From NCBI RefSeq assembly GCF_019222765.1, contig NZ_CP078145.1:1178001-1242000 (forward strand): a stretch of 64,000 bases of DNA, read 5' to 3'. The stretch comes from Nocardia iowensis. GTDB lineage: Bacteria; Actinomycetota; Actinomycetes; Mycobacteriales; Mycobacteriaceae. The number at the start of each line of letters is the position of its first letter. Position 1 is the first letter of the stretch. The notes beneath the pieces are model-generated. The model was given only the letters and a program-made list of their open reading frames with translations. It was not told where the DNA came from and searched no databases. The position numbers and the translations under genes were made by a program. Positions 1-64,000 of the stretch are shown here, piece by piece.

Positions 1-66
1 ACGATCCCGGCAATTTTTTGCGAACTCCGCGATGAGGGTCTCACTCGCTTCGAGCTGTCCTGCCAT
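1..66 (-). CDS. Unknown protein, N-terminal 22 residues only
   Basis: An ATG at position 66 on the minus strand opens a frame that stays open to the left edge of the window. It is preceded by a good ribosome binding site (AAGGAG, about six bases upstream). The visible peptide begins MAGQLEASETLI and looks helical and acidic. Too little is present to name a family. It lies downstream of, and in the same direction as, the lipoprotein gene that follows, with a 384-base gap. Confidence 0.5.
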   Translation of the reverse strand, partial: MAGQLEASETLIAEFAKNCRDR

Positions 67-450
67 TTCGGCTCCTTCTCGGTTTCCCGTCTCGGCCAAC
101 GGCAGAAGCCCCCAGTTGGCCTGTACATCTGATTGGACGCTCGCTAGGTCTGATCGGTTCCATCCGACTCGAGAAAATTTGGATCTCCCCCAACGGAGAT
201 CAGACCCCAGCATCCTTTGCCGTGCTCGTGCGTGCTGTCGGGGCCGACTGTGGGCCGCTCGTCAGGCACGGACGTGGTTATCTTGGCATGCTTGCAACGC
301 CAGCGCTCGGCTCCCCTCCTTCCCCCTGCTCGCTGATGTCTTGATTGGCGAGTGGGCTGGCTGCGTATACCTTACCCAACCACTATGGCTGCCGCTACAG
401 CAGATCGCAGGCATATCGCTAGGAAAGCGGGTGGTCTCGGCAGGAGTGCG
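67..450. other. Intergenic stretch with no gene recognised
   Basis: This 384-base gap separates the partial left-edge gene from the first lipoprotein gene, both on the minus strand. Plus-strand reading frames here have arginine- and serine-rich compositions typical of non-coding frames. I see no RNA gene or strong terminator. It presumably holds the promoter of the left-edge gene. Confidence 0.5.
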
Positions 451-1710
451 CTACTGGCTGTTGGCGAGCAGTGCGTACTGCGCGGCGGCACGTTGCTGGG
501 CGTCCAACAGTTGGGTGCTCCACACATAGCCGACGTAGTTTCGATACCGGACGGCGCAAACGAAGTCTTTGACGTATCTGGTTGTCGGCCGCTCAGCGCA
601 TTTCCCGTCCGGCACGTTCAATGGCGCCTGGCCGGTGTCCGGTGCCTCGAGAATCGTCGACCAGAGCGCCTGTGCCGAGGTGGCGTCCCGTGATCGGATA
701 AGGATGGCGCCCTCGAGGTTCGGAGTAATTCCCTTGCCGAAGCTCTGTGCAATTCCTCTGGTGTAGCTGTTTGTCGTCGCCGAGTAAGCGTCCGAGAAGA
801 CGAAACGTTCGCCGTCGGCGTAGCGAATCCGCGCCGCCGCGCGGTCGGTCTGCCAGTGCAGGAATCCTCGCAGTTCATATGTCGCGAGCCCGCCGACGGC
901 GGGGACAGCGAGCTGTGCCGGATTGAGGACTCGGCGCAGCACGTCCTCGGGGTCGATATCCAAGCGCAGGACCTGTTCGGCCGAAAGCGGCGGGAGTGTG
1001 TCGAGCAACGGCAGTTGTGCTGCGTAGACCTTCTCGACAAGGGCGGTCAGGTCGGCGAGGTCCGGCTGGGCAGTGGAGATGAAAATGTTGACCACATAAT
1101 TGCCGTGCGCGATGACCGAACCGATCGTCGGTGTTCCGGGTCGCCAATGAGAATGCGCCCGTGGGTATTTCGCAAGCTGCACGCGCACGTTCTGGTCCGG
1201 GGCCACGGCGAAATCGACGTCTTCGAATTCGGTCGCTGCCCGCTCGGCGGCCGCGGAATCCGGAAACTGCAGGACGGTCACCGTGCTGAGTGTCGAGTCC
1301 GGTGGCACGGCGACGGCGGGCTCCGGCAGGAAATCGCTACTGCCGGAGGCAAATCCGAACAGTAGCTGGTTCCGCGCCGCGATCGAGACGCTCGGCTCTG
1401 CCAGGGCATTCTTGACGTCGTCGGGTTTGGTGATCTCCTGAACGCCGGTGCCGTAGCGCAGTTCGGGGTCGATATCGATGCCGGTCACTACGTGGTCGGC
1501 CAGGCGCGAGACGGCCAGTGCGGTCCCTCTGCGCAGCGAGTGGGAATAGTCGAAGAAGGAGTTCAGCGGTTCTGTGGAGTACTTACCGACATCGAGGGTG
1601 CGCACATCTATCTCGCCCGGCTTCGCTGCGCCGGTCACGGACGAACCGCACCCGGCGATGGCGAGCAGCGCGACGGCGGCTGCGGCGAGGCGCGTGCTTC
1701 TGGTGACCAT
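451..1710 (-). CDS. DUF7373-type secreted lipoprotein, paralogue 1
   Basis: A 419-residue lipoprotein. The chosen start (ATG at 1710) gives a classical lipoprotein signal peptide: positive N-terminus, hydrophobic stretch of about 15 residues, then lipobox AIAGC with the acylated cysteine near residue 20. The mature part begins with a V-DVRTLDVGKYSTEP motif and later carries AHSHWRPG and a C-terminal LLDAQQRAAAQYA motif, all shared with the three other paralogues in this locus. This matches the DUF7373 lipoproteins that are expanded in Nocardia; their function is unknown. It lies only five bases downstream of the next paralogue, so the two are probably co-transcribed. An upstream in-frame start would put residues before the signal peptide and is unlikely. 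Confidence 0.85.
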   Translation of the reverse strand: MVTRSTRLAAAAVALLAIAGCGSSVTGAAKPGEIDVRTLDVGKYSTEPLNSFFDYSHSLRRGTALAVSRLADHVVTGIDIDPELRYGTGVQEITKPDDVKNALAEPSVSIAARNQLLFGFASGSSDFLPEPAVAVPPDSTLSTVTVLQFPDSAAAERAATEFEDVDFAVAPDQNVRVQLAKYPRAHSHWRPGTPTIGSVIAHGNYVVNIFISTAQPDLADLTALVEKVYAAQLPLLDTLPPLSAEQVLRLDIDPEDVLRRVLNPAQLAVPAVGGLATYELRGFLHWQTDRAAARIRYADGERFVFSDAYSATTNSYTRGIAQSFGKGITPNLEGAILIRSRDATSAQALWSTILEAPDTGQAPLNVPDGKCAERPTTRYVKDFVCAVRYRNYVGYVWSTQLLDAQQRAAAQYALLANSQ

Positions 1711-1715
1711 GTTGC

Positions 1716-2909
1716 TCACTTCGCCTTCGCCAGAATCGCGTACTGCGCCGAGATTCGTTGGTGTACATCGATCAGCTGATGCGACCACACCTCCCCCGTA
1801 TAGCGGTCGAAGGACACTACGCAATGAAATCTGGGGACGAACAGATTCTTCACGCGAAGCTCACGGCAGCGCGCGTCGGGAAGATTCTTCGGTGCGTCTA
1901 TTCGGCGATAAATCCGGCTCAGCGCGCCGTGGCTGTCCCGAATATCTTGTGCGCCTTCGGGATTCGCAGCACGGTAGAGATGACCCGCGTAGTTCGCCAT
2001 CCAGTCGACACCGGCTTCGCCGAACAGCTTCTTGTCGCGCACCGGATCATTGGACAGATGGAGCGCGCCGTCGGCGTCGTAGAGGCCGGGCGGGTTGCGC
2101 CAAGCGTCTTCGTTCGGCCGCGGAAGTGAGCGGCCGAACATACCGTCGTGGTCGAGTGGGACGTCCGTCAACTTGTCCGGCGGCGTAGGGCGGAACGCAC
2201 GCAGCCGGGTCGCGATCGCATCGAGGCTCTTTTCCGCGAGCTCGACCATGGCAGGAAGGTCGACGGTGCCGACCGCCTTTTTGGCTGCATCCTTGATCGC
2301 GGTGTAGATGACGTACTGCCCGCTGGCCTGGAACGAGTACAGCTCCTGCGTCCCTGGTTTCCAGGATGCGAGCGCGTCTCGATGTTTGCTGATGTCAACC
2401 GGTTCACTCAGCCCCTTTTCCGCGGCGACGGTCTGTGCGAGAGCAGCTGCGGCCAGCGTGGCGGCCTGCTGGTCGGAAAACAACAGCACGGTGTTCTCGA
2501 GGCTGGTGGCGATCAAAATATCGTGCTCGGAATACCCGAGGCTATAGAAACCCGCGGTGAAGCCCGGTGTATTCGTCCGGAAGCTGTCACCGGAAATCCC
2601 GATGGTATATACGGTTTCGATGAATCCCCGGATTGCGTTGGTATCGGAGCCGGACTGGATGGTGAACCGGGGGTCGATGTCCATCGGCAACGGGACAAAG
2701 CTCGCGAGGCGCTGGCCCTCGGTGAGTCGCGCACGGTCGAGTCCGGGCTTGCCGATCTCCCGCGGTGTCGTCGCGTAGCTGCCGACGTCGAGCTGACCGA
2801 TATCGACCAGCGGCGTGGAATCCGATGCTGCGGAGTCCGATCCGCATCCGGCCGTGCTCACCGACAGCACGGCTAGCGCGGCGGCCAGTGTCCGCAAAGA
2901 TTTCCGCAT
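1716..2909 (-). CDS. DUF7373-type secreted lipoprotein, paralogue 2
   Basis: A 397-residue lipoprotein with signal peptide and lipobox STAGC. The ATG at 2909 is preceded by GGAGGGG at good spacing, which decides the start over upstream in-frame alternatives. It shares the LDVGSYATTP motif after the lipobox, a central ASWKPGTQ equivalent of the HWRPG motif, and the C-terminal LIDVHQRISAQYAIL motif with its neighbours. Cell-surface attachment is inferred from the lipobox; no enzymatic motif is visible. Confidence 0.85.
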   Translation of the reverse strand: MRKSLRTLAAALAVLSVSTAGCGSDSAASDSTPLVDIGQLDVGSYATTPREIGKPGLDRARLTEGQRLASFVPLPMDIDPRFTIQSGSDTNAIRGFIETVYTIGISGDSFRTNTPGFTAGFYSLGYSEHDILIATSLENTVLLFSDQQAATLAAAALAQTVAAEKGLSEPVDISKHRDALASWKPGTQELYSFQASGQYVIYTAIKDAAKKAVGTVDLPAMVELAEKSLDAIATRLRAFRPTPPDKLTDVPLDHDGMFGRSLPRPNEDAWRNPPGLYDADGALHLSNDPVRDKKLFGEAGVDWMANYAGHLYRAANPEGAQDIRDSHGALSRIYRRIDAPKNLPDARCRELRVKNLFVPRFHCVVSFDRYTGEVWSHQLIDVHQRISAQYAILAKAK

Positions 2910-3052
2910 CGTCCCCTCCATCGACCGGCAAGCAGGAGGACGAGCCACGGATCCCCCGGGCATACGTTCACCCGCTGGTCAGGCCCGCGGCGGCGACGTA
3001 TCGCAGTCGGCAACATAGCACCCGGGGCCGACGGCCCGCGAGACCGTTCGGC

Positions 3053-4597
3053 CTACCTCACCCGCTTCTGTAAGAGCGGGACCAGCTTGTCGAGCAGTAT
3101 CTGGTCCGAGGCAGGAGTCCAATTGCGCAGGGCGGCTACAACTTCGGGATCGTCGACGGGGATGACGGTGGCCCGGGTACCCGCGACCTGATAGGGCAGG
3201 CCGCGCAGCCCGCCGCCGCCTGCGTCCTCGTCGCTGCGCACCGCGAGGACGTAGCTGTCTGCCGCGACCTCCAGCGAGCCCGCCGAGGGCAGCGCGCGCA
3301 GCGACGGTTCATCACCCTGCCTGAGGTAGTTGAGGTTGTAGACAAAACCCAGGTCTTCGAAGAACTTCGTCTGCTCGGTGCCGCCGAGGAAGATCGCCAG
3401 CTGCTTGTTCCGTGGCACGTCCACCACGGTGACGGTCTTTCCGCGGAAGGCCGGATTGGCGAATCGGGCCTGCTCTATCGACGGCACGGAGCTCGCGGCG
3501 GCGGTAGCACTGGCCGTCGGGGTGTCGGTGCCGGAGGATTCGTTGGCACCGAGTGCCCAGATCCCGAGACCCGCCGCGAGGGCGACCACTACCGCGCCGA
3601 CACCAGCCCCGACGACCCAGCGTTTGCGGGAGCCGGATGCCGCGGGCGCCACCGGGTGTGGCGACGAGATCCCCACGCGGGGATCGGTATTCGGCCGTGG
3701 ATCGAAGACCTGAACGGGATAGGTCGGCGAGGTATTGGTCCGCACGGGGTTGTGGCCCGGGGTGAGCGCGCTCGCGGCCGCATCCGTGAATTCGCGGCAG
3801 GTGTTGAAACGTTCGGTGGGATTCTTCGCCATTGCCCTGGCGAAGACGTGGTCGATGGCCTGCGGCAGGCCGGGATCGACCGCGGTGGCCAGCGGCGGCG
3901 GCTCGTGTAGGTGGCCCATCATCACCAGCGCGGGTTGCGTTGCCGGGTAGGGATTCCTGCCGGTGAGGAGCTTGAAGAAGGCGCAGGCCAGGCTGTAGAT
4001 GTCGGCCCGGTGATCGAGATGACCGCCGACGAGTTGCTCAGGCGGGGCGTAGGCGATGGTGGCGACGAAGCTGCCGGTCTGAGTGAGTTCGGTGGTGTCG
4101 TCGTTGGACTTGGCCACGCCGAAATCGGTGAGCAGGACGCGTTCGTCGTCGCCCTCGGTGGAGGAGAGCAGGAAATTGGCGGGCTTGACGTCGCGGTGCA
4201 GCAAGCCTTTTCGGTGCGCGTAGTCGAGGCCTTTGCCGACTTCGGTGGTAATACGCAGGGCGCGTAGCGGATTCATCGAATGACGATCGCGAGCCAGTTC
4301 CGCGGCGGCGTCGGTGCCGTCGACATACTGCATGGCGATCCACAGTCGTCCGTCTTCTTCGCCGCGGTTGTACACCGAGACGATGTTCGGATGGTCAAGG
4401 CCGGCAGCGAGATTGGCTTCGCGTTCGAAGCGGGTGCGGAACTCGTGGTCGTTGCTCAGTTCGCCACTGAGCACCTTCAACGCGTCCATCCGCGGCAGAC
4501 TCGGATGTTTGGCCAGGTAGACCGTCCCCATGCCGCCGGCACCGAGCACCCGCTGTATGCGGTACCCGCCCACGATGGTGCCGGGGCTTATCGCCAT
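3053..4597 (-). CDS. Membrane Ser/Thr protein kinase (PknB/PknH-like)
   Basis: A 514-residue Hanks-type kinase. The N-terminal kinase domain (residues about 12-275) carries the glycine-rich loop GAGGMG, the ATP-binding lysine at about K41, the catalytic loop HRDVKPAN, DFGVAK and an APPEQ activation segment. A proline-rich linker follows, then one transmembrane helix (about residues 330-350) and an extracellular C-terminal domain of about 160 residues. This is the layout of mycobacterial sensor kinases. The ATG at 4597 has an AGGAG ribosome binding site. It sits inside the lipoprotein array, so the extracellular domain and the lipoproteins may act on the same envelope signal (inference). The FHA protein 4 kb away is a candidate partner. 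Confidence 0.93.
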   Translation of the reverse strand: MAISPGTIVGGYRIQRVLGAGGMGTVYLAKHPSLPRMDALKVLSGELSNDHEFRTRFEREANLAAGLDHPNIVSVYNRGEEDGRLWIAMQYVDGTDAAAELARDRHSMNPLRALRITTEVGKGLDYAHRKGLLHRDVKPANFLLSSTEGDDERVLLTDFGVAKSNDDTTELTQTGSFVATIAYAPPEQLVGGHLDHRADIYSLACAFFKLLTGRNPYPATQPALVMMGHLHEPPPLATAVDPGLPQAIDHVFARAMAKNPTERFNTCREFTDAAASALTPGHNPVRTNTSPTYPVQVFDPRPNTDPRVGISSPHPVAPAASGSRKRWVVGAGVGAVVVALAAGLGIWALGANESSGTDTPTASATAAASSVPSIEQARFANPAFRGKTVTVVDVPRNKQLAIFLGGTEQTKFFEDLGFVYNLNYLRQGDEPSLRALPSAGSLEVAADSYVLAVRSDEDAGGGGLRGLPYQVAGTRATVIPVDDPEVVAALRNWTPASDQILLDKLVPLLQKRVR

Positions 4598-4673
4598 GAT
4601 CCACAATCTCCTGAGTCCGTCGTCCCCACGCGGCAGCATACTGGACTGTTCGAGGTGGGCGAGTTGCGTCGCA

Positions 4674-5897
4674 TTACCGACTGTTCGCGAAGATTGCGTA
4701 CTGCGCGGCGGCCCGTTGGTGCACGTCGAGCAACTGGTTTCCGGTCACGAATCCGGCGAACTGCCGGTAAGCGACGGCACAGGTGAATCGTTTGATGCCG
4801 AAGTCGAGTGGATCGCGCTTGTTCTCGACGCAGGCCGAATCCGGAACGTTCGGGGGCGGATCGGTATCGTGCGATACCGGCGCGGGCATAAGGCGTTCGG
4901 CGACAATCCGCTTCGCCGCCGCCGAGTCGGATGTGCGGGCCACGATAGTGCCGTCGGAAACGGCGAACCGGTCCGCATTCATCGCGCGGAAGCGCGGTGT
5001 TGCGACGCTCAGGTCATCGGCGTGCTGCACAATGCCGCGTACTCGGTAGAGCGCTTGACTGCCGATGTCCGGTCGTTCGAATTTGTTGGGGTTCAACGCG
5101 CGACTCAGAAGCTGGTCGGGATCCCACGGCAGCTGATACAGCTCTTCTTCGGTGACCGGTTTCAGCTGGTCCAGCACGGGAAGCTGGGTGTCGTACGACT
5201 TTTCGGCCAGTGCGGTCAGCGCGTTCAGGTCTGGTCCGTTGGTAGAGACGAGAAAGGCGACGACGTAGGGCCCGTGTGCGAGGGTGACGCGCAGAAATGA
5301 CGAGCCCGGACGCCAATGTGCGTGGGCGGCGGGGTACTTCGATAGCGGCACCGGCTGGTTCTGATCCCGGTAGGTGGCGAAATCGGCGTCGTAGAACTCG
5401 GCCGCGGCCGCGACCGCTCGCTCCGTGTCGGGAAACTGCATGACGATTGTCGAGATGGTCGTCGAGTTCTTCGCTATCTTGCTCGGCCACCCAGCCGTGA
5501 TGAGTGAGGTCTTCTTATCGAAACCGGTTGTCCGCAAGCCGAACAGCAATTTGTTCCGCTCGGCGACCGGCTTCATGTCGCCTTCGTTTCCCAGCTCGGC
5601 GGGCAAGAGTCCGCGGGTGATCTCGAAGGGCAGCTGGGCATATTTCAGGTGCGGGTCTATTTCGTAGGCGGGTACCACATAGTCCGCCAACCGCATGGCG
5701 GCGACGTGCGGCATGCTGGTGAAATCGGGTTGGTAGTCGTCGTCGTGCGCATTGAGCGGCTCGGTGGGGTAGGAACCGGTATCGAGCTTGCGAATATCGA
5801 CCTCGGCCGGTTGTGCGGTCCCGGACACGCTCGAGCCGCAGGCGGTGAGACCGACGGCCAGCAAGGCGACGATGGGTAGGACGAACGCGCGTTTCAT
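4674..5897 (-). CDS. DUF7373-type secreted lipoprotein, paralogue 3
   Basis: A 407-residue lipoprotein with signal peptide and lipobox LTAC. It is the closest relative of paralogue 1: both continue with GSSVxG after the cysteine, then a DIRKLDTGSYPTEPLN segment, the AHAHWRPG motif in the middle and LLDVHQRAAAQYA at the end. Its start codon overlaps the stop codon of the upstream paralogue (ATGA), so the two are translationally coupled. Function unknown. Confidence 0.87.
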   Translation of the reverse strand: MKRAFVLPIVALLAVGLTACGSSVSGTAQPAEVDIRKLDTGSYPTEPLNAHDDDYQPDFTSMPHVAAMRLADYVVPAYEIDPHLKYAQLPFEITRGLLPAELGNEGDMKPVAERNKLLFGLRTTGFDKKTSLITAGWPSKIAKNSTTISTIVMQFPDTERAVAAAAEFYDADFATYRDQNQPVPLSKYPAAHAHWRPGSSFLRVTLAHGPYVVAFLVSTNGPDLNALTALAEKSYDTQLPVLDQLKPVTEEELYQLPWDPDQLLSRALNPNKFERPDIGSQALYRVRGIVQHADDLSVATPRFRAMNADRFAVSDGTIVARTSDSAAAKRIVAERLMPAPVSHDTDPPPNVPDSACVENKRDPLDFGIKRFTCAVAYRQFAGFVTGNQLLDVHQRAAAQYAIFANSR

Positions 5898-7105
5898 CGG
5901 GCATTCACCAGCACGGTGTACTCGGCGGAGATCCGCTGTTGGGCATCCAGCAACTGGTGCGACGCCGAGAACGCGGCGTAGCGGCCGTAGGCCACCGAGC
6001 AGTAGAAGCGGATCGCCAAGTTCCCTCGGCCGATGTACTCCTGGCAGTCGGCCGCGGGCAGATTCGCCGGAGATTCGGCGCGCTTGAACCGCTTCGAGAG
6101 ACCGCCGATGTCTTTCTGCAGTGTCGACGCCGCGGCGGCATCGCGGGCTCGATAGAGATCGACTCCGTTCGTCGCGTACCGATCGACGCCCGCTTTCTCG
6201 ATGTCCCGGGCAGTGTCGGCCGGATTGTTGACGAAATGGAGCGCGGTGCGGCCGTGGTACGCGCCGGGCGGGTTCAACCAGGCATCTTCCTTCGGTCGCG
6301 CGATGGTGCGCTCGAGCATGCCGTCCATGTCGATCGGCAGGGTCATCAGCTGGTCGGGCGGGGTTGGACTGAACTCGGCGATGGACGGAACCACCGTGTC
6401 GAGGCTCTTCTCCACCAGCGCCACCAGTGCGGGTAGGTCGACCTTTTCGATGTAGATCTTCAGGTAGTCATAGATCCACGTATAAACGACGAATTTGCCG
6501 GTGGCGTACCACGATCCGATGGACTGCTGGTGCGGCTGCCAATGGGCGTGCGCCGCAGGGTACTTCGGTATCGCGACGGAAGTGTTTCGATCGCTGGCTT
6601 CGTAGTCGACCCGCTCCAGCGCCGCGGCGGCGGCCGCGGCCTTCTGCTCGTCCGGAAAGATCATCACCGCGTTCATCAAATCGATGCCACGGGCGTCTTT
6701 CTCGGTGCGGCCGTAGCTCTGGAAGCCCGCGACGAAGTCCGGTGCGGCCTCGGCGAACCGGTCCACGGCCATGATCTTGCCGAGGGAGTACTTCGGCTCG
6801 ATGAACACCGTTGCTACGAACGCATTGCCGTGCACGAACCTGGGATCTATGTCCAGCGGCGCGGGCACGAAATTGCCCAGCCGCTCCGCCTCGATCATCC
6901 TGGCCTGTTCGAGGTTCTTCGCCGTGCCCAGTTGGCGCGGTTTCGTATCGTAATTTCCCACGTCGAGCAGGCTGAGATCGACCGAAGGGGCCGGGGCGTC
7001 CGTCCGCTCGTCCGAACCGCACGCGCCGCCGACAACCACCAGTGCCGCCGTCACGCTCGCGGCAAAGGCCGTCCGGAGCGGCGTCGGCTTCGCGCTGCGC
7101 TGCAA
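5894..7105 (-). CDS. DUF7373-type secreted lipoprotein, paralogue 4
   Basis: A 403-residue lipoprotein with an N-terminal signal peptide and lipobox VGGAC. It resembles paralogue 2 most closely: both have a TPPDxL(M/T) segment followed by a DMDGM/DHDGM motif, and the NPPGxY motif. Paralogues 1 and 3 form the other subtype, so the locus alternates two subtypes as adjacent pairs (1 with 2, 3 with 4). This suggests the pair is the functional and duplicating unit (inference). Confidence 0.87.
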   Translation of the reverse strand: MQRSAKPTPLRTAFAASVTAALVVVGGACGSDERTDAPAPSVDLSLLDVGNYDTKPRQLGTAKNLEQARMIEAERLGNFVPAPLDIDPRFVHGNAFVATVFIEPKYSLGKIMAVDRFAEAAPDFVAGFQSYGRTEKDARGIDLMNAVMIFPDEQKAAAAAAALERVDYEASDRNTSVAIPKYPAAHAHWQPHQQSIGSWYATGKFVVYTWIYDYLKIYIEKVDLPALVALVEKSLDTVVPSIAEFSPTPPDQLMTLPIDMDGMLERTIARPKEDAWLNPPGAYHGRTALHFVNNPADTARDIEKAGVDRYATNGVDLYRARDAAAASTLQKDIGGLSKRFKRAESPANLPAADCQEYIGRGNLAIRFYCSVAYGRYAAFSASHQLLDAQQRISAEYTVLVNAR

Positions 7106-7190
7106 CGTCCCTCCCCTAACGGCTGTGGTTCCCGCGGAATCCTACGTCACCCCGGGACTCGGCACCGGACCACAACTTTCGGGTCCAATC

Positions 7191-8396
7191 TCACAGACTG
7201 TTCGCCAGCAGCGCGTACTCGGCAGCCACCTTTTGCCGGACATCGGGTTCTTTGTCGCTGGTCACGACACCCACATACCGCTTGTACGTGACGTAGCACC
7301 GGAACCGGTACTCCCGCTCGGGATCGCCCTTGCTGTTGAGCTGCAGGCACTTGGCACCGGGAACGTCCCGCGGCGCGTCGAGCGGATCGTAGCGGGCGCC
7401 TTCGCTTTCCATCAGGCCCTGGGCCAGCCGCTGGGCGGCGGCGGTGTCGCGGGTGCGGGCGACGTAACTGTCGTCGGCGATGGCCTGGCGGTCGACGCCC
7501 GCGTCCTGGACCAGTCGCAAGTGCGCGGCTTCGTCCTCGGCGCGATGCACCATGTGGTTGGCGCCGAAGACGGCGAAGGTGGCGGTGTCGGGGGTGCGGC
7601 CCTTGCGGTCGGCGACGGCGACGCGGGCGAGCAGGCCCTCGGGATCGACCTTCAGGTCTTCGATCTTGTCCTGCGGCGTCGCCTGGAACTTGTCCAGCTG
7701 GGCGAGCTGCGCGGCCAGCGACTTCTCGACCCAGCTCACCAGGTCGGCGCTGTCGGGGTTCGGCCGCTGGATGAACAACGAGATGACGAATTCCTTGTGC
7801 GCCATGAAGGCGCCGACGGTGGGAACGCCTGGGCGCCAATGGATATAGGCATCGGGGTACTTGGTCGACGAAAGTTTTTGGTTCTCCGCCGAGACCGCGA
7901 TGTCGACGTCTTCCAGCTCGCGGGCGGCGAGTTTCGCGGCCGCCTGGTCCGGGAAGCGGAACAACGCGTTGGTGACCGCGGTGGCGTCGGGTGCCGGGTT
8001 GGTCTGGCCGGGCGGATCGGGCTTATCGGCACCACTCGCGGCGTAACCGGTGATCAACTTCCGGTTGTCGAAAACCGACTTGGAGACCTTCGCGACGAAA
8101 TCGAGCGCGTGCTCGGCACCGGCCACCACGGTGCTGCCCCGGCCGACGTCGAGGGACGGATCGATCTGCACGGTCGGGACCACCGCGTCGGACATCCGCA
8201 TGCCCTCGAGTAACGCGGCCTTGTCGCCGGGGTACTGGTCGTACTGGTGCCGGTCGACCGGATAGGTGCCGACTTCCAGTTGGCGTACGTCCACTTCGCC
8301 CGCGGTAGCCGTGCCCCGCACGCCGCCGCATCCGGTCAGCAGACCGGCCATTGCGATACACGACGCGGCGAGCGCGATGCGCGATGCCCGAAACAT
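7191..8396 (-). CDS. DUF7373-type secreted lipoprotein, paralogue 5
   Basis: A 401-residue lipoprotein. The ATG at 8396 gives a signal peptide ending in lipobox LLTGC; an earlier in-frame start would add residues before the signal and is disfavoured. It has the DVRQLEVGTYPVD segment, the central HWRPG motif and a C-terminal DVRQKVAAEYALLANSL segment. It is the unpaired member of the array and lies upstream of the others in the direction of transcription. Confidence 0.86.
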   Translation of the reverse strand: MFRASRIALAASCIAMAGLLTGCGGVRGTATAGEVDVRQLEVGTYPVDRHQYDQYPGDKAALLEGMRMSDAVVPTVQIDPSLDVGRGSTVVAGAEHALDFVAKVSKSVFDNRKLITGYAASGADKPDPPGQTNPAPDATAVTNALFRFPDQAAAKLAARELEDVDIAVSAENQKLSSTKYPDAYIHWRPGVPTVGAFMAHKEFVISLFIQRPNPDSADLVSWVEKSLAAQLAQLDKFQATPQDKIEDLKVDPEGLLARVAVADRKGRTPDTATFAVFGANHMVHRAEDEAAHLRLVQDAGVDRQAIADDSYVARTRDTAAAQRLAQGLMESEGARYDPLDAPRDVPGAKCLQLNSKGDPEREYRFRCYVTYKRYVGVVTSDKEPDVRQKVAAEYALLANSL

Positions 8397-8540
8397 GACG
8401 GCCCTCGTTTCCTCCACCTGCTGTCACTGAAGTTACCGGACGGACGCAGGGGAGGGGGTCGATAGTCGGTGGGATTGCCATACCCTTGTCGGTGTGGCGA
8501 TCACCCTGCACCGCACCCTCGTCAGAGGCCGATACCTTTG

Positions 8541-9827
8541 ATGGATCGGCAGGTCGAGGTGGTCTTCGGTACTCATGCGGTGGCGCGGGTCGCGGGGGCG
8601 GTCGTAATTGTCGGGCATCGCGGGCAGGACAGGCCGACACCGGATTCGCCTGCCGCGCTGGCGTTGGAATCGCTGGCCGAATTGGTTCGCGAGGCGACCG
8701 AGCACGAGCCCAACGGGCCGGGGGCGCTGGTGGCGCGGCAGGCCACGCGATGGCTGATGAAGCACGCCGAGCAGATCAGTCCAGGCGAGCCGATCGACTT
8801 CGGCATTCTCTCCGCCGCGGAAAACGGTGGGGTGGCGATATTTCTGCACGGTGCGGTGACGGCGGTGCTGGCCGGGGACGGAACGATCGAGCGTTATCGG
8901 GGCAGTGACGCGGCGTTCACCGTCGACCGGGTGGCGGGTGTGCCGCCGCGTGCGGTCGCGTTGTTCGTCGATGACGCGAAGGGGCGCATCCCCGAACTGC
9001 CCGTGCAGCGCGGCATCGGCTGGCTGGTCGAAGGCATCGTGCAGGCAGGCGGTGCGATCGTCTGGTCCGACGGCGCGCGCACCTGGGCGCCTGCGGGCGT
9101 GGCCGTACGCGGCGGGACGCACCGGCGCGACGATGAGGCGCCGGTGCCGACCGCGCGCATCGACCACGATCCGCCGCCGGAACAGCAGCCGCACACCGGA
9201 AGTCGGGCCACGACCGCCGCGCACGGTCCGGACACGGCGCAGGATCCGCAGCACGCGCAGACCCAATTGAGCGGCACCACCCCGACACCGCCGCCGGACC
9301 CGGACCTGCAGCGCCGGTTGGAAGCGACGGCGAAGGCCACGGCGCTCACCGTCAAGGTGATGGGATTCAAGTGCGCCCGAGCGCATCCCAGCGATCCGCG
9401 CTCGGCCTTCTGCACGGTATGCGGCATGCCGGTGGACCAGACTCAGCCGCTGATCGAGGTGGTCCGCCCACCGCTCGGCATGCTGATCCTCGACGACGGC
9501 ATGACCTACGTCCTCGCCGCGGACGCCGTGATCGGCCGCGACCCAGAACATTCCGATGCCGCGCAGCGCGGTCTCGTCCCGCTGCGGGTGGACGACTCTT
9601 CCGGCGGCATGTCCCGGGCCCACGCCGAGATCCACCTGTTGAATTGGGATGTGACAGTGGTGGATCGGGGCTCGACCAACGGCACCCGTACCCGGCTGCC
9701 CGGCTACCGCGACTGGATTCGCCTGGCCCCCAACCAATCCATGGTGCTGGTCCCGGGCACCGAGGTGATGCTCGGCAATCGCGTGCTCCGCTTCGAGCAC
9801 GCGGCCCCGCCACCGTTCGGCCGCTGA
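8541..9827 (+). CDS. FHA-domain protein
   Basis: A 428-residue cytoplasmic protein with no signal peptide or membrane segment. The C-terminal part (about residues 325-420) is a forkhead-associated domain: a GRDPEHS segment, the MSRAHAEIHL core and the STNGT motif are all visible. FHA domains bind phosphothreonine peptides made by Hanks-type kinases. The middle is a proline/threonine-rich linker followed by a short segment with spaced cysteines (CARAHP...CTVCG) that could bind zinc. It is transcribed away from the lipoprotein array. Pairing with the kinase at 3.0-4.6 kb is an inference from proximity. Confidence 0.88.
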   Translation: MDRQVEVVFGTHAVARVAGAVVIVGHRGQDRPTPDSPAALALESLAELVREATEHEPNGPGALVARQATRWLMKHAEQISPGEPIDFGILSAAENGGVAIFLHGAVTAVLAGDGTIERYRGSDAAFTVDRVAGVPPRAVALFVDDAKGRIPELPVQRGIGWLVEGIVQAGGAIVWSDGARTWAPAGVAVRGGTHRRDDEAPVPTARIDHDPPPEQQPHTGSRATTAAHGPDTAQDPQHAQTQLSGTTPTPPPDPDLQRRLEATAKATALTVKVMGFKCARAHPSDPRSAFCTVCGMPVDQTQPLIEVVRPPLGMLILDDGMTYVLAADAVIGRDPEHSDAAQRGLVPLRVDDSSGGMSRAHAEIHLLNWDVTVVDRGSTNGTRTRLPGYRDWIRLAPNQSMVLVPGTEVMLGNRVLRFEHAAPPPFGR

Positions 9828-9839
9828 ACCCGTTGCGGC

Positions 9840-11288
9840 TCAGGAATACCGCGACATGCAGGTGTTCTCGCCGTGCAATACGCCAGCCCGGAACGCGTCC
9901 ACCCTGGCGAAGCCGCTCGGGACGGTCTGGCCCTCCGCGTCGCTGGCCGCCAGTCCGTCGGTGAGCAACCCGGACACCGCCTCGTCGAGATCGCCTGCGG
10001 CAAGACCGATATCGCCTTGCGAGGCGGGCCGGTTCGGCGTTGCGAGCTTGCCGGTGACCACGCCGGACAGGCAGGCCGCCCGCAGTCCGGCCTTGGGTCC
10101 GAGGAGTTGCTGGCCGTGGTTCTGCTGCACCGCGAGGGTGTAGCGGGAAATGAAGACGACATAGCCGTTGTAATCGCCGGTCACCTTCAATGGCAGCGGA
10201 TCGTCGACGTCCCAGTTGGAGGCGCCGCGCTGGGCGAGGGCGGGAATGTCGGTGCCAATGGTGTTCTTGTCGGGGCAATAACTGACCGGCTCGGTGCCGG
10301 CGCCGCTGCGGCAGGCGATCTTGGCGCCGGAGTAGTCGTAGGTCGGCAACGGCTTGGTGGGCAGCAGGGCGGCGAGGGCCTTGCTGAGCTCGATCAGGTT
10401 TTCCTTGCTGATCGCGTACTCGCCGCGTCCGGGGTCGCCGGTGAAGTCCTTCGGCAGATTGCCGCGCCGCTGATTGACCTCATCGATATCAATGCCCTTG
10501 CAACCCTTCGGGCCGTCGGTGAAGCCGACCTGCACCGCGGTGACCCGCTCGAAGGCGGAGCCGTGCACGCTTTCCGGATCGTCGGGGTCGGAATCGCGGA
10601 TGGCCACCGTGGCGGCGAGGACGGTATTGAGGCCGTCGGAGGTGTTGATGGTGAAGTGCTTGGATTTACCCTCGGCGACCGAGCGCATGAACGCGCCGGC
10701 GAAGCAATCGGCCTGCTGCTCCTTGACGATCACCGGATCCTTGCTGCCGACGAGCTTGGCCATGGTCTGCACCGCGTGCCCGTATTCGTGCGCGAGCACC
10801 ATGACCACCGCCATTTTGCCGAAGGTTTTCGACATGGCGGGCAGCAGCACGGACCTGTCCCAGCCGATGGAGTTGTCCAATCGGCAGTAGGCGGCGTTCA
10901 CCAGGTGAAAGGTGGTCTCCTTGCAGAATTCGAGTGACTCGCTGCGCGGCGCCTCGGCACTCCAGGAGACGAGTTTGTCGACCGGCTGGAAATCGGCGCT
11001 CTGGAATTCCTTGCCGAATTCGCTGCGCCAATAGGTTTGGATGTCGTCGACGGCGTTGAGCGCCAAGGTGTCCTCGGGGCCGCCGTCCCCATTGATGGCG
11101 GTGAGCGAACTGTCCTGGACACCGTCGCGCGGTCCGCTGGGCCCGCTGGTGGTGGGCAGGCCCGCCACCTTGAACGGGTCGTCGTAGATCGAGACGGCCC
11201 GGCCGTCCACCATTCGGGTACAGCCCGCGACCAGCAGCACAACGATCAGCGCGGCGGTAATGATCGCCGTCGCACGGGCTTTCGGCAA
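9840..11288 (-). CDS. Neutral zinc metallopeptidase, lipid-anchored
   Basis: A 482-residue secreted protease-like protein. The start is a TTG at 11288 behind an AGGGGGAG site; it gives a signal peptide with lipobox LVAGC. The zinc-binding HEYGH motif lies near the middle, followed by a conserved EQQADCFAG segment. Both are hallmarks of the putative neutral zinc metallopeptidase (YpfJ-like) family in actinobacteria. Substrate unknown. It is convergent with the FHA gene, with only a short GC-rich hairpin (9820-9839) between them. Confidence 0.85.
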   Translation of the reverse strand: MPKARATAIITAALIVVLLVAGCTRMVDGRAVSIYDDPFKVAGLPTTSGPSGPRDGVQDSSLTAINGDGGPEDTLALNAVDDIQTYWRSEFGKEFQSADFQPVDKLVSWSAEAPRSESLEFCKETTFHLVNAAYCRLDNSIGWDRSVLLPAMSKTFGKMAVVMVLAHEYGHAVQTMAKLVGSKDPVIVKEQQADCFAGAFMRSVAEGKSKHFTINTSDGLNTVLAATVAIRDSDPDDPESVHGSAFERVTAVQVGFTDGPKGCKGIDIDEVNQRRGNLPKDFTGDPGRGEYAISKENLIELSKALAALLPTKPLPTYDYSGAKIACRSGAGTEPVSYCPDKNTIGTDIPALAQRGASNWDVDDPLPLKVTGDYNGYVVFISRYTLAVQQNHGQQLLGPKAGLRAACLSGVVTGKLATPNRPASQGDIGLAAGDLDEAVSGLLTDGLAASDAEGQTVPSGFARVDAFRAGVLHGENTCMSRYS

Positions 11289-11512
11289 GGCTCCCCCTCG
11301 TGGTCTCCCGGGTCTGCTGTACCAATTAGTTTGACCGGCTCGGTGTTCGGCGCTTCCGTCGCGGTGTGTTCTTTGTCCTCGATGGGGGCCTCCCGGGCAG
11401 GGGCGACCTGATAGGCCGGTATCGCGTTCACATCGGTCGCCGGATCGGGGCAAAGGCGCGTCGGGGGCACCGCCGATGTCCGGGTGATGGAATAGTATCC
11501 GCTGTATTCCAT

Positions 11513-11774
11513 AGCGAGGGTCTAACCCCTGGTCAGCAGGGGGCCTCCGTGCCGAAACCTGGCTCAAATCGTCACTTTCCCGTCACTTTCCCGATCCGGA
11601 GAGCTACGTCCCATACCCGAGCGAAGATCGAAGCCCTTGGGTTCGCACTGCGGCTTCACATCTCCATCGGCGTGTCATGATCGCGACACGCCGTTGACTT
11701 TTCGAAGTCAGCTACCGAGCCGCTACGCCGGTCAAGTGGCGAAGGTCACACGACGCGATGGTCCCTCGTAAGAG
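11513..11774. other. Intergenic stretch with a tandem 11-base repeat
   Basis: No convincing gene is seen here. Two adjacent copies of CGTCACTTTCC lie at 11570-11580 and 11581-11591. A further inverted repeat around TGTCatgatcgcGACA lies near 11670. The stretch separates clearly chromosomal genes on the left from the accessory island on the right, so the repeat could be a regulator site or an old attachment-arm site; neither is shown. Confidence 0.4.
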
Positions 11775-11804
11775 ACAACCCCCGGAGTTCGCTCCGGGGG
11801 TTGT
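11775..11804. terminator. Bidirectional intrinsic terminator
   Basis: A 13-base-pair perfect stem (ACAACCCCCGGAG / CTCCGGGGGTTGT) with a TTCG loop, followed on the plus strand by a T-rich run. It lies just past the 3' end of the minus-strand resolvase-like gene and marks the boundary between the host block and the accessory island. Confidence 0.85.
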
Positions 11805-11821
11805 TTGCGTTCTCGGCCGGC

Positions 11822-12100
11822 TCAGTACCGTCCGACCAGGAACTCAGAGTGCACGCCGAGTTCGGTCAAGCCGTCCAGGATGAACCCTGCCTCGTCGGGG
11901 TCGCGGGCTACCCGATCGAACTCCACGAACCGGATTGTGTCTCCCGGTTGCACGCGCTCGATCAGGTGCGCCCAGTCTTCGCGCGGATCGTCCTCGGTGT
12001 AGGCATCGTGGAACACCTCATCGCAACCGGAGCGACGGAGGGAGACCACTTCGACGGTGAGGTCCCAAGGATGGGCGGCGCGGGCGTAGCCGTAGATCAT
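11822..12100 (-). CDS. Resolvase N-terminal-like protein (short)
   Basis: A 92-residue protein beginning MIYGYARA and containing a DTIRFVEFDRVARDPDE segment. This resembles the N-terminal catalytic domain of serine recombinases (YARVS start, later IxExDRLxR-type segment), but it is far shorter and lacks both the expected catalytic serine in the first motif (alanine there) and any DNA-binding C-terminus. It is either a decayed recombinase or a domesticated small relative. Confidence in the coding call is better than in the name. Confidence 0.55.
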   Translation of the reverse strand: MIYGYARAAHPWDLTVEVVSLRRSGCDEVFHDAYTEDDPREDWAHLIERVQPGDTIRFVEFDRVARDPDEAGFILDGLTELGVHSEFLVGRY

Positions 12101-12202
12101 GGACCCAGGGTAGCTACAGCGACAACCGGATAGGGTCACTCGTGCGCGCAGAGCCGTTGTCACCCCTGTGACCCGCATAGGCGGCTCTGCCGCAACCGGC
12201 CG

Positions 12203-12673
12203 CTAGAAATAGTCCTTCAGCATCTCGACAGACCATGAAGCTTGCCGGACTTCTCCGCGTGGACCGAACTCCGCAAACCACGGCTTGATGTCCAGCACGG
12301 GTGTTCCGTCCACGGCATCCAGTTCGGCAACGTGGAGGTCCAGGCCGTCGACCCGAAGCAGTCGAGTGCGGGAGACCCCCAGCCAGTTGAGCCGCCGCAT
12401 ATTCCTATGGCCGAAGATGCCGACCTTCGGCCACTCAGGATTGTCGCGGGCGCTTCGCGCACCGAAGTGCAGATCCGCTTGATCCGTGAGGTGGAACCGG
12501 AACACGATCTCAAGATGGCTGAACGCCTCCAGCCCCTGTACCGACTCTTCGGTGAACCGGGAGTCATCAATGCGAATGATCGCTTCGGTGCCTCCCCAGT
12601 GATCGTCCGTAGGTTCGCTGCGGCCACCAATCACGTGGGCAACCGGGACCACTTCGAACACTTCGTCAGCCAT
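12203..12673 (-). CDS. TrmO/TsaA-like methyltransferase domain protein
   Basis: A 156-residue single-domain protein of the TsaA/UPF0066 type. The TEAIIRIDxxFxEESVQGLEAFSHLEIVFRFH stretch, FGHRNMRRLNWLGVSR and the AELDAVDGTPVLDIKPW segment match the beta-barrel SAM-binding core of TrmO, which N6-methylates t6A37 in tRNA. Bacterial TrmO often has a C-terminal extension that is missing here. The same fold also occurs in stand-alone proteins of unknown target, so tRNA modification is probable but not certain. It is 13 bases downstream of the XRE regulator gene, probably in its operon. Confidence 0.75.
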   Translation of the reverse strand: MADEVFEVVPVAHVIGGRSEPTDDHWGGTEAIIRIDDSRFTEESVQGLEAFSHLEIVFRFHLTDQADLHFGARSARDNPEWPKVGIFGHRNMRRLNWLGVSRTRLLRVDGLDLHVAELDAVDGTPVLDIKPWFAEFGPRGEVRQASWSVEMLKDYF

Positions 12674-12685
12674 ACAACCCCTGTT

Positions 12686-13963
12686 CTAATTTCCGATTGC
12701 CGCTAGATAGTCTGCGGCCTGCTCGTCAATCTCTTGTATATCGGCGATCGGTCGACCGAGGTAGGGCGCCACAGTTGCGCGTATCTCGCGGGCAACGTTA
12801 CGGGTGCGACCCGACTGGACGCCGACCATTGCGTTAAGCGCTGACTTCCATGTGGCGCAAGCCTGTTCGAGGTCTCCGCTCTGAGCCTGCACGTTGCCAA
12901 GGTAGCCGAGCGTCACCGCGTGAGTTCGCGTAAACGTCCTGGCCTGGCGCTTGCGGACGCTGAGTTGAAACTGATCCGCGGCTCCAGTCAGGTTGCCCGC
13001 GTCACGCAATGAGCAGGCTGTTTCGTGTGCGAGGCTCGCTTCGGAGAAGAAGAACACACGCGCTGGCTCCGGGTCCGAACTGGACGCCGCCGCTAGATCT
13101 TGTTCTGCCTTCAGAAGTGCTTTCGCGGATTCCGTGGCCCGTCCCGCCGCGCTCAATGCCTTGGCGTGTACGACCTTGAGTAGCGCCCGCTCACGAGGAC
13201 ACGCGTCTTGGTAGCGAGCGCCGTCGACTGATGCTTCGGCGAGCTGTAGACCTTGCTGAGGGTGACCCAGATCGACAGCCTGATGTGCCATCGCCCGTAG
13301 AACATGACCAGCCAGCGGGGCGTCATTTGCTTCGGCTGCAAGCCTGGTCGACGCGGAGAAGAACCGTTGGGCGACGGAGTGTTCGTCGTTGTCGAACGCC
13401 ATCCACCCGACCAGATAGGCCATCTCGCCCGCTGCGGCGAACATGTCGCGTCGCACGGCCGCGCTCGCGAAGGAACCCTTCAGGAAGCTCGTCACCTCGT
13501 TGGTGAGGTATTGAGCAAGCGCCGTCCGACCGTGCCCTCCGCCCAGGCGTTGATCCATCTGGGAGAACAAGACCATAACGTCCCGTACGGCTGTGACATC
13601 CGCTGCGCCTACCTGTCGGATTCCGGACTTCCGCTGCGATGAGGCGGGCATTGCCGGATCGAGCCAGCCCGGGAGCAACACGGATGCGCTGATGGCTGTG
13701 GAGTATCCGACACGTAGGAAAGAGCGCCGTTCCACATCAGCCCTTCCGAGGTTCACGAGCGTAGTGACAGGGTCTCGGATCTGACCGAAACGCTTTTCGT
13801 AACACGCTATGACATCGGCCGTGAGTGTGCGCTCTCCGGACTCGTAGTAGTTGAGGATGGACTTGCTGAACGGGACTTGGCCCGCCAACCCGCGTAGGGA
13901 CACCCCAGCGGCTTGGCGGGCCGCTTGGAGCTGCGCCCCAAGGATCCTGTCGGGGGTGTCCAT
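12686..13963 (-). CDS. XRE-family regulator with TPR-like C-terminus
   Basis: A 425-residue regulator. Residues about 8-65 form a helix-turn-helix of the XRE type (LRGLAGQVPFSKSILNYYESGERT). The rest is alpha-helical with repeated TPR-like units such as GYLGNVQAQSGDLEQACATWKSAL, as in many actinobacterial regulators that sense a peptide or small molecule. It is divergent from the operon starting at 14144, and two copies of TTGTGGACA in the shared intergenic region are a likely binding site. Confidence 0.88.
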   Translation of the reverse strand: MDTPDRILGAQLQAARQAAGVSLRGLAGQVPFSKSILNYYESGERTLTADVIACYEKRFGQIRDPVTTLVNLGRADVERRSFLRVGYSTAISASVLLPGWLDPAMPASSQRKSGIRQVGAADVTAVRDVMVLFSQMDQRLGGGHGRTALAQYLTNEVTSFLKGSFASAAVRRDMFAAAGEMAYLVGWMAFDNDEHSVAQRFFSASTRLAAEANDAPLAGHVLRAMAHQAVDLGHPQQGLQLAEASVDGARYQDACPRERALLKVVHAKALSAAGRATESAKALLKAEQDLAAASSSDPEPARVFFFSEASLAHETACSLRDAGNLTGAADQFQLSVRKRQARTFTRTHAVTLGYLGNVQAQSGDLEQACATWKSALNAMVGVQSGRTRNVAREIRATVAPYLGRPIADIQEIDEQAADYLAAIGN

Positions 13964-13981
13964 GCCCTCGATCTAACCGTT

Positions 13982-14001
13982 TTGTGGACACGTTGTGGAC
14001 A
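13982..14001. promoter_or_regulatory. Tandem operator-like repeat TTGTGGACA x2
   Basis: Two identical copies of TTGTGGACA at 13982-13990 and 13993-14001 are spaced by 11 bases, about one helical turn. They lie in the divergent promoter region just upstream of the XRE regulator start. The arrangement fits cooperative binding of a dimer and could give autoregulation and control of the plus-strand operon. This is read from sequence only. Confidence 0.55.
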
Positions 14002-14143
14002 TGAATCCGTATATCTCCCGGGCTTTGGCTGCTTGTCTGGATGTGTGCCCGGTAGGTGCCTCGAGGTCGGACCGAGTCACCCTCACCCCTCAAACCGCCT
14101 GGGGGCCGGGCCACCTAATCCACTGAGCAGGGGGCCTAGGCCG

Positions 14144-14635
14144 ATGAAGAACATTTCGTTTGGGGATACTCCAGTCTCTCGATGCGTCTACTACCGCCTG
14201 GTGTGCGGACTGGCCGCCAACATCGACCCACCCGGCTCTGGGCGGATCACCTTCCTTGCCGGGAGTACCGGCGCGGTAACGATGCCCGGATCGTTGGGAA
14301 GCGTTCTGCTCCAATACATGCAGCGTAAGGGCGTCGCGGTCGGCCCGATCGTGGCGCATGTTGGTTCCAACCGGTGGACCTTCCTGATTCGCCCGGATGT
14401 CCCCGACGACGACACACAGGTGTTCAAGAATCTGTTCCGGCTCAATGTCCTGATAGTCCGTGAGGGAGCTATCGCGTTGCCGTCACCGACCGGCGAACCC
14501 GGAGGCGGTAGTAGGCGGTGGATAGAACTACCACGCAACACTTTTCGCCCCTCAGGCCGTGTTGTCGTGGACGCGATCCTCGGGTGCACCGGGATCGATC
14601 GAGATTCGCGATCGTTGGCGGTGCATCGTGGCTGA
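14144..14635 (+). CDS. Actinobacterial orphan protein, first gene of the island operon
   Basis: A 163-residue protein beginning MKNISFGDTPVSRCVYYRLVCGL. It contains RITFLAGSTGAVTMPGSLG, a GSNRWTFLIRPDVPDDD segment, and IALPSPT followed by FRPSGRVVVDAI. I recognise this as a family common in Nocardia and Rhodococcus, often annotated (without support I can see) as an RNA polymerase beta-like or primase-like protein. It is typically the first gene after a divergent XRE regulator. Function unknown. Its end overlaps the next gene by eight bases. Confidence 0.75.
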   Translation: MKNISFGDTPVSRCVYYRLVCGLAANIDPPGSGRITFLAGSTGAVTMPGSLGSVLLQYMQRKGVAVGPIVAHVGSNRWTFLIRPDVPDDDTQVFKNLFRLNVLIVREGAIALPSPTGEPGGGSRRWIELPRNTFRPSGRVVVDAILGCTGIDRDSRSLAVHRG

Positions 14636-14900
14636 CTGCGGATGTGGATGCGGGTGTGGCCCGTGGATCAAGCTGTCAGCTTGCGCGGTCGGAGAGTGGA
14701 GTCCGACCGGTGAACTGATCAAGGTCCGCTGCCCTTCCATCTTCTGTACTGGCCTGGTCCCTCTGCTCAACGGCAGGATCGCCCCGCACGACGGCACGGT
14801 CCCCGGTCACTGCCCATGGATCGGCACACGGGTGATCGATGACTCCGCCGAATTCCTGCCCGAGGACGTTACGCAGACGCACAAGAAGCCAGGGGCGTGA
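14628..14900 (+). CDS. Small cysteine-rich protein
   Basis: A 90-residue protein starting at a GTG that overlaps the end of the upstream gene. It opens with MADCGCGCGCGPW, then has CPSIFCTG and GHCPW, seven or so cysteines in all, which suggests metal binding. No known family is recognised. Its stop overlaps the next start (GTGA), so it belongs to the coupled operon. Confidence 0.65.
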   Translation: MADCGCGCGCGPWIKLSACAVGEWSPTGELIKVRCPSIFCTGLVPLLNGRIAPHDGTVPGHCPWIGTRVIDDSAEFLPEDVTQTHKKPGA

Positions 14901-15109
14901 CCGTGGGGACGTTCGAGGAACTGCGGCAGCGCGTGACCGTGCAAGCCGCCCGCGCCGGATACGGGTTGAAGCGCAACAATCGTCCGCCCTACGGATGGTC
15001 GTTGATCAGCCAAGGCAGTAAGGAACCGGTGAAGTCGGGCGGGCTGGATCATCTCGAAAACTGGCTGACCGAACAGAATTCCACGCCCGAGGCCGAGCGG
15101 AAACTGTGA
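14897..15109 (+). CDS. Small orphan protein, paralogue of 15744-16163
   Basis: A 70-residue protein with a GTGA overlap to the gene before. Its pattern FEELRQRVTVQAARAGYGL...PYGWSLIS...GGLDHLENWL recurs in the protein at 15744 (FEEQHQRVLIQAGRFGYAL...PYGWELFI...GSLDDLENWL), so the operon contains two diverged copies of one small domain. Function unknown; the fold is probably a compact alpha/beta domain. Confidence 0.7.
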   Translation: MTVGTFEELRQRVTVQAARAGYGLKRNNRPPYGWSLISQGSKEPVKSGGLDHLENWLTEQNSTPEAERKL

Positions 15110-15336
15110 TGGCGGGCAAGGCGGTGTCTCCGCATCCGGAAGAACCCGACGTGCACCTACGCGTCACCTTGGCGGGTGAACCACTCGACTTCGCTGCCTG
15201 CCTCACCTCCGCACTGTGTTTCGTCCAGGAGCAGCGCGAGAAGCCGTATTTCGACGCGGTGGACGTCGTCCCCGGAGAGACCACAGGTTTAGCGCGCTTG
15301 CCGAACGAACGACTGTACGAGGGGCCACGACCATGA
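15109..15336 (+). CDS. Small orphan protein
   Basis: A 75-residue protein starting ATG at 15109, overlapping the previous stop by one base; a GTG three bases upstream is equally possible. No family recognised. The content is soluble with no membrane segment. It ends in an ATGA overlap with the next short frame. Confidence 0.6.
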   Translation: MAGKAVSPHPEEPDVHLRVTLAGEPLDFAACLTSALCFVQEQREKPYFDAVDVVPGETTGLARLPNERLYEGPRP

Positions 15337-15410
15337 CGGACTCAGACGCGAACCGCACCACCATATTTGAGCAGAGAGGGCACTGTCCGTGTCGCACGAA
15401 TCACGCCTGA
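15333..15410 (+). CDS. Possible 25-residue coupling peptide
   Basis: An ATG overlaps the upstream stop (ATGA) and opens a 25-codon frame with a CPC motif near its end. The next gene (GTG at 15389) begins inside it. It may be a real microprotein, or only a bridge that keeps ribosomes moving through the operon. Size alone makes it uncertain. Confidence 0.3.
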   Translation: MTDSDANRTTIFEQRGHCPCRTNHA

Positions 15411-15742
15411 CAGAAACACCAATCGATCGTGCGGAGGTGCTGATGATCCAAGGGATCAATTCCGGCAAAGTGTTGATGCCGCTCGGCGACCAGGTTCTTG
15501 AGTGCATGGTTATGCGCTTCATCGGCATCCGCACCGCCCACCAGCCATACACCGGTCGTGAGTACGCCGTAGTAGGAGTGGCCGACGAAAACGTGCTCGA
15601 CATAGTGGAATTGATGGTGGCGAACGCTCAACGTCTCTTCCCCGAGCGAATGCGCGGCGTGCGGTTGGTCAAAGGCAGCGATTCAGACTCACGGCACCAA
15701 GACGCACCCGTCGGCCAGCCCGAGCCGAAGCCGGGGGTGTGA
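15389..15742 (+). CDS. Small orphan protein
   Basis: A 117-residue protein. The GTG start at 15389 is preceded by GAGAGG. It is acidic to neutral, predicted soluble, with a YAVVGVADENVLDIVELMV segment and a charged tail. No known family recognised. It is in the coupled operon downstream of the XRE regulator. Confidence 0.65.
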   Translation: MSHESRLTETPIDRAEVLMIQGINSGKVLMPLGDQVLECMVMRFIGIRTAHQPYTGREYAVVGVADENVLDIVELMVANAQRLFPERMRGVRLVKGSDSDSRHQDAPVGQPEPKPGV

Positions 15743-15743
15743 G

Positions 15744-16163
15744 ATGTCGAAATTCGAGGAACAGCATCAGCGAGTGCTTATCCAGGCAGGCCGCTTCGGG
15801 TATGCGCTAGCGCGTCAGCCTTACGGATGGGAATTGTTCATACCTCACGGACCTAAGACCGTGGTGGCTTCGGGATCGCTGGATGATCTGGAGAACTGGC
15901 TAACCGACCGGAGCACGAACACCAGCACCAACGCCGACGACAACCGCGCCGATACCGTAGTCGAATTGCGGCCAGTCTCCCCCGAGCATGTGGGATCAGA
16001 TGAGTACAAGGAGACCAGAGCCGAATTCCGGTGTGCCGCTACGGTGTGGGAGGAAGCGGGAGAACCCCAGTCCGGCCCGGAGTTCGACAGGCTGACCGTC
16101 GCGCGTGAGCGATTCATTAGTGCTCAGCGTCCCGAGCCCGCCAACGGCAAAGACCAGCGATGA
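15744..16163 (+). CDS. Orphan protein, second copy of the small PYGW domain
   Basis: A 139-residue protein whose first 55 residues repeat the domain of the 70-residue protein at 14897 (PYGWxL and LENWL motifs). The C-terminal 80 residues are additional, polar and probably helical (TVWEEAGEPQSGPEFDRLTVAR). Function unknown. The two copies in one operon suggest a heteromer or neofunctionalised pair (inference). Confidence 0.7.
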   Translation: MSKFEEQHQRVLIQAGRFGYALARQPYGWELFIPHGPKTVVASGSLDDLENWLTDRSTNTSTNADDNRADTVVELRPVSPEHVGSDEYKETRAEFRCAATVWEEAGEPQSGPEFDRLTVARERFISAQRPEPANGKDQR

Positions 16164-16429
16164 GCACGAGTCAGATGCCCGACCCGGCGGCCGACCCCTA
16201 CAGGCTGGAGATGGTGCCGGAGGTCGAAGGGCTCGGGCGCGGTCCCGCGCTCACCACGGGCACGCTGGACCACTGTGCCGAGCATCTGGAAACCTCCGCC
16301 AACATCTTCGTCAATGCCAAGTATCCGATGACTTGGTTCGATGATCACACGTTCTTGGTCGAGTGGCCCGATGCCCGGTTCCTGTTCCGTATCGTGTCCC
16401 AAAGCGAGCCGATAGGCATGGAACACTAA
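16160..16429 (+). CDS. Small orphan protein
   Basis: An 89-residue soluble protein with an ATGA overlap to the upstream gene. It contains ANIFVNAKYPMTWFDDHTFLVEWPDARFLFRI, a beta-rich stretch. No family recognised. It ends the coupled part of the operon; the next gene starts 32 bases later. Confidence 0.65.
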   Translation: MSTSQMPDPAADPYRLEMVPEVEGLGRGPALTTGTLDHCAEHLETSANIFVNAKYPMTWFDDHTFLVEWPDARFLFRIVSQSEPIGMEH

Positions 16430-16460
16430 AGGCTTACACCACAACAGGAAAGGGGTAGAC

Positions 16461-16976
16461 GTGGGTGACGACGAACAGCTGAGTATGGATCTGGGTGTCG
16501 AGCAGACCGCGTGGGGTAAATGGGTCGACCCTGAACGCCGCAAGAGACAAGCCCAGAAGTTCATGGACCGCGCGGGCATTCGTGAGATTCCTGCGGAGCC
16601 GTGGCCCGAAGGTGATCCCGAATTAGGAAAGATTGACGCCGCTGTCGCTGATCTATTTCCGGATATGGCTACCGCAATGACGCCAGGGAACGCGGACATA
16701 GCCGATGCGTTCATATGCTTTCTCGGTGAATGCTTCATCAGGTTCGCAGGCGCACACTGGGAAGACTACGAATGGTTCGGCCGCGAGAACAGTTTCTACG
16801 ACGATGTGAACCCGATGCTGGAATACGGATTCGATACCGAAGGCGACACTGCTTACGGGTTGATGAGTCTCATGATCAAAGACTATGACCCGGCCGATGG
16901 TGGAATGTTCTCCGGCATGGTCGAGATGATGCGAGAGTTCGCGGAAGAATACGCAGCGTCAGCCAAGGGCACATAA
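16461..16976 (+). CDS. Acidic orphan protein
   Basis: A 171-residue acidic, mostly helical protein. The GTG start at 16461 follows an AGGAAAGGGG site. A central segment (FICFLGECFIRFAGAHWEDYEWFGRE) is aromatic-rich. No family recognised. Operon position suggests co-regulation with the genes upstream. Confidence 0.7.
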   Translation: MGDDEQLSMDLGVEQTAWGKWVDPERRKRQAQKFMDRAGIREIPAEPWPEGDPELGKIDAAVADLFPDMATAMTPGNADIADAFICFLGECFIRFAGAHWEDYEWFGRENSFYDDVNPMLEYGFDTEGDTAYGLMSLMIKDYDPADGGMFSGMVEMMREFAEEYAASAKGT

Positions 16977-17009
16977 CTCGCTCGGAAGTTCACATCCAGG
17001 GGGGCGGTC

Positions 17010-18266
17010 ATGCCCGATGAGTACGACAAGATTCGCGAGGAATTCAATCCGCCTGAACGTGGAAGAATCTTCGAGAACGGTACCGAAGAAGTATTTCATG
17101 ACCAAGAAAAAGGGTACGTCAGTCATCCGGCCCCGTACACCACCTCGTTTGGCCCTAGGAAATTTGACAAGGCTAGGGCTGACGAGTTGGGCAAGGTTCA
17201 CGCCCTCGACGATAAGTCCGGCCAGGTCGGCAGCAAGAACGATCTTCGAGAACTGGCAAAAGACCGCGAACTGCTGGCGTCACGCGAGATAGAGACGCTG
17301 ACGATTCGGACCGTCGCCGGTGAGAAAGTGTCGGCGGCATACGAAAGGGGTCTAAACGAGTTACGCAAAGAATTCGGAGCCCGAGTAATTCAAGTCGAGC
17401 TGACTCGGGAACAGGCTCGTGACGTGTTCGCAAAGGGGATTGCTCGCGAGAAAGATGCACGACAACTCGAATTGCCAGGGGTTGCACAGCAAGCGCGTGA
17501 ACAAAAAGGTGTAGACCTTCAAAAGCGCCGGGAGAAGCAAGTCACGCTCGCGAAAGCGCGTGAGGTAAAGGGCAAGTTCCAGGCGGTGCAAAAGTTCAGC
17601 CAAAGCGCTGAGCGTGGCCGAGCTGAAGCTCCACAACGCATACAAGCTGAACGCGCACAGCAGGCACAAGAGCGGGACGAAAGGGCTAAGACTCGTGAAG
17701 CACCCGAGACTGAGCGCGAGCGCGTTTCGCGTGAAGCTGCCGAGAAGACGGTAAGAGAATTTCAAGAGCGCTTGAAGACCGGCCCGGTCCCATCCGCTGG
17801 GAAAGCACCCGAGAAGACCACTCCGGAACGGGGGTCACCCGAAGCTGCTAAAGCGGCCCTGGTTGAACAAGTGGAGCGTGACGCCGCCCGTCTCGCGGCA
17901 CGGGAGTTCCCGTTCCCGGTGCCTGCTCGGCCCCAGGAGCGAGAAACAGTCGAGATCGGGGAACGATCTACCCCGGAGCTGAATCAGGCTGCCAGCGTGG
18001 AACGTGAAGCGGCAGACAAGGCGCGGGCCGAGCGTGAAGCCGCCGACAAGGCTCGCGAAGCCGCCCAGGAACGGGCAAAGGCATTGGAACAAGCCCAGCT
18101 GCAAGGCATCTCACCAGAAGTCAAGAAACTGCTTGCGTTAGGTCAAGCCCACCCGCCGACAGCGGCGGTAGAGACGAAGCCGGGTTACGCGCCGGGCGTC
18201 GAGCGTGGCGGTACAGGGCAGGGCAGAGACCCACGCACGCCCGAAATCGGGCCACGCACACAATGA
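17010..18266 (+). CDS. Long coiled-coil protein of unknown function
   Basis: A 418-residue, very charged protein with an ATG behind AGGGGGGCGG. Residues about 60-130 have mixed alpha/beta character (RELAKDRELLASREIETLTIRTVAGE); most of the remainder is predicted coiled coil with repeats such as EREAADKARAEREAADKAREAAQERAKA. No signal peptide or membrane helix. No enzymatic motif seen. Such proteins occur in actinobacterial integrative elements, but I cannot assign a role. Confidence 0.75.
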   Translation: MPDEYDKIREEFNPPERGRIFENGTEEVFHDQEKGYVSHPAPYTTSFGPRKFDKARADELGKVHALDDKSGQVGSKNDLRELAKDRELLASREIETLTIRTVAGEKVSAAYERGLNELRKEFGARVIQVELTREQARDVFAKGIAREKDARQLELPGVAQQAREQKGVDLQKRREKQVTLAKAREVKGKFQAVQKFSQSAERGRAEAPQRIQAERAQQAQERDERAKTREAPETERERVSREAAEKTVREFQERLKTGPVPSAGKAPEKTTPERGSPEAAKAALVEQVERDAARLAAREFPFPVPARPQERETVEIGERSTPELNQAASVEREAADKARAEREAADKAREAAQERAKALEQAQLQGISPEVKKLLALGQAHPPTAAVETKPGYAPGVERGGTGQGRDPRTPEIGPRTQ

Positions 18267-19224
18267 TGCCGAGATACAGGCCGAGCCCGATCCGAAGGAA
18301 CCGATCGACGACGGCCGAGCCGACTCACTTCGTATTCATATGAGTAGTACGTCGAAAGCGAAACCGCTTGTCCTGCACTAGGTTGCGCGGCACAGTTGGC
18401 CGCGCGTAAGGTCGGTGCTCCAACCGAATAGTGAACCCCGGCGGTGCTGGTAACACCCCGGGGTTCGGACCCAAGACAGGACCTTGGATCGTGCACAAGT
18501 CTAGCCTTTTCAGGCTCGCGTCCACCAACGGACGCCACCCCGCTTTCCCTTCCAGCCGGCCGCCCGGTCTTCGAGCGTGACGCTCGTTCTACTGCGCTGA
18601 GCCCATCGGCTCGCGCGTTCACCGCGGCCCCGGCTAGTACCTATCGCGACCCGCCGTTCCGGCACGGGCGGATAGGTCAGTTCTCGGTGCGCCGCCCCCT
18701 TCCTTCACTCCGTGCGCCCGGGAGATCCCTACGGGTGGATCGCCTAGCCCGCGTTGCCGTCGCCCGTCAGAGGGGCCGCAGCAACCTATTCCGATCACGA
18801 GCGGTCACCCGGTAAAGGCGGACTCGGACGGGGCTGACGTGGCAGTCAGACCGGCCGCTCGGAACATCCCAGTCCCGACACGGCCGAGTAATGCCCGGCG
18901 TGTGTGGCCTAACCGAAGCGATCCGATACGACCGACCAGGCGTGCGCTCGGGCTACCCGTTGCCCTCGCGGTAACGGGGTAACCCTGCCCTCGCTCACCT
19001 CCACTCCCTCCCAGGTGAGAGGGGTTGTCTCCGAGACGATTTAGCACTTTGTTGCCGGTAGGCGGCTGGCTGAGTACTATCGCCTCCGCGGCCAGCGTTT
19101 GGCCCTTCGTTTAAGATCCTCCCGCCCGTGCGGGGGCGTGACCGCTGACCGGCTCAGTGAATCGCGCTGAAGAATCCGTTCCTGCGATCTGTTCCACCTT
19201 TACTGACGACAAGATCCGCCTAGC
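18267..19224. other. About 1 kb structured non-coding region
   Basis: No reading frame here looks like a real protein. It holds several stable stems: 18433-18466 (nine base pairs GAACCCCGG/CCGGGGTTC plus an inner GGTG/CACC stem), 18570-18584 (CGAGCG TGA CGCTCG), 18639-18677 (ACCTATC/GATAGGT enclosing a CCGCC/GGCGG stem) and 19121-19136 (CGCCC GTGC GGGGGCG). It may encode a large structured RNA or contain the attachment/origin region. It sits between the island operon and the left end of the phage gene set. Confidence 0.4.
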
Positions 19225-19319
19225 CGGGGCTGGACCTTGGTTCAACCAGATTTCGATCTGGTCGAGCTGAGGCTGCCCCCGTGCCCCCTCTCTCGATCAG
19301 CGAGAGGAGCAGGATCTGA
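19225..19319 (+). promoter_or_regulatory. Structured leader, copy A
   Basis: The 95 bases before the membrane-protein gene at 19320 can form an outer stem (GGGGC...GCCCC with CCT/AGG), an inner hairpin ACCAGAT-TTCG-ATCTGGT (19245-19262, a UUCG tetraloop) and a second hairpin CTCTCG-ATCAG-CGAGAG (19290-19306) that runs into the ribosome binding region. The same arrangement precedes the paralogous gene at 20000, with different bases in the stems but pairing kept. This suggests a cis-acting regulatory RNA. Confidence 0.55.
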
Positions 19320-19538
19320 ATGGACTGGGCCACAGTCGCTCTCGGTGTGGGCATACCGACCACGGTTGCCGCTCTCGTCCGAGGATGCATCTTCTTCTAC
19401 GCCCTCCGGGGGACGGACCCGAAGGACCGGCCTGCGATCATCCGGGCACTCGGACGGATGCACAAGGATGCGCGCCCTGAACTGCCTCCGATCCGCCGCC
19501 GGGATGTCGACAAACCTGAATTGCCAAGTGGCTCTTGA
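19320..19538 (+). CDS. Small membrane protein, copy A
   Basis: A 72-residue protein with one N-terminal transmembrane segment (about residues 5-30, VALGVGIPTTVAALVRGCIFFYAL) and a basic/acidic cytoplasmic tail starting LRGTDPKDRPAIIRALGRM. The tail motif is shared with copy B (LKDVPGAERPAVLQALAEV). Start ATG with AGGAT upstream. Function unknown; the size and topology would fit a small membrane regulator, toxin-like peptide or superinfection protein, none of which is shown. Confidence 0.6.
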   Translation: MDWATVALGVGIPTTVAALVRGCIFFYALRGTDPKDRPAIIRALGRMHKDARPELPPIRRRDVDKPELPSGS

Positions 19539-19541
19539 CCT

Positions 19542-19904
19542 AATCACGGTTTGCGAAGCGGCGGAGTGGCCTGCCCGCTCACCTCTACCCTTCCGGGCTG
19601 ATCGACGTCCGGCAGTGCCAGAAGGGCGATCCTGGACGCCGAAACGTGGGCATCGAAGGGCTTTGCGATCTTGATATCGGCTGAGTAATCTCAGCGCTGG
19701 ACGTGTCCCTCCTCGCCGGAATACAAACGGGGTAGGGGGGATTGCTCCCCACCGCTGCTACCGGCGCAGCTCGTGGCACCCGCAGTCTCCGCCCGGCGCC
19801 AATCGGGCGGCAGGATGTTCCGAGAGATAACCCCACGAACAAGCAGGAGATGGAACGGGCTCAAGGGCTACCAACCCATTCAAGATCCCGCCGCGCCGGT
19901 AGGT
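19542..19904. other. Spacer between copies A and B
   Basis: No gene recognised. Short blocks here echo the region upstream of copy A (for example GCTCACCTC, GGCTGAGTA and CAAGATCC in the same order), so the two modules look like an old tandem duplication of leader plus gene. GC-rich stems are present but no clear terminator. Confidence 0.4.
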
Positions 19905-19999
19905 CGGACCTTGGTTCACCAGACGAAGCATTTCGTACTGGTCGAGCTAAGGCCGTCCATTTGCCTCTCGACCAGAATTCCCAGAGAGGCAAAACATCA
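19905..19999 (+). promoter_or_regulatory. Structured leader, copy B
   Basis: This repeats the layout of copy A: GGACCTTGGTTCA, then hairpin ACCAG-ACGAA-GCAT-TTCGT-A-CTGGT (19918-19942), then TCGAGCT(A)AGG, then a nine-base-pair perfect hairpin TTGCCTCTC/GAGAGGCAA (19961-19992) that covers the only ribosome binding sequence before the GTG at 20000. Both hairpins differ in sequence from copy A but keep pairing. Confidence 0.55.
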
Positions 20000-20185
20000 G
20001 TGGACCAATACACACTCGCTATCACAGTCATTGCGGCTGTGAGCGGTGCAACCGCAGCCGTAGCAACTGCGGTTGCCAAGGTTGTCGTTACCAAGAACAA
20101 GATCAGGATCCTCCGTGAGGCACTGAAGGACGTTCCTGGTGCGGAACGGCCGGCGGTCCTGCAAGCGCTCGCCGAGGTATTTTGA
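20000..20185 (+). CDS. Small membrane protein, copy B
   Basis: A 61-residue protein starting at GTG. Residues about 6-32 are a transmembrane helix rich in alanine and valine; the C-terminal half is a short helix ending in ERPAVLQALAEVF, matching copy A. The gene is immediately followed by an SOS box. Confidence 0.6.
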   Translation: MDQYTLAITVIAAVSGATAAVATAVAKVVVTKNKIRILREALKDVPGAERPAVLQALAEVF

Positions 20186-20200
20186 GTTGTCGAACCCCTG

Positions 20201-20216
20201 TCGAACATAGGTTCGA
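20201..20216. promoter_or_regulatory. SOS (LexA) box
   Basis: TCGAACATAGGTTCGA is a perfect match to the mycobacterial LexA box TCGAAC-N4-GTTCGA. It lies 20 bases before the ATG at 20236. A -10-like TATCGT (20224-20229) places the transcription start at or next to that ATG, so the LexA box would cover the -35 region. Confidence 0.8.
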
Positions 20217-20235
20217 CTCGAGGTATCGTCGGCAC

Positions 20236-20487
20236 ATGCCTCAACTCTCTCGTCGCGACTGGGCGAAAATGAACCTGGAAAACGTCCGTGACCAGCTGCT
20301 TGACGCGGCAGCGTTCGGGAAGTACTTGCCGCCGGAGCAGCTGGAGCACGCGGCGGGGAAGATCGGCGAAGGGCTTCGAGTCTTCATGGAGTTGACGCCC
20401 GACCCTAGTGGGTTCGAAGACGGCGAAGCCCCTGGCAGCGCGAAAGGCTGCCAGGGGCAATCGTCTATCCGAGGGTTCCACCATTAG
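20236..20487 (+). CDS. Small SOS-controlled gene
   Basis: An 83-residue soluble helical protein beginning MPQLSRRDWAKMNLENVRDQLLDAAAF in outline (helix-rich, acidic). Start chosen because a -10-like element and LexA box sit immediately upstream, predicting a leaderless message. Its last 20 codons contain a perfect terminator hairpin (20428-20458) and it overlaps the converging tail gene by 23 bases, so the real protein might be truncated if transcription ends there. No family recognised. DNA-damage induction is inferred from the box. Confidence 0.6.
   Translation: MPQLSRRDWAKMNLENVRDQLLDAAAFGKYLPPEQLEHAAGKIGEGLRVFMELTPDPSGFEDGEAPGSAKGCQGQSSIRGFHH
20428..20458. terminator. Bidirectional terminator at the end of the structural operon
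   Basis: GCCCCTGGCAGC and GCTGCCAGGGGC form a 12-base-pair perfect stem with loop GCGAAAG. It lies between the converging plus-strand SOS gene and the last minus-strand tail gene. Unusually, it lies within the coding sequence of the plus-strand gene. Confidence 0.75.
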
Positions 20488-21331
20488 GGACCTCGGGCTT
20501 GTAGTTGATGTTCTGTACGTCGCGTGACCAACGGGACACGATCATGGATGACAGCCGGGTACCGCCGCGGATCGAGCAGTACGCGGAGCTGAACGTGCCG
20601 TTGTTGACCGGCGAGTACGCGATGCCCAGTCGAACTGTCTTCCAGTGGCTTGGGGCGGCCGGGTCGTCTTCAGCTGGCATGTGGTCGAGTACGAAAGTGT
20701 GCGAAAACGCGCTGCTCTGAGGGAAGTTCACCCCGAGCAGTCCCGACTGCTCGAACGACATGTTCGCCATCGCGTGGAACCGGCGGGCCGTGTACAGCGT
20801 GCCGTTCGAGTTGATGACCTCGATGGTGTACTGCGGCAGAATCGGGTTGTAGGTCGTCACCACCGTGAAGTACGGCGGGGAAATGATCGGGATAATCGTT
20901 TGGTTCAATGTGTAGCCCGACATGGTCGCGTGGACATCCACGCGCCACAACCCGCCCGCCCTCAACACGATTCCGTTCGTAGCTGGATCGACCACGGCTC
21001 GTTTCGAGGGGCCGAGGGCGGTATCGAAAGGCGCCACAACCCATTTCGACGGCGGTACATCCCAGTTGTAGCCCATGAACGCTGAGCAGTGACCGGAAGC
21101 TTCCTTGATCAGGTCCGCACGGTTACGCAGTGAGTTCTGACCGTCGTAGTGGTCAGCCCATGTCACGGCCTGTTTCTGGCGGAACAGCCCCCATCCGTCG
21201 ACCGCTTGGCCGAGGCCGGCACGGGCCGGGTTGGCGATGGTGTCTTTGACGTTCCCGGGTGTGTGCTCGCGGGCGAACTTCTCGCCGATGACGTACGCGC
21301 CATCCGGGGCGGGGAGGTGCGGAGTCGTCAT
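20465..21331 (-). CDS. Terminal minor tail protein, paralogue A
   Basis: A 288-residue virion protein, the last of the structural operon. It shares with its neighbour the N-terminal PDGAYVIGxKFxRE motif, a central MGYNWDV/MGNSWNV segment followed by KWV, and the same seven C-terminal residues PNGGTLG. The middle is beta-rich, as in receptor-binding or fibre proteins. An ATGA overlap couples it to the upstream paralogue. Tail location is inferred from operon position downstream of the tape measure and tail-tip genes. Confidence 0.7.
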   Translation of the reverse strand: MTTPHLPAPDGAYVIGEKFAREHTPGNVKDTIANPARAGLGQAVDGWGLFRQKQAVTWADHYDGQNSLRNRADLIKEASGHCSAFMGYNWDVPPSKWVVAPFDTALGPSKRAVVDPATNGIVLRAGGLWRVDVHATMSGYTLNQTIIPIISPPYFTVVTTYNPILPQYTIEVINSNGTLYTARRFHAMANMSFEQSGLLGVNFPQSSAFSHTFVLDHMPAEDDPAAPSHWKTVRLGIAYSPVNNGTFSSAYCSIRGGTRLSSMIVSRWSRDVQNINYKPEVPNGGTLG

Positions 21332-22062
21332 CCCAGTGTTCCCCCGTTGGGCACGGTCGGTTTCACGACCGGGTTGTCGGTCCCCAGGTCCCAGCGGTTG
21401 ACGCTCAACGCCGAGCGGAGCGTCCCGCCGTAGACGGTGGCGGAGTTCTTCGGGTGATAGACCGAGACCGTCACGTAGTAGGCGTCGTCGGCGGGGATCA
21501 CGAACGTATGGCTGAAAGCCGCTGTCTCCGCACCGAGTTGGGTAATCACGATGTCGTACTCATGCGCGGTGAAGGTCTTGTTGTCGCCGACCTGCTTGAC
21601 TTCTACGAGCACCGCGGCGGGGGTAGCCCCGCCGCCCCAATCGGCAGGTGCGGGAGCGAAGGTTACGTGAGCATCGCTGCGCCACAGGCCCTTTGACTTG
21701 AAGCGGATTCCATTGAGGAACTTCTCAGCTCCCTTGCTCGGGCCGAGCTGTTCATCGAACGGGAGTGTCACCCACTTGCCCCCGAGGACATTCCAAGAGT
21801 TCCCCATGAACAGTGACTGATATCCGGAAACAGATTCGAGCAGATCCAGACGGTTACCCATGTCGGCCTGGCCGTCGCGAACCGTGTCGGCCAGTTCCGC
21901 GAGGTTGTCTTTGATGCCGCCGAATTCGCCTGCGGCGGCGTTGTATTTGATGCGTGCCGCACCGGTGATGGTCGGCAACACCGACTCGCGTGTGATGTCG
22001 CGGGAGAACTTCGACCCGATGACGTACGCCCCGTCAGGCGGGCTAGCGCCTGGAGCCGTCAT
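21328..22062 (-). CDS. Terminal minor tail protein, paralogue B
   Basis: A 244-residue virion protein with the same N- and C-terminal signatures as paralogue A (PDGAYVIGSKFSRD, PNGGTLG) but a different beta-rich middle. Conserved ends with variable centres are typical of fibre or tip proteins that assemble on one scaffold and vary in receptor contact. The pair probably arose by duplication. Confidence 0.7.
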   Translation of the reverse strand: MTAPGASPPDGAYVIGSKFSRDITRESVLPTITGAARIKYNAAAGEFGGIKDNLAELADTVRDGQADMGNRLDLLESVSGYQSLFMGNSWNVLGGKWVTLPFDEQLGPSKGAEKFLNGIRFKSKGLWRSDAHVTFAPAPADWGGGATPAAVLVEVKQVGDNKTFTAHEYDIVITQLGAETAAFSHTFVIPADDAYYVTVSVYHPKNSATVYGGTLRSALSVNRWDLGTDNPVVKPTVPNGGTLG

Positions 22063-22073
22063 GTGACGTTTCC

Positions 22074-22442
22074 TTACCTAGGTAGAGAGGTTGGGCGACG
22101 TGGCGGGCGTCGGCCCGGGACGTTTTCCCTGATCCATTCGTGTAGTTCCTCGATGTGGTCGAGCGCGATCTTCAGCAGTGACTTCGTGTTCAGGTTCTCG
22201 GATTCGAGGACCGCTACTCGTGAGGTCAGCGCTTCCACCTGTGAACGCAGCGGAGCGACCAGAACGACCGCCGTGTCTGCGATGATCCGGGCCGCCTCCG
22301 CGTCCACCATTCCGCCCTCCGCCTCGGTCTTCCCTGCGGCGGCTTTCGCCTGCCTGCGGTTGAACCAGGCGGTCACACCGGCCCCGGCAGTGCCGGAGCC
22401 GATGACCGTTGCGACCGTTTCGAGGATTCCTCCCGAGGTCAC
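22074..22442 (-). CDS. Small membrane/coiled-coil protein, holin-associated
   Basis: A 122-residue protein starting at GTG 22442, overlapping the stop of the holin-like gene (GTGA). Residues about 5-25 (VATVIGSGTAGAGVTAWF) form a membrane segment; residues 35-100 are coiled coil (VEALTSRVAVLESENLNTKSLL). Many actinophages carry a second small membrane protein beside the holin with this topology. A role in lysis timing is inferred. Confidence 0.6.
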   Translation of the reverse strand: MTSGGILETVATVIGSGTAGAGVTAWFNRRQAKAAAGKTEAEGGMVDAEAARIIADTAVVLVAPLRSQVEALTSRVAVLESENLNTKSLLKIALDHIEELHEWIRENVPGRRPPRRPTSLPR

Positions 22443-22642
22443 GCCTTCTCTACGGGCGTCACAGCCGGCCGAATCCACAGACCCGCCAACAGCGGCGACA
22501 CCAGGGCATAACCCTGCGTCGCGAAGTCCACCCACGCGGTATCAACCGCCTTGCCAGCGACGACAGCCACGATCGCCGACACCGCGACCAACAGGCCGCG
22601 GATCAGCGCGGGCTCCGGGACGCGTGCAAAAGTCTCAGCCAT
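22439..22642 (-). CDS. Holin-like membrane protein
   Basis: A 67-residue protein with two predicted membrane segments (about 14-30, LIRGLLVAVSAIVAVVAG, and 40-57, FATQGYALVSPLLAGLWI). Size, topology and position in the late operon fit a holin that forms the pore for endolysin exit. No sequence motif proves it; the lysin genes are far away in this phage. Confidence 0.6.
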   Translation of the reverse strand: MAETFARVPEPALIRGLLVAVSAIVAVVAGKAVDTAWVDFATQGYALVSPLLAGLWIRPAVTPVEKA

Positions 22643-22649
22643 TCCAACC

Positions 22650-23051
22650 TCACTTCAATTCGATAGCGTGATCCCGGTCCGGAGTTGGGTCCGGGATCAT
22701 TCCAGCCGCCCGGTACTGGGCGATCATCGCCGCATTCTCAGCGGCAGTCAGTGACCCGATATCGGGGATAACCCGGGTATCGGGTGCGGGTGCGTCGATC
22801 GGCACCCAGGCCGTCGACGCATTCCACTGCGACTGCGGACCGGCCGCAGGCTTCTGGAACTTCTTCACCTGGAGTTCCGGATGATGCCGAAACCCGAGTT
22901 CGTACAGATGTTTCGACCATCCCCGCAGGATGTCCGGGTGGGTCACCATCGGCGCACCGCCGACGTTCGGAAGATGGATCAGAGCCCAGAGTGCATGTTC
23001 TTCCGGGCTATCCGCATCACAGTTGTCTTGGCTCGGAATGCCGATGCTCAC
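22650..23051 (-). CDS. Minor tail protein, DUF2744 type
   Basis: A 133-residue protein beginning MSIGIPSQDNCDADSPEEHALWAL, with HPDILRGWSKHLYELGF. These match the DUF2744 (phage gene 29-like) family found between minor tail genes of actinophages. It overlaps the stop of the preceding tail gene by four bases. Exact position in the virion is unknown. Confidence 0.75.
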   Translation of the reverse strand: MSIGIPSQDNCDADSPEEHALWALIHLPNVGGAPMVTHPDILRGWSKHLYELGFRHHPELQVKKFQKPAAGPQSQWNASTAWVPIDAPAPDTRVIPDIGSLTAAENAAMIAQYRAAGMIPDPTPDRDHAIELK

Positions 23052-24691
23052 ACAACCCCTAGCTGCTGTAGTGCTGACAGAATGTCTCGTAGCTGATCGA
23101 ACGCGGCCATCATCGGGTCTTCTGGCTCACGATGGCCGATATCTATTTGCCAGCCAGACGGCCCATCCGAGGTGTACTCATACGAAATCTTGGTGACACG
23201 TTCGACGTACACCAGGTTTTCCGGCATCCCCAGAACCGTCGTGCCGACTCGATCGCCGAGCCAAAAATCTCCTTGGCCTTGATCACCCAATCTGTATGGC
23301 ACCGAATCAGCGATCTTGACCGAATGGGCAGTTCTCCGGCGCGATGCCCAGAGGCCAGCACGGAGAGCCACCAAAGCCGCCAAGGTATAGGCGCGATCGC
23401 CGCTTCCCGATCCCCACCGCTCGTAATAGTGGGTCCAACCCAATTCTTGTGCCCGGGGTACGTCCTGCCACGATTGAAATGCGGCTACGACATCGGTGTA
23501 TAAAGGCCGGAGTATCATCTCCACGGCGGAGCCGATTTGTGATTGGGTGATCAACGACCCGAGGAACCCAGCGACCGCGATAATCGTTGCCCCCAGGGCC
23601 TCGTTCACGCCAGGGGCGGAATGTCCACCGATTACGACTTTCGTATCGGTAGCCTCGTAATAGATAAACTCAGATGACTCGATGCCCGTATACGGAGACT
23701 CTTCGAACACAACCCAAGGAGCCTCGGCCATGGTGCCGCGGAAAGCCGGATCGTAGTACTCATCGGGGAAGTTCGGGTTCGCGACGACATCGCGGTTTTC
23801 GGTGAGGCCATCGGATCCGATCGAGGTAACCATGCGGGCCAGGCCATTGATCAGATCGCCATCAAAGCTCGTACCGTTCGTCCAGGCGCTTTTGTCTTCG
23901 ATACCGAATACGAGGCATCCCGGCTTCAATTTTGCCCCCGGCCACGGAGGCGGATCGCCGGGCAGATATCGACGTGCTTCGACGTGGAGTTGACCGTCCT
24001 GAAGAATCTGCTTCGCGACATCGTGGAACGGTTTGAACCGGGAGAACACCAGTGCAAAGACGGATCGGTCGTTGAGAATCGAGAACGGCTTAACAACCAT
24101 TGACCATGTTGTCTGGTCAAGGTTGAACCATTTCGACGGGTCGAGCGGATCGTCGGGAAGTGACCACCACGATCCTTCTTTTCTCATGACGGCGAAAAGG
24201 AGGGTTATGCACAAACTCCACCGTGCAGGCCCGAACACTGCCCATATCTTCGGGAATTGTAGTTCCGGGGGGAGCCACGGATTCGAAAATATGATCAGGT
24301 GCTTGAGGTGTTCATAATCGTGGAGAAATGAAACTTCGAGGTATGTCCGGCCGTCTTTCTCTTTGACAACCTTGTAGTTGTCCATGGCGCCGGACCAACG
24401 TGCGCCCTGTTTGTCGAACGTCACGATCACGTTCTTCTTCTCGCGCCCGCGATGGTTGATGATCCATTTCGCGATGTAGTGCGACAGGGACAGCTTGAGG
24501 TAGGCGGTGCCGGTGTCGTTCTCGACAAAGGTGAACCCGTGGGCCAATTCGCCGACTACTTCACCGAACAGGCGCATGTCGCCGTCCCAGATCCGGATCA
24601 GTGCTTTGCGAAGCCGATCCTGGACCCACTGCGCCTTGCGGGCTTGGATCTGCCGGTGAACCTCGTTGAGGTCGACAATGGTTGACTTCAC
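23048..24691 (-). CDS. Minor tail protein (Gp37-like)
   Basis: A 547-residue tail protein. The GTG at 24691 overlaps the preceding stop (GTGA), which fixes the start; the longer upstream frame has arginine-rich shadow composition. Features include a short hydrophobic stretch (ATIIAVAGFLGSLI) in the middle and a WLGDRVGTTVLG segment near the end, as in the siphovirus Gp37-like family that follows the distal tail protein. It probably forms part of the tail tip. Confidence 0.8.
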   Translation of the reverse strand: MKSTIVDLNEVHRQIQARKAQWVQDRLRKALIRIWDGDMRLFGEVVGELAHGFTFVENDTGTAYLKLSLSHYIAKWIINHRGREKKNVIVTFDKQGARWSGAMDNYKVVKEKDGRTYLEVSFLHDYEHLKHLIIFSNPWLPPELQFPKIWAVFGPARWSLCITLLFAVMRKEGSWWSLPDDPLDPSKWFNLDQTTWSMVVKPFSILNDRSVFALVFSRFKPFHDVAKQILQDGQLHVEARRYLPGDPPPWPGAKLKPGCLVFGIEDKSAWTNGTSFDGDLINGLARMVTSIGSDGLTENRDVVANPNFPDEYYDPAFRGTMAEAPWVVFEESPYTGIESSEFIYYEATDTKVVIGGHSAPGVNEALGATIIAVAGFLGSLITQSQIGSAVEMILRPLYTDVVAAFQSWQDVPRAQELGWTHYYERWGSGSGDRAYTLAALVALRAGLWASRRRTAHSVKIADSVPYRLGDQGQGDFWLGDRVGTTVLGMPENLVYVERVTKISYEYTSDGPSGWQIDIGHREPEDPMMAAFDQLRDILSALQQLGVV

Positions 24692-25572
24692 CAGAGCCCC
24701 CACGGGCGGCTCCACGGCCTTTTGAGACGGAGCTGGATCTTCGCGCCGACCGGGGCTTGTGCGATGGTGACGGGCAGCTGGGCGTTGCGTGTGTAGGGCG
24801 GGATCGGATGGCGGAACCGCACACCAGCCATCCGTGCCCATACCTGGGAGCCCGACCAAGACACGATCTGCGGGGACCGGGGGTCTACATCGACCTCGAT
24901 GTCCTCGCCCTCTACGAGGCTCGGCATGACGATTCGCCGGGCGGCGAGATCGTCGTTGTGCCAGGAGAAGTCCGGCAGTACGACGCGCGACGGTGCCGAC
25001 ACCAGCCACATCGGCCAGACGGGTTGATCGGTCGGATTGAGCTCAGCGATGTCGAACCCGTGGGTCACCGCGGCCGGATTGATGTCTCCGTCCTTGATGA
25101 GGGGCGTGGTCGTCAGGTCGCGGTCGAGAACCCATTCATAAACGCTTTCTTCGCCGTACCAGAACGGGTCTCCGGCGATGACCGTCATCAACGTGAGGTT
25201 GACCGGGTTCAGCGTCGGGTCGGTCGACATGTCGACCAGCGGTGATTCCCCCAGTCGGATCGAGAGGTAGCGCCGGCCGGAATCGGTGGTCACCCACAGC
25301 TTGCAATCCCGCTCGAACGACCAGGCTTTACGCCACGCGCTGTCGCGATCCAGCCATGTCCGGCCGGGCTCTGGATCGTTCAGGATCTCGACACCGAACA
25401 CGATGTCTCGGCGCATGATCTTGTGTGCCAGGTACCGAGCACCCGGCAGGTTCGCCGGTTCCTCCCACACCGTTCGCACGGGCGGGTCGTATATTCCGTC
25501 TAGTGAAGTCCCGAGGTAGACGCCTTTATCCCCGGCGTCGGGGCCAGCGAGCGTGAACCATTCTCCGTTCAC
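24688..25572 (-). CDS. Distal tail / minor tail protein
   Basis: A 294-residue protein with a FTLAGPDAGDKGVYLGTSLDGIYDPPV opening typical of the actinophage tail protein that follows the tape measure (distal-tail-like). The first canonical start is GTG at 25572, but its purine-rich site is only two bases away, and the open frame upstream (encoding IETVVELEG) reads like the conserved N-terminus of this family. No ATG, GTG or TTG exists there, only an ATA at about 25606 overlapping the tape-measure stop. The true start is therefore uncertain. Confidence 0.8.
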   Translation of the reverse strand: MNGEWFTLAGPDAGDKGVYLGTSLDGIYDPPVRTVWEEPANLPGARYLAHKIMRRDIVFGVEILNDPEPGRTWLDRDSAWRKAWSFERDCKLWVTTDSGRRYLSIRLGESPLVDMSTDPTLNPVNLTLMTVIAGDPFWYGEESVYEWVLDRDLTTTPLIKDGDINPAAVTHGFDIAELNPTDQPVWPMWLVSAPSRVVLPDFSWHNDDLAARRIVMPSLVEGEDIEVDVDPRSPQIVSWSGSQVWARMAGVRFRHPIPPYTRNAQLPVTIAQAPVGAKIQLRLKRPWSRPWGLW

Positions 25573-25601
25573 GCCCTCCAGCTCGACAACTGTTTCGATT
25601 G

Positions 25602-28600
25602 CTATCTCCCGATATACTGCGCTTTCTCCCGGGTCTGCCGGTTGCGCTCATTCGCGTTGACCTCGTCAATCGAATTGACGTTGTAAACGATTTTTGGACC
25701 TTGCTCGAACAGCTGACCGATAAAGCCGCGGTTGCCGATTCCGAGGTCAGACAGAAACGTGTCTCGTGTCGACTCCAAGAAGTTCTTGGGAATGTCGTTG
25801 AACTTCGCCTTCTCAGCGGCTTCGTCCCATTTGTCGCCGATGTCATCGACACCGAACGCCTCGCCGATTTGGTCGGCCGCAGCGCGTAGCGTCTTCTGAA
25901 GGGTCTGTAGGCCGTCTTCAACGCCGTCGTTCAACGCGAGCGCGAGCTCCTTGCCCTTCGGCTTCATGCGCGCGGTAGCAGCGTCGACGGCCGCCAGAGT
26001 TTCTTGCGTCCGGTTTTCCACTGCCTGGACATCCAGACCGGAGTCGGTGATGCCGTTCTTCTTTTCCTTGGCTTTCAGCCGCAGCTGATCGACCTGGAGT
26101 TGAAGCGCCTTCGCCTCGTCTTTGAGTTCCTTGGCCCGCGCCTTGTTCGGCTCTTGGTCGGCTTGCTGGCGGAGTTCTTTGATTCGAATCCGCAGCCGGT
26201 CGGCCTGAAGTTCGAGTTCCTTGACTTCCCGCTTGGTCGCATCGTCCAGCTTCGGCGTGTTAGCCAAAGCATTCTTGGCGTTCTTCTCGGCCTGGGTCGC
26301 GGTCTCCGCGATTTGCTTGCTGGCGTTGTCGACAGCGCCGACGATGATGATCAGACCGAGTTGTCCGGTGTCACCGAAGACTTCTTTGGCTGCCTGCATC
26401 AGTTGTGTCGCAGAGTCCACGATCTTCTTTTGCTGATCGGTGAGACCTTGGGCGAACGCTTCACCGACCGATTGGCCGGAATACAGCACCCAGCCTTGAC
26501 CCGCGAACGGGCCTTCCTTGGCCGGGCTGAACGGGAACAGATCTCGTAGGGCGCCGAGGGCATTGCGCGCTGTCGACAGCATTTCGGGGACGACGGCCGA
26601 CATGCCGGTAATGAAGCCGCGGAGCAGCGCCTTGCCGGATTCGACCAGATAACTGCCTACGTCGCCGAGTGCATCCTTGGCCTTCTGTGGCAGGTCACGG
26701 AACCACGCCGTGAAGTTGTCGGCCGCATCCATCAGGAAGGTAAGCCACCGTTCCAGCGTGCGCGCCAGAAAATCGGTTATCGTGGTCCAGGCGGCTTCCC
26801 AGTCGCCGGTGAATATTGCCTTCCAGGTTCGGAAAGTGGTCGCCACGGCATCGAGGCCCGTGGAAACGATCGTCTTGATCGCGTCTAACACAGTCGAAAC
26901 GGTGGTCAGCAGAAACTGAATGGCCGGTACGACCACGGTAAGAATTACACTCGCAAATCCGCTGAGATACGGCAGCGCGCGAGTGAACCAATCGAGAAAC
27001 TGAATCACGAATGGCAGGATCGCCACCACTATATCGAGCAGTTTCGGTAATACCTGGCTGATCAATTGCTCAAATAATGGCGTCAGCTCGGGAAGCAGGC
27101 GAACCATTTCTTTAACCCAAACCTCGGCGAACTTCACCAATTCGGGCAGCAGGGGAGTGAGGTTCGTCAGAAATTCAGCGAACACGCCGACCAATTGCAC
27201 GAACAGCGGCAAAATTATCGGAATCGCCTGGGCTATACCATTCGCCAAAACCACGGCCAGGTCGCCGATCGACTTCACAATGTCGGGCAATATCGGAGCC
27301 AATTTGTCAATCGCCTGAGCGACAGCATTTCCCAGTGATCCGGCTATCTGACCAAGGGAAGCCGAGAGCCGGGGGAGAATTGGATCCAGGGCGGCAAAGC
27401 CACCGAGCAAGGCTGAATTCAGTGAGGCTGCTACAGGGGTCAGAAATTGGCCTAATAGTTCGAAAGCCTTAGCGAGCCCACTGCCGATCAAGTCCATCAA
27501 TTTGGTTAATGATGGAGTCATTTTCTGAAGAATTGGCCCCAAATTATCCATCAATGCCGTCAGCACTTTCAGGATATTCGCGGAAAACGACGAGAAAAGT
27601 GGCTCTGTTTTCAAGAAGAATTCGCCGAATGATGCGAAAAACTCGCCGAGTGGCTTGCCGAGACTGGCCATCGCATTTACACCGGCCTCGAACAGCTTGT
27701 TGAACATCACGCCGAGGCCATCAAAAGTCGCAGACAATCCGGTGAACATGCGGTCGAACGGATTGTTTCCGCCCTCGCCTTGGGTCAGCCGTTCTGTCAT
27801 CTGCTGAAAGTCGGCCGTGAATTTATTGAGCGAGCCAGACAGTTTCCCGAAGTTCTGGGAACCCGACTCGGCCATGTTCATAAAGCCCTGAGTGAAGTTG
27901 GAAACGGCAGGGCGCAAGTCGGTGAAGAACTTGCTGGTTTGACTCAAGATGGTGTTCACCTGAGTTATGCCGCGCGTCGAAGTGACCACATCGACAAAGC
28001 CCTGAGCCATCTCGGTCAGACCGCCGACAACGCCTTTCAGGCCCTCGGTCAACGGACCGAACAGCGGCTTGAGCTGGCGCATGATCGGCGTCAGCTTCTC
28101 TTTCCACTCCTGCGACAGCGCCGCTTTCAGGGCATCGACTTCGGGAGCCAATTCCCTTGCGGCGGCCTTGATGCCGTCTTTGCCGAGCATGATGGCCGCA
28201 GCAGCCGCACCGAACATTCCGGCGAAGGCCGGAAGCGAACCCATCAGGCCCACAACCAAACCCAGCGCAGGAGAAGCCAGCGCCGCGACCAAGGCCAGGA
28301 TCCGGCCGAGGGTGAACATTCCGCGACGAATCTTGGTGATCGTCGTGTTGAACGAGTTGTTGATCGAGTTGTCGACCTCGCGGCCGAACCTGTTCATCTG
28401 CTGGCGGTTTCGTTCGATCCCGCGCCCGGCGCGTTCGGTCTCGCGTTCCCACTCGCGCCCGTACCGGCGTACCTGCTCGATCTGGGCTTCGATGTCTCGA
28501 CGCAGACGCGCTCGCGCGTCGGGGTCCATGTCCGCGCCGAACTGCATACGCGTGGCGCCCTCGGCCTCTGAGACCATCCGTTGTAGCTCGCGACGAAACC

Positions 28601-28967
28601 TCTCCGCGTCCACGTGTGCCGGGATCCGGGCTTCGGCCTGGCGCGCGAGACGACGAAGCTCGCGTTGCATCCGCTCGACCGCGAGGTTGTCTAGGTCGAT
28701 GTCGACCGGGAGACGCGTAGGGCGGGTAGCCCTCGGAACTCGGCTCGCCCCGTCGCCGCTGGAGCCTCCGGCACCGGTCTGTGCCCTGCGCGCTGCGTTG
28801 CGGATCTCGCGTTCGAAGTCGCTGGTATCGGCGACGACCTTGACCCGAACCCGAAGGGTGCGTTCCATGCGCTCGAGGTACTTATCGAGGCTCTTGCGGA
28901 AGTTCTCGGTGTTCGGAACCACCCGGACCGAGATCTTGTCGACTACCTTGCCGCCCGGCCCGGCCAT
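25602..28967 (-). CDS. Tape measure protein
   Basis: At 1121 residues this is the longest gene in the window, as expected of a tape measure, whose length sets tail length. It begins with a charged coiled-coil N-terminus rich in arginine, has a long central hydrophobic helical region (residues about 230-300 and 560-760) with repeated LxxLLPxL-like units, and ends in coiled coil. It follows the frameshifted chaperone gene with a GGAGGA site. Base composition in the middle is less GC-rich than its neighbours. Confidence 0.92.
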   Translation of the reverse strand: MAGPGGKVVDKISVRVVPNTENFRKSLDKYLERMERTLRVRVKVVADTSDFEREIRNAARRAQTGAGGSSGDGASRVPRATRPTRLPVDIDLDNLAVERMQRELRRLARQAEARIPAHVDAERFRRELQRMVSEAEGATRMQFGADMDPDARARLRRDIEAQIEQVRRYGREWERETERAGRGIERNRQQMNRFGREVDNSINNSFNTTITKIRRGMFTLGRILALVAALASPALGLVVGLMGSLPAFAGMFGAAAAAIMLGKDGIKAAARELAPEVDALKAALSQEWKEKLTPIMRQLKPLFGPLTEGLKGVVGGLTEMAQGFVDVVTSTRGITQVNTILSQTSKFFTDLRPAVSNFTQGFMNMAESGSQNFGKLSGSLNKFTADFQQMTERLTQGEGGNNPFDRMFTGLSATFDGLGVMFNKLFEAGVNAMASLGKPLGEFFASFGEFFLKTEPLFSSFSANILKVLTALMDNLGPILQKMTPSLTKLMDLIGSGLAKAFELLGQFLTPVAASLNSALLGGFAALDPILPRLSASLGQIAGSLGNAVAQAIDKLAPILPDIVKSIGDLAVVLANGIAQAIPIILPLFVQLVGVFAEFLTNLTPLLPELVKFAEVWVKEMVRLLPELTPLFEQLISQVLPKLLDIVVAILPFVIQFLDWFTRALPYLSGFASVILTVVVPAIQFLLTTVSTVLDAIKTIVSTGLDAVATTFRTWKAIFTGDWEAAWTTITDFLARTLERWLTFLMDAADNFTAWFRDLPQKAKDALGDVGSYLVESGKALLRGFITGMSAVVPEMLSTARNALGALRDLFPFSPAKEGPFAGQGWVLYSGQSVGEAFAQGLTDQQKKIVDSATQLMQAAKEVFGDTGQLGLIIIVGAVDNASKQIAETATQAEKNAKNALANTPKLDDATKREVKELELQADRLRIRIKELRQQADQEPNKARAKELKDEAKALQLQVDQLRLKAKEKKNGITDSGLDVQAVENRTQETLAAVDAATARMKPKGKELALALNDGVEDGLQTLQKTLRAAADQIGEAFGVDDIGDKWDEAAEKAKFNDIPKNFLESTRDTFLSDLGIGNRGFIGQLFEQGPKIVYNVNSIDEVNANERNRQTREKAQYIGR

Positions 28968-28975
28968 GCGTCCTC

Positions 28976-29715
28976 CTACCCGGAGCGGACGGCCTTGGCT
29001 CGGCTCATCAACTCGGAAAACTGGTTTGATTTCTTGGGACGCTGCTTCTCGGAGTCAGGCGTCGGAATTGGCTCAGGCGGTGCGGGACGGCGCTTCGCGT
29101 GAGCGGCGATATACGCCCAAGTGAGTTCACGGATCGCGTTGACCTGAGCGACCGCCAGATAGCGGTCCTCGTTCCATCCCCGGTATTGCGGACCGCCGCG
29201 CCACGCCGCGACGAAGGCGGCCTCTGGCGGTAGATGCATCAGCAGCGCCAGGGCGCGCCGCGGACTGAGCCCGGACCCGGGACGAAGAACGTCGATGAGG
29301 TCCAGACGGTAGAAGTGCTGGAAATCTGCGAGAAGTTCCTCGCCGTGCCTGTCGATCAGGCCGGCGAGTTCGAGGCTTCCCCCGGCTGGGTGGCCTCCAT
29401 CCAGCGCTGGAACACGCGCTGCAACAGCAGCTCGTCATCACCGATCTCGCGGAGCAGCTTCACACCGCCGGTCTCGGCGGCGAGCTTGATCACCTCGCGC
29501 ATCGAAGTCAGGACAGGCTCAAGGTCGGCATCGTCGTCCTCGGCTTCGACCTTCATCGACTTGAGATGGACCTGAACCTTGTCCCGGTCCTTCTTGTCCA
29601 GGCGCAGCAAGTTCCGCAGAACAACGGTGGAGCCGTCAGCCAAAGGGATTGCGACGGGGGCGAATTCGTTCTCGATCTCCTCGCGGAGCGATGCGAGGGT
29701 GAAGATGTTAGCCAT
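28976..29715 (-). CDS. Tail assembly chaperone, long form by -1 frameshift
   Basis: The upstream chaperone frame (from 29715) shifts by -1 at GGGGGAA (minus strand, 29383-29377) and continues to 28976, giving a product of about 246 residues. The frame after the shift has no start codon but encodes LELAGLIDRHGEELLADF, then LSPRRALALL and FVAAWRGGPQYRGWN, which is the recognisable T-type extension. This is the gpG/gpGT arrangement conserved in siphoviruses. The long form is thought to bind tape measure and tail tube during assembly. Confidence 0.85.
29356..29715 (-). CDS. Tail assembly chaperone, short form
   Basis: A 119-residue acidic protein ending at 29356 when no frameshift occurs. It contains VVLRNLLRLDKKDRDKVQ and REIGDDELLLQRVFQRWMEATQ, typical of gpG-like chaperones. 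It precedes the tape measure gene and follows the tail tube gene, the canonical position. Confidence 0.85.
   Translation of the reverse strand: MANIFTLASLREEIENEFAPVAIPLADGSTVVLRNLLRLDKKDRDKVQVHLKSMKVEAEDDDADLEPVLTSMREVIKLAAETGGVKLLREIGDDELLLQRVFQRWMEATQPGEASNSPA
29377..29383 (-). promoter_or_regulatory. -1 slippery heptamer GGGGGAA
   Basis: Read on the minus strand as G GGG GAA in the zero frame; after a -1 slip both tRNAs re-pair on GGG and GGA. It lies seven codons before the short-form stop, and the -1 frame beyond is coding. Confidence 0.75.
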
Positions 29716-29806
29716 GGCGGGCCTTTCGGGGAATCAGCAAGAATGAGGCGGGCAAAGAAGAAACGAAGGGTGCGGCGGCCCGCCAAGGAGGCCGCACCCC
29801 CGAGCG

Positions 29807-30697
29807 TCAGGGTTCGACGGGGAACAAGTCCTCGTTGATCCACGAGTAGAGATCCTGGGAGCCGAGCTGCAAGAAGGTCGCGCGGATAGGCAGCGTGGCG
29901 AAGTCCTCGCCGGAGAGCTTGATAGCTTCATCGCGGCGGACATTCGATCGTGGCACGTAGTGCCCGAGCCGCACGTCACCGTCGACAATGATTGTGAGAA
30001 TGGCCTTTTCGTTGACCGGTGCGGATCCGCCTTTAACGCCGAACACGCCCGCCGTGGTCGAGTTGTTCTTGCCGTAGTACAGCTTCAGGCTCGAACTGTC
30101 GAACTGCTGAATTTGCACCGTCATGTGGTCGGAGATCGCTTCCTTCTCGACCTCACGCAGCGCCTTGCGCTGCCAGGTGCCCTTTGTTTCGGTGTCGCCG
30201 CCCTCATAGGCCAACTCGGGCAGGTTCTCCAAGCTGGTGTGGCCCACGATCGACCAGCCGTTAGGCGCAGTCGAGGTCACCGAACTGACGGCCGGAGTGG
30301 TGCCACCTGACAGGCCGGTCGAGACGATGGTCAGCGGGACCGTCTTGCCCTGGAGCTTGCCAGCGAAGGCCAGCACGACCGGCGTACTGAGCAGCGGTCC
30401 ACCGGAGACGTAAGTGACGTTGCCCGCGCCGATAGATGGCAGCGAAGCAACCAACTCAGCGATCTTCGGGCCGGAAGCGTCGAAGGGCACATCAACAGGA
30501 GTCTCGGCAGCCGCGGACTTGATCGTCCACTTACCGGCGGTCGGAGTGCCGGTCATGGTCAGCGTGATGTGCTGCGCGCCGAACAGCAACGGATCCAGCG
30601 TCTTGAGCGCCGCCGGAGTCGGGGGCAGAGTGCCCGGGTTCGCGACATAGATGTAGCCCGCACCGGGTGTGATGACGGCAGCGTCGTTCAACGCCAT
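29807..30697 (-). CDS. Major tail tube protein
   Basis: A 296-residue beta-rich protein located directly before the tail chaperones, the canonical position for the tube protein. The C-terminal part (EKAILTIIVDGDVRLGHYVPRSNVRRDEAIKLSGEDFATLPI) resembles tail tube proteins of actinophages. An inserted Ig-like region is suggested by residues about 45-145 (TMTGTPTAGKWTI...). Confidence 0.82.
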   Translation of the reverse strand: MALNDAAVITPGAGYIYVANPGTLPPTPAALKTLDPLLFGAQHITLTMTGTPTAGKWTIKSAAAETPVDVPFDASGPKIAELVASLPSIGAGNVTYVSGGPLLSTPVVLAFAGKLQGKTVPLTIVSTGLSGGTTPAVSSVTSTAPNGWSIVGHTSLENLPELAYEGGDTETKGTWQRKALREVEKEAISDHMTVQIQQFDSSSLKLYYGKNNSTTAGVFGVKGGSAPVNEKAILTIIVDGDVRLGHYVPRSNVRRDEAIKLSGEDFATLPIRATFLQLGSQDLYSWINEDLFPVEP

Positions 30698-30709
30698 AGA
30701 GATAAGCTC

Positions 30710-31129
30710 CTAAGATTTGCGCGGCGGCCGAAGGCCGAGCCGGATAAGTCCCTGAACGCGCCAGCTGTCCATGTACAGGGACGAAAATTGCGTGGCGCCC
30801 ATGGTTTCGAACACGGAGTTCAGATATCCGTGCTCAGTGACGGTTTGACTCTTCGCCGCGTCGTACAGTGCCGAAAGAGCGTCCTGGTACAGGTCTTCGG
30901 TTTCGATGAGACCGTCCACTGTGTACGCGGTCATCTCGACCACCGGTAGCGATAGATCCTCGGGCCTATCCAGGTTCCGGAATCCGCCCAGGCTCCTGAT
31001 GTTGATCATCGGAAACGTTCGGTAATCCAGATCCTCAACCCAGGTACCGATTTTGACGGTCGTGGGCAACGCGGCCCGCAGGATCGGGAGCACTACAGCT
31101 TGGACACGCGGCATTCGCCGTGCTGTCAT
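30710..31129 (-). CDS. Tail terminator protein
   Basis: A 139-residue protein between the head-tail connectors and the tail tube gene. Its MPRVQAVVLPILRAAL start, the FPMINIRSLGGFRNLDRPEDL segment and short length fit tail terminators that cap the tube. It overlaps the upstream gene by ATGA. Confidence 0.7.
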   Translation of the reverse strand: MTARRMPRVQAVVLPILRAALPTTVKIGTWVEDLDYRTFPMINIRSLGGFRNLDRPEDLSLPVVEMTAYTVDGLIETEDLYQDALSALYDAAKSQTVTEHGYLNSVFETMGATQFSSLYMDSWRVQGLIRLGLRPPRKS

Positions 31130-31452
31130 CGCGCCTTATGTGGAAGTCGTCGTTCCAGCCCAGCCGCGTCGGTGAGGACGTAGAGGCCCGGAACGTGCTT
31201 GCCTTCTTTGGTGACATGGCCGTATTCGATTGCCGCAGCGGCCTTCACGCCGCGCGAGTCATCGAGGTTGACGAACGCGTCGACCTCCCCGTGAGTGACT
31301 GTCACCGTGGAGTGCCCGTCGTGGCGATGCTCGGCGAGTTTCGCCCTAGCTATGTCGGCCACGGTGTGCGCTTGGTCGGAGACGGCCTTGATCACGCCGG
31401 GCAGGTGCGAGATGAGTCGGTTCATCTGCCGCTGAGACATCTCGATGCCCAT
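31126..31452 (-). CDS. Head-tail connector / neck protein (DUF5403-like)
   Basis: A 108-residue protein starting at ATG 31452 with an AGGAGG site; longer in-frame versions lack a binding site. Contains MNRLISHLPGVIKAVSDQA and IEYGHVTKEGKHVPGLYVL. Operon position between connector and terminator suggests a neck or completion protein. Confidence 0.7.
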   Translation of the reverse strand: MGIEMSQRQMNRLISHLPGVIKAVSDQAHTVADIARAKLAEHRHDGHSTVTVTHGEVDAFVNLDDSRGVKAAAAIEYGHVTKEGKHVPGLYVLTDAAGLERRLPHKAR

Positions 31453-31811
31453 CAGAACCTCCTGATCATGTAGGCAAGGTGAGCCGTTCGCCGAGATCCG
31501 TTGAAGGGCACCGCGTCTCCGAATAGAGCCCACCGAACGCCGTTCCATTCGATCTGCGTTTGAGCGCCGAGCGGGCGGTTGTTGTTGAATCCCCGGGGGA
31601 ACCTCAGCTTGAACAACTGTTCGGACTCATAGCCCTCGTTGTCTTGCTCGGTTCTGCGTGCACTGGTGCCGGATTGCGCGGCGCTGCGAATCATCGCCAG
31701 CGCCGGGAATCCGGCCTTCGCCGGGCGTGTTCGGGTGTTGCCGTCTGCGTCGGTCACGACCTCTTCGGGGTAGACGATCACGGACTCATTTGCCTTGTTG
31801 AGCAGGCTCAT
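31452..31811 (-). CDS. Head-tail connector protein (stopper-like)
   Basis: A 119-residue protein whose ATG overlaps the stop of the previous connector (ATGA at 31808-31811). It starts MSLLNKANESVIVYPEE and has a beta-rich core (QIEWNGVRWALFGDAVPFNGS), consistent with a head-closure/stopper protein. Confidence 0.7.
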   Translation of the reverse strand: MSLLNKANESVIVYPEEVVTDADGNTRTRPAKAGFPALAMIRSAAQSGTSARRTEQDNEGYESEQLFKLRFPRGFNNNRPLGAQTQIEWNGVRWALFGDAVPFNGSRRTAHLAYMIRRF

Positions 31812-32218
31812 ACGTCCCGCCAGAACTGCGGCTCGGGCCTTGCGCCCAGCGGTGGCCACGGCAGCCGAGGGTGGATCAGGAAGACCCGTTCGGTCACACC
31901 GAGCAGCGACCATTCGTAGTCCATGATCTCCAGTCGGCCGGTCGCTTCTTTCCAGTTGAGTTGGTAGGAGTACGAGCCGTCGACTTCGCCGGTCATCGCC
32001 TCTGGGTTGCGGACAACCCGCATGACTGCGTTCGCTTCGACCATCACGACAATGCCAGGGTCGATCTGGCCGGCGGTGATCAGTTCGTCCAGGTTCTTGA
32101 TCCTGGACCTGATCAGTAGCTCGGCGTCGTTAAGGAGTGTCGCCGCCTGCGTCGACTCGTCCGGCGTCAGGGGCCTTCCGAGGCGACTTGCTACGTCCGC
32201 CGGTACGGCTCGTGCCAC
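31808..32218 (-). CDS. Head-tail adaptor protein
   Basis: A 136-residue helical protein of the gp15/gp19-type adaptor family: LTPDESTQAATLLNDAELLIRSRI followed by VEANAVMRVVRNPEAMTGEVDGSYSYQL. GTG start with AGGAGGTGA site. It normally attaches directly under the portal. Confidence 0.78.
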   Translation of the reverse strand: MARAVPADVASRLGRPLTPDESTQAATLLNDAELLIRSRIKNLDELITAGQIDPGIVVMVEANAVMRVVRNPEAMTGEVDGSYSYQLNWKEATGRLEIMDYEWSLLGVTERVFLIHPRLPWPPLGARPEPQFWRDV

Positions 32219-32309
32219 TGGTCACCTCCTGGAAACCCGAAAACTTCAACTGTTCGCCGTACTCGTCATCGACTTCGACGTACGAACCGAGTGGATGCTT
32301 CAAAAGCAT
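32130..32309 (-). CDS. Small head protein overlapping the adaptor gene
   Basis: A 59-residue protein beginning MLLKHPLGSYVEVDDEYG, preceded by GGGAGGA. The first 30 residues resemble a small conserved protein found after the major capsid gene in many actinophages; the tail is basic. It overlaps the downstream adaptor gene by 89 bases in another frame, and the adaptor's ribosome binding site is inside it. Confidence 0.65.
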   Translation of the reverse strand: MLLKHPLGSYVEVDDEYGEQLKFSGFQEVTSGTSRTGGRSKSPRKAPDAGRVDAGGDTP

Positions 32310-32365
32310 GTGAATGTCCTCCCAGCCGGAGCACTGAAATGTGCTCCCGGACTGTCGAATTCGAA

Positions 32366-33364
32366 TTAGGTGGCGGTGACGTTGTCGAACTTGACGAACG
32401 CCTGCTTGTCGCCGAGCACCCACCCGAAGGTCACCTCGACCAGCAACGCGGCCTGGTTGGTCTGCCACAGGTTCACGGTGTTCGTGCCGTCCGAGATGGA
32501 GGCGGTGTCGGTGAACTTGTAGCGGATCGAATCGGCGAAACCGATTCGCAGCTGGGAGAAGTCGCCGCCGATCACACGGAGGCCGGTATCAGTCGCCGCA
32601 CCCAGCTGACCGGAGACCGCGCGGCCGTAGTACGCCGGGAAGCCCAACACGTCGGAGACCTGCGCGGACAAGTCGATAGCGCCCGGGTTGAGCGTCTTAC
32701 CCGACATGTCTCGCGCCGCGGCCTCTTTGACCAACGTCGAGCGGAATCGTGGGTCAACGGCCCAGCCGTTGAACTCGAAGTCTGGGTTGTTCGCGACCAG
32801 GTCATAGCCCGCGAGGAGGTCTTCGTACACCGTGCCCGGCGACACCAGGAACTTGACCACGTTTGTGGTGTTCGCGATGACGTTGGTGGTGTCGATGCCC
32901 TGGAGCGCTGTACCGGTAAGAGGCTGCTTGCCGTGGAACACCGCCAGGTCGATGCCGCGGCCGATCGCAAACGCGAGATCAGTGCGGATCTGATCGTAGA
33001 AGCCCTGCGGATTCGTCTTCGCGAACTCCTCGCTGAACGTCACGATCGTGGCAATCTTGATCGGCTGGAAGCTCTTGCTCGACCAGGCGGTACCCGAGAT
33101 CGGCTTAACGCCACCCTCTCGCTGAGCGTTGCTGGTACCGGTGCCGACTTGACCGACCTCCGGTCGCTTGGTGGTGACCGGGATAACGGTCTCACCGAAA
33201 GTCACCGGAATAGGCGAACCCAGCCGCAGAGCGAGCGAGGATTCCTGAGCCTTCTGAAAAATCGGACCGGTGATCGTCTTCGGCAACAGGTTATCTGGGA
33301 CATAAGCCAGACGGCCCTGGTGATTGGTAGCAGTATTCGGAGCAAGTTCGTTGATCTGTGCCAT
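32366..33364 (-). CDS. Major capsid protein (HK97 fold)
   Basis: A 332-residue coat protein. It has the opening helix region, then GSPIPVTFGETVIPV, IATIVTFSEEFAKTNPQGFYDQI, GRAVSGQLG and the C-terminal GGDFSQLRIGFADSIRYKFTDTA, typical of HK97-type capsids of actinophages. It follows the scaffold gene by 15 bases. Confidence 0.92.
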   Translation of the reverse strand: MAQINELAPNTATNHQGRLAYVPDNLLPKTITGPIFQKAQESSLALRLGSPIPVTFGETVIPVTTKRPEVGQVGTGTSNAQREGGVKPISGTAWSSKSFQPIKIATIVTFSEEFAKTNPQGFYDQIRTDLAFAIGRGIDLAVFHGKQPLTGTALQGIDTTNVIANTTNVVKFLVSPGTVYEDLLAGYDLVANNPDFEFNGWAVDPRFRSTLVKEAAARDMSGKTLNPGAIDLSAQVSDVLGFPAYYGRAVSGQLGAATDTGLRVIGGDFSQLRIGFADSIRYKFTDTASISDGTNTVNLWQTNQAALLVEVTFGWVLGDKQAFVKFDNVTAT

Positions 33365-33379
33365 GGAGGCGGAAAATCC

Positions 33380-33883
33380 TTATCGAATGTTGTTCCGCAG
33401 AATCGCGCCGAAGACATCGGCAGCGGATTCGACTGACGCGCCGCCCATTCCCTGGGTCGGGTCGGTCGCAGAAGCGGAGACGGGGGAGCCGAGTAGCGTC
33501 TTGACGGTCTCGGCGTGGGCCTGCAATTCCTCAGCGTTAGAACCCTGAAGCAAGCTCGCGAACTGCTCGGCGCGTTCGCCAGGAACGCCAGCCGCCAGTG
33601 CGGTACGAAGCTTGAGAAGATCGGCAGATGCCGCAGCAGCCTGATCGGCCGCAGCCTGCTTTTCGGCATTCGCGGTGTTCAGCTGCTCGGCAACAGCCGC
33701 CTGAGCGGCAGTCAACGCGGTGTTCAACGCATCGTTCTTTTCGATGCGGTACCGCGCAGCTTCGGCGCGAACGTCGGCAAGCTCCTTCTTCACCCAGTCC
33801 GGAATATCGGCCTGATTGGTGTTCTGAGGGCTTGCACCCTGATCTTGGACAGAGTTGTCCTGGGCAGGGTTTTCGGTTGACAA
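33380..33883 (-). CDS. Scaffolding protein
   Basis: A 167-residue acidic helical protein. The start is probably TTG at 33883, four bases behind AGGAGG, giving MSTENPAQDNSVQ. The coiled-coil middle (AALTAAQAAVAEQLNTANAEKQAAADQAAA-type repeats) and ADVFGAILRNNIR end are typical of capsid scaffolds, and it lies just before the capsid gene. Confidence 0.82.
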   Translation of the reverse strand: MSTENPAQDNSVQDQGASPQNTNQADIPDWVKKELADVRAEAARYRIEKNDALNTALTAAQAAVAEQLNTANAEKQAAADQAAAASADLLKLRTALAAGVPGERAEQFASLLQGSNAEELQAHAETVKTLLGSPVSASATDPTQGMGGASVESAADVFGAILRNNIR

Positions 33884-33938
33884 AATGCCTCCTGGGCACA
33901 CAAGACGCACTCGCCTGGAGTGCGGTAGTCAGAAAGAA

Positions 33939-34871
33939 TCAGGCAGCGTCAGGAAGTTGTTCCGAGCCGTCTTTTTTGAGCCGCTGATATCCGGCTTCTA
34001 CTGCGCGTCGAAATGCGTTCACCGCATCTCGACCGGACTTACCGTCCGTCGTATCGCCCCAAAGCTTCTTCGCCGCAAGATACTTCTCGCGGCCAGGCCA
34101 GTTCTTGCGATCGAAAACGGGAACGACCTTGCACCGGCAACCGGTGTGCCATTTCCGCATCATCAGACGCATCTCTTTGTCTCGACCTTCGCCGAACAGT
34201 TGGATTGCTAGCTCATCGGTTCCGTGGAACCCGGCGTTCGAGGCGGATCCGTAGGTCGGTCCTCGGCTGACCATCATTTGGCAGAATCCGCACGGCTCCG
34301 CGCTCGTGGTGACACGCGCCCACCCGGGCACCCGTTTCCGGCTTCGCTCGGTTGGCCGGGGTGTGACGCCCGACTCGGGAGCAGATGAGCCCTCGGGTTC
34401 GGTCTCGCGTGGTGGAGCTTCCGGCTTTTCGGACTGAGGTTCGATTTCGTCTGTGCCCGGGTCGGTTTCGACCGCGTCGATGATCGTTCGGCGTCCTGCG
34501 CCTTCGACTACCTTCAGGGTTCGGAGCGTCACAGCGTCGACGGCCGAGCCGGGCGCGTCCTCCTGGGACATCTTCCGTCGCTCGGGCTCCAAGTCTTCGC
34601 GGAACCAATCGAGGCTGTAACCGGGCAGCTGCACGTCGTGACGCGACGCGCCCGGCAGATGCTCGGCGCGCTGGAAATCGTAGAACCGCCGCGCCAGCTC
34701 CGCCGACTGTCGCCGCGCCCGTTCGATCGTGGGATACAGCAACCGGAGCAACAGCTCCCAATCCAGCACTGACATGTCAGTGCTCTGGTACTGCCTGGTC
34801 ATCAAATAGACGGTTGCCGCGGTTTGGACGTCGATCTGGCGTTGCTGCTCGGCGTACTCGTCCAGGTTCAC
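33939..34871 (-). CDS. MuF-like minor capsid protein
   Basis: A 310-residue protein next to the portal gene, overlapping its stop (GTGA). The C-terminal half carries PCGFCQMMVSRGPTYG and KWHTGCRCKVVPVF, a cysteine/histidine pattern diagnostic of MuF-type capsid proteins. The middle is a proline/glutamate-rich linker. Such proteins enter the capsid with the portal and may be ejected. Confidence 0.85.
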   Translation of the reverse strand: MNLDEYAEQQRQIDVQTAATVYLMTRQYQSTDMSVLDWELLLRLLYPTIERARRQSAELARRFYDFQRAEHLPGASRHDVQLPGYSLDWFREDLEPERRKMSQEDAPGSAVDAVTLRTLKVVEGAGRRTIIDAVETDPGTDEIEPQSEKPEAPPRETEPEGSSAPESGVTPRPTERSRKRVPGWARVTTSAEPCGFCQMMVSRGPTYGSASNAGFHGTDELAIQLFGEGRDKEMRLMMRKWHTGCRCKVVPVFDRKNWPGREKYLAAKKLWGDTTDGKSGRDAVNAFRRAVEAGYQRLKKDGSEQLPDAA

Positions 34872-36286
34872 GCGGCAGCCTGTTTCGGCGCTCCGGTGCC
34901 GGCCGCGCCGGGACGTGCAGGTTGACCAGCGGGCATCGGCGGAGCCGCAAGCATTTTCGTCAGCTGGCTCGTTGAGGACTTCTCATCCCACTCATCCATC
35001 TGGGCGCGCTGTTCGTCGGTGTATCCGAGTTCGATTCGAACCATCTCCACCGGCACGATCGGACGACCGTCCGCGGACTTAGCCGTCGCCAACTTCGTGT
35101 AGGCGTCTGCCTTGGAGGCCAGCGTCGGAGTGCTCGGGTCGCGCCAGACTGCTTCGAGGCGGCGGAAGTCCTCGGGCACATCCTTTTTCATCACCCGCAT
35201 GGCCAGGCGCATCGCGGCTTCCCACGATCCGCCGAATTGGCGGGCGATCCGTTCGACCGTCTTTACCAACCGGATCTCCGATGCCTGGATCGCTTCCGCG
35301 CTCGCGGGGTTATCGGAGTTGTACGCAAGGTACTGCGGGGGGAGACCGGTGTAGCTGGCGAACTGTCGGCTGAGTTCGCCCATGACATCGGTGAAGTTCC
35401 TCAGATCAGCCGCGCTGAACTGGAACGCCGAGCCGGCCTCGTTGGCGAATGCCGCCAACCGGCCGTAGTACATCTCTTCCAGCTCGGCCTTCGAGCCGTT
35501 CGGAGCGATCTCCGACTTCTCGACACCGAACACCAGCCGAAGCGGAACCGCCATCAGTTCCTCAGCGGCCTGAAGATTCATCATCAGCCTCGCGGCAGCG
35601 TCAGTCACTGCGCGGATCTCCGGTGTCAACACCGACATGCCGTAGCGGTTGGATAGCTTGGCGCCATGCACGATCGGCACAACTGGCACTTCGCCGAGGT
35701 TGTGCGGGATCCGTTGTTCTGTCGCCCATTGCGACGCAGCGCCCTGGGCGCGAACCAGCAACAGTGTCTCGTTCGGGAGGAGCAGGGTTGCCCGCTCTGG
35801 CTCTCCAGTGGCTTCCCTTGCCTGGTAGATCCGTAATGCGCGGGTCACCTTGCGAGTGCGCGGGTCCATCTCCGCGTACATGCTCAAGGGGGACTCCAAC
35901 CGAATGATTGGAGAGTCCTGATCGTCGTGTTCACCTGGGGCGGCAACGGTGATGTAGGAACGCCCGTAGGTCAGAGCGTCCATGTGGCCGAGACACGATT
36001 CCTCATCGAGGTCGTTGTCCTGCCACCACTGCCGGATGTCGTCCAGACCCTCGTCTTTGCCAGAAAGACGGAAGTCCTCCAGGTCAAGGCGTTGTTCGAG
36101 TGCCCGTAGATACAAGGCTGGCCAACCGATGTCCATGCGGAGCCGGGCCATCTCTGGCGGTGTCGCCATACCGAGGGTCTTGAGCCGGTACTTGCTTTCG
36201 GCGTACTCGGCGGACTCCTTGAGATCCGGTGTGGCGGCCGAGAGCGCGTTAGTGAGGTGGTTGACGTGTTCGTCTGTCGTTGTCAG
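34868..36286 (-). CDS. Portal protein (SPP1 gp6-like)
   Basis: A portal of about 472 residues. The first ATG (36169) would give 433 residues, but the frame is open upstream to the terminase stop, encoding HVNHLTNALSAATPDL then ESAEYAESKYRLKTLG, which matches the conserved N-terminus of this family. In that stretch there is no ATG, GTG or TTG. CTG at 36286 overlaps the terminase TGA (CTGA), mimicking the ATGA/GTGA coupling used elsewhere. Further motifs: MDPRTRKVTRALRIY, SEIAPNGSKAELEEMYYGR, YNSDNPASAEAI. It forms the DNA channel of the capsid. Confidence 0.85.
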   Translation of the reverse strand: MTTTDEHVNHLTNALSAATPDLKESAEYAESKYRLKTLGMATPPEMARLRMDIGWPALYLRALEQRLDLEDFRLSGKDEGLDDIRQWWQDNDLDEESCLGHMDALTYGRSYITVAAPGEHDDQDSPIIRLESPLSMYAEMDPRTRKVTRALRIYQAREATGEPERATLLLPNETLLLVRAQGAASQWATEQRIPHNLGEVPVVPIVHGAKLSNRYGMSVLTPEIRAVTDAAARLMMNLQAAEELMAVPLRLVFGVEKSEIAPNGSKAELEEMYYGRLAAFANEAGSAFQFSAADLRNFTDVMGELSRQFASYTGLPPQYLAYNSDNPASAEAIQASEIRLVKTVERIARQFGGSWEAAMRLAMRVMKKDVPEDFRRLEAVWRDPSTPTLASKADAYTKLATAKSADGRPIVPVEMVRIELGYTDEQRAQMDEWDEKSSTSQLTKMLAAPPMPAGQPARPGAAGTGAPKQAAA

Positions 36287-37959
36287 GCCAGGATCACCGC
36301 CCCCCGACCTCGGTTCTTCTTGCTCATCAAAAAGTCCTGTCGTGCACCGAACGCGAGCACGGCGCAGACGGCGGCGTCGATTTTGCGGCTGCTGTCTTTG
36401 CTGGCCTTGCGGATGCTGATTGCGTCGTACGTCGTCGGGTGCCGACGAGCGTTCAAAATGTGTTGGCGCAGAACGCGGTTGCCGTCGTGGATGACTTCCT
36501 TCTCCAGCACCGCGTCTAGGAAGCGTTCGCAGTCGAGCGCGAAACGCTTCTGTTGTCCGCGCATGTCGAACGCGATCGGATGACCGGGTGTCGCGTTGAC
36601 CTTGATCTTGCGGCGATAGTCGCGAGACCAGATGTCGACATACGCTTCGAATTCCCGTACGTCAGCGCGCATTCCAACTACGTCGTATCGTTCGAACGCA
36701 CTTCGCACGGCCGCGTCGACATCGTCTCGGGGCACTTCCCCGTGGGGGTGGTCGGTCGGATCCCAGACGTTGAGCAGAAACACCGCACCGTCCTCGATCC
36801 GGCACGCGACCAAGGCCGTGTGGTCGTTGCTCTTGGAGCCGTCGAAGCCCAACGTGATGCGGTCATTCGCCTGGAGTTGCACGACACCGTGAAGCCGGTC
36901 CCACTCATGCGGAGCGATCCACGAGTCTTCCGACGCGTTGACCTGATTCAGGAACTTGCGGCGGCTCTCGCTGACCGGGCGTCGCCGGTCCAGCATCGAC
37001 GCGATAATGACATCCAAATCGAGCCAGACCGCGTCACCGCGGGCTACCTCCAGCCCGGCTCGCAGCTGGGCGACGCCTGCCGCGTAGCCTTCGGGATCTT
37101 CTACCGGGGACGGGATCTCGGACAGGGGAGTCTCGGCCGGCGCTTCAACCGCGTCGTAGAGCAGTCCGGTGTCAATTGCCCGACCCGACAACACATCCAT
37201 GTAGGCGTCGTGATCACGTTCGCCTACCGAATCTTCGCCGGGAACGTGCGCGTTGCAGATACTCAGCGCCCGGCAACTGCCATAGCTTGCCTTGTCGACG
37301 TTTCCCGCGATGACCTCGGCCATACGGTGGCCGTTGTTCGCTTCGACCCACCATTGAACTTCGTTGAGGATCACGAATGTCGGGCGCTTGCCTTCGAGGC
37401 TCAGCGGCGAGGATGTGACGCCTTCGATGATTCCGCCGTCTGCTGAATAGATGACGGTCTTGTTGATATCGAGTTTGAATTCTTCCTTGAGCCGCTTCGA
37501 CGCCATCGCCGGAAACAAGCTGAACGTGTTGCGGGTCTGATCCAAACTAACTGCCGCGCACTGGATCCATGCTGCGTGCCGCTTCTTACCGACCGGCTCG
37601 TCGTTGGCGTCCCAATGCGAAAAGGCGACCGGTCCGCACAGTTCGACCAACGCCAATGCGGCGCTTACGGGGTCTTTGCCCCACCCCTTGAGTCTTCGGA
37701 GAACGCCCGACCGATATATGAATCGGCCGTCCGCGTCGACCGCGTACCACCACACGATGAAACGGATCTGCTCATCGGTCGGCATGAATGGTGTACCGGC
37801 GTTCGGGCCGCCAGGAGTCAGAACGTACTCAAACAACCACGCGAGGACCTGCCAACCCAAGGTTTTCTCGGGGAGGAACCATTGCCCGGTCGGATACTTA
37901 CGCCACGTCGGGCCGTAGATGTGGGGTGGGGCGGGAAGGAGTTCCGTGGGGTACTCCAC
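36283..37959 (-). CDS. Terminase large subunit
   Basis: A 558-residue packaging motor. The N-terminal ATPase has a deviant Walker A (RRLKGWGKDP), a Walker B/catalytic segment PTFVILNEVQWW, and the C-terminal nuclease begins ITLGFDGSKSNDHTALV with later acidic residues typical of an RNase H-like nuclease. GTG start behind AAGGAGG. Together with the small subunit 4 kb upstream it cuts and packages DNA at cos. Confidence 0.95.
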   Translation of the reverse strand: MEYPTELLPAPPHIYGPTWRKYPTGQWFLPEKTLGWQVLAWLFEYVLTPGGPNAGTPFMPTDEQIRFIVWWYAVDADGRFIYRSGVLRRLKGWGKDPVSAALALVELCGPVAFSHWDANDEPVGKKRHAAWIQCAAVSLDQTRNTFSLFPAMASKRLKEEFKLDINKTVIYSADGGIIEGVTSSPLSLEGKRPTFVILNEVQWWVEANNGHRMAEVIAGNVDKASYGSCRALSICNAHVPGEDSVGERDHDAYMDVLSGRAIDTGLLYDAVEAPAETPLSEIPSPVEDPEGYAAGVAQLRAGLEVARGDAVWLDLDVIIASMLDRRRPVSESRRKFLNQVNASEDSWIAPHEWDRLHGVVQLQANDRITLGFDGSKSNDHTALVACRIEDGAVFLLNVWDPTDHPHGEVPRDDVDAAVRSAFERYDVVGMRADVREFEAYVDIWSRDYRRKIKVNATPGHPIAFDMRGQQKRFALDCERFLDAVLEKEVIHDGNRVLRQHILNARRHPTTYDAISIRKASKDSSRKIDAAVCAVLAFGARQDFLMSKKNRGRGAVILA

Positions 37960-37976
37960 CCGCCTCCTTTCTTGAA

Positions 37977-39239
37977 TTAGGTTGGCAGAGAACGACCAAG
38001 GGTCGCGGCCATCAGCTCAACCCCTTTGAACGAAGGATGAATGGTGTCGCACGTAAGATCGGCTGGTAGCGCCGTCGCATCGACTTGAGTACGCATCGCT
38101 GCGTCGAAGTCCACGAAACCCGCTGCTCCGTAAGGCAAGCTCGCAAGCCAATCGTTGGCAGCGATGCGATTCGCGTTACCCGTGGTTGATCGTGGAATCG
38201 TGGCACCGAGGTAAATTGGCTTCTCGCCGATCGTTGCTCTCACCTGCGCCATCAGTGCCGCAATGTCTGTCTGGTATTGAGCCAGCGACCGGCCGCCGGT
38301 TGTGAAGTCGTTGCTACCAGTGGCGATGATCGCGCCGTCGAGCTGCGCGGCGGCAAGATCCATCCGCGAAAAGAACTGCGGAAAGTTCGCCGGAAGGTAC
38401 TGGGAGGTCATCATCCCCGCCATGGACATGTTCACGACCAAGGCACCGTTGCGAGCCGCCCACTGATTCGGGTAGTTCCGCCAAATCGGCTGCGGCACAA
38501 CAGTAGAGCTGCCAGTGCCGCGCGAACCCATGACGCCTTCTGCGATGCTGTCGCCGATATAGAGCCATGCCGATCGGGTGGTGACGGTCTCGTACTCGAT
38601 GATCAGGTCCAAGGGGATACCCGCCGGGATAGTGGAACCGGCACTGGTCGAGGGGTCCAACGCTGAGGCGGCGGACGACCAGTAGAAGCACTCGCCGATG
38701 GTCAAGCCGACGTTCGTAGCCGAGGCCACCGTGTAGGCGATAGCGAGTAGGTATTCGCGATCGGCCTGAAGCTGCTGGAGGGGATCTGTAACCCAATTGG
38801 AGGTGTAGAAACTGCCGTCACCGGGGATCGGGAAGTCGGCAGACACGATGTTGAATGCAGTGTTGCCGACGAAACCGCCCGTGCGGGATGTCGTTCCGTT
38901 GCCGGAGGTGGTTCGCGCGGCTTCGCCGAGCCGGATGCCTTTGCCGGTCAATGCTGCTCTCGCAGCGCCGGTCATCCCGTAGTTGCGTGCTCGTACTCGC
39001 CATCGAGTGGAGGTGACCGGCAATCGCACTGAGGTACGAAACCCGGCCTGGGTGTTGACCGTGATCGGCGTAGTCGCGACGGTCTGGTCCATTCCGCCGT
39101 TGCAGTAGGGAATGATTCGAGTCTTCTCAGCCGCGTATGCGCCCGCGATGCCGTCCTCGATGTGATTCATGCGAGCCGCGGAAAGCGGCGTAGTCTTCGA
39201 CGGGGGATCGTTCTCCCACGCCTGCTTCACGTAGGGCAA
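37977..39239 (-). CDS. SGNH/GDSL hydrolase, tail-associated
   Basis: A 420-residue protein. The C-terminal domain has all SGNH blocks: GDSIAEG (nucleophile serine), SMAGM, GSNDF and DTIHPS with D398 and H401. The N-terminal 200 residues begin with a MNHIEDGI coiled motif seen in virion-attached tail proteins, then beta-rich sequence. It could deacylate cell-envelope polymers during adsorption or entry. TTG start. It sits between the lysin and terminase genes. Confidence 0.85.
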   Translation of the reverse strand: MPYVKQAWENDPPSKTTPLSAARMNHIEDGIAGAYAAEKTRIIPYCNGGMDQTVATTPITVNTQAGFRTSVRLPVTSTRWRVRARNYGMTGAARAALTGKGIRLGEAARTTSGNGTTSRTGGFVGNTAFNIVSADFPIPGDGSFYTSNWVTDPLQQLQADREYLLAIAYTVASATNVGLTIGECFYWSSAASALDPSTSAGSTIPAGIPLDLIIEYETVTTRSAWLYIGDSIAEGVMGSRGTGSSTVVPQPIWRNYPNQWAARNGALVVNMSMAGMMTSQYLPANFPQFFSRMDLAAAQLDGAIIATGSNDFTTGGRSLAQYQTDIAALMAQVRATIGEKPIYLGATIPRSTTGNANRIAANDWLASLPYGAAGFVDFDAAMRTQVDATALPADLTCDTIHPSFKGVELMAATLGRSLPT

Positions 39240-39884
39240 TTACGCTCCGGGATAGAGGGTTTCGGACGGATACAACGATTCGGATGGGTACGGGACAGTC
39301 GGACCGACCACAGCAGTGATGGGGAACGCCTGTGCGGTGCCGGGCGCGACCGCTATGTCGCTGACGACGGACACTGCACCTTCGAGCGCGTATGCCCGCG
39401 CCGCACCAACAGCCGTGGTGACTTCCACGGCGGCACCGGCCACAGGCACTAGGGGCGAAGTCGTCGCGATACCCCGGGAGAGTTCGAGGTTCACCACCAC
39501 GTCGGCTGAGATATGTGCGACGAATGGGAATGCCCCGGCGCTAGCTGTACCTGCGGTGAGCGGTACGGAAGCACCTGCCGCCGATTCGAGCGGGCTGCTC
39601 GCGCCCGCCGCGGTGGCTGTGTTGAGGTGTACGACCGGTGCGACGCTGGGCGCCAATGGGTGAGCGTTGGCTGAGCCTGTCGCTACCTTTAGCTGCACGC
39701 TCGGCCCGGCTGTCGCGATGATCGGGAGTGCTGAGCCGACCGCCTGAGCGAGTCCGAGTTCCACCAGCACAGAACGGGTTCCGTTCCACAGCAGCCGGTC
39801 TCCGAGCCACACGCGGGTCGCGTGTTGGTTGTCGCGACCGCGCACGATCCGGTACGGCTCTACACCGCGACGACGGATCGGCAT
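39240..39884 (-). CDS. Repeat-rich fibre-like protein
   Basis: A 214-residue protein of low complexity. After a short N-terminus (VWLGDRLLWNG), it is a series of about seven imperfect repeats of roughly 24 residues with pattern (A)xAxPLxxxxxxxVxLxxATA. It ends in SLYPSETLYPG-type repeats. Such arrays form beta-solenoid or fibre stalks. Its start is three bases after the upstream stop and its stop abuts the SGNH gene. Confidence 0.65.
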   Translation of the reverse strand: MPIRRRGVEPYRIVRGRDNQHATRVWLGDRLLWNGTRSVLVELGLAQAVGSALPIIATAGPSVQLKVATGSANAHPLAPSVAPVVHLNTATAAGASSPLESAAGASVPLTAGTASAGAFPFVAHISADVVVNLELSRGIATTSPLVPVAGAAVEVTTAVGAARAYALEGAVSVVSDIAVAPGTAQAFPITAVVGPTVPYPSESLYPSETLYPGA

Positions 39885-39887
39885 CGG

Positions 39888-40322
39888 TTAGGCGACCGTG
39901 AAGGTAAGCAGCCCAGCGGCATTCACTTTCGTCGTGAACGTCGAGTTCGTGGACGAGATGTTGCCGCCCAGATCGCCGTATGCCATCAGTGGCTTGTTCG
40001 GTGTGCCGTTGTCGACATAGATCACAGCCCATTTGGCCGTGATGGTCGAGTTCGGCCACGACGGGTCATCGAAGTCGACGGTGATCGTGTTCGACGCCGG
40101 GTCATAGGTCCACGTCAGATTCGTAACCGTCTGTCCGCCAGCTGTGTAACCCGGGCCGGTTGCCTCGCTGGCAACATGCGCGAAGTACTGGTGTACGTCC
40201 TGATCGGGCACGTAGGCCGAGCTGCACAGAGCGATCTTGACCGGGTGGCTGTTCAGATTGACTTCGCCTGCAAACAAGGACCGCGTCAGCCGTCCGTAGA
40301 TCTTGGTGACTTCGCCAGCCAA
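39888..40322 (-). CDS. Minor tail / decoration-like protein
   Basis: A 144-residue beta-rich protein. TTG at 40322 is preceded by AGGAG and gives a start AGEVTKIYGRLTRSLFAGEVNL; a longer frame has no binding site. It contains VKIALCSSAYVPDQDVHQYF and WAVIYVDNGTPNKPLMAYGDLGG, a pattern common in small phage tail proteins with a repeated immunoglobulin-like core. Role in fibre attachment inferred from neighbours. Confidence 0.65.
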   Translation of the reverse strand: MAGEVTKIYGRLTRSLFAGEVNLNSHPVKIALCSSAYVPDQDVHQYFAHVASEATGPGYTAGGQTVTNLTWTYDPASNTITVDFDDPSWPNSTITAKWAVIYVDNGTPNKPLMAYGDLGGNISSTNSTFTTKVNAAGLLTFTVA

Positions 40323-40330
40323 CGAGACTC

Positions 40331-40741
40331 CTAGTAAGTGAGGTAGGTGGTGTTCGGGTCGCGTGCTGGCAGGGCCGTGAATTCGGTTTCGGTCATCCAC
40401 ACGATGCGATCGACACCACCTGCATTGCGGACGTAGTCGTTAAGACCCGTGGCAGGCGGCAGTGGCAGGTGAGCATCAATGAGGTCCCACAACGGCACGG
40501 TGCCGCCGGTATCCGGCACGAGGATCGGATAGCTCTGGTTGCCGATAGTCACCAGGGCAGGGCCGGGGTCGAGATCCGGCGACGTGAAACTTCCATCAGG
40601 CAGAATCTCGACCAGGTGGTTGTATCGAACGACGATGCCCGACCCGGTGTGATCCCTTCGGATATCGCGGGCCGTGAACGCGATCTGCCGGACCGCTCGG
40701 GCGTGCCCGATGTCGATAATGCGGTCAGCGATGATCGTCAC
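40331..40741 (-). CDS. Upper tail fibre-like protein
   Basis: A 136-residue protein ending in RIVWMTETEFTALPARDPNTTYLTY, a C-terminal motif seen in actinophage tail-fibre connectors. The GTG start overlaps the stop of the amidase (GTGA). No catalytic motif. Confidence 0.65.
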   Translation of the reverse strand: MTIIADRIIDIGHARAVRQIAFTARDIRRDHTGSGIVVRYNHLVEILPDGSFTSPDLDPGPALVTIGNQSYPILVPDTGGTVPLWDLIDAHLPLPPATGLNDYVRNAGGVDRIVWMTETEFTALPARDPNTTYLTY

Positions 40742-41505
40742 GCGGCGTGCTTCTCCAGCGCGTCGAGTCGTCGCAGTACCTCAGCGAGTGCATCGACCAT
40801 GGTCTTGTCTCCGAGCTGCTTCCAGCCGGGGTACTCGCCTGCGTCGCGGGCACCTTCACCGGCCAGCTGTTCGCGGATGTCCTTGACATCACTGCCGATC
40901 GGGCCGACGTAGCCGACGATGAAGTCTTCGATGTGTTTGACCTCTGCTGCGCTCAACGGCGCGTCCTCCCTGTCAATGAATGCCTGGACATCACGGCGGA
41001 ATGCGCCCATGTCGATGCCGGCCGGGTCGATCTTGCCTTCGGAGCTGTACTCGCGATGAGCGGCGCAATCGCTTGCGTCCCTGCCGATTCGGCGAAGGAT
41101 CGCCGCGCAGCCGCGCTTGTAGGCGTCCAGCTGTTCGGGGGTCCAGTCGCTACCATCACCGCGTGATACGGCCTCGATGCCGATCGTGTGATAGTTCGCG
41201 TTGTCGGTCGGCCAGCCGTCCCAGCTGCCCCGCCCCGCGTGCCAGCAGACGCCCACCGCGATCACTCGGAATGTGCCGTCGCGCTCCAAAACCAGCTGTG
41301 CCAGTGGGCCTTTCAGGTCCGGGCGGCCAAACTGGACAATGCGCCAGTCCTGACTGCCGCCTCCGGCGGTGTGATGACAGATGACGCCGCGAATATCGCG
41401 GAAGTCGTCGTGTCCTCGACCCCGCCAGCCTTCGTGCTCGATGACCCGCAAGCCCTCCGCGCGGAGGACATCAGCGAGCCACACCGGATCACCGGTCCAA
41501 GACAT
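40738..41505 (-). CDS. lysA: Endolysin, N-acetylmuramoyl-L-alanine amidase (LysA)
   Basis: A 255-residue amidase_2/PGRP-type enzyme. Zinc ligands are visible at H44/H45 (ICHHTAGGG) and in the CAAHREYSSEGKIDPAG segment; CWHAGRG (H89) lies at the active site. A helical C-terminal region of about 75 residues follows, perhaps for wall binding. It cleaves the peptidoglycan stem peptide from muramic acid. Its position between tRNA and terminase matches L5 gene 10. Confidence 0.92.
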   Translation of the reverse strand: MSWTGDPVWLADVLRAEGLRVIEHEGWRGRGHDDFRDIRGVICHHTAGGGSQDWRIVQFGRPDLKGPLAQLVLERDGTFRVIAVGVCWHAGRGSWDGWPTDNANYHTIGIEAVSRGDGSDWTPEQLDAYKRGCAAILRRIGRDASDCAAHREYSSEGKIDPAGIDMGAFRRDVQAFIDREDAPLSAAEVKHIEDFIVGYVGPIGSDVKDIREQLAGEGARDAGEYPGWKQLGDKTMVDALAEVLRRLDALEKHAA

Positions 41506-41624
41506 GCAGAATCCAATCGAAATAGATCGTTAAGTGGCCGAAGGCCGAAAGATGGTTAATGCCCGTATCTGTCCGGGCCGACGACACCCCGAAATTTGTC
41601 CCCCTCGGAGCGGGTACGTCTGTT

Positions 41625-41649
41625 GCTGGGGGCACCTAACGTCCCCAGC
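41625..41649. terminator. Stem-loop downstream of tRNA
   Basis: GCTGGGG/CCCCAGC with an 11-base loop, 77 bases beyond the tRNA 3' end in the direction of transcription. Could end or process the tRNA transcript. Confidence 0.45.
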
Positions 41650-41725
41650 GCCTCACCTTGTATGCCGCGTGGCTATCGCGGGGTCGGGTACTGGGCTTCC
41701 TTGCGGCACGGCCGTTTTCCCATTG

Positions 41726-41798
41726 CTGATATCCCTGGATTCGAACCAGGATCGTGCGGAGTAACGTCCCGCTGCTCTGCCGGTTGAGCTAGACATCA
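41726..41798 (-). tRNA. tRNA-Asn (anticodon GTT)
   Basis: A 73-base cloverleaf on the minus strand: acceptor TGATGTC/GATATCA (seven pairs, one G-U), D stem GCTC/GAGC, anticodon stem GCGGG/TCCGC with loop ACGTTAC, T arm CCTGG-TTCGAAT-CCAGG, discriminator G as in Asn tRNAs, no encoded CCA. Position 33 is C rather than the near-invariant T. L5 also carries a tRNA-Asn gene just before lysA. Confidence 0.88.
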
Positions 41799-41809
41799 AA
41801 GACAGAACA

Positions 41810-41837
41810 GCTCCGGAGGGACACCTACCTCCGGAGC
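41810..41837. terminator. Terminator after small terminase
   Basis: Perfect ten-base-pair stem GCTCCGGAGG/CCTCCGGAGC with eight-base loop. A second perfect stem GAGCGCG/CGCGCTC follows at 41840-41857. Both lie between the small terminase stop and the tRNA, so the tRNA may be separated from the upstream transcript by processing or termination. Confidence 0.65.
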
Positions 41838-41884
41838 CGGAGCGCGGAACCGCGCTCTGGGCAGTGACCAGACAGTCAACCGCC

Positions 41885-42307
41885 CTAACTTCCCGCCCGC
41901 ATCCGCTGACGGAACATCTCTGCGATATCGACCACTTCGGCCTCGTTGCCGTTGCGCTCGACCTCCAGGCGCACTCTGCGCCTGGCGCCCTCGGTCACCA
42001 GCAAGTCATTGAGCATCGACTGGACCACCGAGAGGACCTGGCCGTTCACTCTCGGCGACTTGAGTAGGCCGTCGAGGAAATGCATGGTGAGACGGGCCAT
42101 CTCCCAGTCCGAGGCTTCGTAGTACTCGGCCTGCGCCGAGTGCCGAAGCGACTCGTACAGATCCATCACGAGCCCGTGAGGGCCAGCAAGATCCAGATCC
42201 GGAATCGACACCACACCCACCGCGGCTACGGTGTCGACCGGTCCGTCCGGCCTATTGCGCCGGACTCTCTGATCGGACCTTTTAGGGACAGGGCCACGAG
42301 CGCCCAC
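41885..42307 (-). CDS. Terminase small subunit
   Basis: A 140-residue protein starting MGARGPVPKRSDQRVRRN, the signature N-terminus of P27-type small terminases in actinophages. It contains MARLTMHFLDGLL and ends in a helical EVVDIAEMFRQRMRAGS. GTG start with AGGAGG. It recognises the packaging site and delivers DNA to the large subunit. Confidence 0.88.
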   Translation of the reverse strand: MGARGPVPKRSDQRVRRNRPDGPVDTVAAVGVVSIPDLDLAGPHGLVMDLYESLRHSAQAEYYEASDWEMARLTMHFLDGLLKSPRVNGQVLSVVQSMLNDLLVTEGARRRVRLEVERNGNEAEVVDIAEMFRQRMRAGS

Positions 42308-42341
42308 ATTGACCTCCTGGGTCTGACGGGCTCCTGTCCCG

Positions 42342-42653
42342 TCAATGACATAGCGACCCAGGGTGACGTTCGGCAGGGCGAAACCTCCGGGTTCTCAACT
42401 CGCGCCGACGCGCAACGCTCGCCGCTGCGCCCTCGGCGGCGGATTTCCGGCCATGACACGGTGTGCACACGGCGCGAAGATTGCTCAGGGAGTGATCGCC
42501 TCCCGGGCGTATGTGATCGACCTCGGAAGCCTTGTGCAAACACCCGCGCAATCCCAGCTGACACAGCTGGCCGTCGCGCCGCATGACCGCGGCCCGCCGT
42601 GCGGGCCAGTCGGCCGGCAGTTCGTTACGCCGGTCGGACGTAGACCAACTCAC
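42342..42653 (-). CDS. HNH endonuclease
   Basis: A 103-residue HNH nuclease. Motifs: RRDGQLCQLGLRGC, ASEVDHIRPGGDHSLSNLRAVCTPCHGRKSA, giving the DH-N-H core and four zinc cysteines. GTG at 42653 gives the usual short N-terminus (MSWSTSDRRNELPADW); an in-frame GTG at 42713 would add 20 residues. HNH nucleases beside cos-type terminases are needed for cos cleavage in several phages. It is the first gene of the packaging operon. Confidence 0.9.
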   Translation of the reverse strand: MSWSTSDRRNELPADWPARRAAVMRRDGQLCQLGLRGCLHKASEVDHIRPGGDHSLSNLRAVCTPCHGRKSAAEGAAASVARRRELRTRRFRPAERHPGSLCH

Positions 42654-42713
42654 ACCAGCAGCGGCAAGACCAGTACGGCGATGGAGATAACCACCTTCGC
42701 GATGTCGAGCCAC

Positions 42714-43309
42714 TGTTGTACAGACAAACCAAACACTGAATAACCCTCTCTACCGGCAGCGGCCTACCTCCGGCCGCTGACCGGCCGGGCCGAGCCTTCG
42801 GCTCGGCATTCCCTTGGCGGCGTGAGGAAGCCGAAAGCTTCCGAGCCGATCGGCTCGGTCGGGGAACGGCCCTGGAAGGCCGTTTCGATCGGTTCGGGAC
42901 CGCCCTTGGAGGGGCGGTCGACCGGTCCGGCCGAACCGGCTTCATACCGGCTCGGGTCGGTCGATCGGACGACGTTCGGGGTCGTCGTTCGGGACTACGT
43001 CCCTCTCTCCTACCCCTCACTAGTAAGTAGGTGACCAATTTTCCGAAAACCGGCATTCGTACGGCGTCTAGTGGCGCAGCTCACGAAAAGTTTCTTTCCG
43101 AGCTGGGGTTATTCGACGTAGCTAGCCGGTAGCGAACTTCGAAACCCGTACAGGAACGGGCAGCCGCAGTGACGAGCCGGTGCCATCCGGGGCCGGGGGG
43201 AGGTACCCCCTGGGGGGAACGCGCGGACGACGCGACGCGCGACCGTAGCGGTTCGATCATCGGGAGGTCCAGGGTTGCCGATATGACATGCGTCACAGCC
43301 GGATTCGTG
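42714..43309. other. Gene-free region between arms, presumed cos region
   Basis: About 600 bases without a credible gene, between the HNH/terminase end of the minus-strand arm and the first plus-strand gene. In L5-like phages the cos ends join at this point of the map, so cos is expected here (inference). The 42758-43003 part is an array of hairpins. The rest includes GC palindromes near 43195-43240. Confidence 0.5.
42758..43003. repeat. Array of about nine stem-loops
   Basis: Successive stems: CAGCGGCC/GGCCGCTG, GCCGAGC/GCTCGGC, GGAAGC/GCTTCC, an 18-base palindrome at 42841-42858, ACGGCC/GGCCGT (42866-42883), ACCGCCC/GGGCGGT (42899-42918), CCGAACCGG/CCGGCTCGG with one mismatch, GACGAC/GTCGTC (42969-42988) and GGGAC/GTCCC. 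Linkers between stems often contain TCGG or TTCGGG. Each stem has its own sequence, so this is not a simple repeat. Confidence 0.6.
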
Positions 43310-43338
43310 TTGACATGCACCGAGGGTGCACGTAAGTT
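43310..43338 (+). promoter_or_regulatory. Promoter with palindromic spacer, copy 1
   Basis: TTGACA (43310-43315), 17-base spacer, TAAGTT (43333-43338). The spacer contains the inverted repeat TGCACC-GAG-GGTGCA (43316-43330). A nearly identical element lies at 44960. The start point should fall at the GTG at 43346, giving a leaderless message. Confidence 0.8.
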
Positions 43339-43345
43339 CGGTGCT

Positions 43346-43534
43346 GTGAATGAGACACAGACCAGCCCGCTAGCCACGCTGACCCGATCCGAGCAGTTCC
43401 ACCTGCTCGGCGAGTGGCACGCAGTAGGCAAGTACCGAACCATGCGCCCGACCTTCCAGGAGCAGCGCGACTACGCCGCGTACGAGACCGGGTACGTACT
43501 CGGTCTCCTGACCGGCGAGAGCCACAAGCTCTAA
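43346..43534 (+). CDS. Small early protein
   Basis: A 62-residue soluble protein whose GTG start lies seven bases after the -10 element, so it is translated leaderless. It contains RSEQFHLLGEWHAVGKYRTM and ends in YETGYVLGLLTGESHKL. No family recognised. First gene of the early arm, likely expressed right after entry or induction. Confidence 0.7.
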   Translation: MNETQTSPLATLTRSEQFHLLGEWHAVGKYRTMRPTFQEQRDYAAYETGYVLGLLTGESHKL

Positions 43535-43592
43535 CCCGACTGCTACAGGGTGCGCCGCATTCCGGTGTACCCCTACCTAGGGAGATCCCAAG

Positions 43593-44033
43593 ATGCACAA
43601 CGCATCTCGCATCATCCGCGTCGTAATCGGCGCAACCGTCCTGTTCGCCGTTCTGTCCATGGTCGCTATCGTCTGGGCCGGTCGGCAGGTCAGCGACGAC
43701 GATTCCGACACTTACCCGGCGGCCACCGCGCCACCCTTCCCGCTCGGGTGGCTGACCAAATCAACGCTGTACTTGCCGAATGGCGATACGGTGCCCGACC
43801 TGTTCGCCGAACTTCCCGCGTCCGAAACGGTGCCTACGGTGCCGGAGGACGCGGCGGTGTTCGACTGCCGGGTGGACGGCAATCAGATCTGCGGCGTAGA
43901 CGCCTACGTCGTCGGCCCGTACGGGGAGCCTATGCGGGTTGCCCCGGGCTACTGGGGATTTCACTGTCTGGGCGAGATCGGAAACCCCGGCGCGCGGGCA
44001 GCGCTCGGCATGGTCGAAATCGAGTGCCAGTGA
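43593..44033 (+). CDS. Membrane-anchored early protein
   Basis: A 146-residue protein with one N-terminal transmembrane segment (residues about 8-30, VVIGATVLFAVLSMVAIVWAG) and an outside domain of about 110 residues with four cysteines (FDCRVDGNQICG, HCLGE, ECQ) that may form disulfides. No family recognised. A surface role such as superinfection exclusion is possible but unsupported. Confidence 0.7.
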   Translation: MHNASRIIRVVIGATVLFAVLSMVAIVWAGRQVSDDDSDTYPAATAPPFPLGWLTKSTLYLPNGDTVPDLFAELPASETVPTVPEDAAVFDCRVDGNQICGVDAYVVGPYGEPMRVAPGYWGFHCLGEIGNPGARAALGMVEIECQ

Positions 44034-44173
44034 TTACGGCTCTGCGGCACGTCGACTATCCGCACTGCCCGGGGCAGCTGTACATGTGCTTCGCGTGTGA
44101 GGCGGGCGAATGTGTATGCGACCCGTCGACCGACGCGGGTTGTGTGTCGGATGAGTGCCTGATCAGCGGCTAA
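44030..44173 (+). CDS. Cysteine-rich microprotein
   Basis: A 47-residue protein starting at GTG 44030 that overlaps the previous stop (GTGA). It has eight cysteines in its short length (CPGQLYMCFACEAGECVCD, CVSDEC), suggesting zinc or disulfide stabilisation. An in-frame GTG six bases earlier is an alternative start. Unknown family. Confidence 0.55.
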   Translation: MITALRHVDYPHCPGQLYMCFACEAGECVCDPSTDAGCVSDECLISG

Positions 44174-44191
44174 CCAGCCTCTCTAAACGGC

Positions 44192-44216
44192 CCCGGCGCG
44201 TCCTTAGCGCGCCGGG
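44192..44216. terminator. Stem-loop with TCCTTAG loop, copy 1
   Basis: CCCGGCGCG/CGCGCCGGG, nine perfect pairs, loop TCCTTAG. No T tract follows. The same loop occurs in the stem-loop at 48173. Confidence 0.6.
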
Positions 44217-44244
44217 ACCACCTATCAGAATAGGACGGACCCGA

Positions 44245-44475
44245 ATGACTGCAATCATCCTGCCTCTGCACGCCGAACACCCAACTGTCACGCTCGACAA
44301 GGGGCCGACGTATGCCCTGTACGGGCTGTATCGCGCCTACAGCCGCGCCCGCCAGCACGGCGACCCCGTCAAAGTGCTGGACGCGCACCGGTCCGCATAC
44401 GTCGCTGCCGTCGCGGTCGCGGACGAGTCGACGTGCGAAGCGTTGCTAGTGCTCATTACGGCGGACCGCGCGTAG
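44245..44475 (+). CDS. Small early protein
   Basis: A 76-residue soluble, mostly helical protein (YALYGLYRAYSRARQHG, AHRSAYVAAVAVADESTCEALLVL). ATG start after a stem-loop. Its stop overlaps the next start (TAGTG). Unknown family. Confidence 0.65.
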   Translation: MTAIILPLHAEHPTVTLDKGPTYALYGLYRAYSRARQHGDPVKVLDAHRSAYVAAVAVADESTCEALLVLITADRA

Positions 44476-44678
44476 TGCCTCCGGCCGAACGGAGGCTAGC
44501 CGAGCTGCTAGAGCAGTTCATTTCGGCTCAGCGACGCGGCAGATTCCCCAGCGCTGCGGTGCGCCGCGAGATCGAATCGGCTGTGCAGCACGCAGATAAC
44601 GGCACGGTGCGGCGTGCGTGGGATCGTGCACGCCTGCGAGCGAATGCCCGCCACACCCAATACACCCCTCACAACTGA
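44475..44678 (+). CDS. Small basic early protein
   Basis: A 67-residue basic helical protein starting at GTG 44475, which overlaps the previous stop. LAELLEQFISAQRRGRFPSAAVRREIESAV and RAWDRARLRANAR suggest nucleic acid or protein binding. It is followed by a terminator. Confidence 0.6.
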   Translation: MPPAERRLAELLEQFISAQRRGRFPSAAVRREIESAVQHADNGTVRRAWDRARLRANARHTQYTPHN

Positions 44679-44694
44679 ATAATTCCTAGCAACC

Positions 44695-44718
44695 ACCCGG
44701 TCAGTCCTCTGACCGGGT
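44695..44718 (+). terminator. Intrinsic terminator
   Basis: ACCCGGTCAG-TCCT-CTGACCGGGT followed by GTTTTG. Ends the first early transcription unit. Confidence 0.85.
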
Positions 44719-44959
44719 GTTTTGCGTTCCCGCGGACCAGTCGGCGAGCTGGTGTGGCTAACCGGCGGGCAACCGGCCAAACGGAGAGTCATCGAAACAA
44801 GTTGTGCCCCTTCGGTTCTCACACGGCAAACGCCGATAACACGGCCCAGACGCAACGCTGAGCGATCGAAACCGCTCGCAGCGGCAACCACCTCCCTTCG
44901 ACCATTTTCGACGCTTAAAACGGCCGTCAGGGCAATTCCAAGAAGAATGCAGCCAGGTG
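44719..44959. other. Gene-free stretch before the second early promoter
   Basis: No convincing gene: frames here are arginine/proline-rich shadows with no binding sites. It separates a terminator from a strong promoter, so it is probably spacer or an operator region. Confidence 0.45.
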
Positions 44960-44988
44960 TTGACATGCACCCGGGGTGCACGTAACGT
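44960..44988 (+). promoter_or_regulatory. Promoter with palindromic spacer, copy 2
   Basis: TTGACA (44960-44965), 17-base spacer with TGCACC-CGG-GGTGCA (44966-44980), TAACGT (44983-44988). It matches copy 1 at all but two bases over about 25. It drives the unit containing 44994-45101 and probably 45319-45675. Confidence 0.8.
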
Positions 44989-44993
44989 CATTC

Positions 44994-45101
44994 ATGTCAG
45001 GCCAGCGGCCAGACATTCAAACTCTCTCGATTGCACGGCGCGCTACGCGGTTCATCCGCGCTACGTACGCGGCAATCAAACGTCCTTTGAGAACTTCATA
45101 G
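44994..45101 (+). CDS. Possible leaderless 35-residue peptide
   Basis: ATG five bases after the -10 element opens a 35-codon frame encoding a basic peptide (RRATRFIRATYAAIKR). By analogy with copy 1 of the promoter the ATG would be at or near the transcription start. The frame is short, so it may be a regulatory leader rather than a functional protein. Confidence 0.4.
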   Translation: MSGQRPDIQTLSIARRATRFIRATYAAIKRPLRTS

Positions 45102-45318
45102 TGTGGGGCCTATGCCCGAAACGGATACCTGGGTGGACTTGTCCCCGGGTATCAACGGACGGGCGTAAATACGGCACGACTAGAACAGCGTGCCACCCCG
45201 TAAGTCAAACCCAAATTCCTTGCCGCTTACGCGGCACGGATGGGGCTAGGACTTCAATGCCGGGCTCACGCCCGGAATGGCCGGTTCAAACCAGCGCGGG
45301 GACGGACTAGAGAAGGGA
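45102..45318 (+). promoter_or_regulatory. Structured leader of the 45319 gene
   Basis: About 215 bases with three stems: GATACC/GGTATC around 45124-45153, TGCCGC-TTAC-GCGGCA near 45220 and CCGGGC-TCAC-GCCCGG near 45262-45277. No gene seen. A tRNA was considered and rejected. Confidence 0.4.
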
Positions 45319-45675
45319 ATGCCCATGCAGTTCGTCACACTGACATGCGAATCGGAACACGAATCGCAGGTGATCGGAAATTCGGTCAACCTGTACTTTC
45401 ACATCCTCGCAGAGCGGGGCGTGAATCCGGAACGGTACTCGCCGTACCCCGAAGGCTCCGATGTCTTTCTGAACTGGAGCGACGTCAAGGAAACAGCTGC
45501 GTTCATCAAGGCCAGCAGCATGACCCGGATGTCCACCCACATGGCGAGAGCCATTCGAGAAGCCCTCTTGTACAAAGAGAAGCACGGGAAAGATCCCGAA
45601 TTCTCCGAGACAGCAGGGAAGCTCGCCAATCGGCTGACCTCTGAAATCTGGCGGGCTGAGATAGCCCGTCGGTGA
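45319..45675 (+). CDS. Early protein of unknown function
   Basis: A 118-residue soluble protein. ATG with AGAAGGG upstream; a second ATG lies two codons later. Contains NLYFHILAERGVNPERYS and SSMTRMSTHMARAIREALLY, the latter a likely amphipathic helix. No family recognised. Followed by a stem-loop at 45715. Confidence 0.65.
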   Translation: MPMQFVTLTCESEHESQVIGNSVNLYFHILAERGVNPERYSPYPEGSDVFLNWSDVKETAAFIKASSMTRMSTHMARAIREALLYKEKHGKDPEFSETAGKLANRLTSEIWRAEIARR

Positions 45676-45714
45676 AGGTTTGAGTCGAATCAAAGGATTG
45701 AGCCTGAACCTTGT

Positions 45715-45735
45715 CCCGGCCGCTCACTGGCCGGG
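45715..45735 (+). terminator. Stem-loop, likely terminator
   Basis: CCCGGCC-GCTCACT-GGCCGGG followed by GCATTGTTG. Confidence 0.65.
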
Positions 45736-45792
45736 GCATTGTTGATGTCCAATCGAAGAAAGGTATGAGACAAATTGTACAGGGAGGAAGTA

Positions 45793-46071
45793 ATGAACGA
45801 GAGACGGGCAAGGTGGGCCGAAATCGGGATCGAAACCTACACTCAGTCGGTGTCGGCGGCTCTCGAAAGGTTCGGGATTGGGACGGGTCAACTTTCCCAG
45901 AACAGCTTGTCAGAGGGCGAGGTTTTCGAGGAGGTTGCGAGTGATTTCGTGGGTAATCTCGCGCACCTGGCCCGGCGACGCGGCCACAATGTCCACGGAA
46001 TCATCGAACGTGGACTCTTCCATTTCCAAGCGGAATGCGCCGAAGAGCAAAGCGAATGGGGTTCGATGTGA
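45793..46071 (+). CDS. Early protein of unknown function
   Basis: A 92-residue acidic, helical protein. ATG behind AGGGAGGAAG. Segment FEEVASDFVGNLAHLARRRGHNVHGIIERGL looks like two helices. Unknown family. Confidence 0.65.
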   Translation: MNERRARWAEIGIETYTQSVSAALERFGIGTGQLSQNSLSEGEVFEEVASDFVGNLAHLARRRGHNVHGIIERGLFHFQAECAEEQSEWGSM

Positions 46072-46119
46072 AGACCGTGCGTATCACTTGGAACTCGGCA
46101 TCCGGTAAAGGCGAGGACC

Positions 46120-46344
46120 GTGGGTAGGGGCGTCACCGCGTCAACCCGCAAGCATTTCCGAACGCTGCCCGGCGGTGTTGTCGGGTGTTCGGGGTCGGGG
46201 TGCTTGCAGCCTGCCACGTGGTGGGCTGATTGGGAGCACAACGGGTGTCGCCGGTTCGTATCGACAGCATATTGCGACGCGCACGGATCGCACGAAAGGA
46301 ATGACCCGACTGGAAAGACCAAGGTGCGAGCTGTCGGGGGTTGA
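46120..46344 (+). CDS. Small zinc-ribbon-like protein
   Basis: A 74-residue protein starting at GTG. Cysteines in VGCSGSGCLQPATWW, NGCRR and AYCDAHGSH form a likely zinc site. A similar C..C-P..W...C...YC..H pattern occurs in actinophage accessory proteins. Role unknown. Followed by a terminator. Confidence 0.55.
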   Translation: MGRGVTASTRKHFRTLPGGVVGCSGSGCLQPATWWADWEHNGCRRFVSTAYCDAHGSHERNDPTGKTKVRAVGG

Positions 46345-46355
46345 GCCTCAAATTG

Positions 46356-46376
46356 GGCCACGGGAATCCCGTGGCC
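46356..46376 (+). terminator. Intrinsic terminator
   Basis: GGCCACGGG-AAT-CCCGTGGCC followed by TTTCTTG. Its position argues that the next gene starts at 46408, not at the TTG at 46381. Confidence 0.85.
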
Positions 46377-46407
46377 TTTCTTGAAGTTCAAACAAAAGGA
46401 GATAATC

Positions 46408-46998
46408 GTGTGCGACTGCACATGTCAAGACAATCATGAACGAGTGGCCAGAAAGGTAGCAGAACACCTTACGGGTGAATGGGTAGTGGACAACTACGAC
46501 CCAACTGAAAGAGAACCCGTGCGCCTCTCGGGACCGGACAATATGCTGCTCTGGCTTACGATAGATAAATTTGCGTCGGAGCGAAAGCGCGCTCGGATAC
46601 GCATAGGCGGAAGTTTTGGGGCCGAATATAGATACATCCCCCAGGGGGCTACGGTCGGGGACTACAGGATCACCGTGCGCGCCGATCGAGGATACGACGC
46701 GATAGCGCGCGAGGTCGAAAGTCGGTTGATTCCTCGCTATCGCGAAGCGCTGAGCGCGGCACTGGAGACCCACAACCAACTGCAAGCTAGGCGAGCGGCA
46801 GTCGTTTCGGAACTGCAAGAGATTTTGGAAGCCGAAATTTCCGACGTATCCAGCACAACAGCCAGATTCGGCAAACACCGGAAAGGCGTATTCAACGTCT
46901 TCGAGACTGGAGAGGTCTTGGTTTCGGTTCGGGTGCCCAGTGCTGACGCTGTCTCGGTCGCGCGCCATCTGAAAGAACTTGAATCGCTCTGGGTTTGA
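46408..46998 (+). CDS. Early protein of unknown function
   Basis: A 196-residue protein. The GTG at 46408 follows AAAGGAGA at good spacing and lies beyond a terminator. It opens MCDCTCQDNHERVARKVAEHL and is mixed alpha/beta, with a helical stretch YREALSAALETHNQLQARRAA. No family recognised. Codon use is less GC-biased than the replication genes, hinting at separate acquisition. Confidence 0.7.
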   Translation: MCDCTCQDNHERVARKVAEHLTGEWVVDNYDPTEREPVRLSGPDNMLLWLTIDKFASERKRARIRIGGSFGAEYRYIPQGATVGDYRITVRADRGYDAIAREVESRLIPRYREALSAALETHNQLQARRAAVVSELQEILEAEISDVSSTTARFGKHRKGVFNVFETGEVLVSVRVPSADAVSVARHLKELESLWV

Positions 46999-47010
46999 GC
47001 AGGAGAGCGA

Positions 47011-47034
47011 CCCCCGAACAATGCCGTTCGGGGG
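47011..47034. terminator. Stem-loop after 46998
   Basis: CCCCCGAAC-AATGCC-GTTCGGGGG, nine perfect pairs, directly after the gene. Weak T content downstream. Confidence 0.6.
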
Positions 47035-47068
47035 TGGTTCGCTCGTTCAAAACAGAAAGGTACAACTC

Positions 47069-48154
47069 ATGACCAAAGAAACAATAGAATGGTTGAACAA
47101 CTTCACGCTGATCGGCCATACGGACAAGCGCGGCAAGGCATGGCACTACCGCAAGTCCGACCAGGGCGTCCAGTCAAACCATTACACAGGATTCGTACCG
47201 GTGGCCGATGTTGTAGCGCGTCTATTTGACTGGGAGGCGCAAGCAGCGCCGCTCCGCTACGACGTGCCCGGCACAATCGAGACCTTCACGAACATCAGCG
47301 ATAACGGCACGATGATTCGCACGATCACCGACGATTCCCGCAAGGTGATCTATCGGTCCGACACCGGCGCGTTGCTGGGTGTCTTCAAGGAGAGCTACCG
47401 GATTCACCAGTTCAAAGAATGGTTGCTCGATAATCTCGCGAGCCTGATCACCCCGGACGGCCTCGCTGTCACCACCGATTCGCTCGGGATCGGCTCGGCC
47501 GGACTGTTGAAAGGTGGCGCTCAGGCTTGGGTACAGCTTGAGCGGCCAGACAACGTGACGACCCCGGAGGGCGTCAGCTTCCGGTCGTCTGTGCTTGCTA
47601 GCTCGTCGCACGATGGCACGGTCGCAACGCAGTTTTCCGCTGTGCAAACGATCGTGGTTTGCGACAACACGCACTGCTGGGCGTTGAACGAAGCACGCGG
47701 TACCGGAATGCGGTTCAAGTTCAAACGAACTAAGAACTCACTCAGCAAGATCAGTGACGCTCGGCAAGCGTTGGGAATCGTCGTGGAGTCTGCCGACCGG
47801 TTCGCCGCCGATGTGGCCGAGCTGTGCGCTACGACGGTCACTGATCGCCAGTTCTCTGAGTTTCTGAAGGTTTGGGCACCCGTGCCGGAGGAGAAGGGGC
47901 GCGGGCGAACACTTGCGGAGAACAAGCGCGACGCATTGACCACCATGTACAACACCGACATGAGGGCCGCGCCCTGGCGCGGCACGGCGTTCGGGGTTCT
48001 CCAGTCGGTCAACACCTACAACCACCATGGTTCTACCGTGCGCGGGGAAACCTCGCGGGCCGAACGCAACATGACCAACGCGATAACCGGCAAGACCGGG
48101 GAAGCGGACGCGGAAGCGCTCGACATGCTGAACCGAGTGTTGGTGTGCGCTTAA
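47069..48154 (+). CDS. DUF932 phage/plasmid-like protein
   Basis: A 361-residue protein of the DUF932 (phage/plasmid-like TIGR03299) family: VIYRSDTGALLGVFKESYRIHQ, SLGIGSAGLLKGGAQAWVQLE, VVCDNTHCWAL, KRTKNSLSKISDARQALG and the WRGTAFGVLQSVNTYNHH end. ATG after GAAAGG. The family is frequent in mobile elements; its molecular function is not established. Confidence 0.85.
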   Translation: MTKETIEWLNNFTLIGHTDKRGKAWHYRKSDQGVQSNHYTGFVPVADVVARLFDWEAQAAPLRYDVPGTIETFTNISDNGTMIRTITDDSRKVIYRSDTGALLGVFKESYRIHQFKEWLLDNLASLITPDGLAVTTDSLGIGSAGLLKGGAQAWVQLERPDNVTTPEGVSFRSSVLASSSHDGTVATQFSAVQTIVVCDNTHCWALNEARGTGMRFKFKRTKNSLSKISDARQALGIVVESADRFAADVAELCATTVTDRQFSEFLKVWAPVPEEKGRGRTLAENKRDALTTMYNTDMRAAPWRGTAFGVLQSVNTYNHHGSTVRGETSRAERNMTNAITGKTGEADAEALDMLNRVLVCA

Positions 48155-48172
48155 AGGCTTCAGCGCGCTTGT

Positions 48173-48203
48173 GGCTCCCGGTCGTCCTTAGCGACCGGGA
48201 GCC
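48173..48203. terminator. Stem-loop with TCCTTAG loop, copy 2
   Basis: GGCTCCCGGTCG/CGACCGGGAGCC, twelve perfect pairs, loop TCCTTAG, then GCTTTGT. Same loop as at 44192. Confidence 0.75.
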
Positions 48204-48237
48204 GCTTTGTATCCGAGTTACCGAGAAGGGGAACACG

Positions 48238-48468
48238 ATGCGGGCAAATCCGAACCAACTGCTAGCCGAGTTCCGTGCGGCCGTCGCAGAATCCGAACAC
48301 CTCGCGGAAGAGTTCAACTCAGATGACGACAAAGAGCACTCTGCGACCGAGTACCAACGATACGACGACCAAATGACTGCTCTGTACCAACGGGCGATCG
48401 AAGCGATGGACGCTCTAGACGGCTATCTCTCTCATGGTGGGCATCCGCCTGACGAGTGGTTGCGCTAG
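48238..48468 (+). CDS. Small acidic early protein
   Basis: A 76-residue acidic helical protein starting MRANPNQLLAEFRAAVAESE, ATG after GAGAAGGGG. Ends in GYLSHGGHPPDEWLR. Unknown family. Confidence 0.65.
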   Translation: MRANPNQLLAEFRAAVAESEHLAEEFNSDDDKEHSATEYQRYDDQMTALYQRAIEAMDALDGYLSHGGHPPDEWLR

Positions 48469-48499
48469 AACTGATGGCGGGCACAGGAATTCGACCGTA

Positions 48500-48925
48500 G
48501 TGTCGGTTCCTGTGACCGCTTACCCGCCCTCACCGGGTGATTCGCCCCAGTATCCGCAGACCAAGCCGTTTCCGGCCGGACCAGGTCCATACCTGGGCAC
48601 CGGCCCCGCGCCGGCCTCGGTCCAGAGGAGCGCTCCCTACCTGCCGGAGAACCCACAGTCGGCGCCATACGGATCTTCGTATCCGCACGTCAACCAGAAT
48701 TCCCAGTATCAGCAACAGTATCCGGCTGGACCCGGGGTGTGGCCGGGCCGGGGGCCGCAACAGCCGAATCCGGTCTATGGCAGTCCGCGGCAACCGGTGG
48801 TGGTGCAGCACGTCACCGCGACGCCGCGCCGGAGATGCAACCACCCGCTGCACTTCGCACTTACCTTGGTCTCGTGCGGGCTGTGGGCTCCGGTCTGGTT
48901 GTTCCTCGCGATCGTTCAACGATAG
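48500..48925 (+). CDS. Proline-rich membrane protein
   Basis: A 141-residue protein. The first 100 residues are proline/glutamine/tyrosine-rich and disordered; the C-terminus has CNHPLHFALTLVSCGLWAPVW and a hydrophobic end, one membrane segment. The terminal motif resembles small membrane proteins found in nocardial and mycobacterial phages and hosts. GTG 48500 chosen; a GTG at 48512 is possible. Role unknown; located just before the immunity region. Confidence 0.65.
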   Translation: MSVPVTAYPPSPGDSPQYPQTKPFPAGPGPYLGTGPAPASVQRSAPYLPENPQSAPYGSSYPHVNQNSQYQQQYPAGPGVWPGRGPQQPNPVYGSPRQPVVVQHVTATPRRRCNHPLHFALTLVSCGLWAPVWLFLAIVQR

Positions 48926-49182
48926 TGCGTCTGTGAAGGTTTGGGCCGAGGAGAAACAACTCGGCGCAGCATCAGGGCCGGATTGCCGAACGGAGATGTG
49001 GCGGATTGATGCTGGGGCGGTAGAGGTTTGAGGCAGTTCCAAACGGGCGGCGGGCGAAGGTTTCCGCAGATCAGAGTGTGCGAGAAGGCATTCCGTCGAC
49101 CCTAAGCGAACTGGACTGTTTACCCCGTCAGGTTGACTTTTAAACGGCTTTTAACGGAGACTCGGATCACATCGTTAGACTG
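48926..49182. other. Gene-free stretch before the immunity promoter
   Basis: No gene. A direct repeat CTTTTAAACGG/CTTTTAACGG lies at about 49136-49157, unusually AT-rich for this genome, and may be an operator. Confidence 0.4.
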
Positions 49183-49198
49183 TCGAACGTGTGTTCGA
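49183..49198. promoter_or_regulatory. SOS (LexA) box in a promoter spacer
   Basis: TCGAACGTGTGTTCGA, a perfect TCGAAC-N4-GTTCGA LexA box. It lies between TTAGAC (49175-49180) and TACCGT (49199-49204), so it fills the spacer of a possible promoter reading toward the immunity repressor gene. Confidence 0.8.
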
Positions 49199-49247
49199 TA
49201 CCGTAAGGACGGGTTGGGGTCGAAGGGGAGGGGGTGCGGGGATGACG

Positions 49248-49280
49248 TAGTTGACATATGCCCGGAGACACTGTCAACTA
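49248..49280. promoter_or_regulatory. Inverted repeat TAGTTGACA / TGTCAACTA
   Basis: Perfect nine-base inverted repeat with a 15-base spacer, 47 bases upstream of the repressor ATG. Each arm contains TGTCAA, the core of L5 repressor sites (known core TGTCAAG). It is the likely auto-operator and carries a -35-like TTGACA. Confidence 0.65.
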
Positions 49281-49326
49281 GTCTGTTGTGACAGCGGACA
49301 AGTCGGGGGCCGAGAAGGACCAACAA

Positions 49327-49836
49327 ATGAATACAGTCATTGACGGATTGTCGGCCGAGGCGGTCAAGGCGCTGGTAGATGAAGGCGTAGGGTTCGCCGA
49401 AATCGCTAGACGCTGTGGAAAGTCTCGGCAGTACGTTCAGCAGTTCGCGGCCCGTCACGGAATAGCACTACCGAAGACGCCGCGAAGGATGGTGGGGGAA
49501 GAGTTTCCCTGGAAGGTTCCCTCCGCGATGCAGCGGACGCCGCCGTACCGGCGGATGCGGGATCACGGGGAGTTCATGGCGACCGGCGGCGAGGGCATGT
49601 CGGCTGAGAAGAAGTCAAGGCTTCGGTCCTGGTACGACATGCTTCGCAAGTACGAGGTCGTACTCGAATTCGATCCCGAACTCCCTCCTACCCCGGGTGT
49701 TTCCCCGGCCGGCGGCTTCGCCTACCGTCCGCGCGAACAGCGTGATGGTGCGAAACTCCTCATCAGGCTAAACGAGCACACTCGGCTGACATCCAACGGG
49801 AAGAAGATTTGGGTGTTTCCGCCGAAGGACCCGTAA
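49327..49836 (+). CDS. Immunity repressor, L5 gp71-like
   Basis: A 169-residue DNA-binding protein. N-terminal helix-turn-helix (GVGFAEIARRCGKSRQYVQQFAARH). The C-terminal part carries RRMRDHGEFMATGGEGMSAEKKSRLRSWYDML, VVLEFDPELPPTPG, GGFAYRPR and LLIRLNEHTRLT, which match the L5 repressor segment by segment. ATG 49327 has a GAGAAGGA site; an upstream in-frame GTG falls too close to the operator. It should keep the prophage silent and confer superinfection immunity. The upstream SOS box suggests an extra control layer. Confidence 0.88.
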   Translation: MNTVIDGLSAEAVKALVDEGVGFAEIARRCGKSRQYVQQFAARHGIALPKTPRRMVGEEFPWKVPSAMQRTPPYRRMRDHGEFMATGGEGMSAEKKSRLRSWYDMLRKYEVVLEFDPELPPTPGVSPAGGFAYRPREQRDGAKLLIRLNEHTRLTSNGKKIWVFPPKDP

Positions 49837-49855
49837 GCGAAGGGGATGGACGAAC

Positions 49856-50134
49856 TTGCTTGATCTGCTGCGCCACGATTCACTTGTCGTAGTGAATAAC
49901 CTGCCGTGGGTGCAGGCTTTTCTCGAGGTAACCGCTGGTACCGTCTTGCTGTTCGTCCATCGGAGTTTGGCGTTGCCCTTGGATGACGAAAATTATGATC
50001 CGGTTGCGGATTTCATCAAGGTACGCAGAACAAAGTTGTTGTCCGAGCGAACGGAAAGGTTGCCGCAGTTCATGTTCGGGCAAGCGCTCATGTCCTGCTA
50101 TCGGATCGACGGGGTCAAGGAAAGCGCAGCATAA
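49856..50134 (+). CDS. Small protein of unknown function after the repressor
   Basis: A 92-residue protein starting at TTG, with AAGGGG upstream. A hydrophobic stretch (WVQAFLEVTAGTVLLFVH) may be buried or membrane-associated. Unknown family; position equals that of small genes next to the repressor in cluster A phages. Confidence 0.55.
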   Translation: MLDLLRHDSLVVVNNLPWVQAFLEVTAGTVLLFVHRSLALPLDDENYDPVADFIKVRRTKLLSERTERLPQFMFGQALMSCYRIDGVKESAA

Positions 50135-50150
50135 CCAAATAGGAGTAGAC

Positions 50151-50168
50151 ATGGTGGGAACCGGATGA
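50151..50168 (+). CDS. Five-codon leader peptide
   Basis: An ATG with AGGAG upstream opens MVGTG-stop, whose TGA overlaps the ATG of the nuclease gene (ATGA). It lies 18 bases before a strong palindromic terminator. Together these look like an attenuation or coupling device. Confidence 0.35.
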   Translation: MVGTG

Positions 50169-50986
50169 ACGGTTCGACCACAGACGAGAGGCCGCCCGGT
50201 ACCGGGCGGCCTCTTTCTGTTTCTCAGCACAAGACATACAACCGATGCCCTTACGGCTACTACCTGGAAAGGATCGAGAGGGTCTGGCAGCGGCCCGCCG
50301 CGTGGTTATCTCAAGGCACTGCGTTCCACGAAGCCGCGGAGGCTTACGAACGATCCGGCCGAACAATGACCGTTGCCGAGATGCAAGAAGTGTTCCGAGA
50401 GTCCTACGTCCGCGAGACCAACGAGATGTGCAGCGAGACACCGAATCTCACTTACTGGTTCCGGTCGGGGCCGTACGCGGGGCCGCAGGATATCGAGCGC
50501 CGGTACGGGCTCGGGCTCGAACAAGTCGAGCGATACCCGGCCTGGTACGAGCGGCATCCGAACGAAGTCATCTGGATAGATCCAGATGGTGAGCCAGGGA
50601 TCGAGTTGGGTTTCGTTGTCGATCTGGGCGGCGTCACAGTCCGCGGCTTCATTGACGCAGTGATCGTGGACCAGGTCACCGGCCGCATCCGGGTGCGAGA
50701 CAACAAGAGCGGCAACCAACCCGGCGATGACTTCCAGCTCGGCACCTACAGCGCAGCGCTAGCGGTCAAGTACGAGATCGAGCCTCCCTCGGTAGGGGAC
50801 TACTGGATGGCGAGAACCGGCAAGCCGACCTTCGACTACGACCTCACCGACTGGTCGGTGGAGCGAGTCACTGAAGAGTTCCACCAGCTAGCCGAGAACA
50901 TCGAAGCCGAACGCTTCACCCCGGATCCGGAACCGTCGAAGTGCCGGTTCTGCTCGGTCGCATCCTCGTGCGAATTCTCCATGTGA
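50165..50986 (+). CDS. Cas4/RecB-like PD-(D/E)XK nuclease
   Basis: A 273-residue nuclease. The fold core shows GTAFHEAAEAYE, GFIDAVIVDQVTGRIRVRDNKSG (D...DxK catalytic pattern) and FQLGTYSAALAV. Four cysteines, C28, C260, C263 and C269, match the iron-sulfur cluster layout of Cas4/AddB nucleases. In L5-like phages a Cas4-type exonuclease lies beside the repressor, as here. Codons 9-17 are encoded by a perfect 28-base palindrome that resembles an intrinsic terminator. Confidence 0.88.
   Translation: MNGSTTDERPPGTGRPLSVSQHKTYNRCPYGYYLERIERVWQRPAAWLSQGTAFHEAAEAYERSGRTMTVAEMQEVFRESYVRETNEMCSETPNLTYWFRSGPYAGPQDIERRYGLGLEQVERYPAWYERHPNEVIWIDPDGEPGIELGFVVDLGGVTVRGFIDAVIVDQVTGRIRVRDNKSGNQPGDDFQLGTYSAALAVKYEIEPPSVGDYWMARTGKPTFDYDLTDWSVERVTEEFHQLAENIEAERFTPDPEPSKCRFCSVASSCEFSM
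50187..50214 (+). terminator. Palindromic terminator/attenuator inside a coding sequence
   Basis: AGAGGCCGCCCGGT/ACCGGGCGGCCTCT, a perfect 28-base palindrome followed by TTCTGTTTCT, within codons 8-17 of the nuclease gene. It may terminate most transcription unless translating ribosomes mask it. Confidence 0.75.
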
Positions 50987-51002
50987 CCTGAACAACCAGT
51001 AC

Positions 51003-51026
51003 GCCCCCGGACAAGCGTCCCGGGGC
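51003..51026 (+). terminator. Intrinsic terminator with T8
   Basis: GCCCC-C-GGAC-AAGC-GTCC-C-GGGGC followed by eight T residues. Ends the repressor/nuclease unit, so the ATPase gene downstream needs its own promoter or antitermination. Confidence 0.88.
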
Positions 51027-51058
51027 TTTTTTTTGTGCCCTGAACAGGAGGTACCGAC

Positions 51059-51862
51059 GTTTACACCCTGCTCCAATCCCAGACCATCCGAGGTGCGGCA
51101 GGCAAGCCGCTGCCAACGGTCTTCAAAGCCCTAGCCGAGCGAGGCGCGGAATTCCTGCGCGGACAGCTCGTCCTCGTCGCCGCCGGCCCTGGCACCGGCA
51201 AAAGCCTGTTTACTCTCACGCTCGCTCTGCGGTCCAAGGTGCCGACCCTCTATTTCAGCGCGGACAGCGACGCGTTCACCCAGCTCACGCGCTCGGTAAG
51301 CGTTCTCACCGGATGGCGCCACGAGGATGCAGCCAAACGAGTACTTGCCGGAGACCTCGGCATGGTCTCCGACCTACTGACCAAGGTTCCGATCCGTTTG
51401 GTCTACGAAGCGTCCCCGACCCTGGATGACATCGAACGCGCGACGCTGGCGTACGACGAGGTCTACGGTCACTACCCGCAGTTGGTGGTCATCGACAACA
51501 TCACGAACGTATCGACCGAAGCAAGCGGCGAGGATCCGTTCGCCGGGCTGGAAGCCCTCACCGACTACCTACACGGAATGGCACGCCAAACCGGCGCGTG
51601 CGTCGTGTGTCTACATCACGTCACCGGGCCATATGTGGACGCCGAAAAGCCGATTCCCCTCAGCGGGGTCAAAGGACAGATCACAAGAGTTCCCGAACTC
51701 GTGCTGACCCTGTTCAGGCCGATCAGAGAGTTCGGCGGGGACGTGCTCGGGGTGTCGACGGTCAAGAACCGCGCAGGCCGCGCGGACCCATCGGGCGCGG
51801 ACTTCGCCGAACTTGAGTGGATCGGCGACACCATGACCGTCCGCGACCTCCGTGCCGCGTAA
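51059..51862 (+). CDS. RecA/DnaB-like ATPase
   Basis: A 267-residue P-loop ATPase. Walker A is AAGPGTGKS; Walker B is LVVIDNITNV; later QTGACVVCLHHV and a GVKGQI segment fit the DnaB/RecA core. The frame has no ATG, GTG or TTG before the Walker A motif. A perfect AGGAGGT (51046-51052) sits six bases before GTT at 51059, and the residues that follow (YTLLQSQTIRGAAGKPLPTV) look like a native N-terminus. The start is therefore a probable GTT, or a mutated GTG. Corresponds to L5 gp65. Role: helicase-like or recombination ATPase. Confidence 0.85.
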   Translation, partial: VYTLLQSQTIRGAAGKPLPTVFKALAERGAEFLRGQLVLVAAGPGTGKSLFTLTLALRSKVPTLYFSADSDAFTQLTRSVSVLTGWRHEDAAKRVLAGDLGMVSDLLTKVPIRLVYEASPTLDDIERATLAYDEVYGHYPQLVVIDNITNVSTEASGEDPFAGLEALTDYLHGMARQTGACVVCLHHVTGPYVDAEKPIPLSGVKGQITRVPELVLTLFRPIREFGGDVLGVSTVKNRAGRADPSGADFAELEWIGDTMTVRDLRAA

Positions 51863-52289
51863 ACCGGTGAAGCCGTGCGTGGACTGCACGGCAGAACTGA
51901 TCACGACCCGCCGCCCGACTCCACACCCCGGGCCGAGATGCGCGACGCATCACCGCGCACGCCGGTCGAAACTCCGAAAGACCAGTCACAGCAGGCACAT
52001 CGAAGCCACCTACGGCATCACGGCTGCCGAGTACGAGCAATTGCTCGCCCACCAAGCGGGGACATGCTTCATCTGCCGACGAGCGACCGGCGCTCGGAAA
52101 CGTCTGGCGGTTGACCACTCGCATTCCTCCGGCGAGGTCCGCGGGCTGCTGTGTAAGAGCTGTAACCGCGATGTCCTCGGACATCTACGAGACGACGTGG
52201 CAGCAGCACAGCGTGTTGTCGCCTACCTCACCGATCCGCCCGCGCTTCGAGTGATCGGGCGTCGGGTGGTGCCAAACCACGAAGGATGA
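51852..52289 (+). CDS. Recombination endonuclease VII
   Basis: A 145-residue endonuclease VII. GTG start overlapping the ATPase gene. Motifs: YGITAAEYEQLLAHQAGTCFICRR, LAVDHSHSSGEVRGLLCKSCNRDVLGHLRDD, giving four zinc cysteines and a His-Asn catalytic pair. It resolves branched DNA during packaging and replication. Same neighbour order as L5 gp59. Confidence 0.92.
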   Translation: MPRKPVKPCVDCTAELITTRRPTPHPGPRCATHHRARRSKLRKTSHSRHIEATYGITAAEYEQLLAHQAGTCFICRRATGARKRLAVDHSHSSGEVRGLLCKSCNRDVLGHLRDDVAAAQRVVAYLTDPPALRVIGRRVVPNHEG

Positions 52290-52293
52290 TCAA

Positions 52294-52653
52294 TTGCGCC
52301 CTGTCGCCGAAAACCTGACTATCGCCCTCGGCCTGATCAACAAAGCCGGGCTCGGGCGGGGAGTGCTCTACAACCACGAAAGCGGCTGCTACTGCTCGCT
52401 GGGAGCTATACATGCTGCCCGTACCGGGCTGCGCGGCTTCGCCGTCGCCATCGATGAAGACCGAAAGTTTGGGACGAAACGCGCCTATCAGAATTCTCCG
52501 GAGGCTGACGCTGTGCGGTTGTCCATGCTGCGACTGGGTCTGCTCCCTGATGCCGATGGTGACTTCTCCGATGTCTATCGGGTCAACGACTCGGCACCCA
52601 ACCCCGACGTAGTCATCGAGGCGTTCGAGCAGGCTATCGAGAACCTGGCGTAA
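52294..52653 (+). CDS. Small replication-module protein
   Basis: A 119-residue protein starting at TTG. It has GVLYNHESGCYCSLGAIHAARTG and FGTKRAYQNSPEADAVRLSML. It is tightly placed between endonuclease VII and primase; its stop overlaps the primase ATG (TAATG). Similar small proteins occur in related phages; function unknown. Confidence 0.7.
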   Translation: MRPVAENLTIALGLINKAGLGRGVLYNHESGCYCSLGAIHAARTGLRGFAVAIDEDRKFGTKRAYQNSPEADAVRLSMLRLGLLPDADGDFSDVYRVNDSAPNPDVVIEAFEQAIENLA

Positions 52654-53048
52654 TGACCGCGATCATCGCGGCTATCCAGCGGTACTACCCGGACTGGATC
52701 CCGCCGGAGGACCGGCAAACCTACAACAAGTGCTTGTGCCCGTTCCACGGAGAATCGCGACCTTCCGCGTCGATCTCCTTCGAGCACAACCGATTCAACT
52801 GCTTCGCGTGCGGCACCTCCGGCGACGCGATCGACATCATCAGACACCAAGAGGAGGGCATCAGTTTTGCAGAGGCTAAGCGCCTCGCAGCGGACCTATC
52901 TCCAGGACGCGACGACGCTGTACGCGAGAGCGTTCCGAGGAAGCCCAGCCGAAGAGTATTCGGCCAATCGCGGACTGACGGATCTGGACAGACAGGGACT
53001 GGACCCGTTCCTGCTCGGGTACGTGGCCGATCCGCTCCCTGGGCATGA
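52653..53048 (+). CDS. DNA primase, zinc-binding part
   Basis: A 131-residue frame. The first 70 residues are a CHC2-type primase zinc domain: YNKCLCPFHGESRPSASIS, FNCFACGTSGDAIDIIRHQEEGISFAEAKRLA. After about codon 83 the composition turns into a shadow (RRVFGQSRTDGSGQTG), and the coding signal moves to the +1 frame (52867-53538). This suggests that a fused primase is made by a +1 frameshift in about 52860-52915, or that two overlapping subunits are made. Confidence 0.85.
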   Translation: MTAIIAAIQRYYPDWIPPEDRQTYNKCLCPFHGESRPSASISFEHNRFNCFACGTSGDAIDIIRHQEEGISFAEAKRLAADLSPGRDDAVRESVPRKPSRRVFGQSRTDGSGQTGTGPVPARVRGRSAPWA

Positions 53049-53538
53049 GGACTACGCAGGGTTTCTCGCAATCCCTTATCTGAGGACGGCGGCGGACGGT
53101 CGTCTATCAGTGGTGTCGATCCGATTCCGTTGCATCGCAGAGGATTGCGAACACAGCGGTCATGGCAAGTACATGACACTGGCTGGAGACCGGCCCCGGC
53201 TGTACAACACGGCCGATCTACTGGTTCCATCCCGGTTCGTGGTGTTGGCCGAAGGCGAACTCGACGCCATTGCGGCGCACCGGATCGGGCTGCCGACCAC
53301 CGGATTTCCGGGTTCGAACGCTTGGCAACCTTGGTTCCGGGACGCACTGCTCGGCTACGAGACCGCGCTTATCCCCGCAGATGGGGACAAGGCAGGCCGG
53401 AAGTTCGCAGCAGCTACCGCGAAACACCTTCCGAACGCCAAGGTCATCTACCTCCCAGAGGGTGAAGACGTCAACTCGCTGATCCTCGCGGAAGGACCAG
53501 AAGCATTCAAAGAAAGACTGGGAATTGAGGCCGATTGA
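52867..53538 (+). CDS. DNA primase, TOPRIM part
   Basis: A 223-residue frame, +1 relative to the zinc-domain frame. Motifs: EEYSANRGLTDLDRQGLDPFLLGYV, YMTLAGDRPRLYNTADLL, VVLAEGELDAIAAHRIG (TOPRIM glutamate) and TALIPADGDKAGRKFA (TOPRIM DxD-like). A TTG at 52867 could start it alone, or it is fused by frameshift. Cluster A phages also encode primase in two adjacent frames. Confidence 0.88.
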   Translation: MQRLSASQRTYLQDATTLYARAFRGSPAEEYSANRGLTDLDRQGLDPFLLGYVADPLPGHEDYAGFLAIPYLRTAADGRLSVVSIRFRCIAEDCEHSGHGKYMTLAGDRPRLYNTADLLVPSRFVVLAEGELDAIAAHRIGLPTTGFPGSNAWQPWFRDALLGYETALIPADGDKAGRKFAAATAKHLPNAKVIYLPEGEDVNSLILAEGPEAFKERLGIEAD

Positions 53539-53788
53539 GGTCACGGTGTACACGAGGCCGAGCTGCCAACCGTGTGCGTACACCAAACGAGCGCTGATCA
53601 AACAGGGAGTTGACTTCACCGAAGTCGATATCACCGAAGACCCACAAGCGTTCGAGTACTTGAAATTCCACCTCGGGGCACAGGAAGTGCCCGTTGTCGT
53701 GGTGATGGAGCGTGCCGACCATTGGACAGGTGCGCGAGAGGAGAAGATCCGAGAGTGGACGGATCAAATGAAATCGAAGACGGACTAG
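53525..53788 (+). CDS. nrdH: Glutaredoxin-like NrdH
   Basis: An 87-residue thioredoxin-fold protein with redox motif CQPC (YTRPSCQPCAYTKRAL) and the EVPVVVV cis-proline segment. TTG start overlapping the primase end. NrdH donates electrons to class Ib ribonucleotide reductase; no reductase is in this window, so the host enzyme is the likely partner. Confidence 0.9.
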   Translation: MRPIEVTVYTRPSCQPCAYTKRALIKQGVDFTEVDITEDPQAFEYLKFHLGAQEVPVVVVMERADHWTGAREEKIREWTDQMKSKTD

Positions 53789-53877
53789 ACGATCAGCGTG
53801 ACTTCGACGGCTGGGGTTGCGGTTCAGATGAATGTGACTGTGCTGATGAGTTTTTCGAAGACTGGGAAGGTGTATAA
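53755..53877 (+). CDS. 40-residue acidic microprotein
   Basis: A GTG behind GAGAAG, inside the 3' end of nrdH in another frame, opens a 40-codon frame: MDGSNEIEDGLDDQRDFDGW then GCGSDECDCADEFFEDWEGV. The acidic, tryptophan/cysteine-containing sequence is not expected by chance in this GC-rich DNA. It fills the 94-base gap before the next gene. Unknown function; three cysteines could bind a metal. Confidence 0.55.
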   Translation: MDGSNEIEDGLDDQRDFDGWGCGSDECDCADEFFEDWEGV

Positions 53878-53882
53878 ACAGT

Positions 53883-54326
53883 TTGAATAGCAAGGTTGAC
53901 CCGTCTTACTACCAGGGTTTCAGCAACGGGGCCGAGATGATCGACATCACGGAGAACCTGACTCCCAATGCCGCACAAGCAGTTCAGTACATCGGCCGGT
54001 CGTGCCGCATGGATGGAAACAACAAGGGCGACATCGGTCAGGATCTGAACAAGGCACTGTGGTTCATCACCCGTGAACTACGTCGGATCGGATCGGACAG
54101 CCCAGCGCCGCCCGGGGACGGCTCGCGTCGCGTCGCACGGATATGGGACCGAATCGAAGACGTACCCGATGACGTAGAAGTCACCGACATCGACGGCGAC
54201 GGCGTTGTCAAGGTCGACGGCATCACCTTCCGAACCTCGTACGGGCGCACCGGTTCACTACATGAGCGTTTCGAGACCGATGGTGCTGATAACGACTACG
54301 CGCCCTTCACCGAGGTGATTGCTTGA
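53883..54326 (+). CDS. DUF3310-like protein
   Basis: A 147-residue protein, TTG start. VDPSYYQGFSNGAEMIDITE, NAAQAVQYIGRSCRMDGNNKGDIGQDLNKALWFITREL matches the DUF3310 family common in phage replication modules; a role in nucleotide metabolism has been suggested for the family. C-terminal half is acidic and unique. Overlaps the next gene (TTGA). Confidence 0.8.
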   Translation: MNSKVDPSYYQGFSNGAEMIDITENLTPNAAQAVQYIGRSCRMDGNNKGDIGQDLNKALWFITRELRRIGSDSPAPPGDGSRRVARIWDRIEDVPDDVEVTDIDGDGVVKVDGITFRTSYGRTGSLHERFETDGADNDYAPFTEVIA

Positions 54327-55087
54327 CGCGCCGAATCGTCATCATCTCCGATACCCAGATCCCCTACGACCACCGGAGAGCGGTGAAGGCCGTCATCCGG
54401 TACATCGCGGATACGCAACCGGATGAAGTAGTCCACATCGGCGATTTGATGGACTTCCCTCAGCCGTCGCGCTGGTCGAAGGGGACGGCCGCGGAGTTCG
54501 AGGGCAGCGTCCTGGAGGACTGCGAACAGGCTAAACGCCGATTCCTCGCCCCCCTCCGGGAGGTCTACGAAGGACCGATCGGCGTACACGAGGGAAACCA
54601 CGATCTGAGACCAAGAGAATACCTGAGCAAATACGCCCCGGCACTCGCAGAGTCCGGGGCTTTCGATTTGCCGGAACTGTTGGACTTCAACCGGTTTGGC
54701 GTTTCTATGCTCCCGGAGTTCTATCACGTAGCGCCGGGCTGGGTAACCACCCACGGGCACCGCGGCGGAATCCGGCTCAGCCAGGAATCCGGCAAGACTG
54801 CGCTAAACGCGGTGCGCCGCTTCGGAACCTCCGTCGCCATGGGACACACACATCGGCTGGCAGCGGTGCCGCACACGACCGGATACGGCGCACAGGAACG
54901 AATCAACACCGGGTTCGAGGTCGGACACCTCATGGACATGAAGCAGGCCCAGTACCTGAAAGGCGCAACCGCGAACTGGCAGATGGGTTTCGGGATTCTC
55001 ACGGTCGACGGCAACCACGTCAGGCCCGAAGCCATCCCGATCACCGCTAACAAGTTCACGGTCGACGGCCGGGTGTGGCAGGTATGA
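54323..55087 (+). CDS. Metallophosphoesterase
   Basis: A 254-residue calcineurin-like phosphoesterase with all metal-binding motifs: SDTQIPYDH, HIGDLMDF, GVHEGNHDLR, VTTHGHRGG and MGHTHR. TTG start coupled to the previous gene. L5 gp66 is a broad-specificity phosphoesterase at the corresponding position. Substrate here unknown. Confidence 0.93.
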   Translation: MTRRIVIISDTQIPYDHRRAVKAVIRYIADTQPDEVVHIGDLMDFPQPSRWSKGTAAEFEGSVLEDCEQAKRRFLAPLREVYEGPIGVHEGNHDLRPREYLSKYAPALAESGAFDLPELLDFNRFGVSMLPEFYHVAPGWVTTHGHRGGIRLSQESGKTALNAVRRFGTSVAMGHTHRLAAVPHTTGYGAQERINTGFEVGHLMDMKQAQYLKGATANWQMGFGILTVDGNHVRPEAIPITANKFTVDGRVWQV

Positions 55088-55653
55088 GGGAATTGCTCGA
55101 TACGAAGAAGGTTCAAAACCTCATCGGTCGCGCCGCGAGCGCGGTAGTACGTGAATGGCCCGGCGTCATCGACGCCGAAGACCTCGGACAAGAACTATGG
55201 CTGTGGATCCTGACCAGCAAATCAGTTCAAACCAAAATCGTCGGATCCGACGACTACCTGTCCTATCGGCTGCTCGTGCAGCACGGGCACAAGATCGCCT
55301 CAGCTGAGGCCGAGAAGAACATCCGATTCGCGACCAACGTGCAGTACTCAACCGACGACGTGCGGAAAGCGCTCGACGGCCAATTGCGGTGGGCCGAACT
55401 ACTCGATGACCTCACTGCCGCAATGGAAGTGATCCGCGCGAAGAACCCCCAGTACGCCGACGCGATCCGAAAGCGGTTCGGCGAGAAGCAAAAAGGCATC
55501 GACTACAACGCCGTCAAGCGCGGCGTCATCGCAGTCACCGAAGAAATGAACCGCCAGGCACGAGTGAAACGAGCCGAGTACGGCGACGGACCAGGCGCGC
55601 GGCGCGTGGTCTCCAACGCAGCGGCGCAGACCGCATCGAAGGGCAACGAGTGA
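55084..55653 (+). CDS. Sigma-factor-like DNA-binding protein
   Basis: A 189-residue protein, ATG overlapping the preceding stop. Residues 10-45 (RAASAVVREWPGVIDAEDLGQELWLWIL) resemble sigma-70 region 2, and the C-terminal part has a possible helix-turn-helix around YADAIRKRFGEKQKGIDYNAVKRG. It may be a phage sigma-like regulator; sequence divergence keeps this tentative. Confidence 0.65.
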   Translation: MRELLDTKKVQNLIGRAASAVVREWPGVIDAEDLGQELWLWILTSKSVQTKIVGSDDYLSYRLLVQHGHKIASAEAEKNIRFATNVQYSTDDVRKALDGQLRWAELLDDLTAAMEVIRAKNPQYADAIRKRFGEKQKGIDYNAVKRGVIAVTEEMNRQARVKRAEYGDGPGARRVVSNAAAQTASKGNE

Positions 55654-55811
55654 AAGACATCCTGGACCCCGCGCTGAACGGCAACGGATCCATCGAGATG
55701 TACCGGGGCTGGGCGCATCCGGACATCCATTTCGACCAGAAACCGGCGCTGCTGGACAACTGGTCCGACGACGACATCGAAATGTACTGCGGAAAGAGGA
55801 GTGCAGCTTGA
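55650..55811 (+). CDS. Small protein between coupled genes
   Basis: A 53-residue protein with GTGA overlap upstream and TTGA overlap downstream. It has YRGWAHPDIHFDQKPALLDNW, a segment often seen in a small protein of L5-like replication modules. Function unknown. Confidence 0.7.
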   Translation: MKDILDPALNGNGSIEMYRGWAHPDIHFDQKPALLDNWSDDDIEMYCGKRSAA

Positions 55812-56287
55812 CCAACGACCCGTTTGACAACGCAACGACCGCTGACGCCCCGACCGAACCTGAGAGTACGGCCGCGGCCAAGCCCGGCCCGACTCGCCGT
55901 GACGGCAAGGTGGTCGTCACGCTCAAGGGCGGCCGAGACTTCGATGCTCCGTGGATCGTGCACCACGCCGACAGTGTCGCCGAAGCCGAACAGCTGGTGA
56001 GGGATTCCCGAGCCCTGATGAAGCTGTCACAGGAAGCGGCAGCACATTTCGCTGGCCTCGCACCCGGCAAGCCCGCGCCACAGGGCACACAGCCAGCTGC
56101 ACGTCCCGCTCCGGCGGCCAAACCCGCTCATCAGCAGGCACCCGGCGGCGAAGGGCGCCAGTGCAAGCACGGCGAGATGGTCTTCAAGTCCGGCGTAGCC
56201 AAGAAGGACGGTAAGCCGTGGTCGGCATTCATGTGCCCCGCTCCGGCCAGCACACCCGACCAGTGCGAAAAGCAGTGGCTTCGCTGA
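55808..56287 (+). CDS. Nucleic-acid-binding-like protein with zinc tail
   Basis: A 159-residue protein, TTG start. N-terminal beta segment KVVVTLKGGRDFDAPWIVHHADSVAEAEQLV, then a proline/alanine linker, then a C-terminal zinc-like CKHGEMVFKSG...FMCPAP...QCEKQW. The layout suggests a single-strand DNA or replication accessory protein (inference). Followed by a terminator. Confidence 0.7.
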   Translation: MTNDPFDNATTADAPTEPESTAAAKPGPTRRDGKVVVTLKGGRDFDAPWIVHHADSVAEAEQLVRDSRALMKLSQEAAAHFAGLAPGKPAPQGTQPAARPAPAAKPAHQQAPGGEGRQCKHGEMVFKSGVAKKDGKPWSAFMCPAPASTPDQCEKQWLR

Positions 56288-56307
56288 TCTGACCTAACAA
56301 CACCCGA

Positions 56308-56334
56308 GGGCGGCTCTCGTATTGGGAGCCGCCC
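56308..56334 (+). terminator. Intrinsic terminator
   Basis: GGGCGGCTC-TCGTATTGG-GAGCCGCCC followed by CTTTTC, between the zinc-tail protein and the HTH protein. Confidence 0.82.
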
Positions 56335-56377
56335 CTTTTCGTCCTGGAACCGAAACCGAGAACGGGAGCACCGCACC

Positions 56378-56617
56378 ATGGCCACTGCTGATACCGCCTT
56401 CTTGTATCGCCGGATCGAGGAACTGGAGACCGAGAACGAAGCACTGAAGGCCAAGTACGACAACCGGAAAAAGTTGTCGCACAACGATGTCCGATGGATC
56501 CGTCGTCTGGCAGACAACGCCAAGCTCAGTCACGCGGAGCTGGCGGAGATGTACGGCGTCGGCGAACCCAACATCAGCCGCATCGTCCGGCGCATCTATT
56601 ACCCCGAGGTGGCGTGA
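56378..56617 (+). CDS. Small coiled-coil/HTH protein
   Basis: A 79-residue protein: N-terminal coiled coil (YRRIEELETENEALKAKYDNR) then a helix-turn-helix (VRWIRRLADNAKLSHAELAEMYGVGEPNISRIVRRI). Its stop overlaps the polymerase start (GTGA). A likely small transcription factor controlling the polymerase module. Confidence 0.78.
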   Translation: MATADTAFLYRRIEELETENEALKAKYDNRKKLSHNDVRWIRRLADNAKLSHAELAEMYGVGEPNISRIVRRIYYPEVA

Positions 56618-58428
56618 GAGAACTTCACTACAGGCTCTGCGGCGAAGCCGTCTCTATCCGAATCCCTGAGACAGACGCCGACCTCACTCAGTTCTCTGAC
56701 TGGATCGACGCCAACAATCGACGCCGGATCGGGCTCGACACCGAAACCACCGGCCTAGACATCTACAGCGCCGGATACCGGCTCCGCACAGTGCAATTCG
56801 GCACCGAACGCGAAGGCTGGGTGCTGGTCGTGGAGAACGGCGCCCGGTTCCTCGAGGTCGCACGAAAAGCCGTCCTCAGCCTCAGCCACCCGATCATTCA
56901 GAACGCCAGTTTCGATATCCAGGTGCTCGAACACCACCTCGCGGTGCCATCGGTGCAACTGTGGCCCAGGGTGGCCGATACGCGGATCCTCGCCCACCTG
57001 GTGGACCCGCGCGGCGAAGAGGAAGGCGGCACCGGCCACTCGCTCGAAGCGTTGGTGAAGCGCTACGTCGACCCCAACGCAGGCGAGGAGGTCAAGGGGC
57101 TACCCGCCAAACTAGCGACGCGGTACAAGACCAGCAAAGACAAGATATGGGCCGTCCCCGAGGTCGTAGACGACCCCGAATATCTGCTCTACGCCGGGAT
57201 GGACCCCGTATTCACGATGCGGCTCCACAGCGCGGTAGAGCCCTTGGTGCCCAGCGAATCCCGGCACCTGATCGCCTACGAACACGAGGTAGCCCGGGTG
57301 TGCTCCGCGATGGAGCGAACCGGGTTCTTGCTCGATGTCACCTACACAGAACAGCTCGCCGACGAGCTGAGGGCACAAGAGGAAGAGGCGACGCTTCACG
57401 CGTTGGCGTTCTTCGGAATCCACTCGGTGAACGCCACCGAGGAGGTCGCCGAAGTGCTCTGGGAACTTGGAGTCCAGATCCCCGAACGGACACCGACAGG
57501 CAAGCGGAAAGTCGACAAGGTTCTGTTGGGCAACCTTGCCGAAGATGTCCCCGAGTTGGGCAGCGTCGGGCATCTGGTCGCCGCAGTTACCGAGGCCAAG
57601 AAGGCGCGGAAGTGGCGAAAGACATGGCTGCAATCGTTCCTGGAAGGCCGCGATCCCGGAGACCGGGTGCATCCCTCGATCCATCCGCTTCGTGCCCGCA
57701 CCGCTCGAATGTCGATCTCGACCATCCCGGCTCAAACGTTGCCCTCCGGAGACCCGACGATCCGGCGGTGCTTTATCGCCGAGCCGGGCCGCTCGATCGT
57801 CAGCGTTGACTATGCGGCGCAAGAACTTCGGGTACTCGCCGCGCTGTCTGGTGATCCGACTATGCGGCAGGCATTCGCTGAAGGCGCGGACCTTCACCAA
57901 CTCACCGCCGAGGCGGCAGGTGTCGTCCGCCAAGTCGGCAAGACAACCAATTTCTTGCAGGTCTACGGCGGCGGTGCTTCAACCCTCGCCGAAAAAGCCG
58001 ATATCGATATGGCGACTGCCAAGCAGGTGTTCGCGGCCTTCGCCCGAACCTATCCACAGGTGGCTGTCTTCGCGAAGCGGCTGTCGAAAATCGCTGTCCA
58101 ACAGGGATACATCACCACCCGAACAGGTCGACGCCTGCCGGTCGACCGCTCACGCCCATACTCGGCGCTCAACTACATGATCCAGAGCACCAGCCGAGAT
58201 GTGACCTGCCGCGGTCTTCTCGCGTTGGACAACGCCGGATTCACACCCTACCTGCGGTTACCCGTGCATGACGAGGTAATCGCCTCGGTGCCGGCCGAGC
58301 ACGCCGAGTACGGCGCACGGGAGATCGCACGCCATCTACGGATGGAACTCGAAGGCGTCCTGATCGACACCGACGCCGACGTTTACGGCCCCTCGTGGGG
58401 ACACGGATACATGACGAAAGCAGCTTGA
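56614..58428 (+). CDS. DNA polymerase I (family A)
   Basis: A 604-residue family A polymerase. GTG 56614 overlaps the preceding stop; upstream frame is shadow. 3'-5' exonuclease: LDTETTGLD with D42/E44, IIQNASFDIQVLEHH, ADTRILAHLVDP and YAGMDPVFTM. Polymerase: motif A SVDYAAQELRVLAAL, motif B RQVGKTTNFLQVYGGG (leucine where many have glycine after NF), motif C LPVHDEVIASV. No 5' nuclease domain. Replicative enzyme; L5 gp44 counterpart. Confidence 0.96.
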   Translation: MRELHYRLCGEAVSIRIPETDADLTQFSDWIDANNRRRIGLDTETTGLDIYSAGYRLRTVQFGTEREGWVLVVENGARFLEVARKAVLSLSHPIIQNASFDIQVLEHHLAVPSVQLWPRVADTRILAHLVDPRGEEEGGTGHSLEALVKRYVDPNAGEEVKGLPAKLATRYKTSKDKIWAVPEVVDDPEYLLYAGMDPVFTMRLHSAVEPLVPSESRHLIAYEHEVARVCSAMERTGFLLDVTYTEQLADELRAQEEEATLHALAFFGIHSVNATEEVAEVLWELGVQIPERTPTGKRKVDKVLLGNLAEDVPELGSVGHLVAAVTEAKKARKWRKTWLQSFLEGRDPGDRVHPSIHPLRARTARMSISTIPAQTLPSGDPTIRRCFIAEPGRSIVSVDYAAQELRVLAALSGDPTMRQAFAEGADLHQLTAEAAGVVRQVGKTTNFLQVYGGGASTLAEKADIDMATAKQVFAAFARTYPQVAVFAKRLSKIAVQQGYITTRTGRRLPVDRSRPYSALNYMIQSTSRDVTCRGLLALDNAGFTPYLRLPVHDEVIASVPAEHAEYGAREIARHLRMELEGVLIDTDADVYGPSWGHGYMTKAA

Positions 58429-58430
58429 CT

Positions 58431-58634
58431 ATGAAAAAGATTGTGGCCGTTGGTCTTCTGGCTTTCGGCGTTCTGGTTTTGTCCGCGTGCGATCCCTCCA
58501 GGGCGGGCACGGTCGGAACAGAGGTACGAACCGTCCGGCTCCAGGACGGCAGGACGGTCTTCTGTGTAGTCGCCGCCAACACCAGCGCGAAGTCAGCGGC
58601 GCTCGATTGCGATTGGCAGCACAGTGGACGATGA
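58431..58634 (+). CDS. Small phage lipoprotein
   Basis: A 67-residue protein with a lipoprotein signal (MKKIVAVGLLAFGVLVLSAC, lipobox LSAC) and a mature part of 48 residues with VRTVRLQDGRTVFCVVAANTS and one more pair of cysteines. Located two bases after the polymerase. Prophage lipoproteins often block superinfection; that role is only suggested by type. Confidence 0.78.
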   Translation: MKKIVAVGLLAFGVLVLSACDPSRAGTVGTEVRTVRLQDGRTVFCVVAANTSAKSAALDCDWQHSGR

Positions 58635-58959
58635 CGAGTTCCTGGACCGGCTCTACCAAGCGTGGGCCAAGACCACCGATGCCGACCAGGCCGCATGGGC
58701 GGCCTCCGAAGACGAAGGACTCGGTGTCTGGGAAGTCTGGTCTGTCGAAGGCCAGGACCAGAAGTCACCCATCGTGTCATTCGCCAACCAAGCCGACGCC
58801 GAATTCATAGCCATCGTCCACTCCGGACTCCCGGCGTTGATTCGCCGGTTCCGTGAAGCCCTGGACGAAGCCGAACGACTCGACATCGAGAAAGACGCTC
58901 TTACCGGTCAGCTCGCCGATACCGAACTGGCACTTGAGAACTCGAAGGGACTGCATTGA
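58624..58959 (+). CDS. Acidic early protein
   Basis: A 111-residue acidic protein starting at GTG within the end of the lipoprotein gene. WEVWSVEGQDQKSPIVSFANQADAEFIAIVHSGLPALIRRF and a coiled-coil end. Unknown family. TTGA overlap with the next gene. Confidence 0.72.
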   Translation: MDDDEFLDRLYQAWAKTTDADQAAWAASEDEGLGVWEVWSVEGQDQKSPIVSFANQADAEFIAIVHSGLPALIRRFREALDEAERLDIEKDALTGQLADTELALENSKGLH

Positions 58960-59117
58960 CCTACCGCAACAACAAGAAGCGGACCTCCTACCGAACCAGC
59001 ACCGCGAGTTCATCCAACAACGAGGTCGCAACCGCGACGACAGCCTACGAGTCGGGTGTACCGGCCTCCCCGTGTGACTCCTCCACCACCGCTAGCCACT
59101 GCGGGAGCGGCGAATGA
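58956..59117 (+). CDS. Small Ser/Thr-rich protein
   Basis: A 53-residue frame starting TTG and ending in an ATGA overlap with lysB, so it fits the coupled operon exactly. Composition is serine/threonine/asparagine-rich (RTSYRTSTASSSNN) and disordered, with two cysteines. Unknown function. Confidence 0.5.
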   Translation: MTYRNNKKRTSYRTSTASSSNNEVATATTAYESGVPASPCDSSTTASHCGSGE

Positions 59118-59839
59118 TCGATGTCCTGATCATGGGCGGCACCTGGAACCCAAACGGGGAGGGCGTCACTAACGCATTCGCGTCCCACCTGGACCCGGCC
59201 AAGTTCCGGGCGCGCTGGATCGACTACCCCGCCGACTACGGCAACCGGGTCACCTACGCCGACTCCGTCCGCGCCGGACGTGAAGCGCTCATCAACGCCA
59301 TCAGGGCCACGCCGAATCTCGTCGTTCTCGCTGGCTACAGCCAAGGCGCGGGCATCGCCGGAGACGTGGCCGACGAGATCGGCCGCGGAATGCACACCGA
59401 CCTGGAAGTGCTCGGTGTCGCGCTGATCGCGGACCCAGCCCGGCCGGCGGGGATAGACCTGGTCGGCCTGGACCCCGGCGGCTACGGCATCACCGGACAA
59501 CGGCACATCACCGGCATTCCAGCCTGGCACGTCGCCGCCGAAGGCGACCCAATCACCGCGCTACCCGAAGGGTCGGCGCTGCGTTCGATCGCGGACCTGT
59601 CCGCGTACTGGAACATGGCGAGTCTGGACGGATTCATCCGATGGGGCCAATCTCTCATCGAGACCGCGAGCAGTAGGCAGCTCCAGCGGTGGTGGTCGAT
59701 CGAAAACCATCGGACCTGGTTCGGCGCAGCTCGCCAAGCACGGGCGTACCTGTTCGACGGCCGCCACACCGACGCATACGTGTTCGAGGGCCACGCACAG
59801 CGACTGGCCGAAGCCCTGAACGAGGAGTTCGGCTATTGA
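59114..59839 (+). CDS. lysB: LysB-type esterase
   Basis: A 241-residue alpha/beta hydrolase of the lysin B/cutinase group. Nucleophile motif GYSQG (S76), an aspartate in AAEGDPITAL and a C-terminal EGHAQRLAEAL histidine form the triad. LysB cleaves the bond between mycolic acids and arabinogalactan, needed for release from mycolate hosts. In L5 lysB follows lysA in the late arm; here it is in the early arm on the other strand, 18 kb from lysA. Confidence 0.85.
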   Translation: MIDVLIMGGTWNPNGEGVTNAFASHLDPAKFRARWIDYPADYGNRVTYADSVRAGREALINAIRATPNLVVLAGYSQGAGIAGDVADEIGRGMHTDLEVLGVALIADPARPAGIDLVGLDPGGYGITGQRHITGIPAWHVAAEGDPITALPEGSALRSIADLSAYWNMASLDGFIRWGQSLIETASSRQLQRWWSIENHRTWFGAARQARAYLFDGRHTDAYVFEGHAQRLAEALNEEFGY

Positions 59840-60750
59840 CCGAACTAGTCATCACTCGCGGCTATCCAGGCAGCGGGAAAACCACCTATGCGCTCAACTG
59901 GATTGCAGAACAACCGAACCGAGCGCGGGTCAATCGAGATGACCTCCGCAAGATGCTGTTCAACGGCGAAGGCATCCTCACCGACGCGCAAGAGTGCGCC
60001 GTTACCGTGGCGCAAAACGCCATGGCGGCAAGCCTGCTCGACCGGGAAATCTCGGTAATCGTTGACGACACCAACCTGCGCCTGCGAGTCGCCCGAAACT
60101 GGGCGGATCTGGCCCGCGAGCACGGAGCCGACTTCCGATGCGTCGACTTCCGGACCGATGCCGAGACCTGTATCGAGCGAAACCGGGCGCGGCAACGAGC
60201 CGCGCAACGCTACGTTCCGCACGGGCGAATCCTCGATATAGCCAAACGGTTTCCAGTCGCCCAGTGGCAACCGGTCACACCGCGGACCGTGGCCGATCTC
60301 GAACGGTACGTACCGGACATCACGAAGCCCGAAGCGTGGATTTTCGATTTGGACGGCACGCTCGCCCACATGCACGGGCGCGATCCCTACGATTTCAGCC
60401 GAGTAGGAGAAGACGCGGTCGACCACACCGTCCGTCACGTCTACCAGATGCTGTCCACGGACGAAACGCCGTCAGGTTCTCCCGTCATGATCATCGTGTC
60501 AGGCCGCAAGGCCGTCTGCCTGGACGCCTCGCTGGCGTGGCTGCACCGTCAGCAGATCTACTCCGACCTGACCCTCATGAGAGCCGACGACGACAACCGG
60601 CCCGACCACATCGTGAAGCTCGAAATCTTCAACAAACACATCCGGCACAACTACAACGTGCTCGGTGTCTTTGACGACCGCAACTCCGTTGTCGCTATGT
60701 GGCGACGGCTGGGGCTCAAGACATTTCAGGTCCAGGAAGGGAACTTCTAG
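59836..60750 (+). CDS. Polynucleotide kinase/phosphatase
   Basis: A 304-residue two-domain enzyme. N-terminal kinase: Walker A GYPGSGKTT (K15), RVNRDDLR, VIVDDTNLR. C-terminal HAD phosphatase: FDLDGTLA with D171 and D173, MIIVSGRK, and GVFDDRNSVVAMWRRLG. Same layout as T4 Pnkp, which repairs ends of cleaved tRNA. TTG start coupled to lysB. The RNA ligase follows one base later. Confidence 0.93.
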   Translation: MTELVITRGYPGSGKTTYALNWIAEQPNRARVNRDDLRKMLFNGEGILTDAQECAVTVAQNAMAASLLDREISVIVDDTNLRLRVARNWADLAREHGADFRCVDFRTDAETCIERNRARQRAAQRYVPHGRILDIAKRFPVAQWQPVTPRTVADLERYVPDITKPEAWIFDLDGTLAHMHGRDPYDFSRVGEDAVDHTVRHVYQMLSTDETPSGSPVMIIVSGRKAVCLDASLAWLHRQQIYSDLTLMRADDDNRPDHIVKLEIFNKHIRHNYNVLGVFDDRNSVVAMWRRLGLKTFQVQEGNF

Positions 60751-60751
60751 C

Positions 60752-62017
60752 TTGCGTTTCGACACCCCCAAGAACGAGAACTACTCAGCCGTGGTCACTT
60801 CGGTGAAGGCTGTCCTTTCGCTGAAGGACAAGGACCGCATCGTCGGCCTGCCCCTCTACGGGCACCAAGCCATCGCCCAAAAAGGCTGGCAGGTAGGCGA
60901 TCTCGGCGTGTTCTTTCCCGCCGAAACACAGCTCAGCCACGCCTACGCCTCAGCGAACAACCTGTATCGCAACGCCGATCTCAACGAGGATCCGACATCC
61001 ACCGGATACCTCGAAGACAACCGCAGGGTCAAGGCGTTGAAGTTCGGCGGGCACCGAAGCGACGCCATGTTCATGCCATTGACAAGCCTGGCATTCACCG
61101 GCATTGATCCGGACGAGCTTCGCGACGGCGACACCTTCGACACGCTGAACAACGTCGAAATCTGCCGCAAGTACGAGGTGAGGCCACTACGGACCGCGAG
61201 CACCAAAGGCAACCTGGCGCCGAAGCCACGACGCATTGCCGACAAGTACTTTCCGCAACATCTCGACACCAACCAGTACTGGCGACACCAACACGCGATC
61301 GAACCCGATGACTTCGTCTACGTCACGCAGAAGCTTCACGGCACGTCGATCAGAGTTGGGCGGACCCTCGTTGAGCGCAAGCTCCCCTGGCGAGAACGGC
61401 TCGCTAAGCGCCTCGGCGTCACGGTTCAGCAGACCGCCTACGACAACGTCTACGGATCGCGGCGGGTCATCAAAGACATCAATGACCCCGACCAGATCCA
61501 CCACTACGGCATGGACATCTGGACCACCGAGGGCAAGAAGCTCGACGGCCTGATCCCAGCCGGGCACGTGATTTACGGCGAACTAATCGGCTGGACTTCT
61601 GACCTCTCTCCCATCCAGAAGGGATACACCTACGACATCCCGAAGGGGCACGCCAGGCTATACGTCTATCGCGTCGCGATGGTGAACCCAGAAGGGCGGA
61701 TGACCGATCTCGCATGGCCGCAACTCGAAGAGTTCTGCCACAGCCTCGGACTCAACCCCGCACCGCTGCTATGGGCTGGATATGCCGAGAATTTCCAGGT
61801 CGATGATTGGATGGACCGCCGATACTACGACGAGGGACACCCGAACGCGGTCCCGCTCGACCCCGGTACGACGGTCGATGAGGGCGTGGTGGTCCGCGTC
61901 GAAGGGCTGACACCAGACCTCTACAAAGCCAAGGCACCCCGGTTCTACGAACATGAGACCGATATGAACAACCAAGGAATCCCGGATATGGAATCGACAC
62001 AAGCCGCAGCGGCGTAG
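60752..62017 (+). CDS. RNA ligase
   Basis: A 421-residue ligase. Nucleotidyl lysine K194 in VTQKLHGTSIRVG (KxxG), then YDNVYGSR, HVIYGELIGW, DEGVVVRVEG and YKAKAPRFYE for the remaining motifs. The 190-residue N-terminal extension, perhaps an OB-like domain, recalls Deinococcus-type Rnl5 ligases. TTG start. With the kinase/phosphatase it forms a full RNA end-healing and sealing pair. Confidence 0.92.
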   Translation: MRFDTPKNENYSAVVTSVKAVLSLKDKDRIVGLPLYGHQAIAQKGWQVGDLGVFFPAETQLSHAYASANNLYRNADLNEDPTSTGYLEDNRRVKALKFGGHRSDAMFMPLTSLAFTGIDPDELRDGDTFDTLNNVEICRKYEVRPLRTASTKGNLAPKPRRIADKYFPQHLDTNQYWRHQHAIEPDDFVYVTQKLHGTSIRVGRTLVERKLPWRERLAKRLGVTVQQTAYDNVYGSRRVIKDINDPDQIHHYGMDIWTTEGKKLDGLIPAGHVIYGELIGWTSDLSPIQKGYTYDIPKGHARLYVYRVAMVNPEGRMTDLAWPQLEEFCHSLGLNPAPLLWAGYAENFQVDDWMDRRYYDEGHPNAVPLDPGTTVDEGVVVRVEGLTPDLYKAKAPRFYEHETDMNNQGIPDMESTQAAAA

Positions 62018-62097
62018 AAGAAGCGGAATGCGGGGGGCCGTCGTGCCGGACCCCCGCAACCACGTATCCGAGACGACTCTCAGTCTCGAAAAAGTGC

Positions 62098-62115
62098 CGG
62101 GAGCCGAAGCTCCCG
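62098..62115. terminator. Terminator after RNA ligase
   Basis: CGGGAGC-CGAA-GCTCCCG in the convergent gap. A second hairpin around CCGGAGAGC/GCTCTCGG follows near 62185-62205 for the opposing DUF2637 gene. Confidence 0.65.
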
Positions 62116-62237
62116 ACGTCGGCCGCTGCGACGTGTGAATGAGACAGCGACGAAATCGAAGATATCACCGCACGACCGGTAACCCCCGGAGAGCTCAGCT
62201 CTCGGGAGGTCGTCCAGGGGGTACCGGCCGGGCGCAG

Positions 62238-62705
62238 CTAAGCCGGAACAAGCTCCAACTCGGAGATATCGAACTCCGCGGCCGACTGGTCAACCGCTTC
62301 GCCCCCGGGCGCGTCGGCCTGGTCGCGCATCACCATCGTCAGGTGGGTTACCGCGAGCAGCACGAGCGGAGGCACAGCAGAAATACCGACCGCGACCCAC
62401 GAGCCGGCCGACAGGTAGGCGGCCAGACCGTTGCCTACGACCGACAGGAGTGCACCGACACCGAGCAGCACCCACGCGTACCAAGCATGTCGCCGCATCG
62501 CGGTAGCCGCGATCGTGGACACGATCACCAGACCATCCACGATCAACGGAAACGACCACGGGTGCGGGGTGTGGTAATGCGCCGCGAGCCAAGACAACTC
62601 GGTGTAGGAGACCAGGAACGAGAACCCGCCGACCGCGACGGTTCCGGCCGTCGCTGCCTGGACCGGGGTCACCTCGGAGACGCGCGAGAACGCACGAGAT
62701 AGCAT
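62238..62705 (-). CDS. DUF2637 membrane protein
   Basis: A 155-residue protein with four predicted transmembrane helices (about 18-38, 52-68, 76-98, 102-122) and an acidic C-terminal tail. It matches DUF2637, frequent in actinobacterial plasmids and integrative elements. It is the only minus-strand gene in the early arm and faces the excisionase; the intergenic region carries an inverted repeat. Function unknown. Confidence 0.82.
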   Translation of the reverse strand: MLSRAFSRVSEVTPVQAATAGTVAVGGFSFLVSYTELSWLAAHYHTPHPWSFPLIVDGLVIVSTIAATAMRRHAWYAWVLLGVGALLSVVGNGLAAYLSAGSWVAVGISAVPPLVLLAVTHLTMVMRDQADAPGGEAVDQSAAEFDISELELVPA

Positions 62706-62712
62706 CGTGTTG

Positions 62713-62731
62713 CACCAACCTCAACTTGGTG
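62713..62731. promoter_or_regulatory. Inverted repeat CACCAA-N7-TTGGTG
   Basis: Perfect six-base inverted repeat eight bases upstream of the DUF2637 start. Likely operator for a dimeric regulator; it could control lysogeny genes on both sides. Confidence 0.45.
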
Positions 62732-62920
62732 TATCGCCCCTCATCGGAGTACCAGTCCGGTGGGGGGCTCTTTATTGCTTGTCGGACTCGACCGTATGGA
62801 CTTCGGCGTCCGGCGTCAACGCACGAAATTGCAGCCGCGAGACGGCTTCCCGAATCAGCTAACCCGGAGCAACGGAGTTGGCTATAGACAACCACTGAAA
62901 CCCTCACGGAAGGTTCCGAA

Positions 62921-63118
62921 CTGTCCGAAAAAGAAGAATGGCTAACCCGCCAACAAGTCGCTGACCGACTGGGATTCGCAGTCAAGACTCTCGCTAACTG
63001 GGCATCTGAGAAGAAGGGGCCACCCTTCACGAAAGTCGGCCGCGGCCGATGCCGCTACCGTGCCTGCGACGTCTTGACCTGGCAGATTCAGCAGTTCGGA
63101 GACGACGTGGCGGGCTGA
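62921..63118 (+). CDS. xis: Excisionase-like HTH protein (Xis)
   Basis: A 65-residue winged-helix protein: EEWLTRQQVADRLGFAVKTL, NWASEKKGPPFTKVG, CRYRACDVLTWQIQQ, the pattern of MerR/AlpA-like excisionases. The open frame has no ATG, GTG or TTG upstream of the fold; CTG at 62921 is preceded by GGAAGG with seven-base spacing. It ends 22 bases before the integrase. Confidence 0.8.
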   Translation: MSEKEEWLTRQQVADRLGFAVKTLANWASEKKGPPFTKVGRGRCRYRACDVLTWQIQQFGDDVAG

Positions 63119-63140
63119 GAACAAGAAGGCGTGTAAACGA

Positions 63141-64000
63141 TTGCCTCGTATAGCAATGGTTCCGGGGGCCGAGCCAGAGAAGAAGCCAGTTCCGGTCAAA
63201 GGTGCTGATGGCCAGTGGCATATCAACGAGGTGCGGCACCGGCGATTCAACGGTACTTACACACGCTCGTCCGGCTCCGGTCGTACACAGAAAGAGTGCT
63301 TGGAACGCTTTTGGGAAGCATGGGACCGCAACCGACGCAAGGGATCTAACCGACGTCGCTCGAGTCGAAGCACTACCAAGCTTGCGACGACCGACAAGAT
63401 GAGCCGGGCTTTTGAGATGCTGATCGAAGAGACCGAGAAGCGTGTGGAGAGCGGCGAAATCAAAGAGAAGACACTCGGGCTCTACCGGCAGGCTATATAC
63501 CAGTCCGACACCGAGGAAACGTGGAGAACGAAGCCGGATGCGATACGTCTTGAAACCGAAATGGGCAACCTGTCCATAGCAGAAGCTGGAGACCCCGGCT
63601 TCTTGACTGACTACCTTTGGGATGTTTTCGAGGATCAACCAGGCGTAGCAACGCTGCACTACACAGTACTGAGCAGGCTGTTCAAGCTCCTGACCCGGCA
63701 GAAACTGTTCGATGTCTCGCCTATCAAGCTGATCGAGCGTCCGAAGAAGAAGCCAGGGCAGCAGCGGGCGGTAACCACTGATGAGCGGGGCTGTCTATAC
63801 CGAATGCTCGTGGTGCACAGGCGAAATCCCCGTGCCGCTCGGTGGCTCATGCCGTTCGTCTTGACCCTCCTCGGTACAGGTGTACGCACGTCGGAGGGGC
63901 TTGCGTTGAGGTGGTGTGACCTGGACTTGACCGATGAGTGCGGCATTGCCTACATCGGTGCCACGATCGTAAAAGTGGCGGGTAAACCGCCTTACAGGCA
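63141..64000 (+). CDS. int: Tyrosine integrase, truncated by the window edge
   Basis: At least 286 residues are visible. TTG at 63141 or ATG at 63156 starts the frame. After a basic N-terminus (arm-binding) and a core-binding domain (VATLHYTVLSRLFKLLTRQKL), the catalytic domain begins FVLTLLGTGVRTSEGLALRW, containing the first catalytic arginine. The later HxxR and tyrosine lie beyond the window. It should mediate site-specific integration, with the other attachment site to the right. Confidence 0.93.
   Translation, partial: MPRIAMVPGAEPEKKPVPVKGADGQWHINEVRHRRFNGTYTRSSGSGRTQKECLERFWEAWDRNRRKGSNRRRSSRSTTKLATTDKMSRAFEMLIEETEKRVESGEIKEKTLGLYRQAIYQSDTEETWRTKPDAIRLETEMGNLSIAEAGDPGFLTDYLWDVFEDQPGVATLHYTVLSRLFKLLTRQKLFDVSPIKLIERPKKKPGQQRAVTTDERGCLYRMLVVHRRNPRAARWLMPFVLTLLGTGVRTSEGLALRWCDLDLTDECGIAYIGATIVKVAGKPPYR

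Follow-up and report, generated by a model that had tools for sequence, protein, structure and literature searches.

A knotted RNA in a Nocardia iowensis prophage related to the RNA-based replication origins of cluster-A mycobacteriophages

A gene-free kilobase beside the tail genes of a Nocardia iowensis prophage contains a structured RNA that is homologous to those of the known RNA-based prophage replication origins and belongs to their family. Our preferred reading, to which we assign a probability of roughly 0.66, is that this knotted ~500-nt RNA of the + strand, a homologue of the cluster-A origin, makes host enzymes start to replicate the phage DNA once this is excised or circular, and that the leader-bearing genes next to it are a separate module. 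RNA-only origins are described for a single mycobacteriophage group, in which RNA-seq and deletion revealed the RNA; the main text of PMC7157519 gives no fold for it. The fold proposed here, a double pseudoknot with invariant loops and support from covariation, is a target for probing how replication starts. That the RNA also occurs in Rhodococcus genomes, and in phages of Nocardia and Gordonia that integrate, raises the question of whether small phages that lack an initiator protein start replication from RNA.

A structured RNA beside the tail genes of a prophage

The 64,000-nucleotide stretch analysed here (the window) covers positions 1178001-1242000 of the 8.95-Mb genome and includes most of a siphovirus prophage. 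In addition to the genes below, the prophage carries genes for an endolysin, an exonuclease, a DnaB-like helicase, a primase, a DNA polymerase, a polynucleotide kinase and an RNA ligase.

20465-39239 (-): genes of the prophage for head, tail and packaging, with tape measure, portal and terminase among them, from protein scans
41725-41798 (-): tRNA-Asn within the prophage, between the endolysin and the early genes
49288-49836 (+): phage repressor (phrog_357)
63141-64000 (+): prophage tyrosine integrase (PF00589), running on beyond the window to 64439 (right flank L135:3141-4439)

Because its DNA polymerase resembles that of mycobacteriophage Changeling (59% identity over the compared part), a cluster-A phage, the prophage is cluster-A-like in part. 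The attachment sites attL and attR could not be placed because the two flanks (12.6-17.0 kb and 62.8-67.5 kb) have no exact same-strand repeat of at least 14 nt in common. A search of the whole N. iowensis genome for PF00239 gave two matches, both outside the prophage.

No conserved gene was found between positions 18267 and 19230, and the core of this interval is a conserved RNA, as seen in the alignment with its relatives and in the model built from them (R2). The initial annotation had described almost 1 kb of gene-free, structured DNA at this place, and that description holds. It is not the extreme edge of the prophage, however, since a sister prophage has counterparts of two genes at 15.7-18.3 kb. 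The features of the RNA are as follows.

18490-19012 (+): origin-type structured RNA, inferred extent ~18.49-19.01 kb (5' end near GCACAAGTC, 3' end past the C-rich tract)
18715-18737 (+): hairpin P1 (CGCCCG at 18715-18720 with CGGGTG at 18732-18737)
18756-18914 (+): conserved RNA core (model R2, 159.1 bits)
18762-18776 (+): hairpin P2, GCCC(GTCAGAG)GGGC, a portable module seen in other phage non-coding regions
18790-18828 (+): pseudoknot PK1 (TCCGA at 18790-18794 with TCGGA at 18824-18828), outside the model
18798-18861 (+): helix Pa (18798-18806 with 18853-18861), enclosing P3 and P4
18808-18832 (+): helix P3 (18808-18811 with 18829-18832), with the conserved loop GTAAAGGCGGACTCGGA
18820-18875 (+): pseudoknot PK2 (GGAC at 18820-18823 with GTCC at 18872-18875)
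18834-18849 (+): hairpin P4 (18834-18838 with 18845-18849)
18878-18903 (+): helix P6 around the conserved loop GAGTAATNCCC
18956-18978 (+): hairpin P8 (CCCGTT with AACGGG), pairs read by eye and uncounted
18983-19012 (+): C-rich, G-poor tract 3' of P8

The ends were placed from the R2 core together with the ~500-nt unit that is common to other Nocardia with unrelated flanks; among the sequences compared, the far 5' part is resembled only by the sister prophage of N. ninae. P1 is visible by eye in 14 of 18 aligned rows and absent from three Gordonia phages and L015. After P8, an excess of C over G of at least 10 per 30-nt stretch is present in all 33 members examined, and in 28 of them it reaches or passes the 5% level set by random pieces from the same locus. 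Possible roles of this tract are Rho loading, which would end the RNA, and lasting pairing with the template. Rfam, which includes the large phage RNAs GOLLD and ROOL, gave no match to the RNA region at the gathering threshold or at E<=5, and none at the gathering threshold for eight related loci.

Covariation supports a double-pseudoknot fold

The aligned relatives have invariant blocks and, between these, segments that differ in sequence and still pair. The proposed fold is a three-way junction in which the central loop forms pairs with either flank, giving a double pseudoknot, and is supported by covariation. From 37 non-redundant groups (L087 was rejected by eye), 14 sequences were taken for an alignment made from sequence only. 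In the named structure (P2, Pa, P3, P4 and P6; 29 pairs), 86.0% of cells are paired, against 71.0% in shuffles, and 68 cells are double-changed, against 27.9. The covariation score of 0.412 was reached by 0 of 500 shuffles (0.168 +/- 0.017). Of the initial annotation's reading, structured RNA with compensatory change is supported. Two weaker measures were the number of pairs with double changes (18 against 14.2 in shuffles; 5/500) and of further pair types (38 against 32.5; 13/500). Since related sequences can beat shuffles without any structure, controls with slid partners also matter, and shifting the partners by 1-3 columns brought the covariation score to 0.127 or less.

Double changes occur in 7 of 9 pairs of Pa (78.9% of cells paired), 2 of 4 pairs of P3 (100% paired), all five pairs of P4 (83.8% paired) and, across its two helix parts, 4 of 7 pairs of P6. 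P2 is invariant in the 14-sequence set, and its last pair changes from C-G to G-C in Alma and Gladiator. G-U pairs are retained in the helices. A mis-registered model, shifted by one column (R1), scored below R2 in 34 of 38 members, including the window RNA (135.4 against 159.1 bits), and above it in four (L016, L110, L127, L129).

The pseudoknots are not themselves part of the model and were assessed on 30 of the 45 R2 matches, leaving aside eight whose cluster-A-type P3 loop is misaligned by the model (six cluster-A phages, L110 and L127) and seven weak partial matches. PK1 is paired in 97.2% of cells with 11 double-changed cells, and PK2 in 94.1% with two, so that the support for PK2 consists of few double changes. 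Jointly, 95.8% of cells are paired and 13 are double-changed, against 3.8 in shuffles (0/500), with no excess of further pair types (6 against 6.2). Cluster-A members retain PK2 in other letters, as read by eye and uncounted.

Homology to the cluster-A replication origins

Although none of the 14 sequences on which R2 was trained belongs to cluster A, the model finds the origins of LadyBird, Alma, RedRock and Gladiator with E values of 3.6e-16 to 6.5e-15 in 13.7 kb. It thus matched all four origins examined, of five published (the fifth is Et2Brutus, the most divergent). The scores of these origins are lower, at 51-56 bits, and the alignment of their P3 loop to the model is poor. After conversion of positions, the matches in Alma (26589-26765), RedRock (27400-27595) and Gladiator (24590-24771) all fall within the ~600-bp origins of Table 4 in PMC7157519, and all three are divergent from parA, like the transcribed RNA. 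LadyBird was taken from the IMG/VR contig L125, in which ParA lies downstream and is divergent. The homology, the fold and the strand of the RNA are established in this analysis.

According to the main text of PMC7157519, parABS phages without RepA make a non-coding RNA, in the reverse direction, from some ~600 bp of DNA to the left of parA, and this DNA allows a plasmid to replicate without the need for any ORF. When the origin was deleted, lytic growth remained normal; Alma lysogens were unstable, with one or more patches from 7 of 10 original colonies still releasing phage, and the survivors obtained with LadyBird lacked stable lysogeny (PMC7157519, main text). That text mentions neither 'secondary structure' nor 'Nocardia', and among the papers listed in our searches of the open-licence literature there was no later one on the fold of this RNA or its presence in Nocardia.

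The window RNA lies on the + strand and the tail genes on the - strand end towards it, the same topology as in cluster-A loci. It further resembles the non-RepA cluster-A origin in being a homologous RNA on the same strand, with no ORF needed, and in lying between the tail genes and the lysogeny-maintenance cassette. In contrast to the published arrangement, with parABS beside the origin, the window phage is integrated, has a tyrosine integrase and yielded no ParA. A Changeling ParA query found none in the window or its right flank (phmmer E<=1e-3, tblastn E<=0.01); the same tblastn run recovered 7 of 7 cluster-A loci, although a very divergent ParA could escape it. Among the scanned proteins of the window and right flank, which are part of the ORFs, there was no RepA-like initiator.

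Distribution of the RNA in phages and genomes

A first BLAST gave nine phage records, comprising Gordonia phages of 16-18 kb and Changeling, together with matches in 14 of 99 genomes including its own; those of G063 and G084 were short and some others were to the leader. With the gap beside parA of Changeling as query, 165 phage records matched, 158 of them from Mycobacterium phages and 122 covering at least 80% of the query, and ParA was named under the match in 56 of the 60 matches listed.

R2 found the RNA in 22 of 150 Nocardia genomes at E<=0.001, 21 with at least 53 bits and one (G148) with only 23.5 bits. Across the family, 15 of 301 genomes matched at E<=1e-6, from 8 of 31 genera. An order-wide search, with a strict pre-filter, returned N. 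iowensis itself as the only match among 397 genomes, a negative that is weak because only 7 candidates were scored per genome. Among the hosts named by the DNA pattern are Nocardia, Rhodococcus and a single Nocardiaceae MAG. Scans with TAAAGGCGGACTCGG and CGTCGCCCGT gave 44 and 53 stretches, respectively; many of these scored 12-30 bits or nothing with R1 and are not members. Likewise, L052 from Streptomyces is a partial match only (21.9 bits with R2) and was not counted.

In small phages that encode both a repressor and a tyrosine integrase (L003-L005, L055, L066), the RNA lies near an HNH/terminase end. Two Nocardia loci (L148 and L150) carry large integrases of 554 and 536 aa about 1.1 kb from the RNA, which were found with PHROGs and missed by our home-made integrase profile, which was too narrow; judged by size, they are probably of the serine type. 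In six other Nocardia stretches (L141-L146) the RNA (~290-530 nt) is the sole DNA shared at E<=1e-10 over 200 nt, which suggests a self-contained unit rather than the leader of one gene; other pairs in that comparison have long flanks in common, as is usual for related phages or close relatives. Several of the Nocardia copies have ordinary chromosomal genes as neighbours and no recognised phage gene in the vicinity; these may be remnants or have another role.

In one subgroup, of Nocardia type (L009, L013, L028, L037, L038, L040, L041, L043, L044, L049, L050, L064), an additional hairpin is inserted between P4 and Pa, and in most of its members a conserved 5' part follows an extended -10 that resembles TGGTACGGT. 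Positions 3507-3668 of the Gordonia phage Daredevil (90 kb) match the cluster-A origin RNA. Three annotated genes overlap the RNA, namely McGonagall gp25 (L003:15293-15445), Coeur gp23 (L005:15153-15305) and the N-terminal part of GMA5 Orf26 (L004:16193-16310), and are probable mis-annotations over it.

The P2 module in other phage RNAs

The P2 hairpin module, CGTCGCCCGTNAGANGGGC, is also found by itself, with no other part of the RNA, in further non-coding regions (L107, L112, L116, L117, L122, L124, L188). At the right end of Mundrea, which 192 records resemble, it lies directly after a promoter-like sequence (L188:1084-1101, - strand); Mundrea-type mycobacteriophages are presumably A4. This end differs from the window RNA in having no P3, pseudoknots or P6 (24.3 bits with R2). 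The available text of PMC5712189 describes in cluster-A phages (L5, D29, StarStuff) a very abundant ~500-nt non-coding RNA made from Pleft at the right end, and gives it no role. That RNA and the window RNA are alike in being phage RNAs of ~500 nt, and P2 recurs at Mundrea-type right ends. Allowing up to three mismatches, the module was not found in the right ends of D29 and RedRock, which goes against the idea that P2 is common to all cluster-A right-end RNAs.

Proposed function and alternatives

Under the preferred reading, transcription from upstream of 18.5 kb would produce the RNA, the double pseudoknot would give it a fixed fold, and its 3' part (P8 and the C-rich tract) would stay on, or be processed at, the template and thereby prime DNA synthesis. 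In the integrated prophage, the RNA would act after excision or be kept silent. That it primes or opens replication with host enzymes is suggested by analogy with what the authors of PMC7157519 propose for cluster A, who, in the main text, liken it to the protein-free, RNA-initiated replication of ColE1-type RNA II replicons. We infer transcription in Nocardia, priming, and any use in excision or lytic growth. Some considerations temper this reading. Being integrated, with an integrase, the window prophage needs no plasmid origin for its maintenance. Moreover, Alma without its origin is still lytic and most of its colonies still release phage, so that a lytic role is established in no phage and the maintenance defect in Alma is partial.

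A broader version, which we put forward tentatively and hold to be less probable than not, is that the RNA is a general replication initiator of Mycobacteriales phages, including integrating phages after excision and phages of 14-21 kb with almost no replication genes. Some abundant early right-end RNAs of other phages might then be replication RNAs too, because the P2 module is shared with them.

It is also conceivable, though unlikely, that the RNA, while homologous to that of the cluster-A origins, does another job in integrating phages, for example as a trans-acting regulatory or host-takeover RNA, with origin activity as a side use in cluster A. The RNA accompanies integrases (in the window, McGonagall, GMA5, Coeur, L148 and L150) and occurs in Nocardia loci without recognised phage genes, and cluster A makes another abundant ~500-nt non-coding RNA (PMC5712189, available text), with P2 recurring at Mundrea-type right ends. 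On the other hand, the functional data found for this RNA family, those in the main text of PMC7157519, are replication data only, and the small relatives are poor in replication genes: the annotations of McGonagall and GMA5 include a DNA polymerase III subunit, and that of Coeur has none.

That the conserved element is a feature of the DNA, such as an attachment site or a cruciform, would suit its place on the att/integrase side of the tail genes; it is highly improbable given the fixed strand, the G-U pairs kept in the helices, the pseudoknots and the expression of the RNA by cluster-A relatives (PMC7157519, main text).

Leaders and small membrane proteins

Downstream of the RNA, two adjacent units each combine a leader with a gene for a small membrane protein, as the initial annotation had described.

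19226-19308 (+): leader 1 (hairpin 1 at 19226-19279, hairpin 2 at about 19286-19308; pattern start 19234)
19320-19538 (+): small membrane protein 1, 72 aa, with homologues
19902-19993 (+): leader 2 (hairpin 1 at 19902-19958, hairpin 2 at 19960-19993; pattern start 19908)
20000-20185 (+): small membrane protein 2, 61 aa, GTG start

Both leaders fold into a long hairpin and a second hairpin near the start codon, and their stems differ between the copies and still pair, again as described. The window's two leaders gave folding z scores of -2.6 and -7.0, and a set of 11 leaders gave -3.7 to -5.9 (60 shuffles each). Both proteins have a hydrophobic N-terminal part, as seen by eye, and the related C-terminal motif noted earlier is of the type AL+G..P..RPAIIRAL. 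The 72-aa protein has no Pfam match, and the homologues of both proteins bear no functional name.

The leader pattern occurs exactly twice in the 8.95-Mb genome (control pattern, 0) and 10 times, in seven genomes, among 150 Nocardia genomes (reversed control, 0). All 10 leaders are followed, 48-57 nt past the pattern, by an ORF of 57-72 aa whose N-terminal part is hydrophobic and which carries the C-terminal motif; in one N. carnea copy the motif is only loosely kept. Further copies ahead of the same kind of protein, which the initial annotation had proposed as a test, are thus found, though as a module of their own. An eleventh leader, on a Nocardia plasmid, precedes a different short ORF, as judged by reading. 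Leader-pattern matches in viral contigs (L137-L140) were rejected, having no matching inner stem or small membrane protein.

It is very improbable that the structured RNA and the small membrane proteins form one system, a toxin/antidote or superinfection module, as had been suggested. RNA and leader units are adjacent in the window and in N. ninae and lie within about 2 kb of each other in N. carnea, and three of the seven leader genomes contain the RNA. However, the RNA model has no match in the other four, and the leader pattern is missing from 18 of the 21 genomes in which the RNA match is strong, which argues for separate modules and against an RNA acting with or on a membrane peptide; the orientation in N. 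carnea also differs. A tblastn search with both small proteins gave no match at E<=1e-4 in the Gordonia and mycobacterial phage loci searched, a weak test for such short proteins. Nothing that we found points to a role as toxin/antidote or in superinfection, and the 1-kb RNA is better explained as an RNA of the origin family. The leader and small-membrane-protein units are an independent Nocardia module.

On the simplest reading, the leader probably controls translation of the small membrane protein. Whether it does so as a switch is more doubtful: with hairpin 2 placed at the ribosome binding site, its CTCGAYC might instead pair with GGTCGAG of hairpin 1 and so turn translation on or off. All 11 leaders contain CTCGAYC, which is complementary to GGTCGAG (through one G-U pair in some copies), although the search pattern did not require it, and hairpin 2 varies in sequence while its pairing is kept. 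Against a switch, both 7-mers may be just a protein-binding site, and leader 1 may have a second AGGA resembling a ribosome binding site outside hairpin 2. A kissing loop was dropped as a candidate, as the fold pairs TCGAG inside hairpin 1. Leader modules that lie apart from the RNA are found near a gene for a large protein with a nephrocystin-like NTPase domain and one for a WD40 protein (L153:10532-13606; L136:602-3919), neighbours that, going by their sequence, could hint at defence islands.
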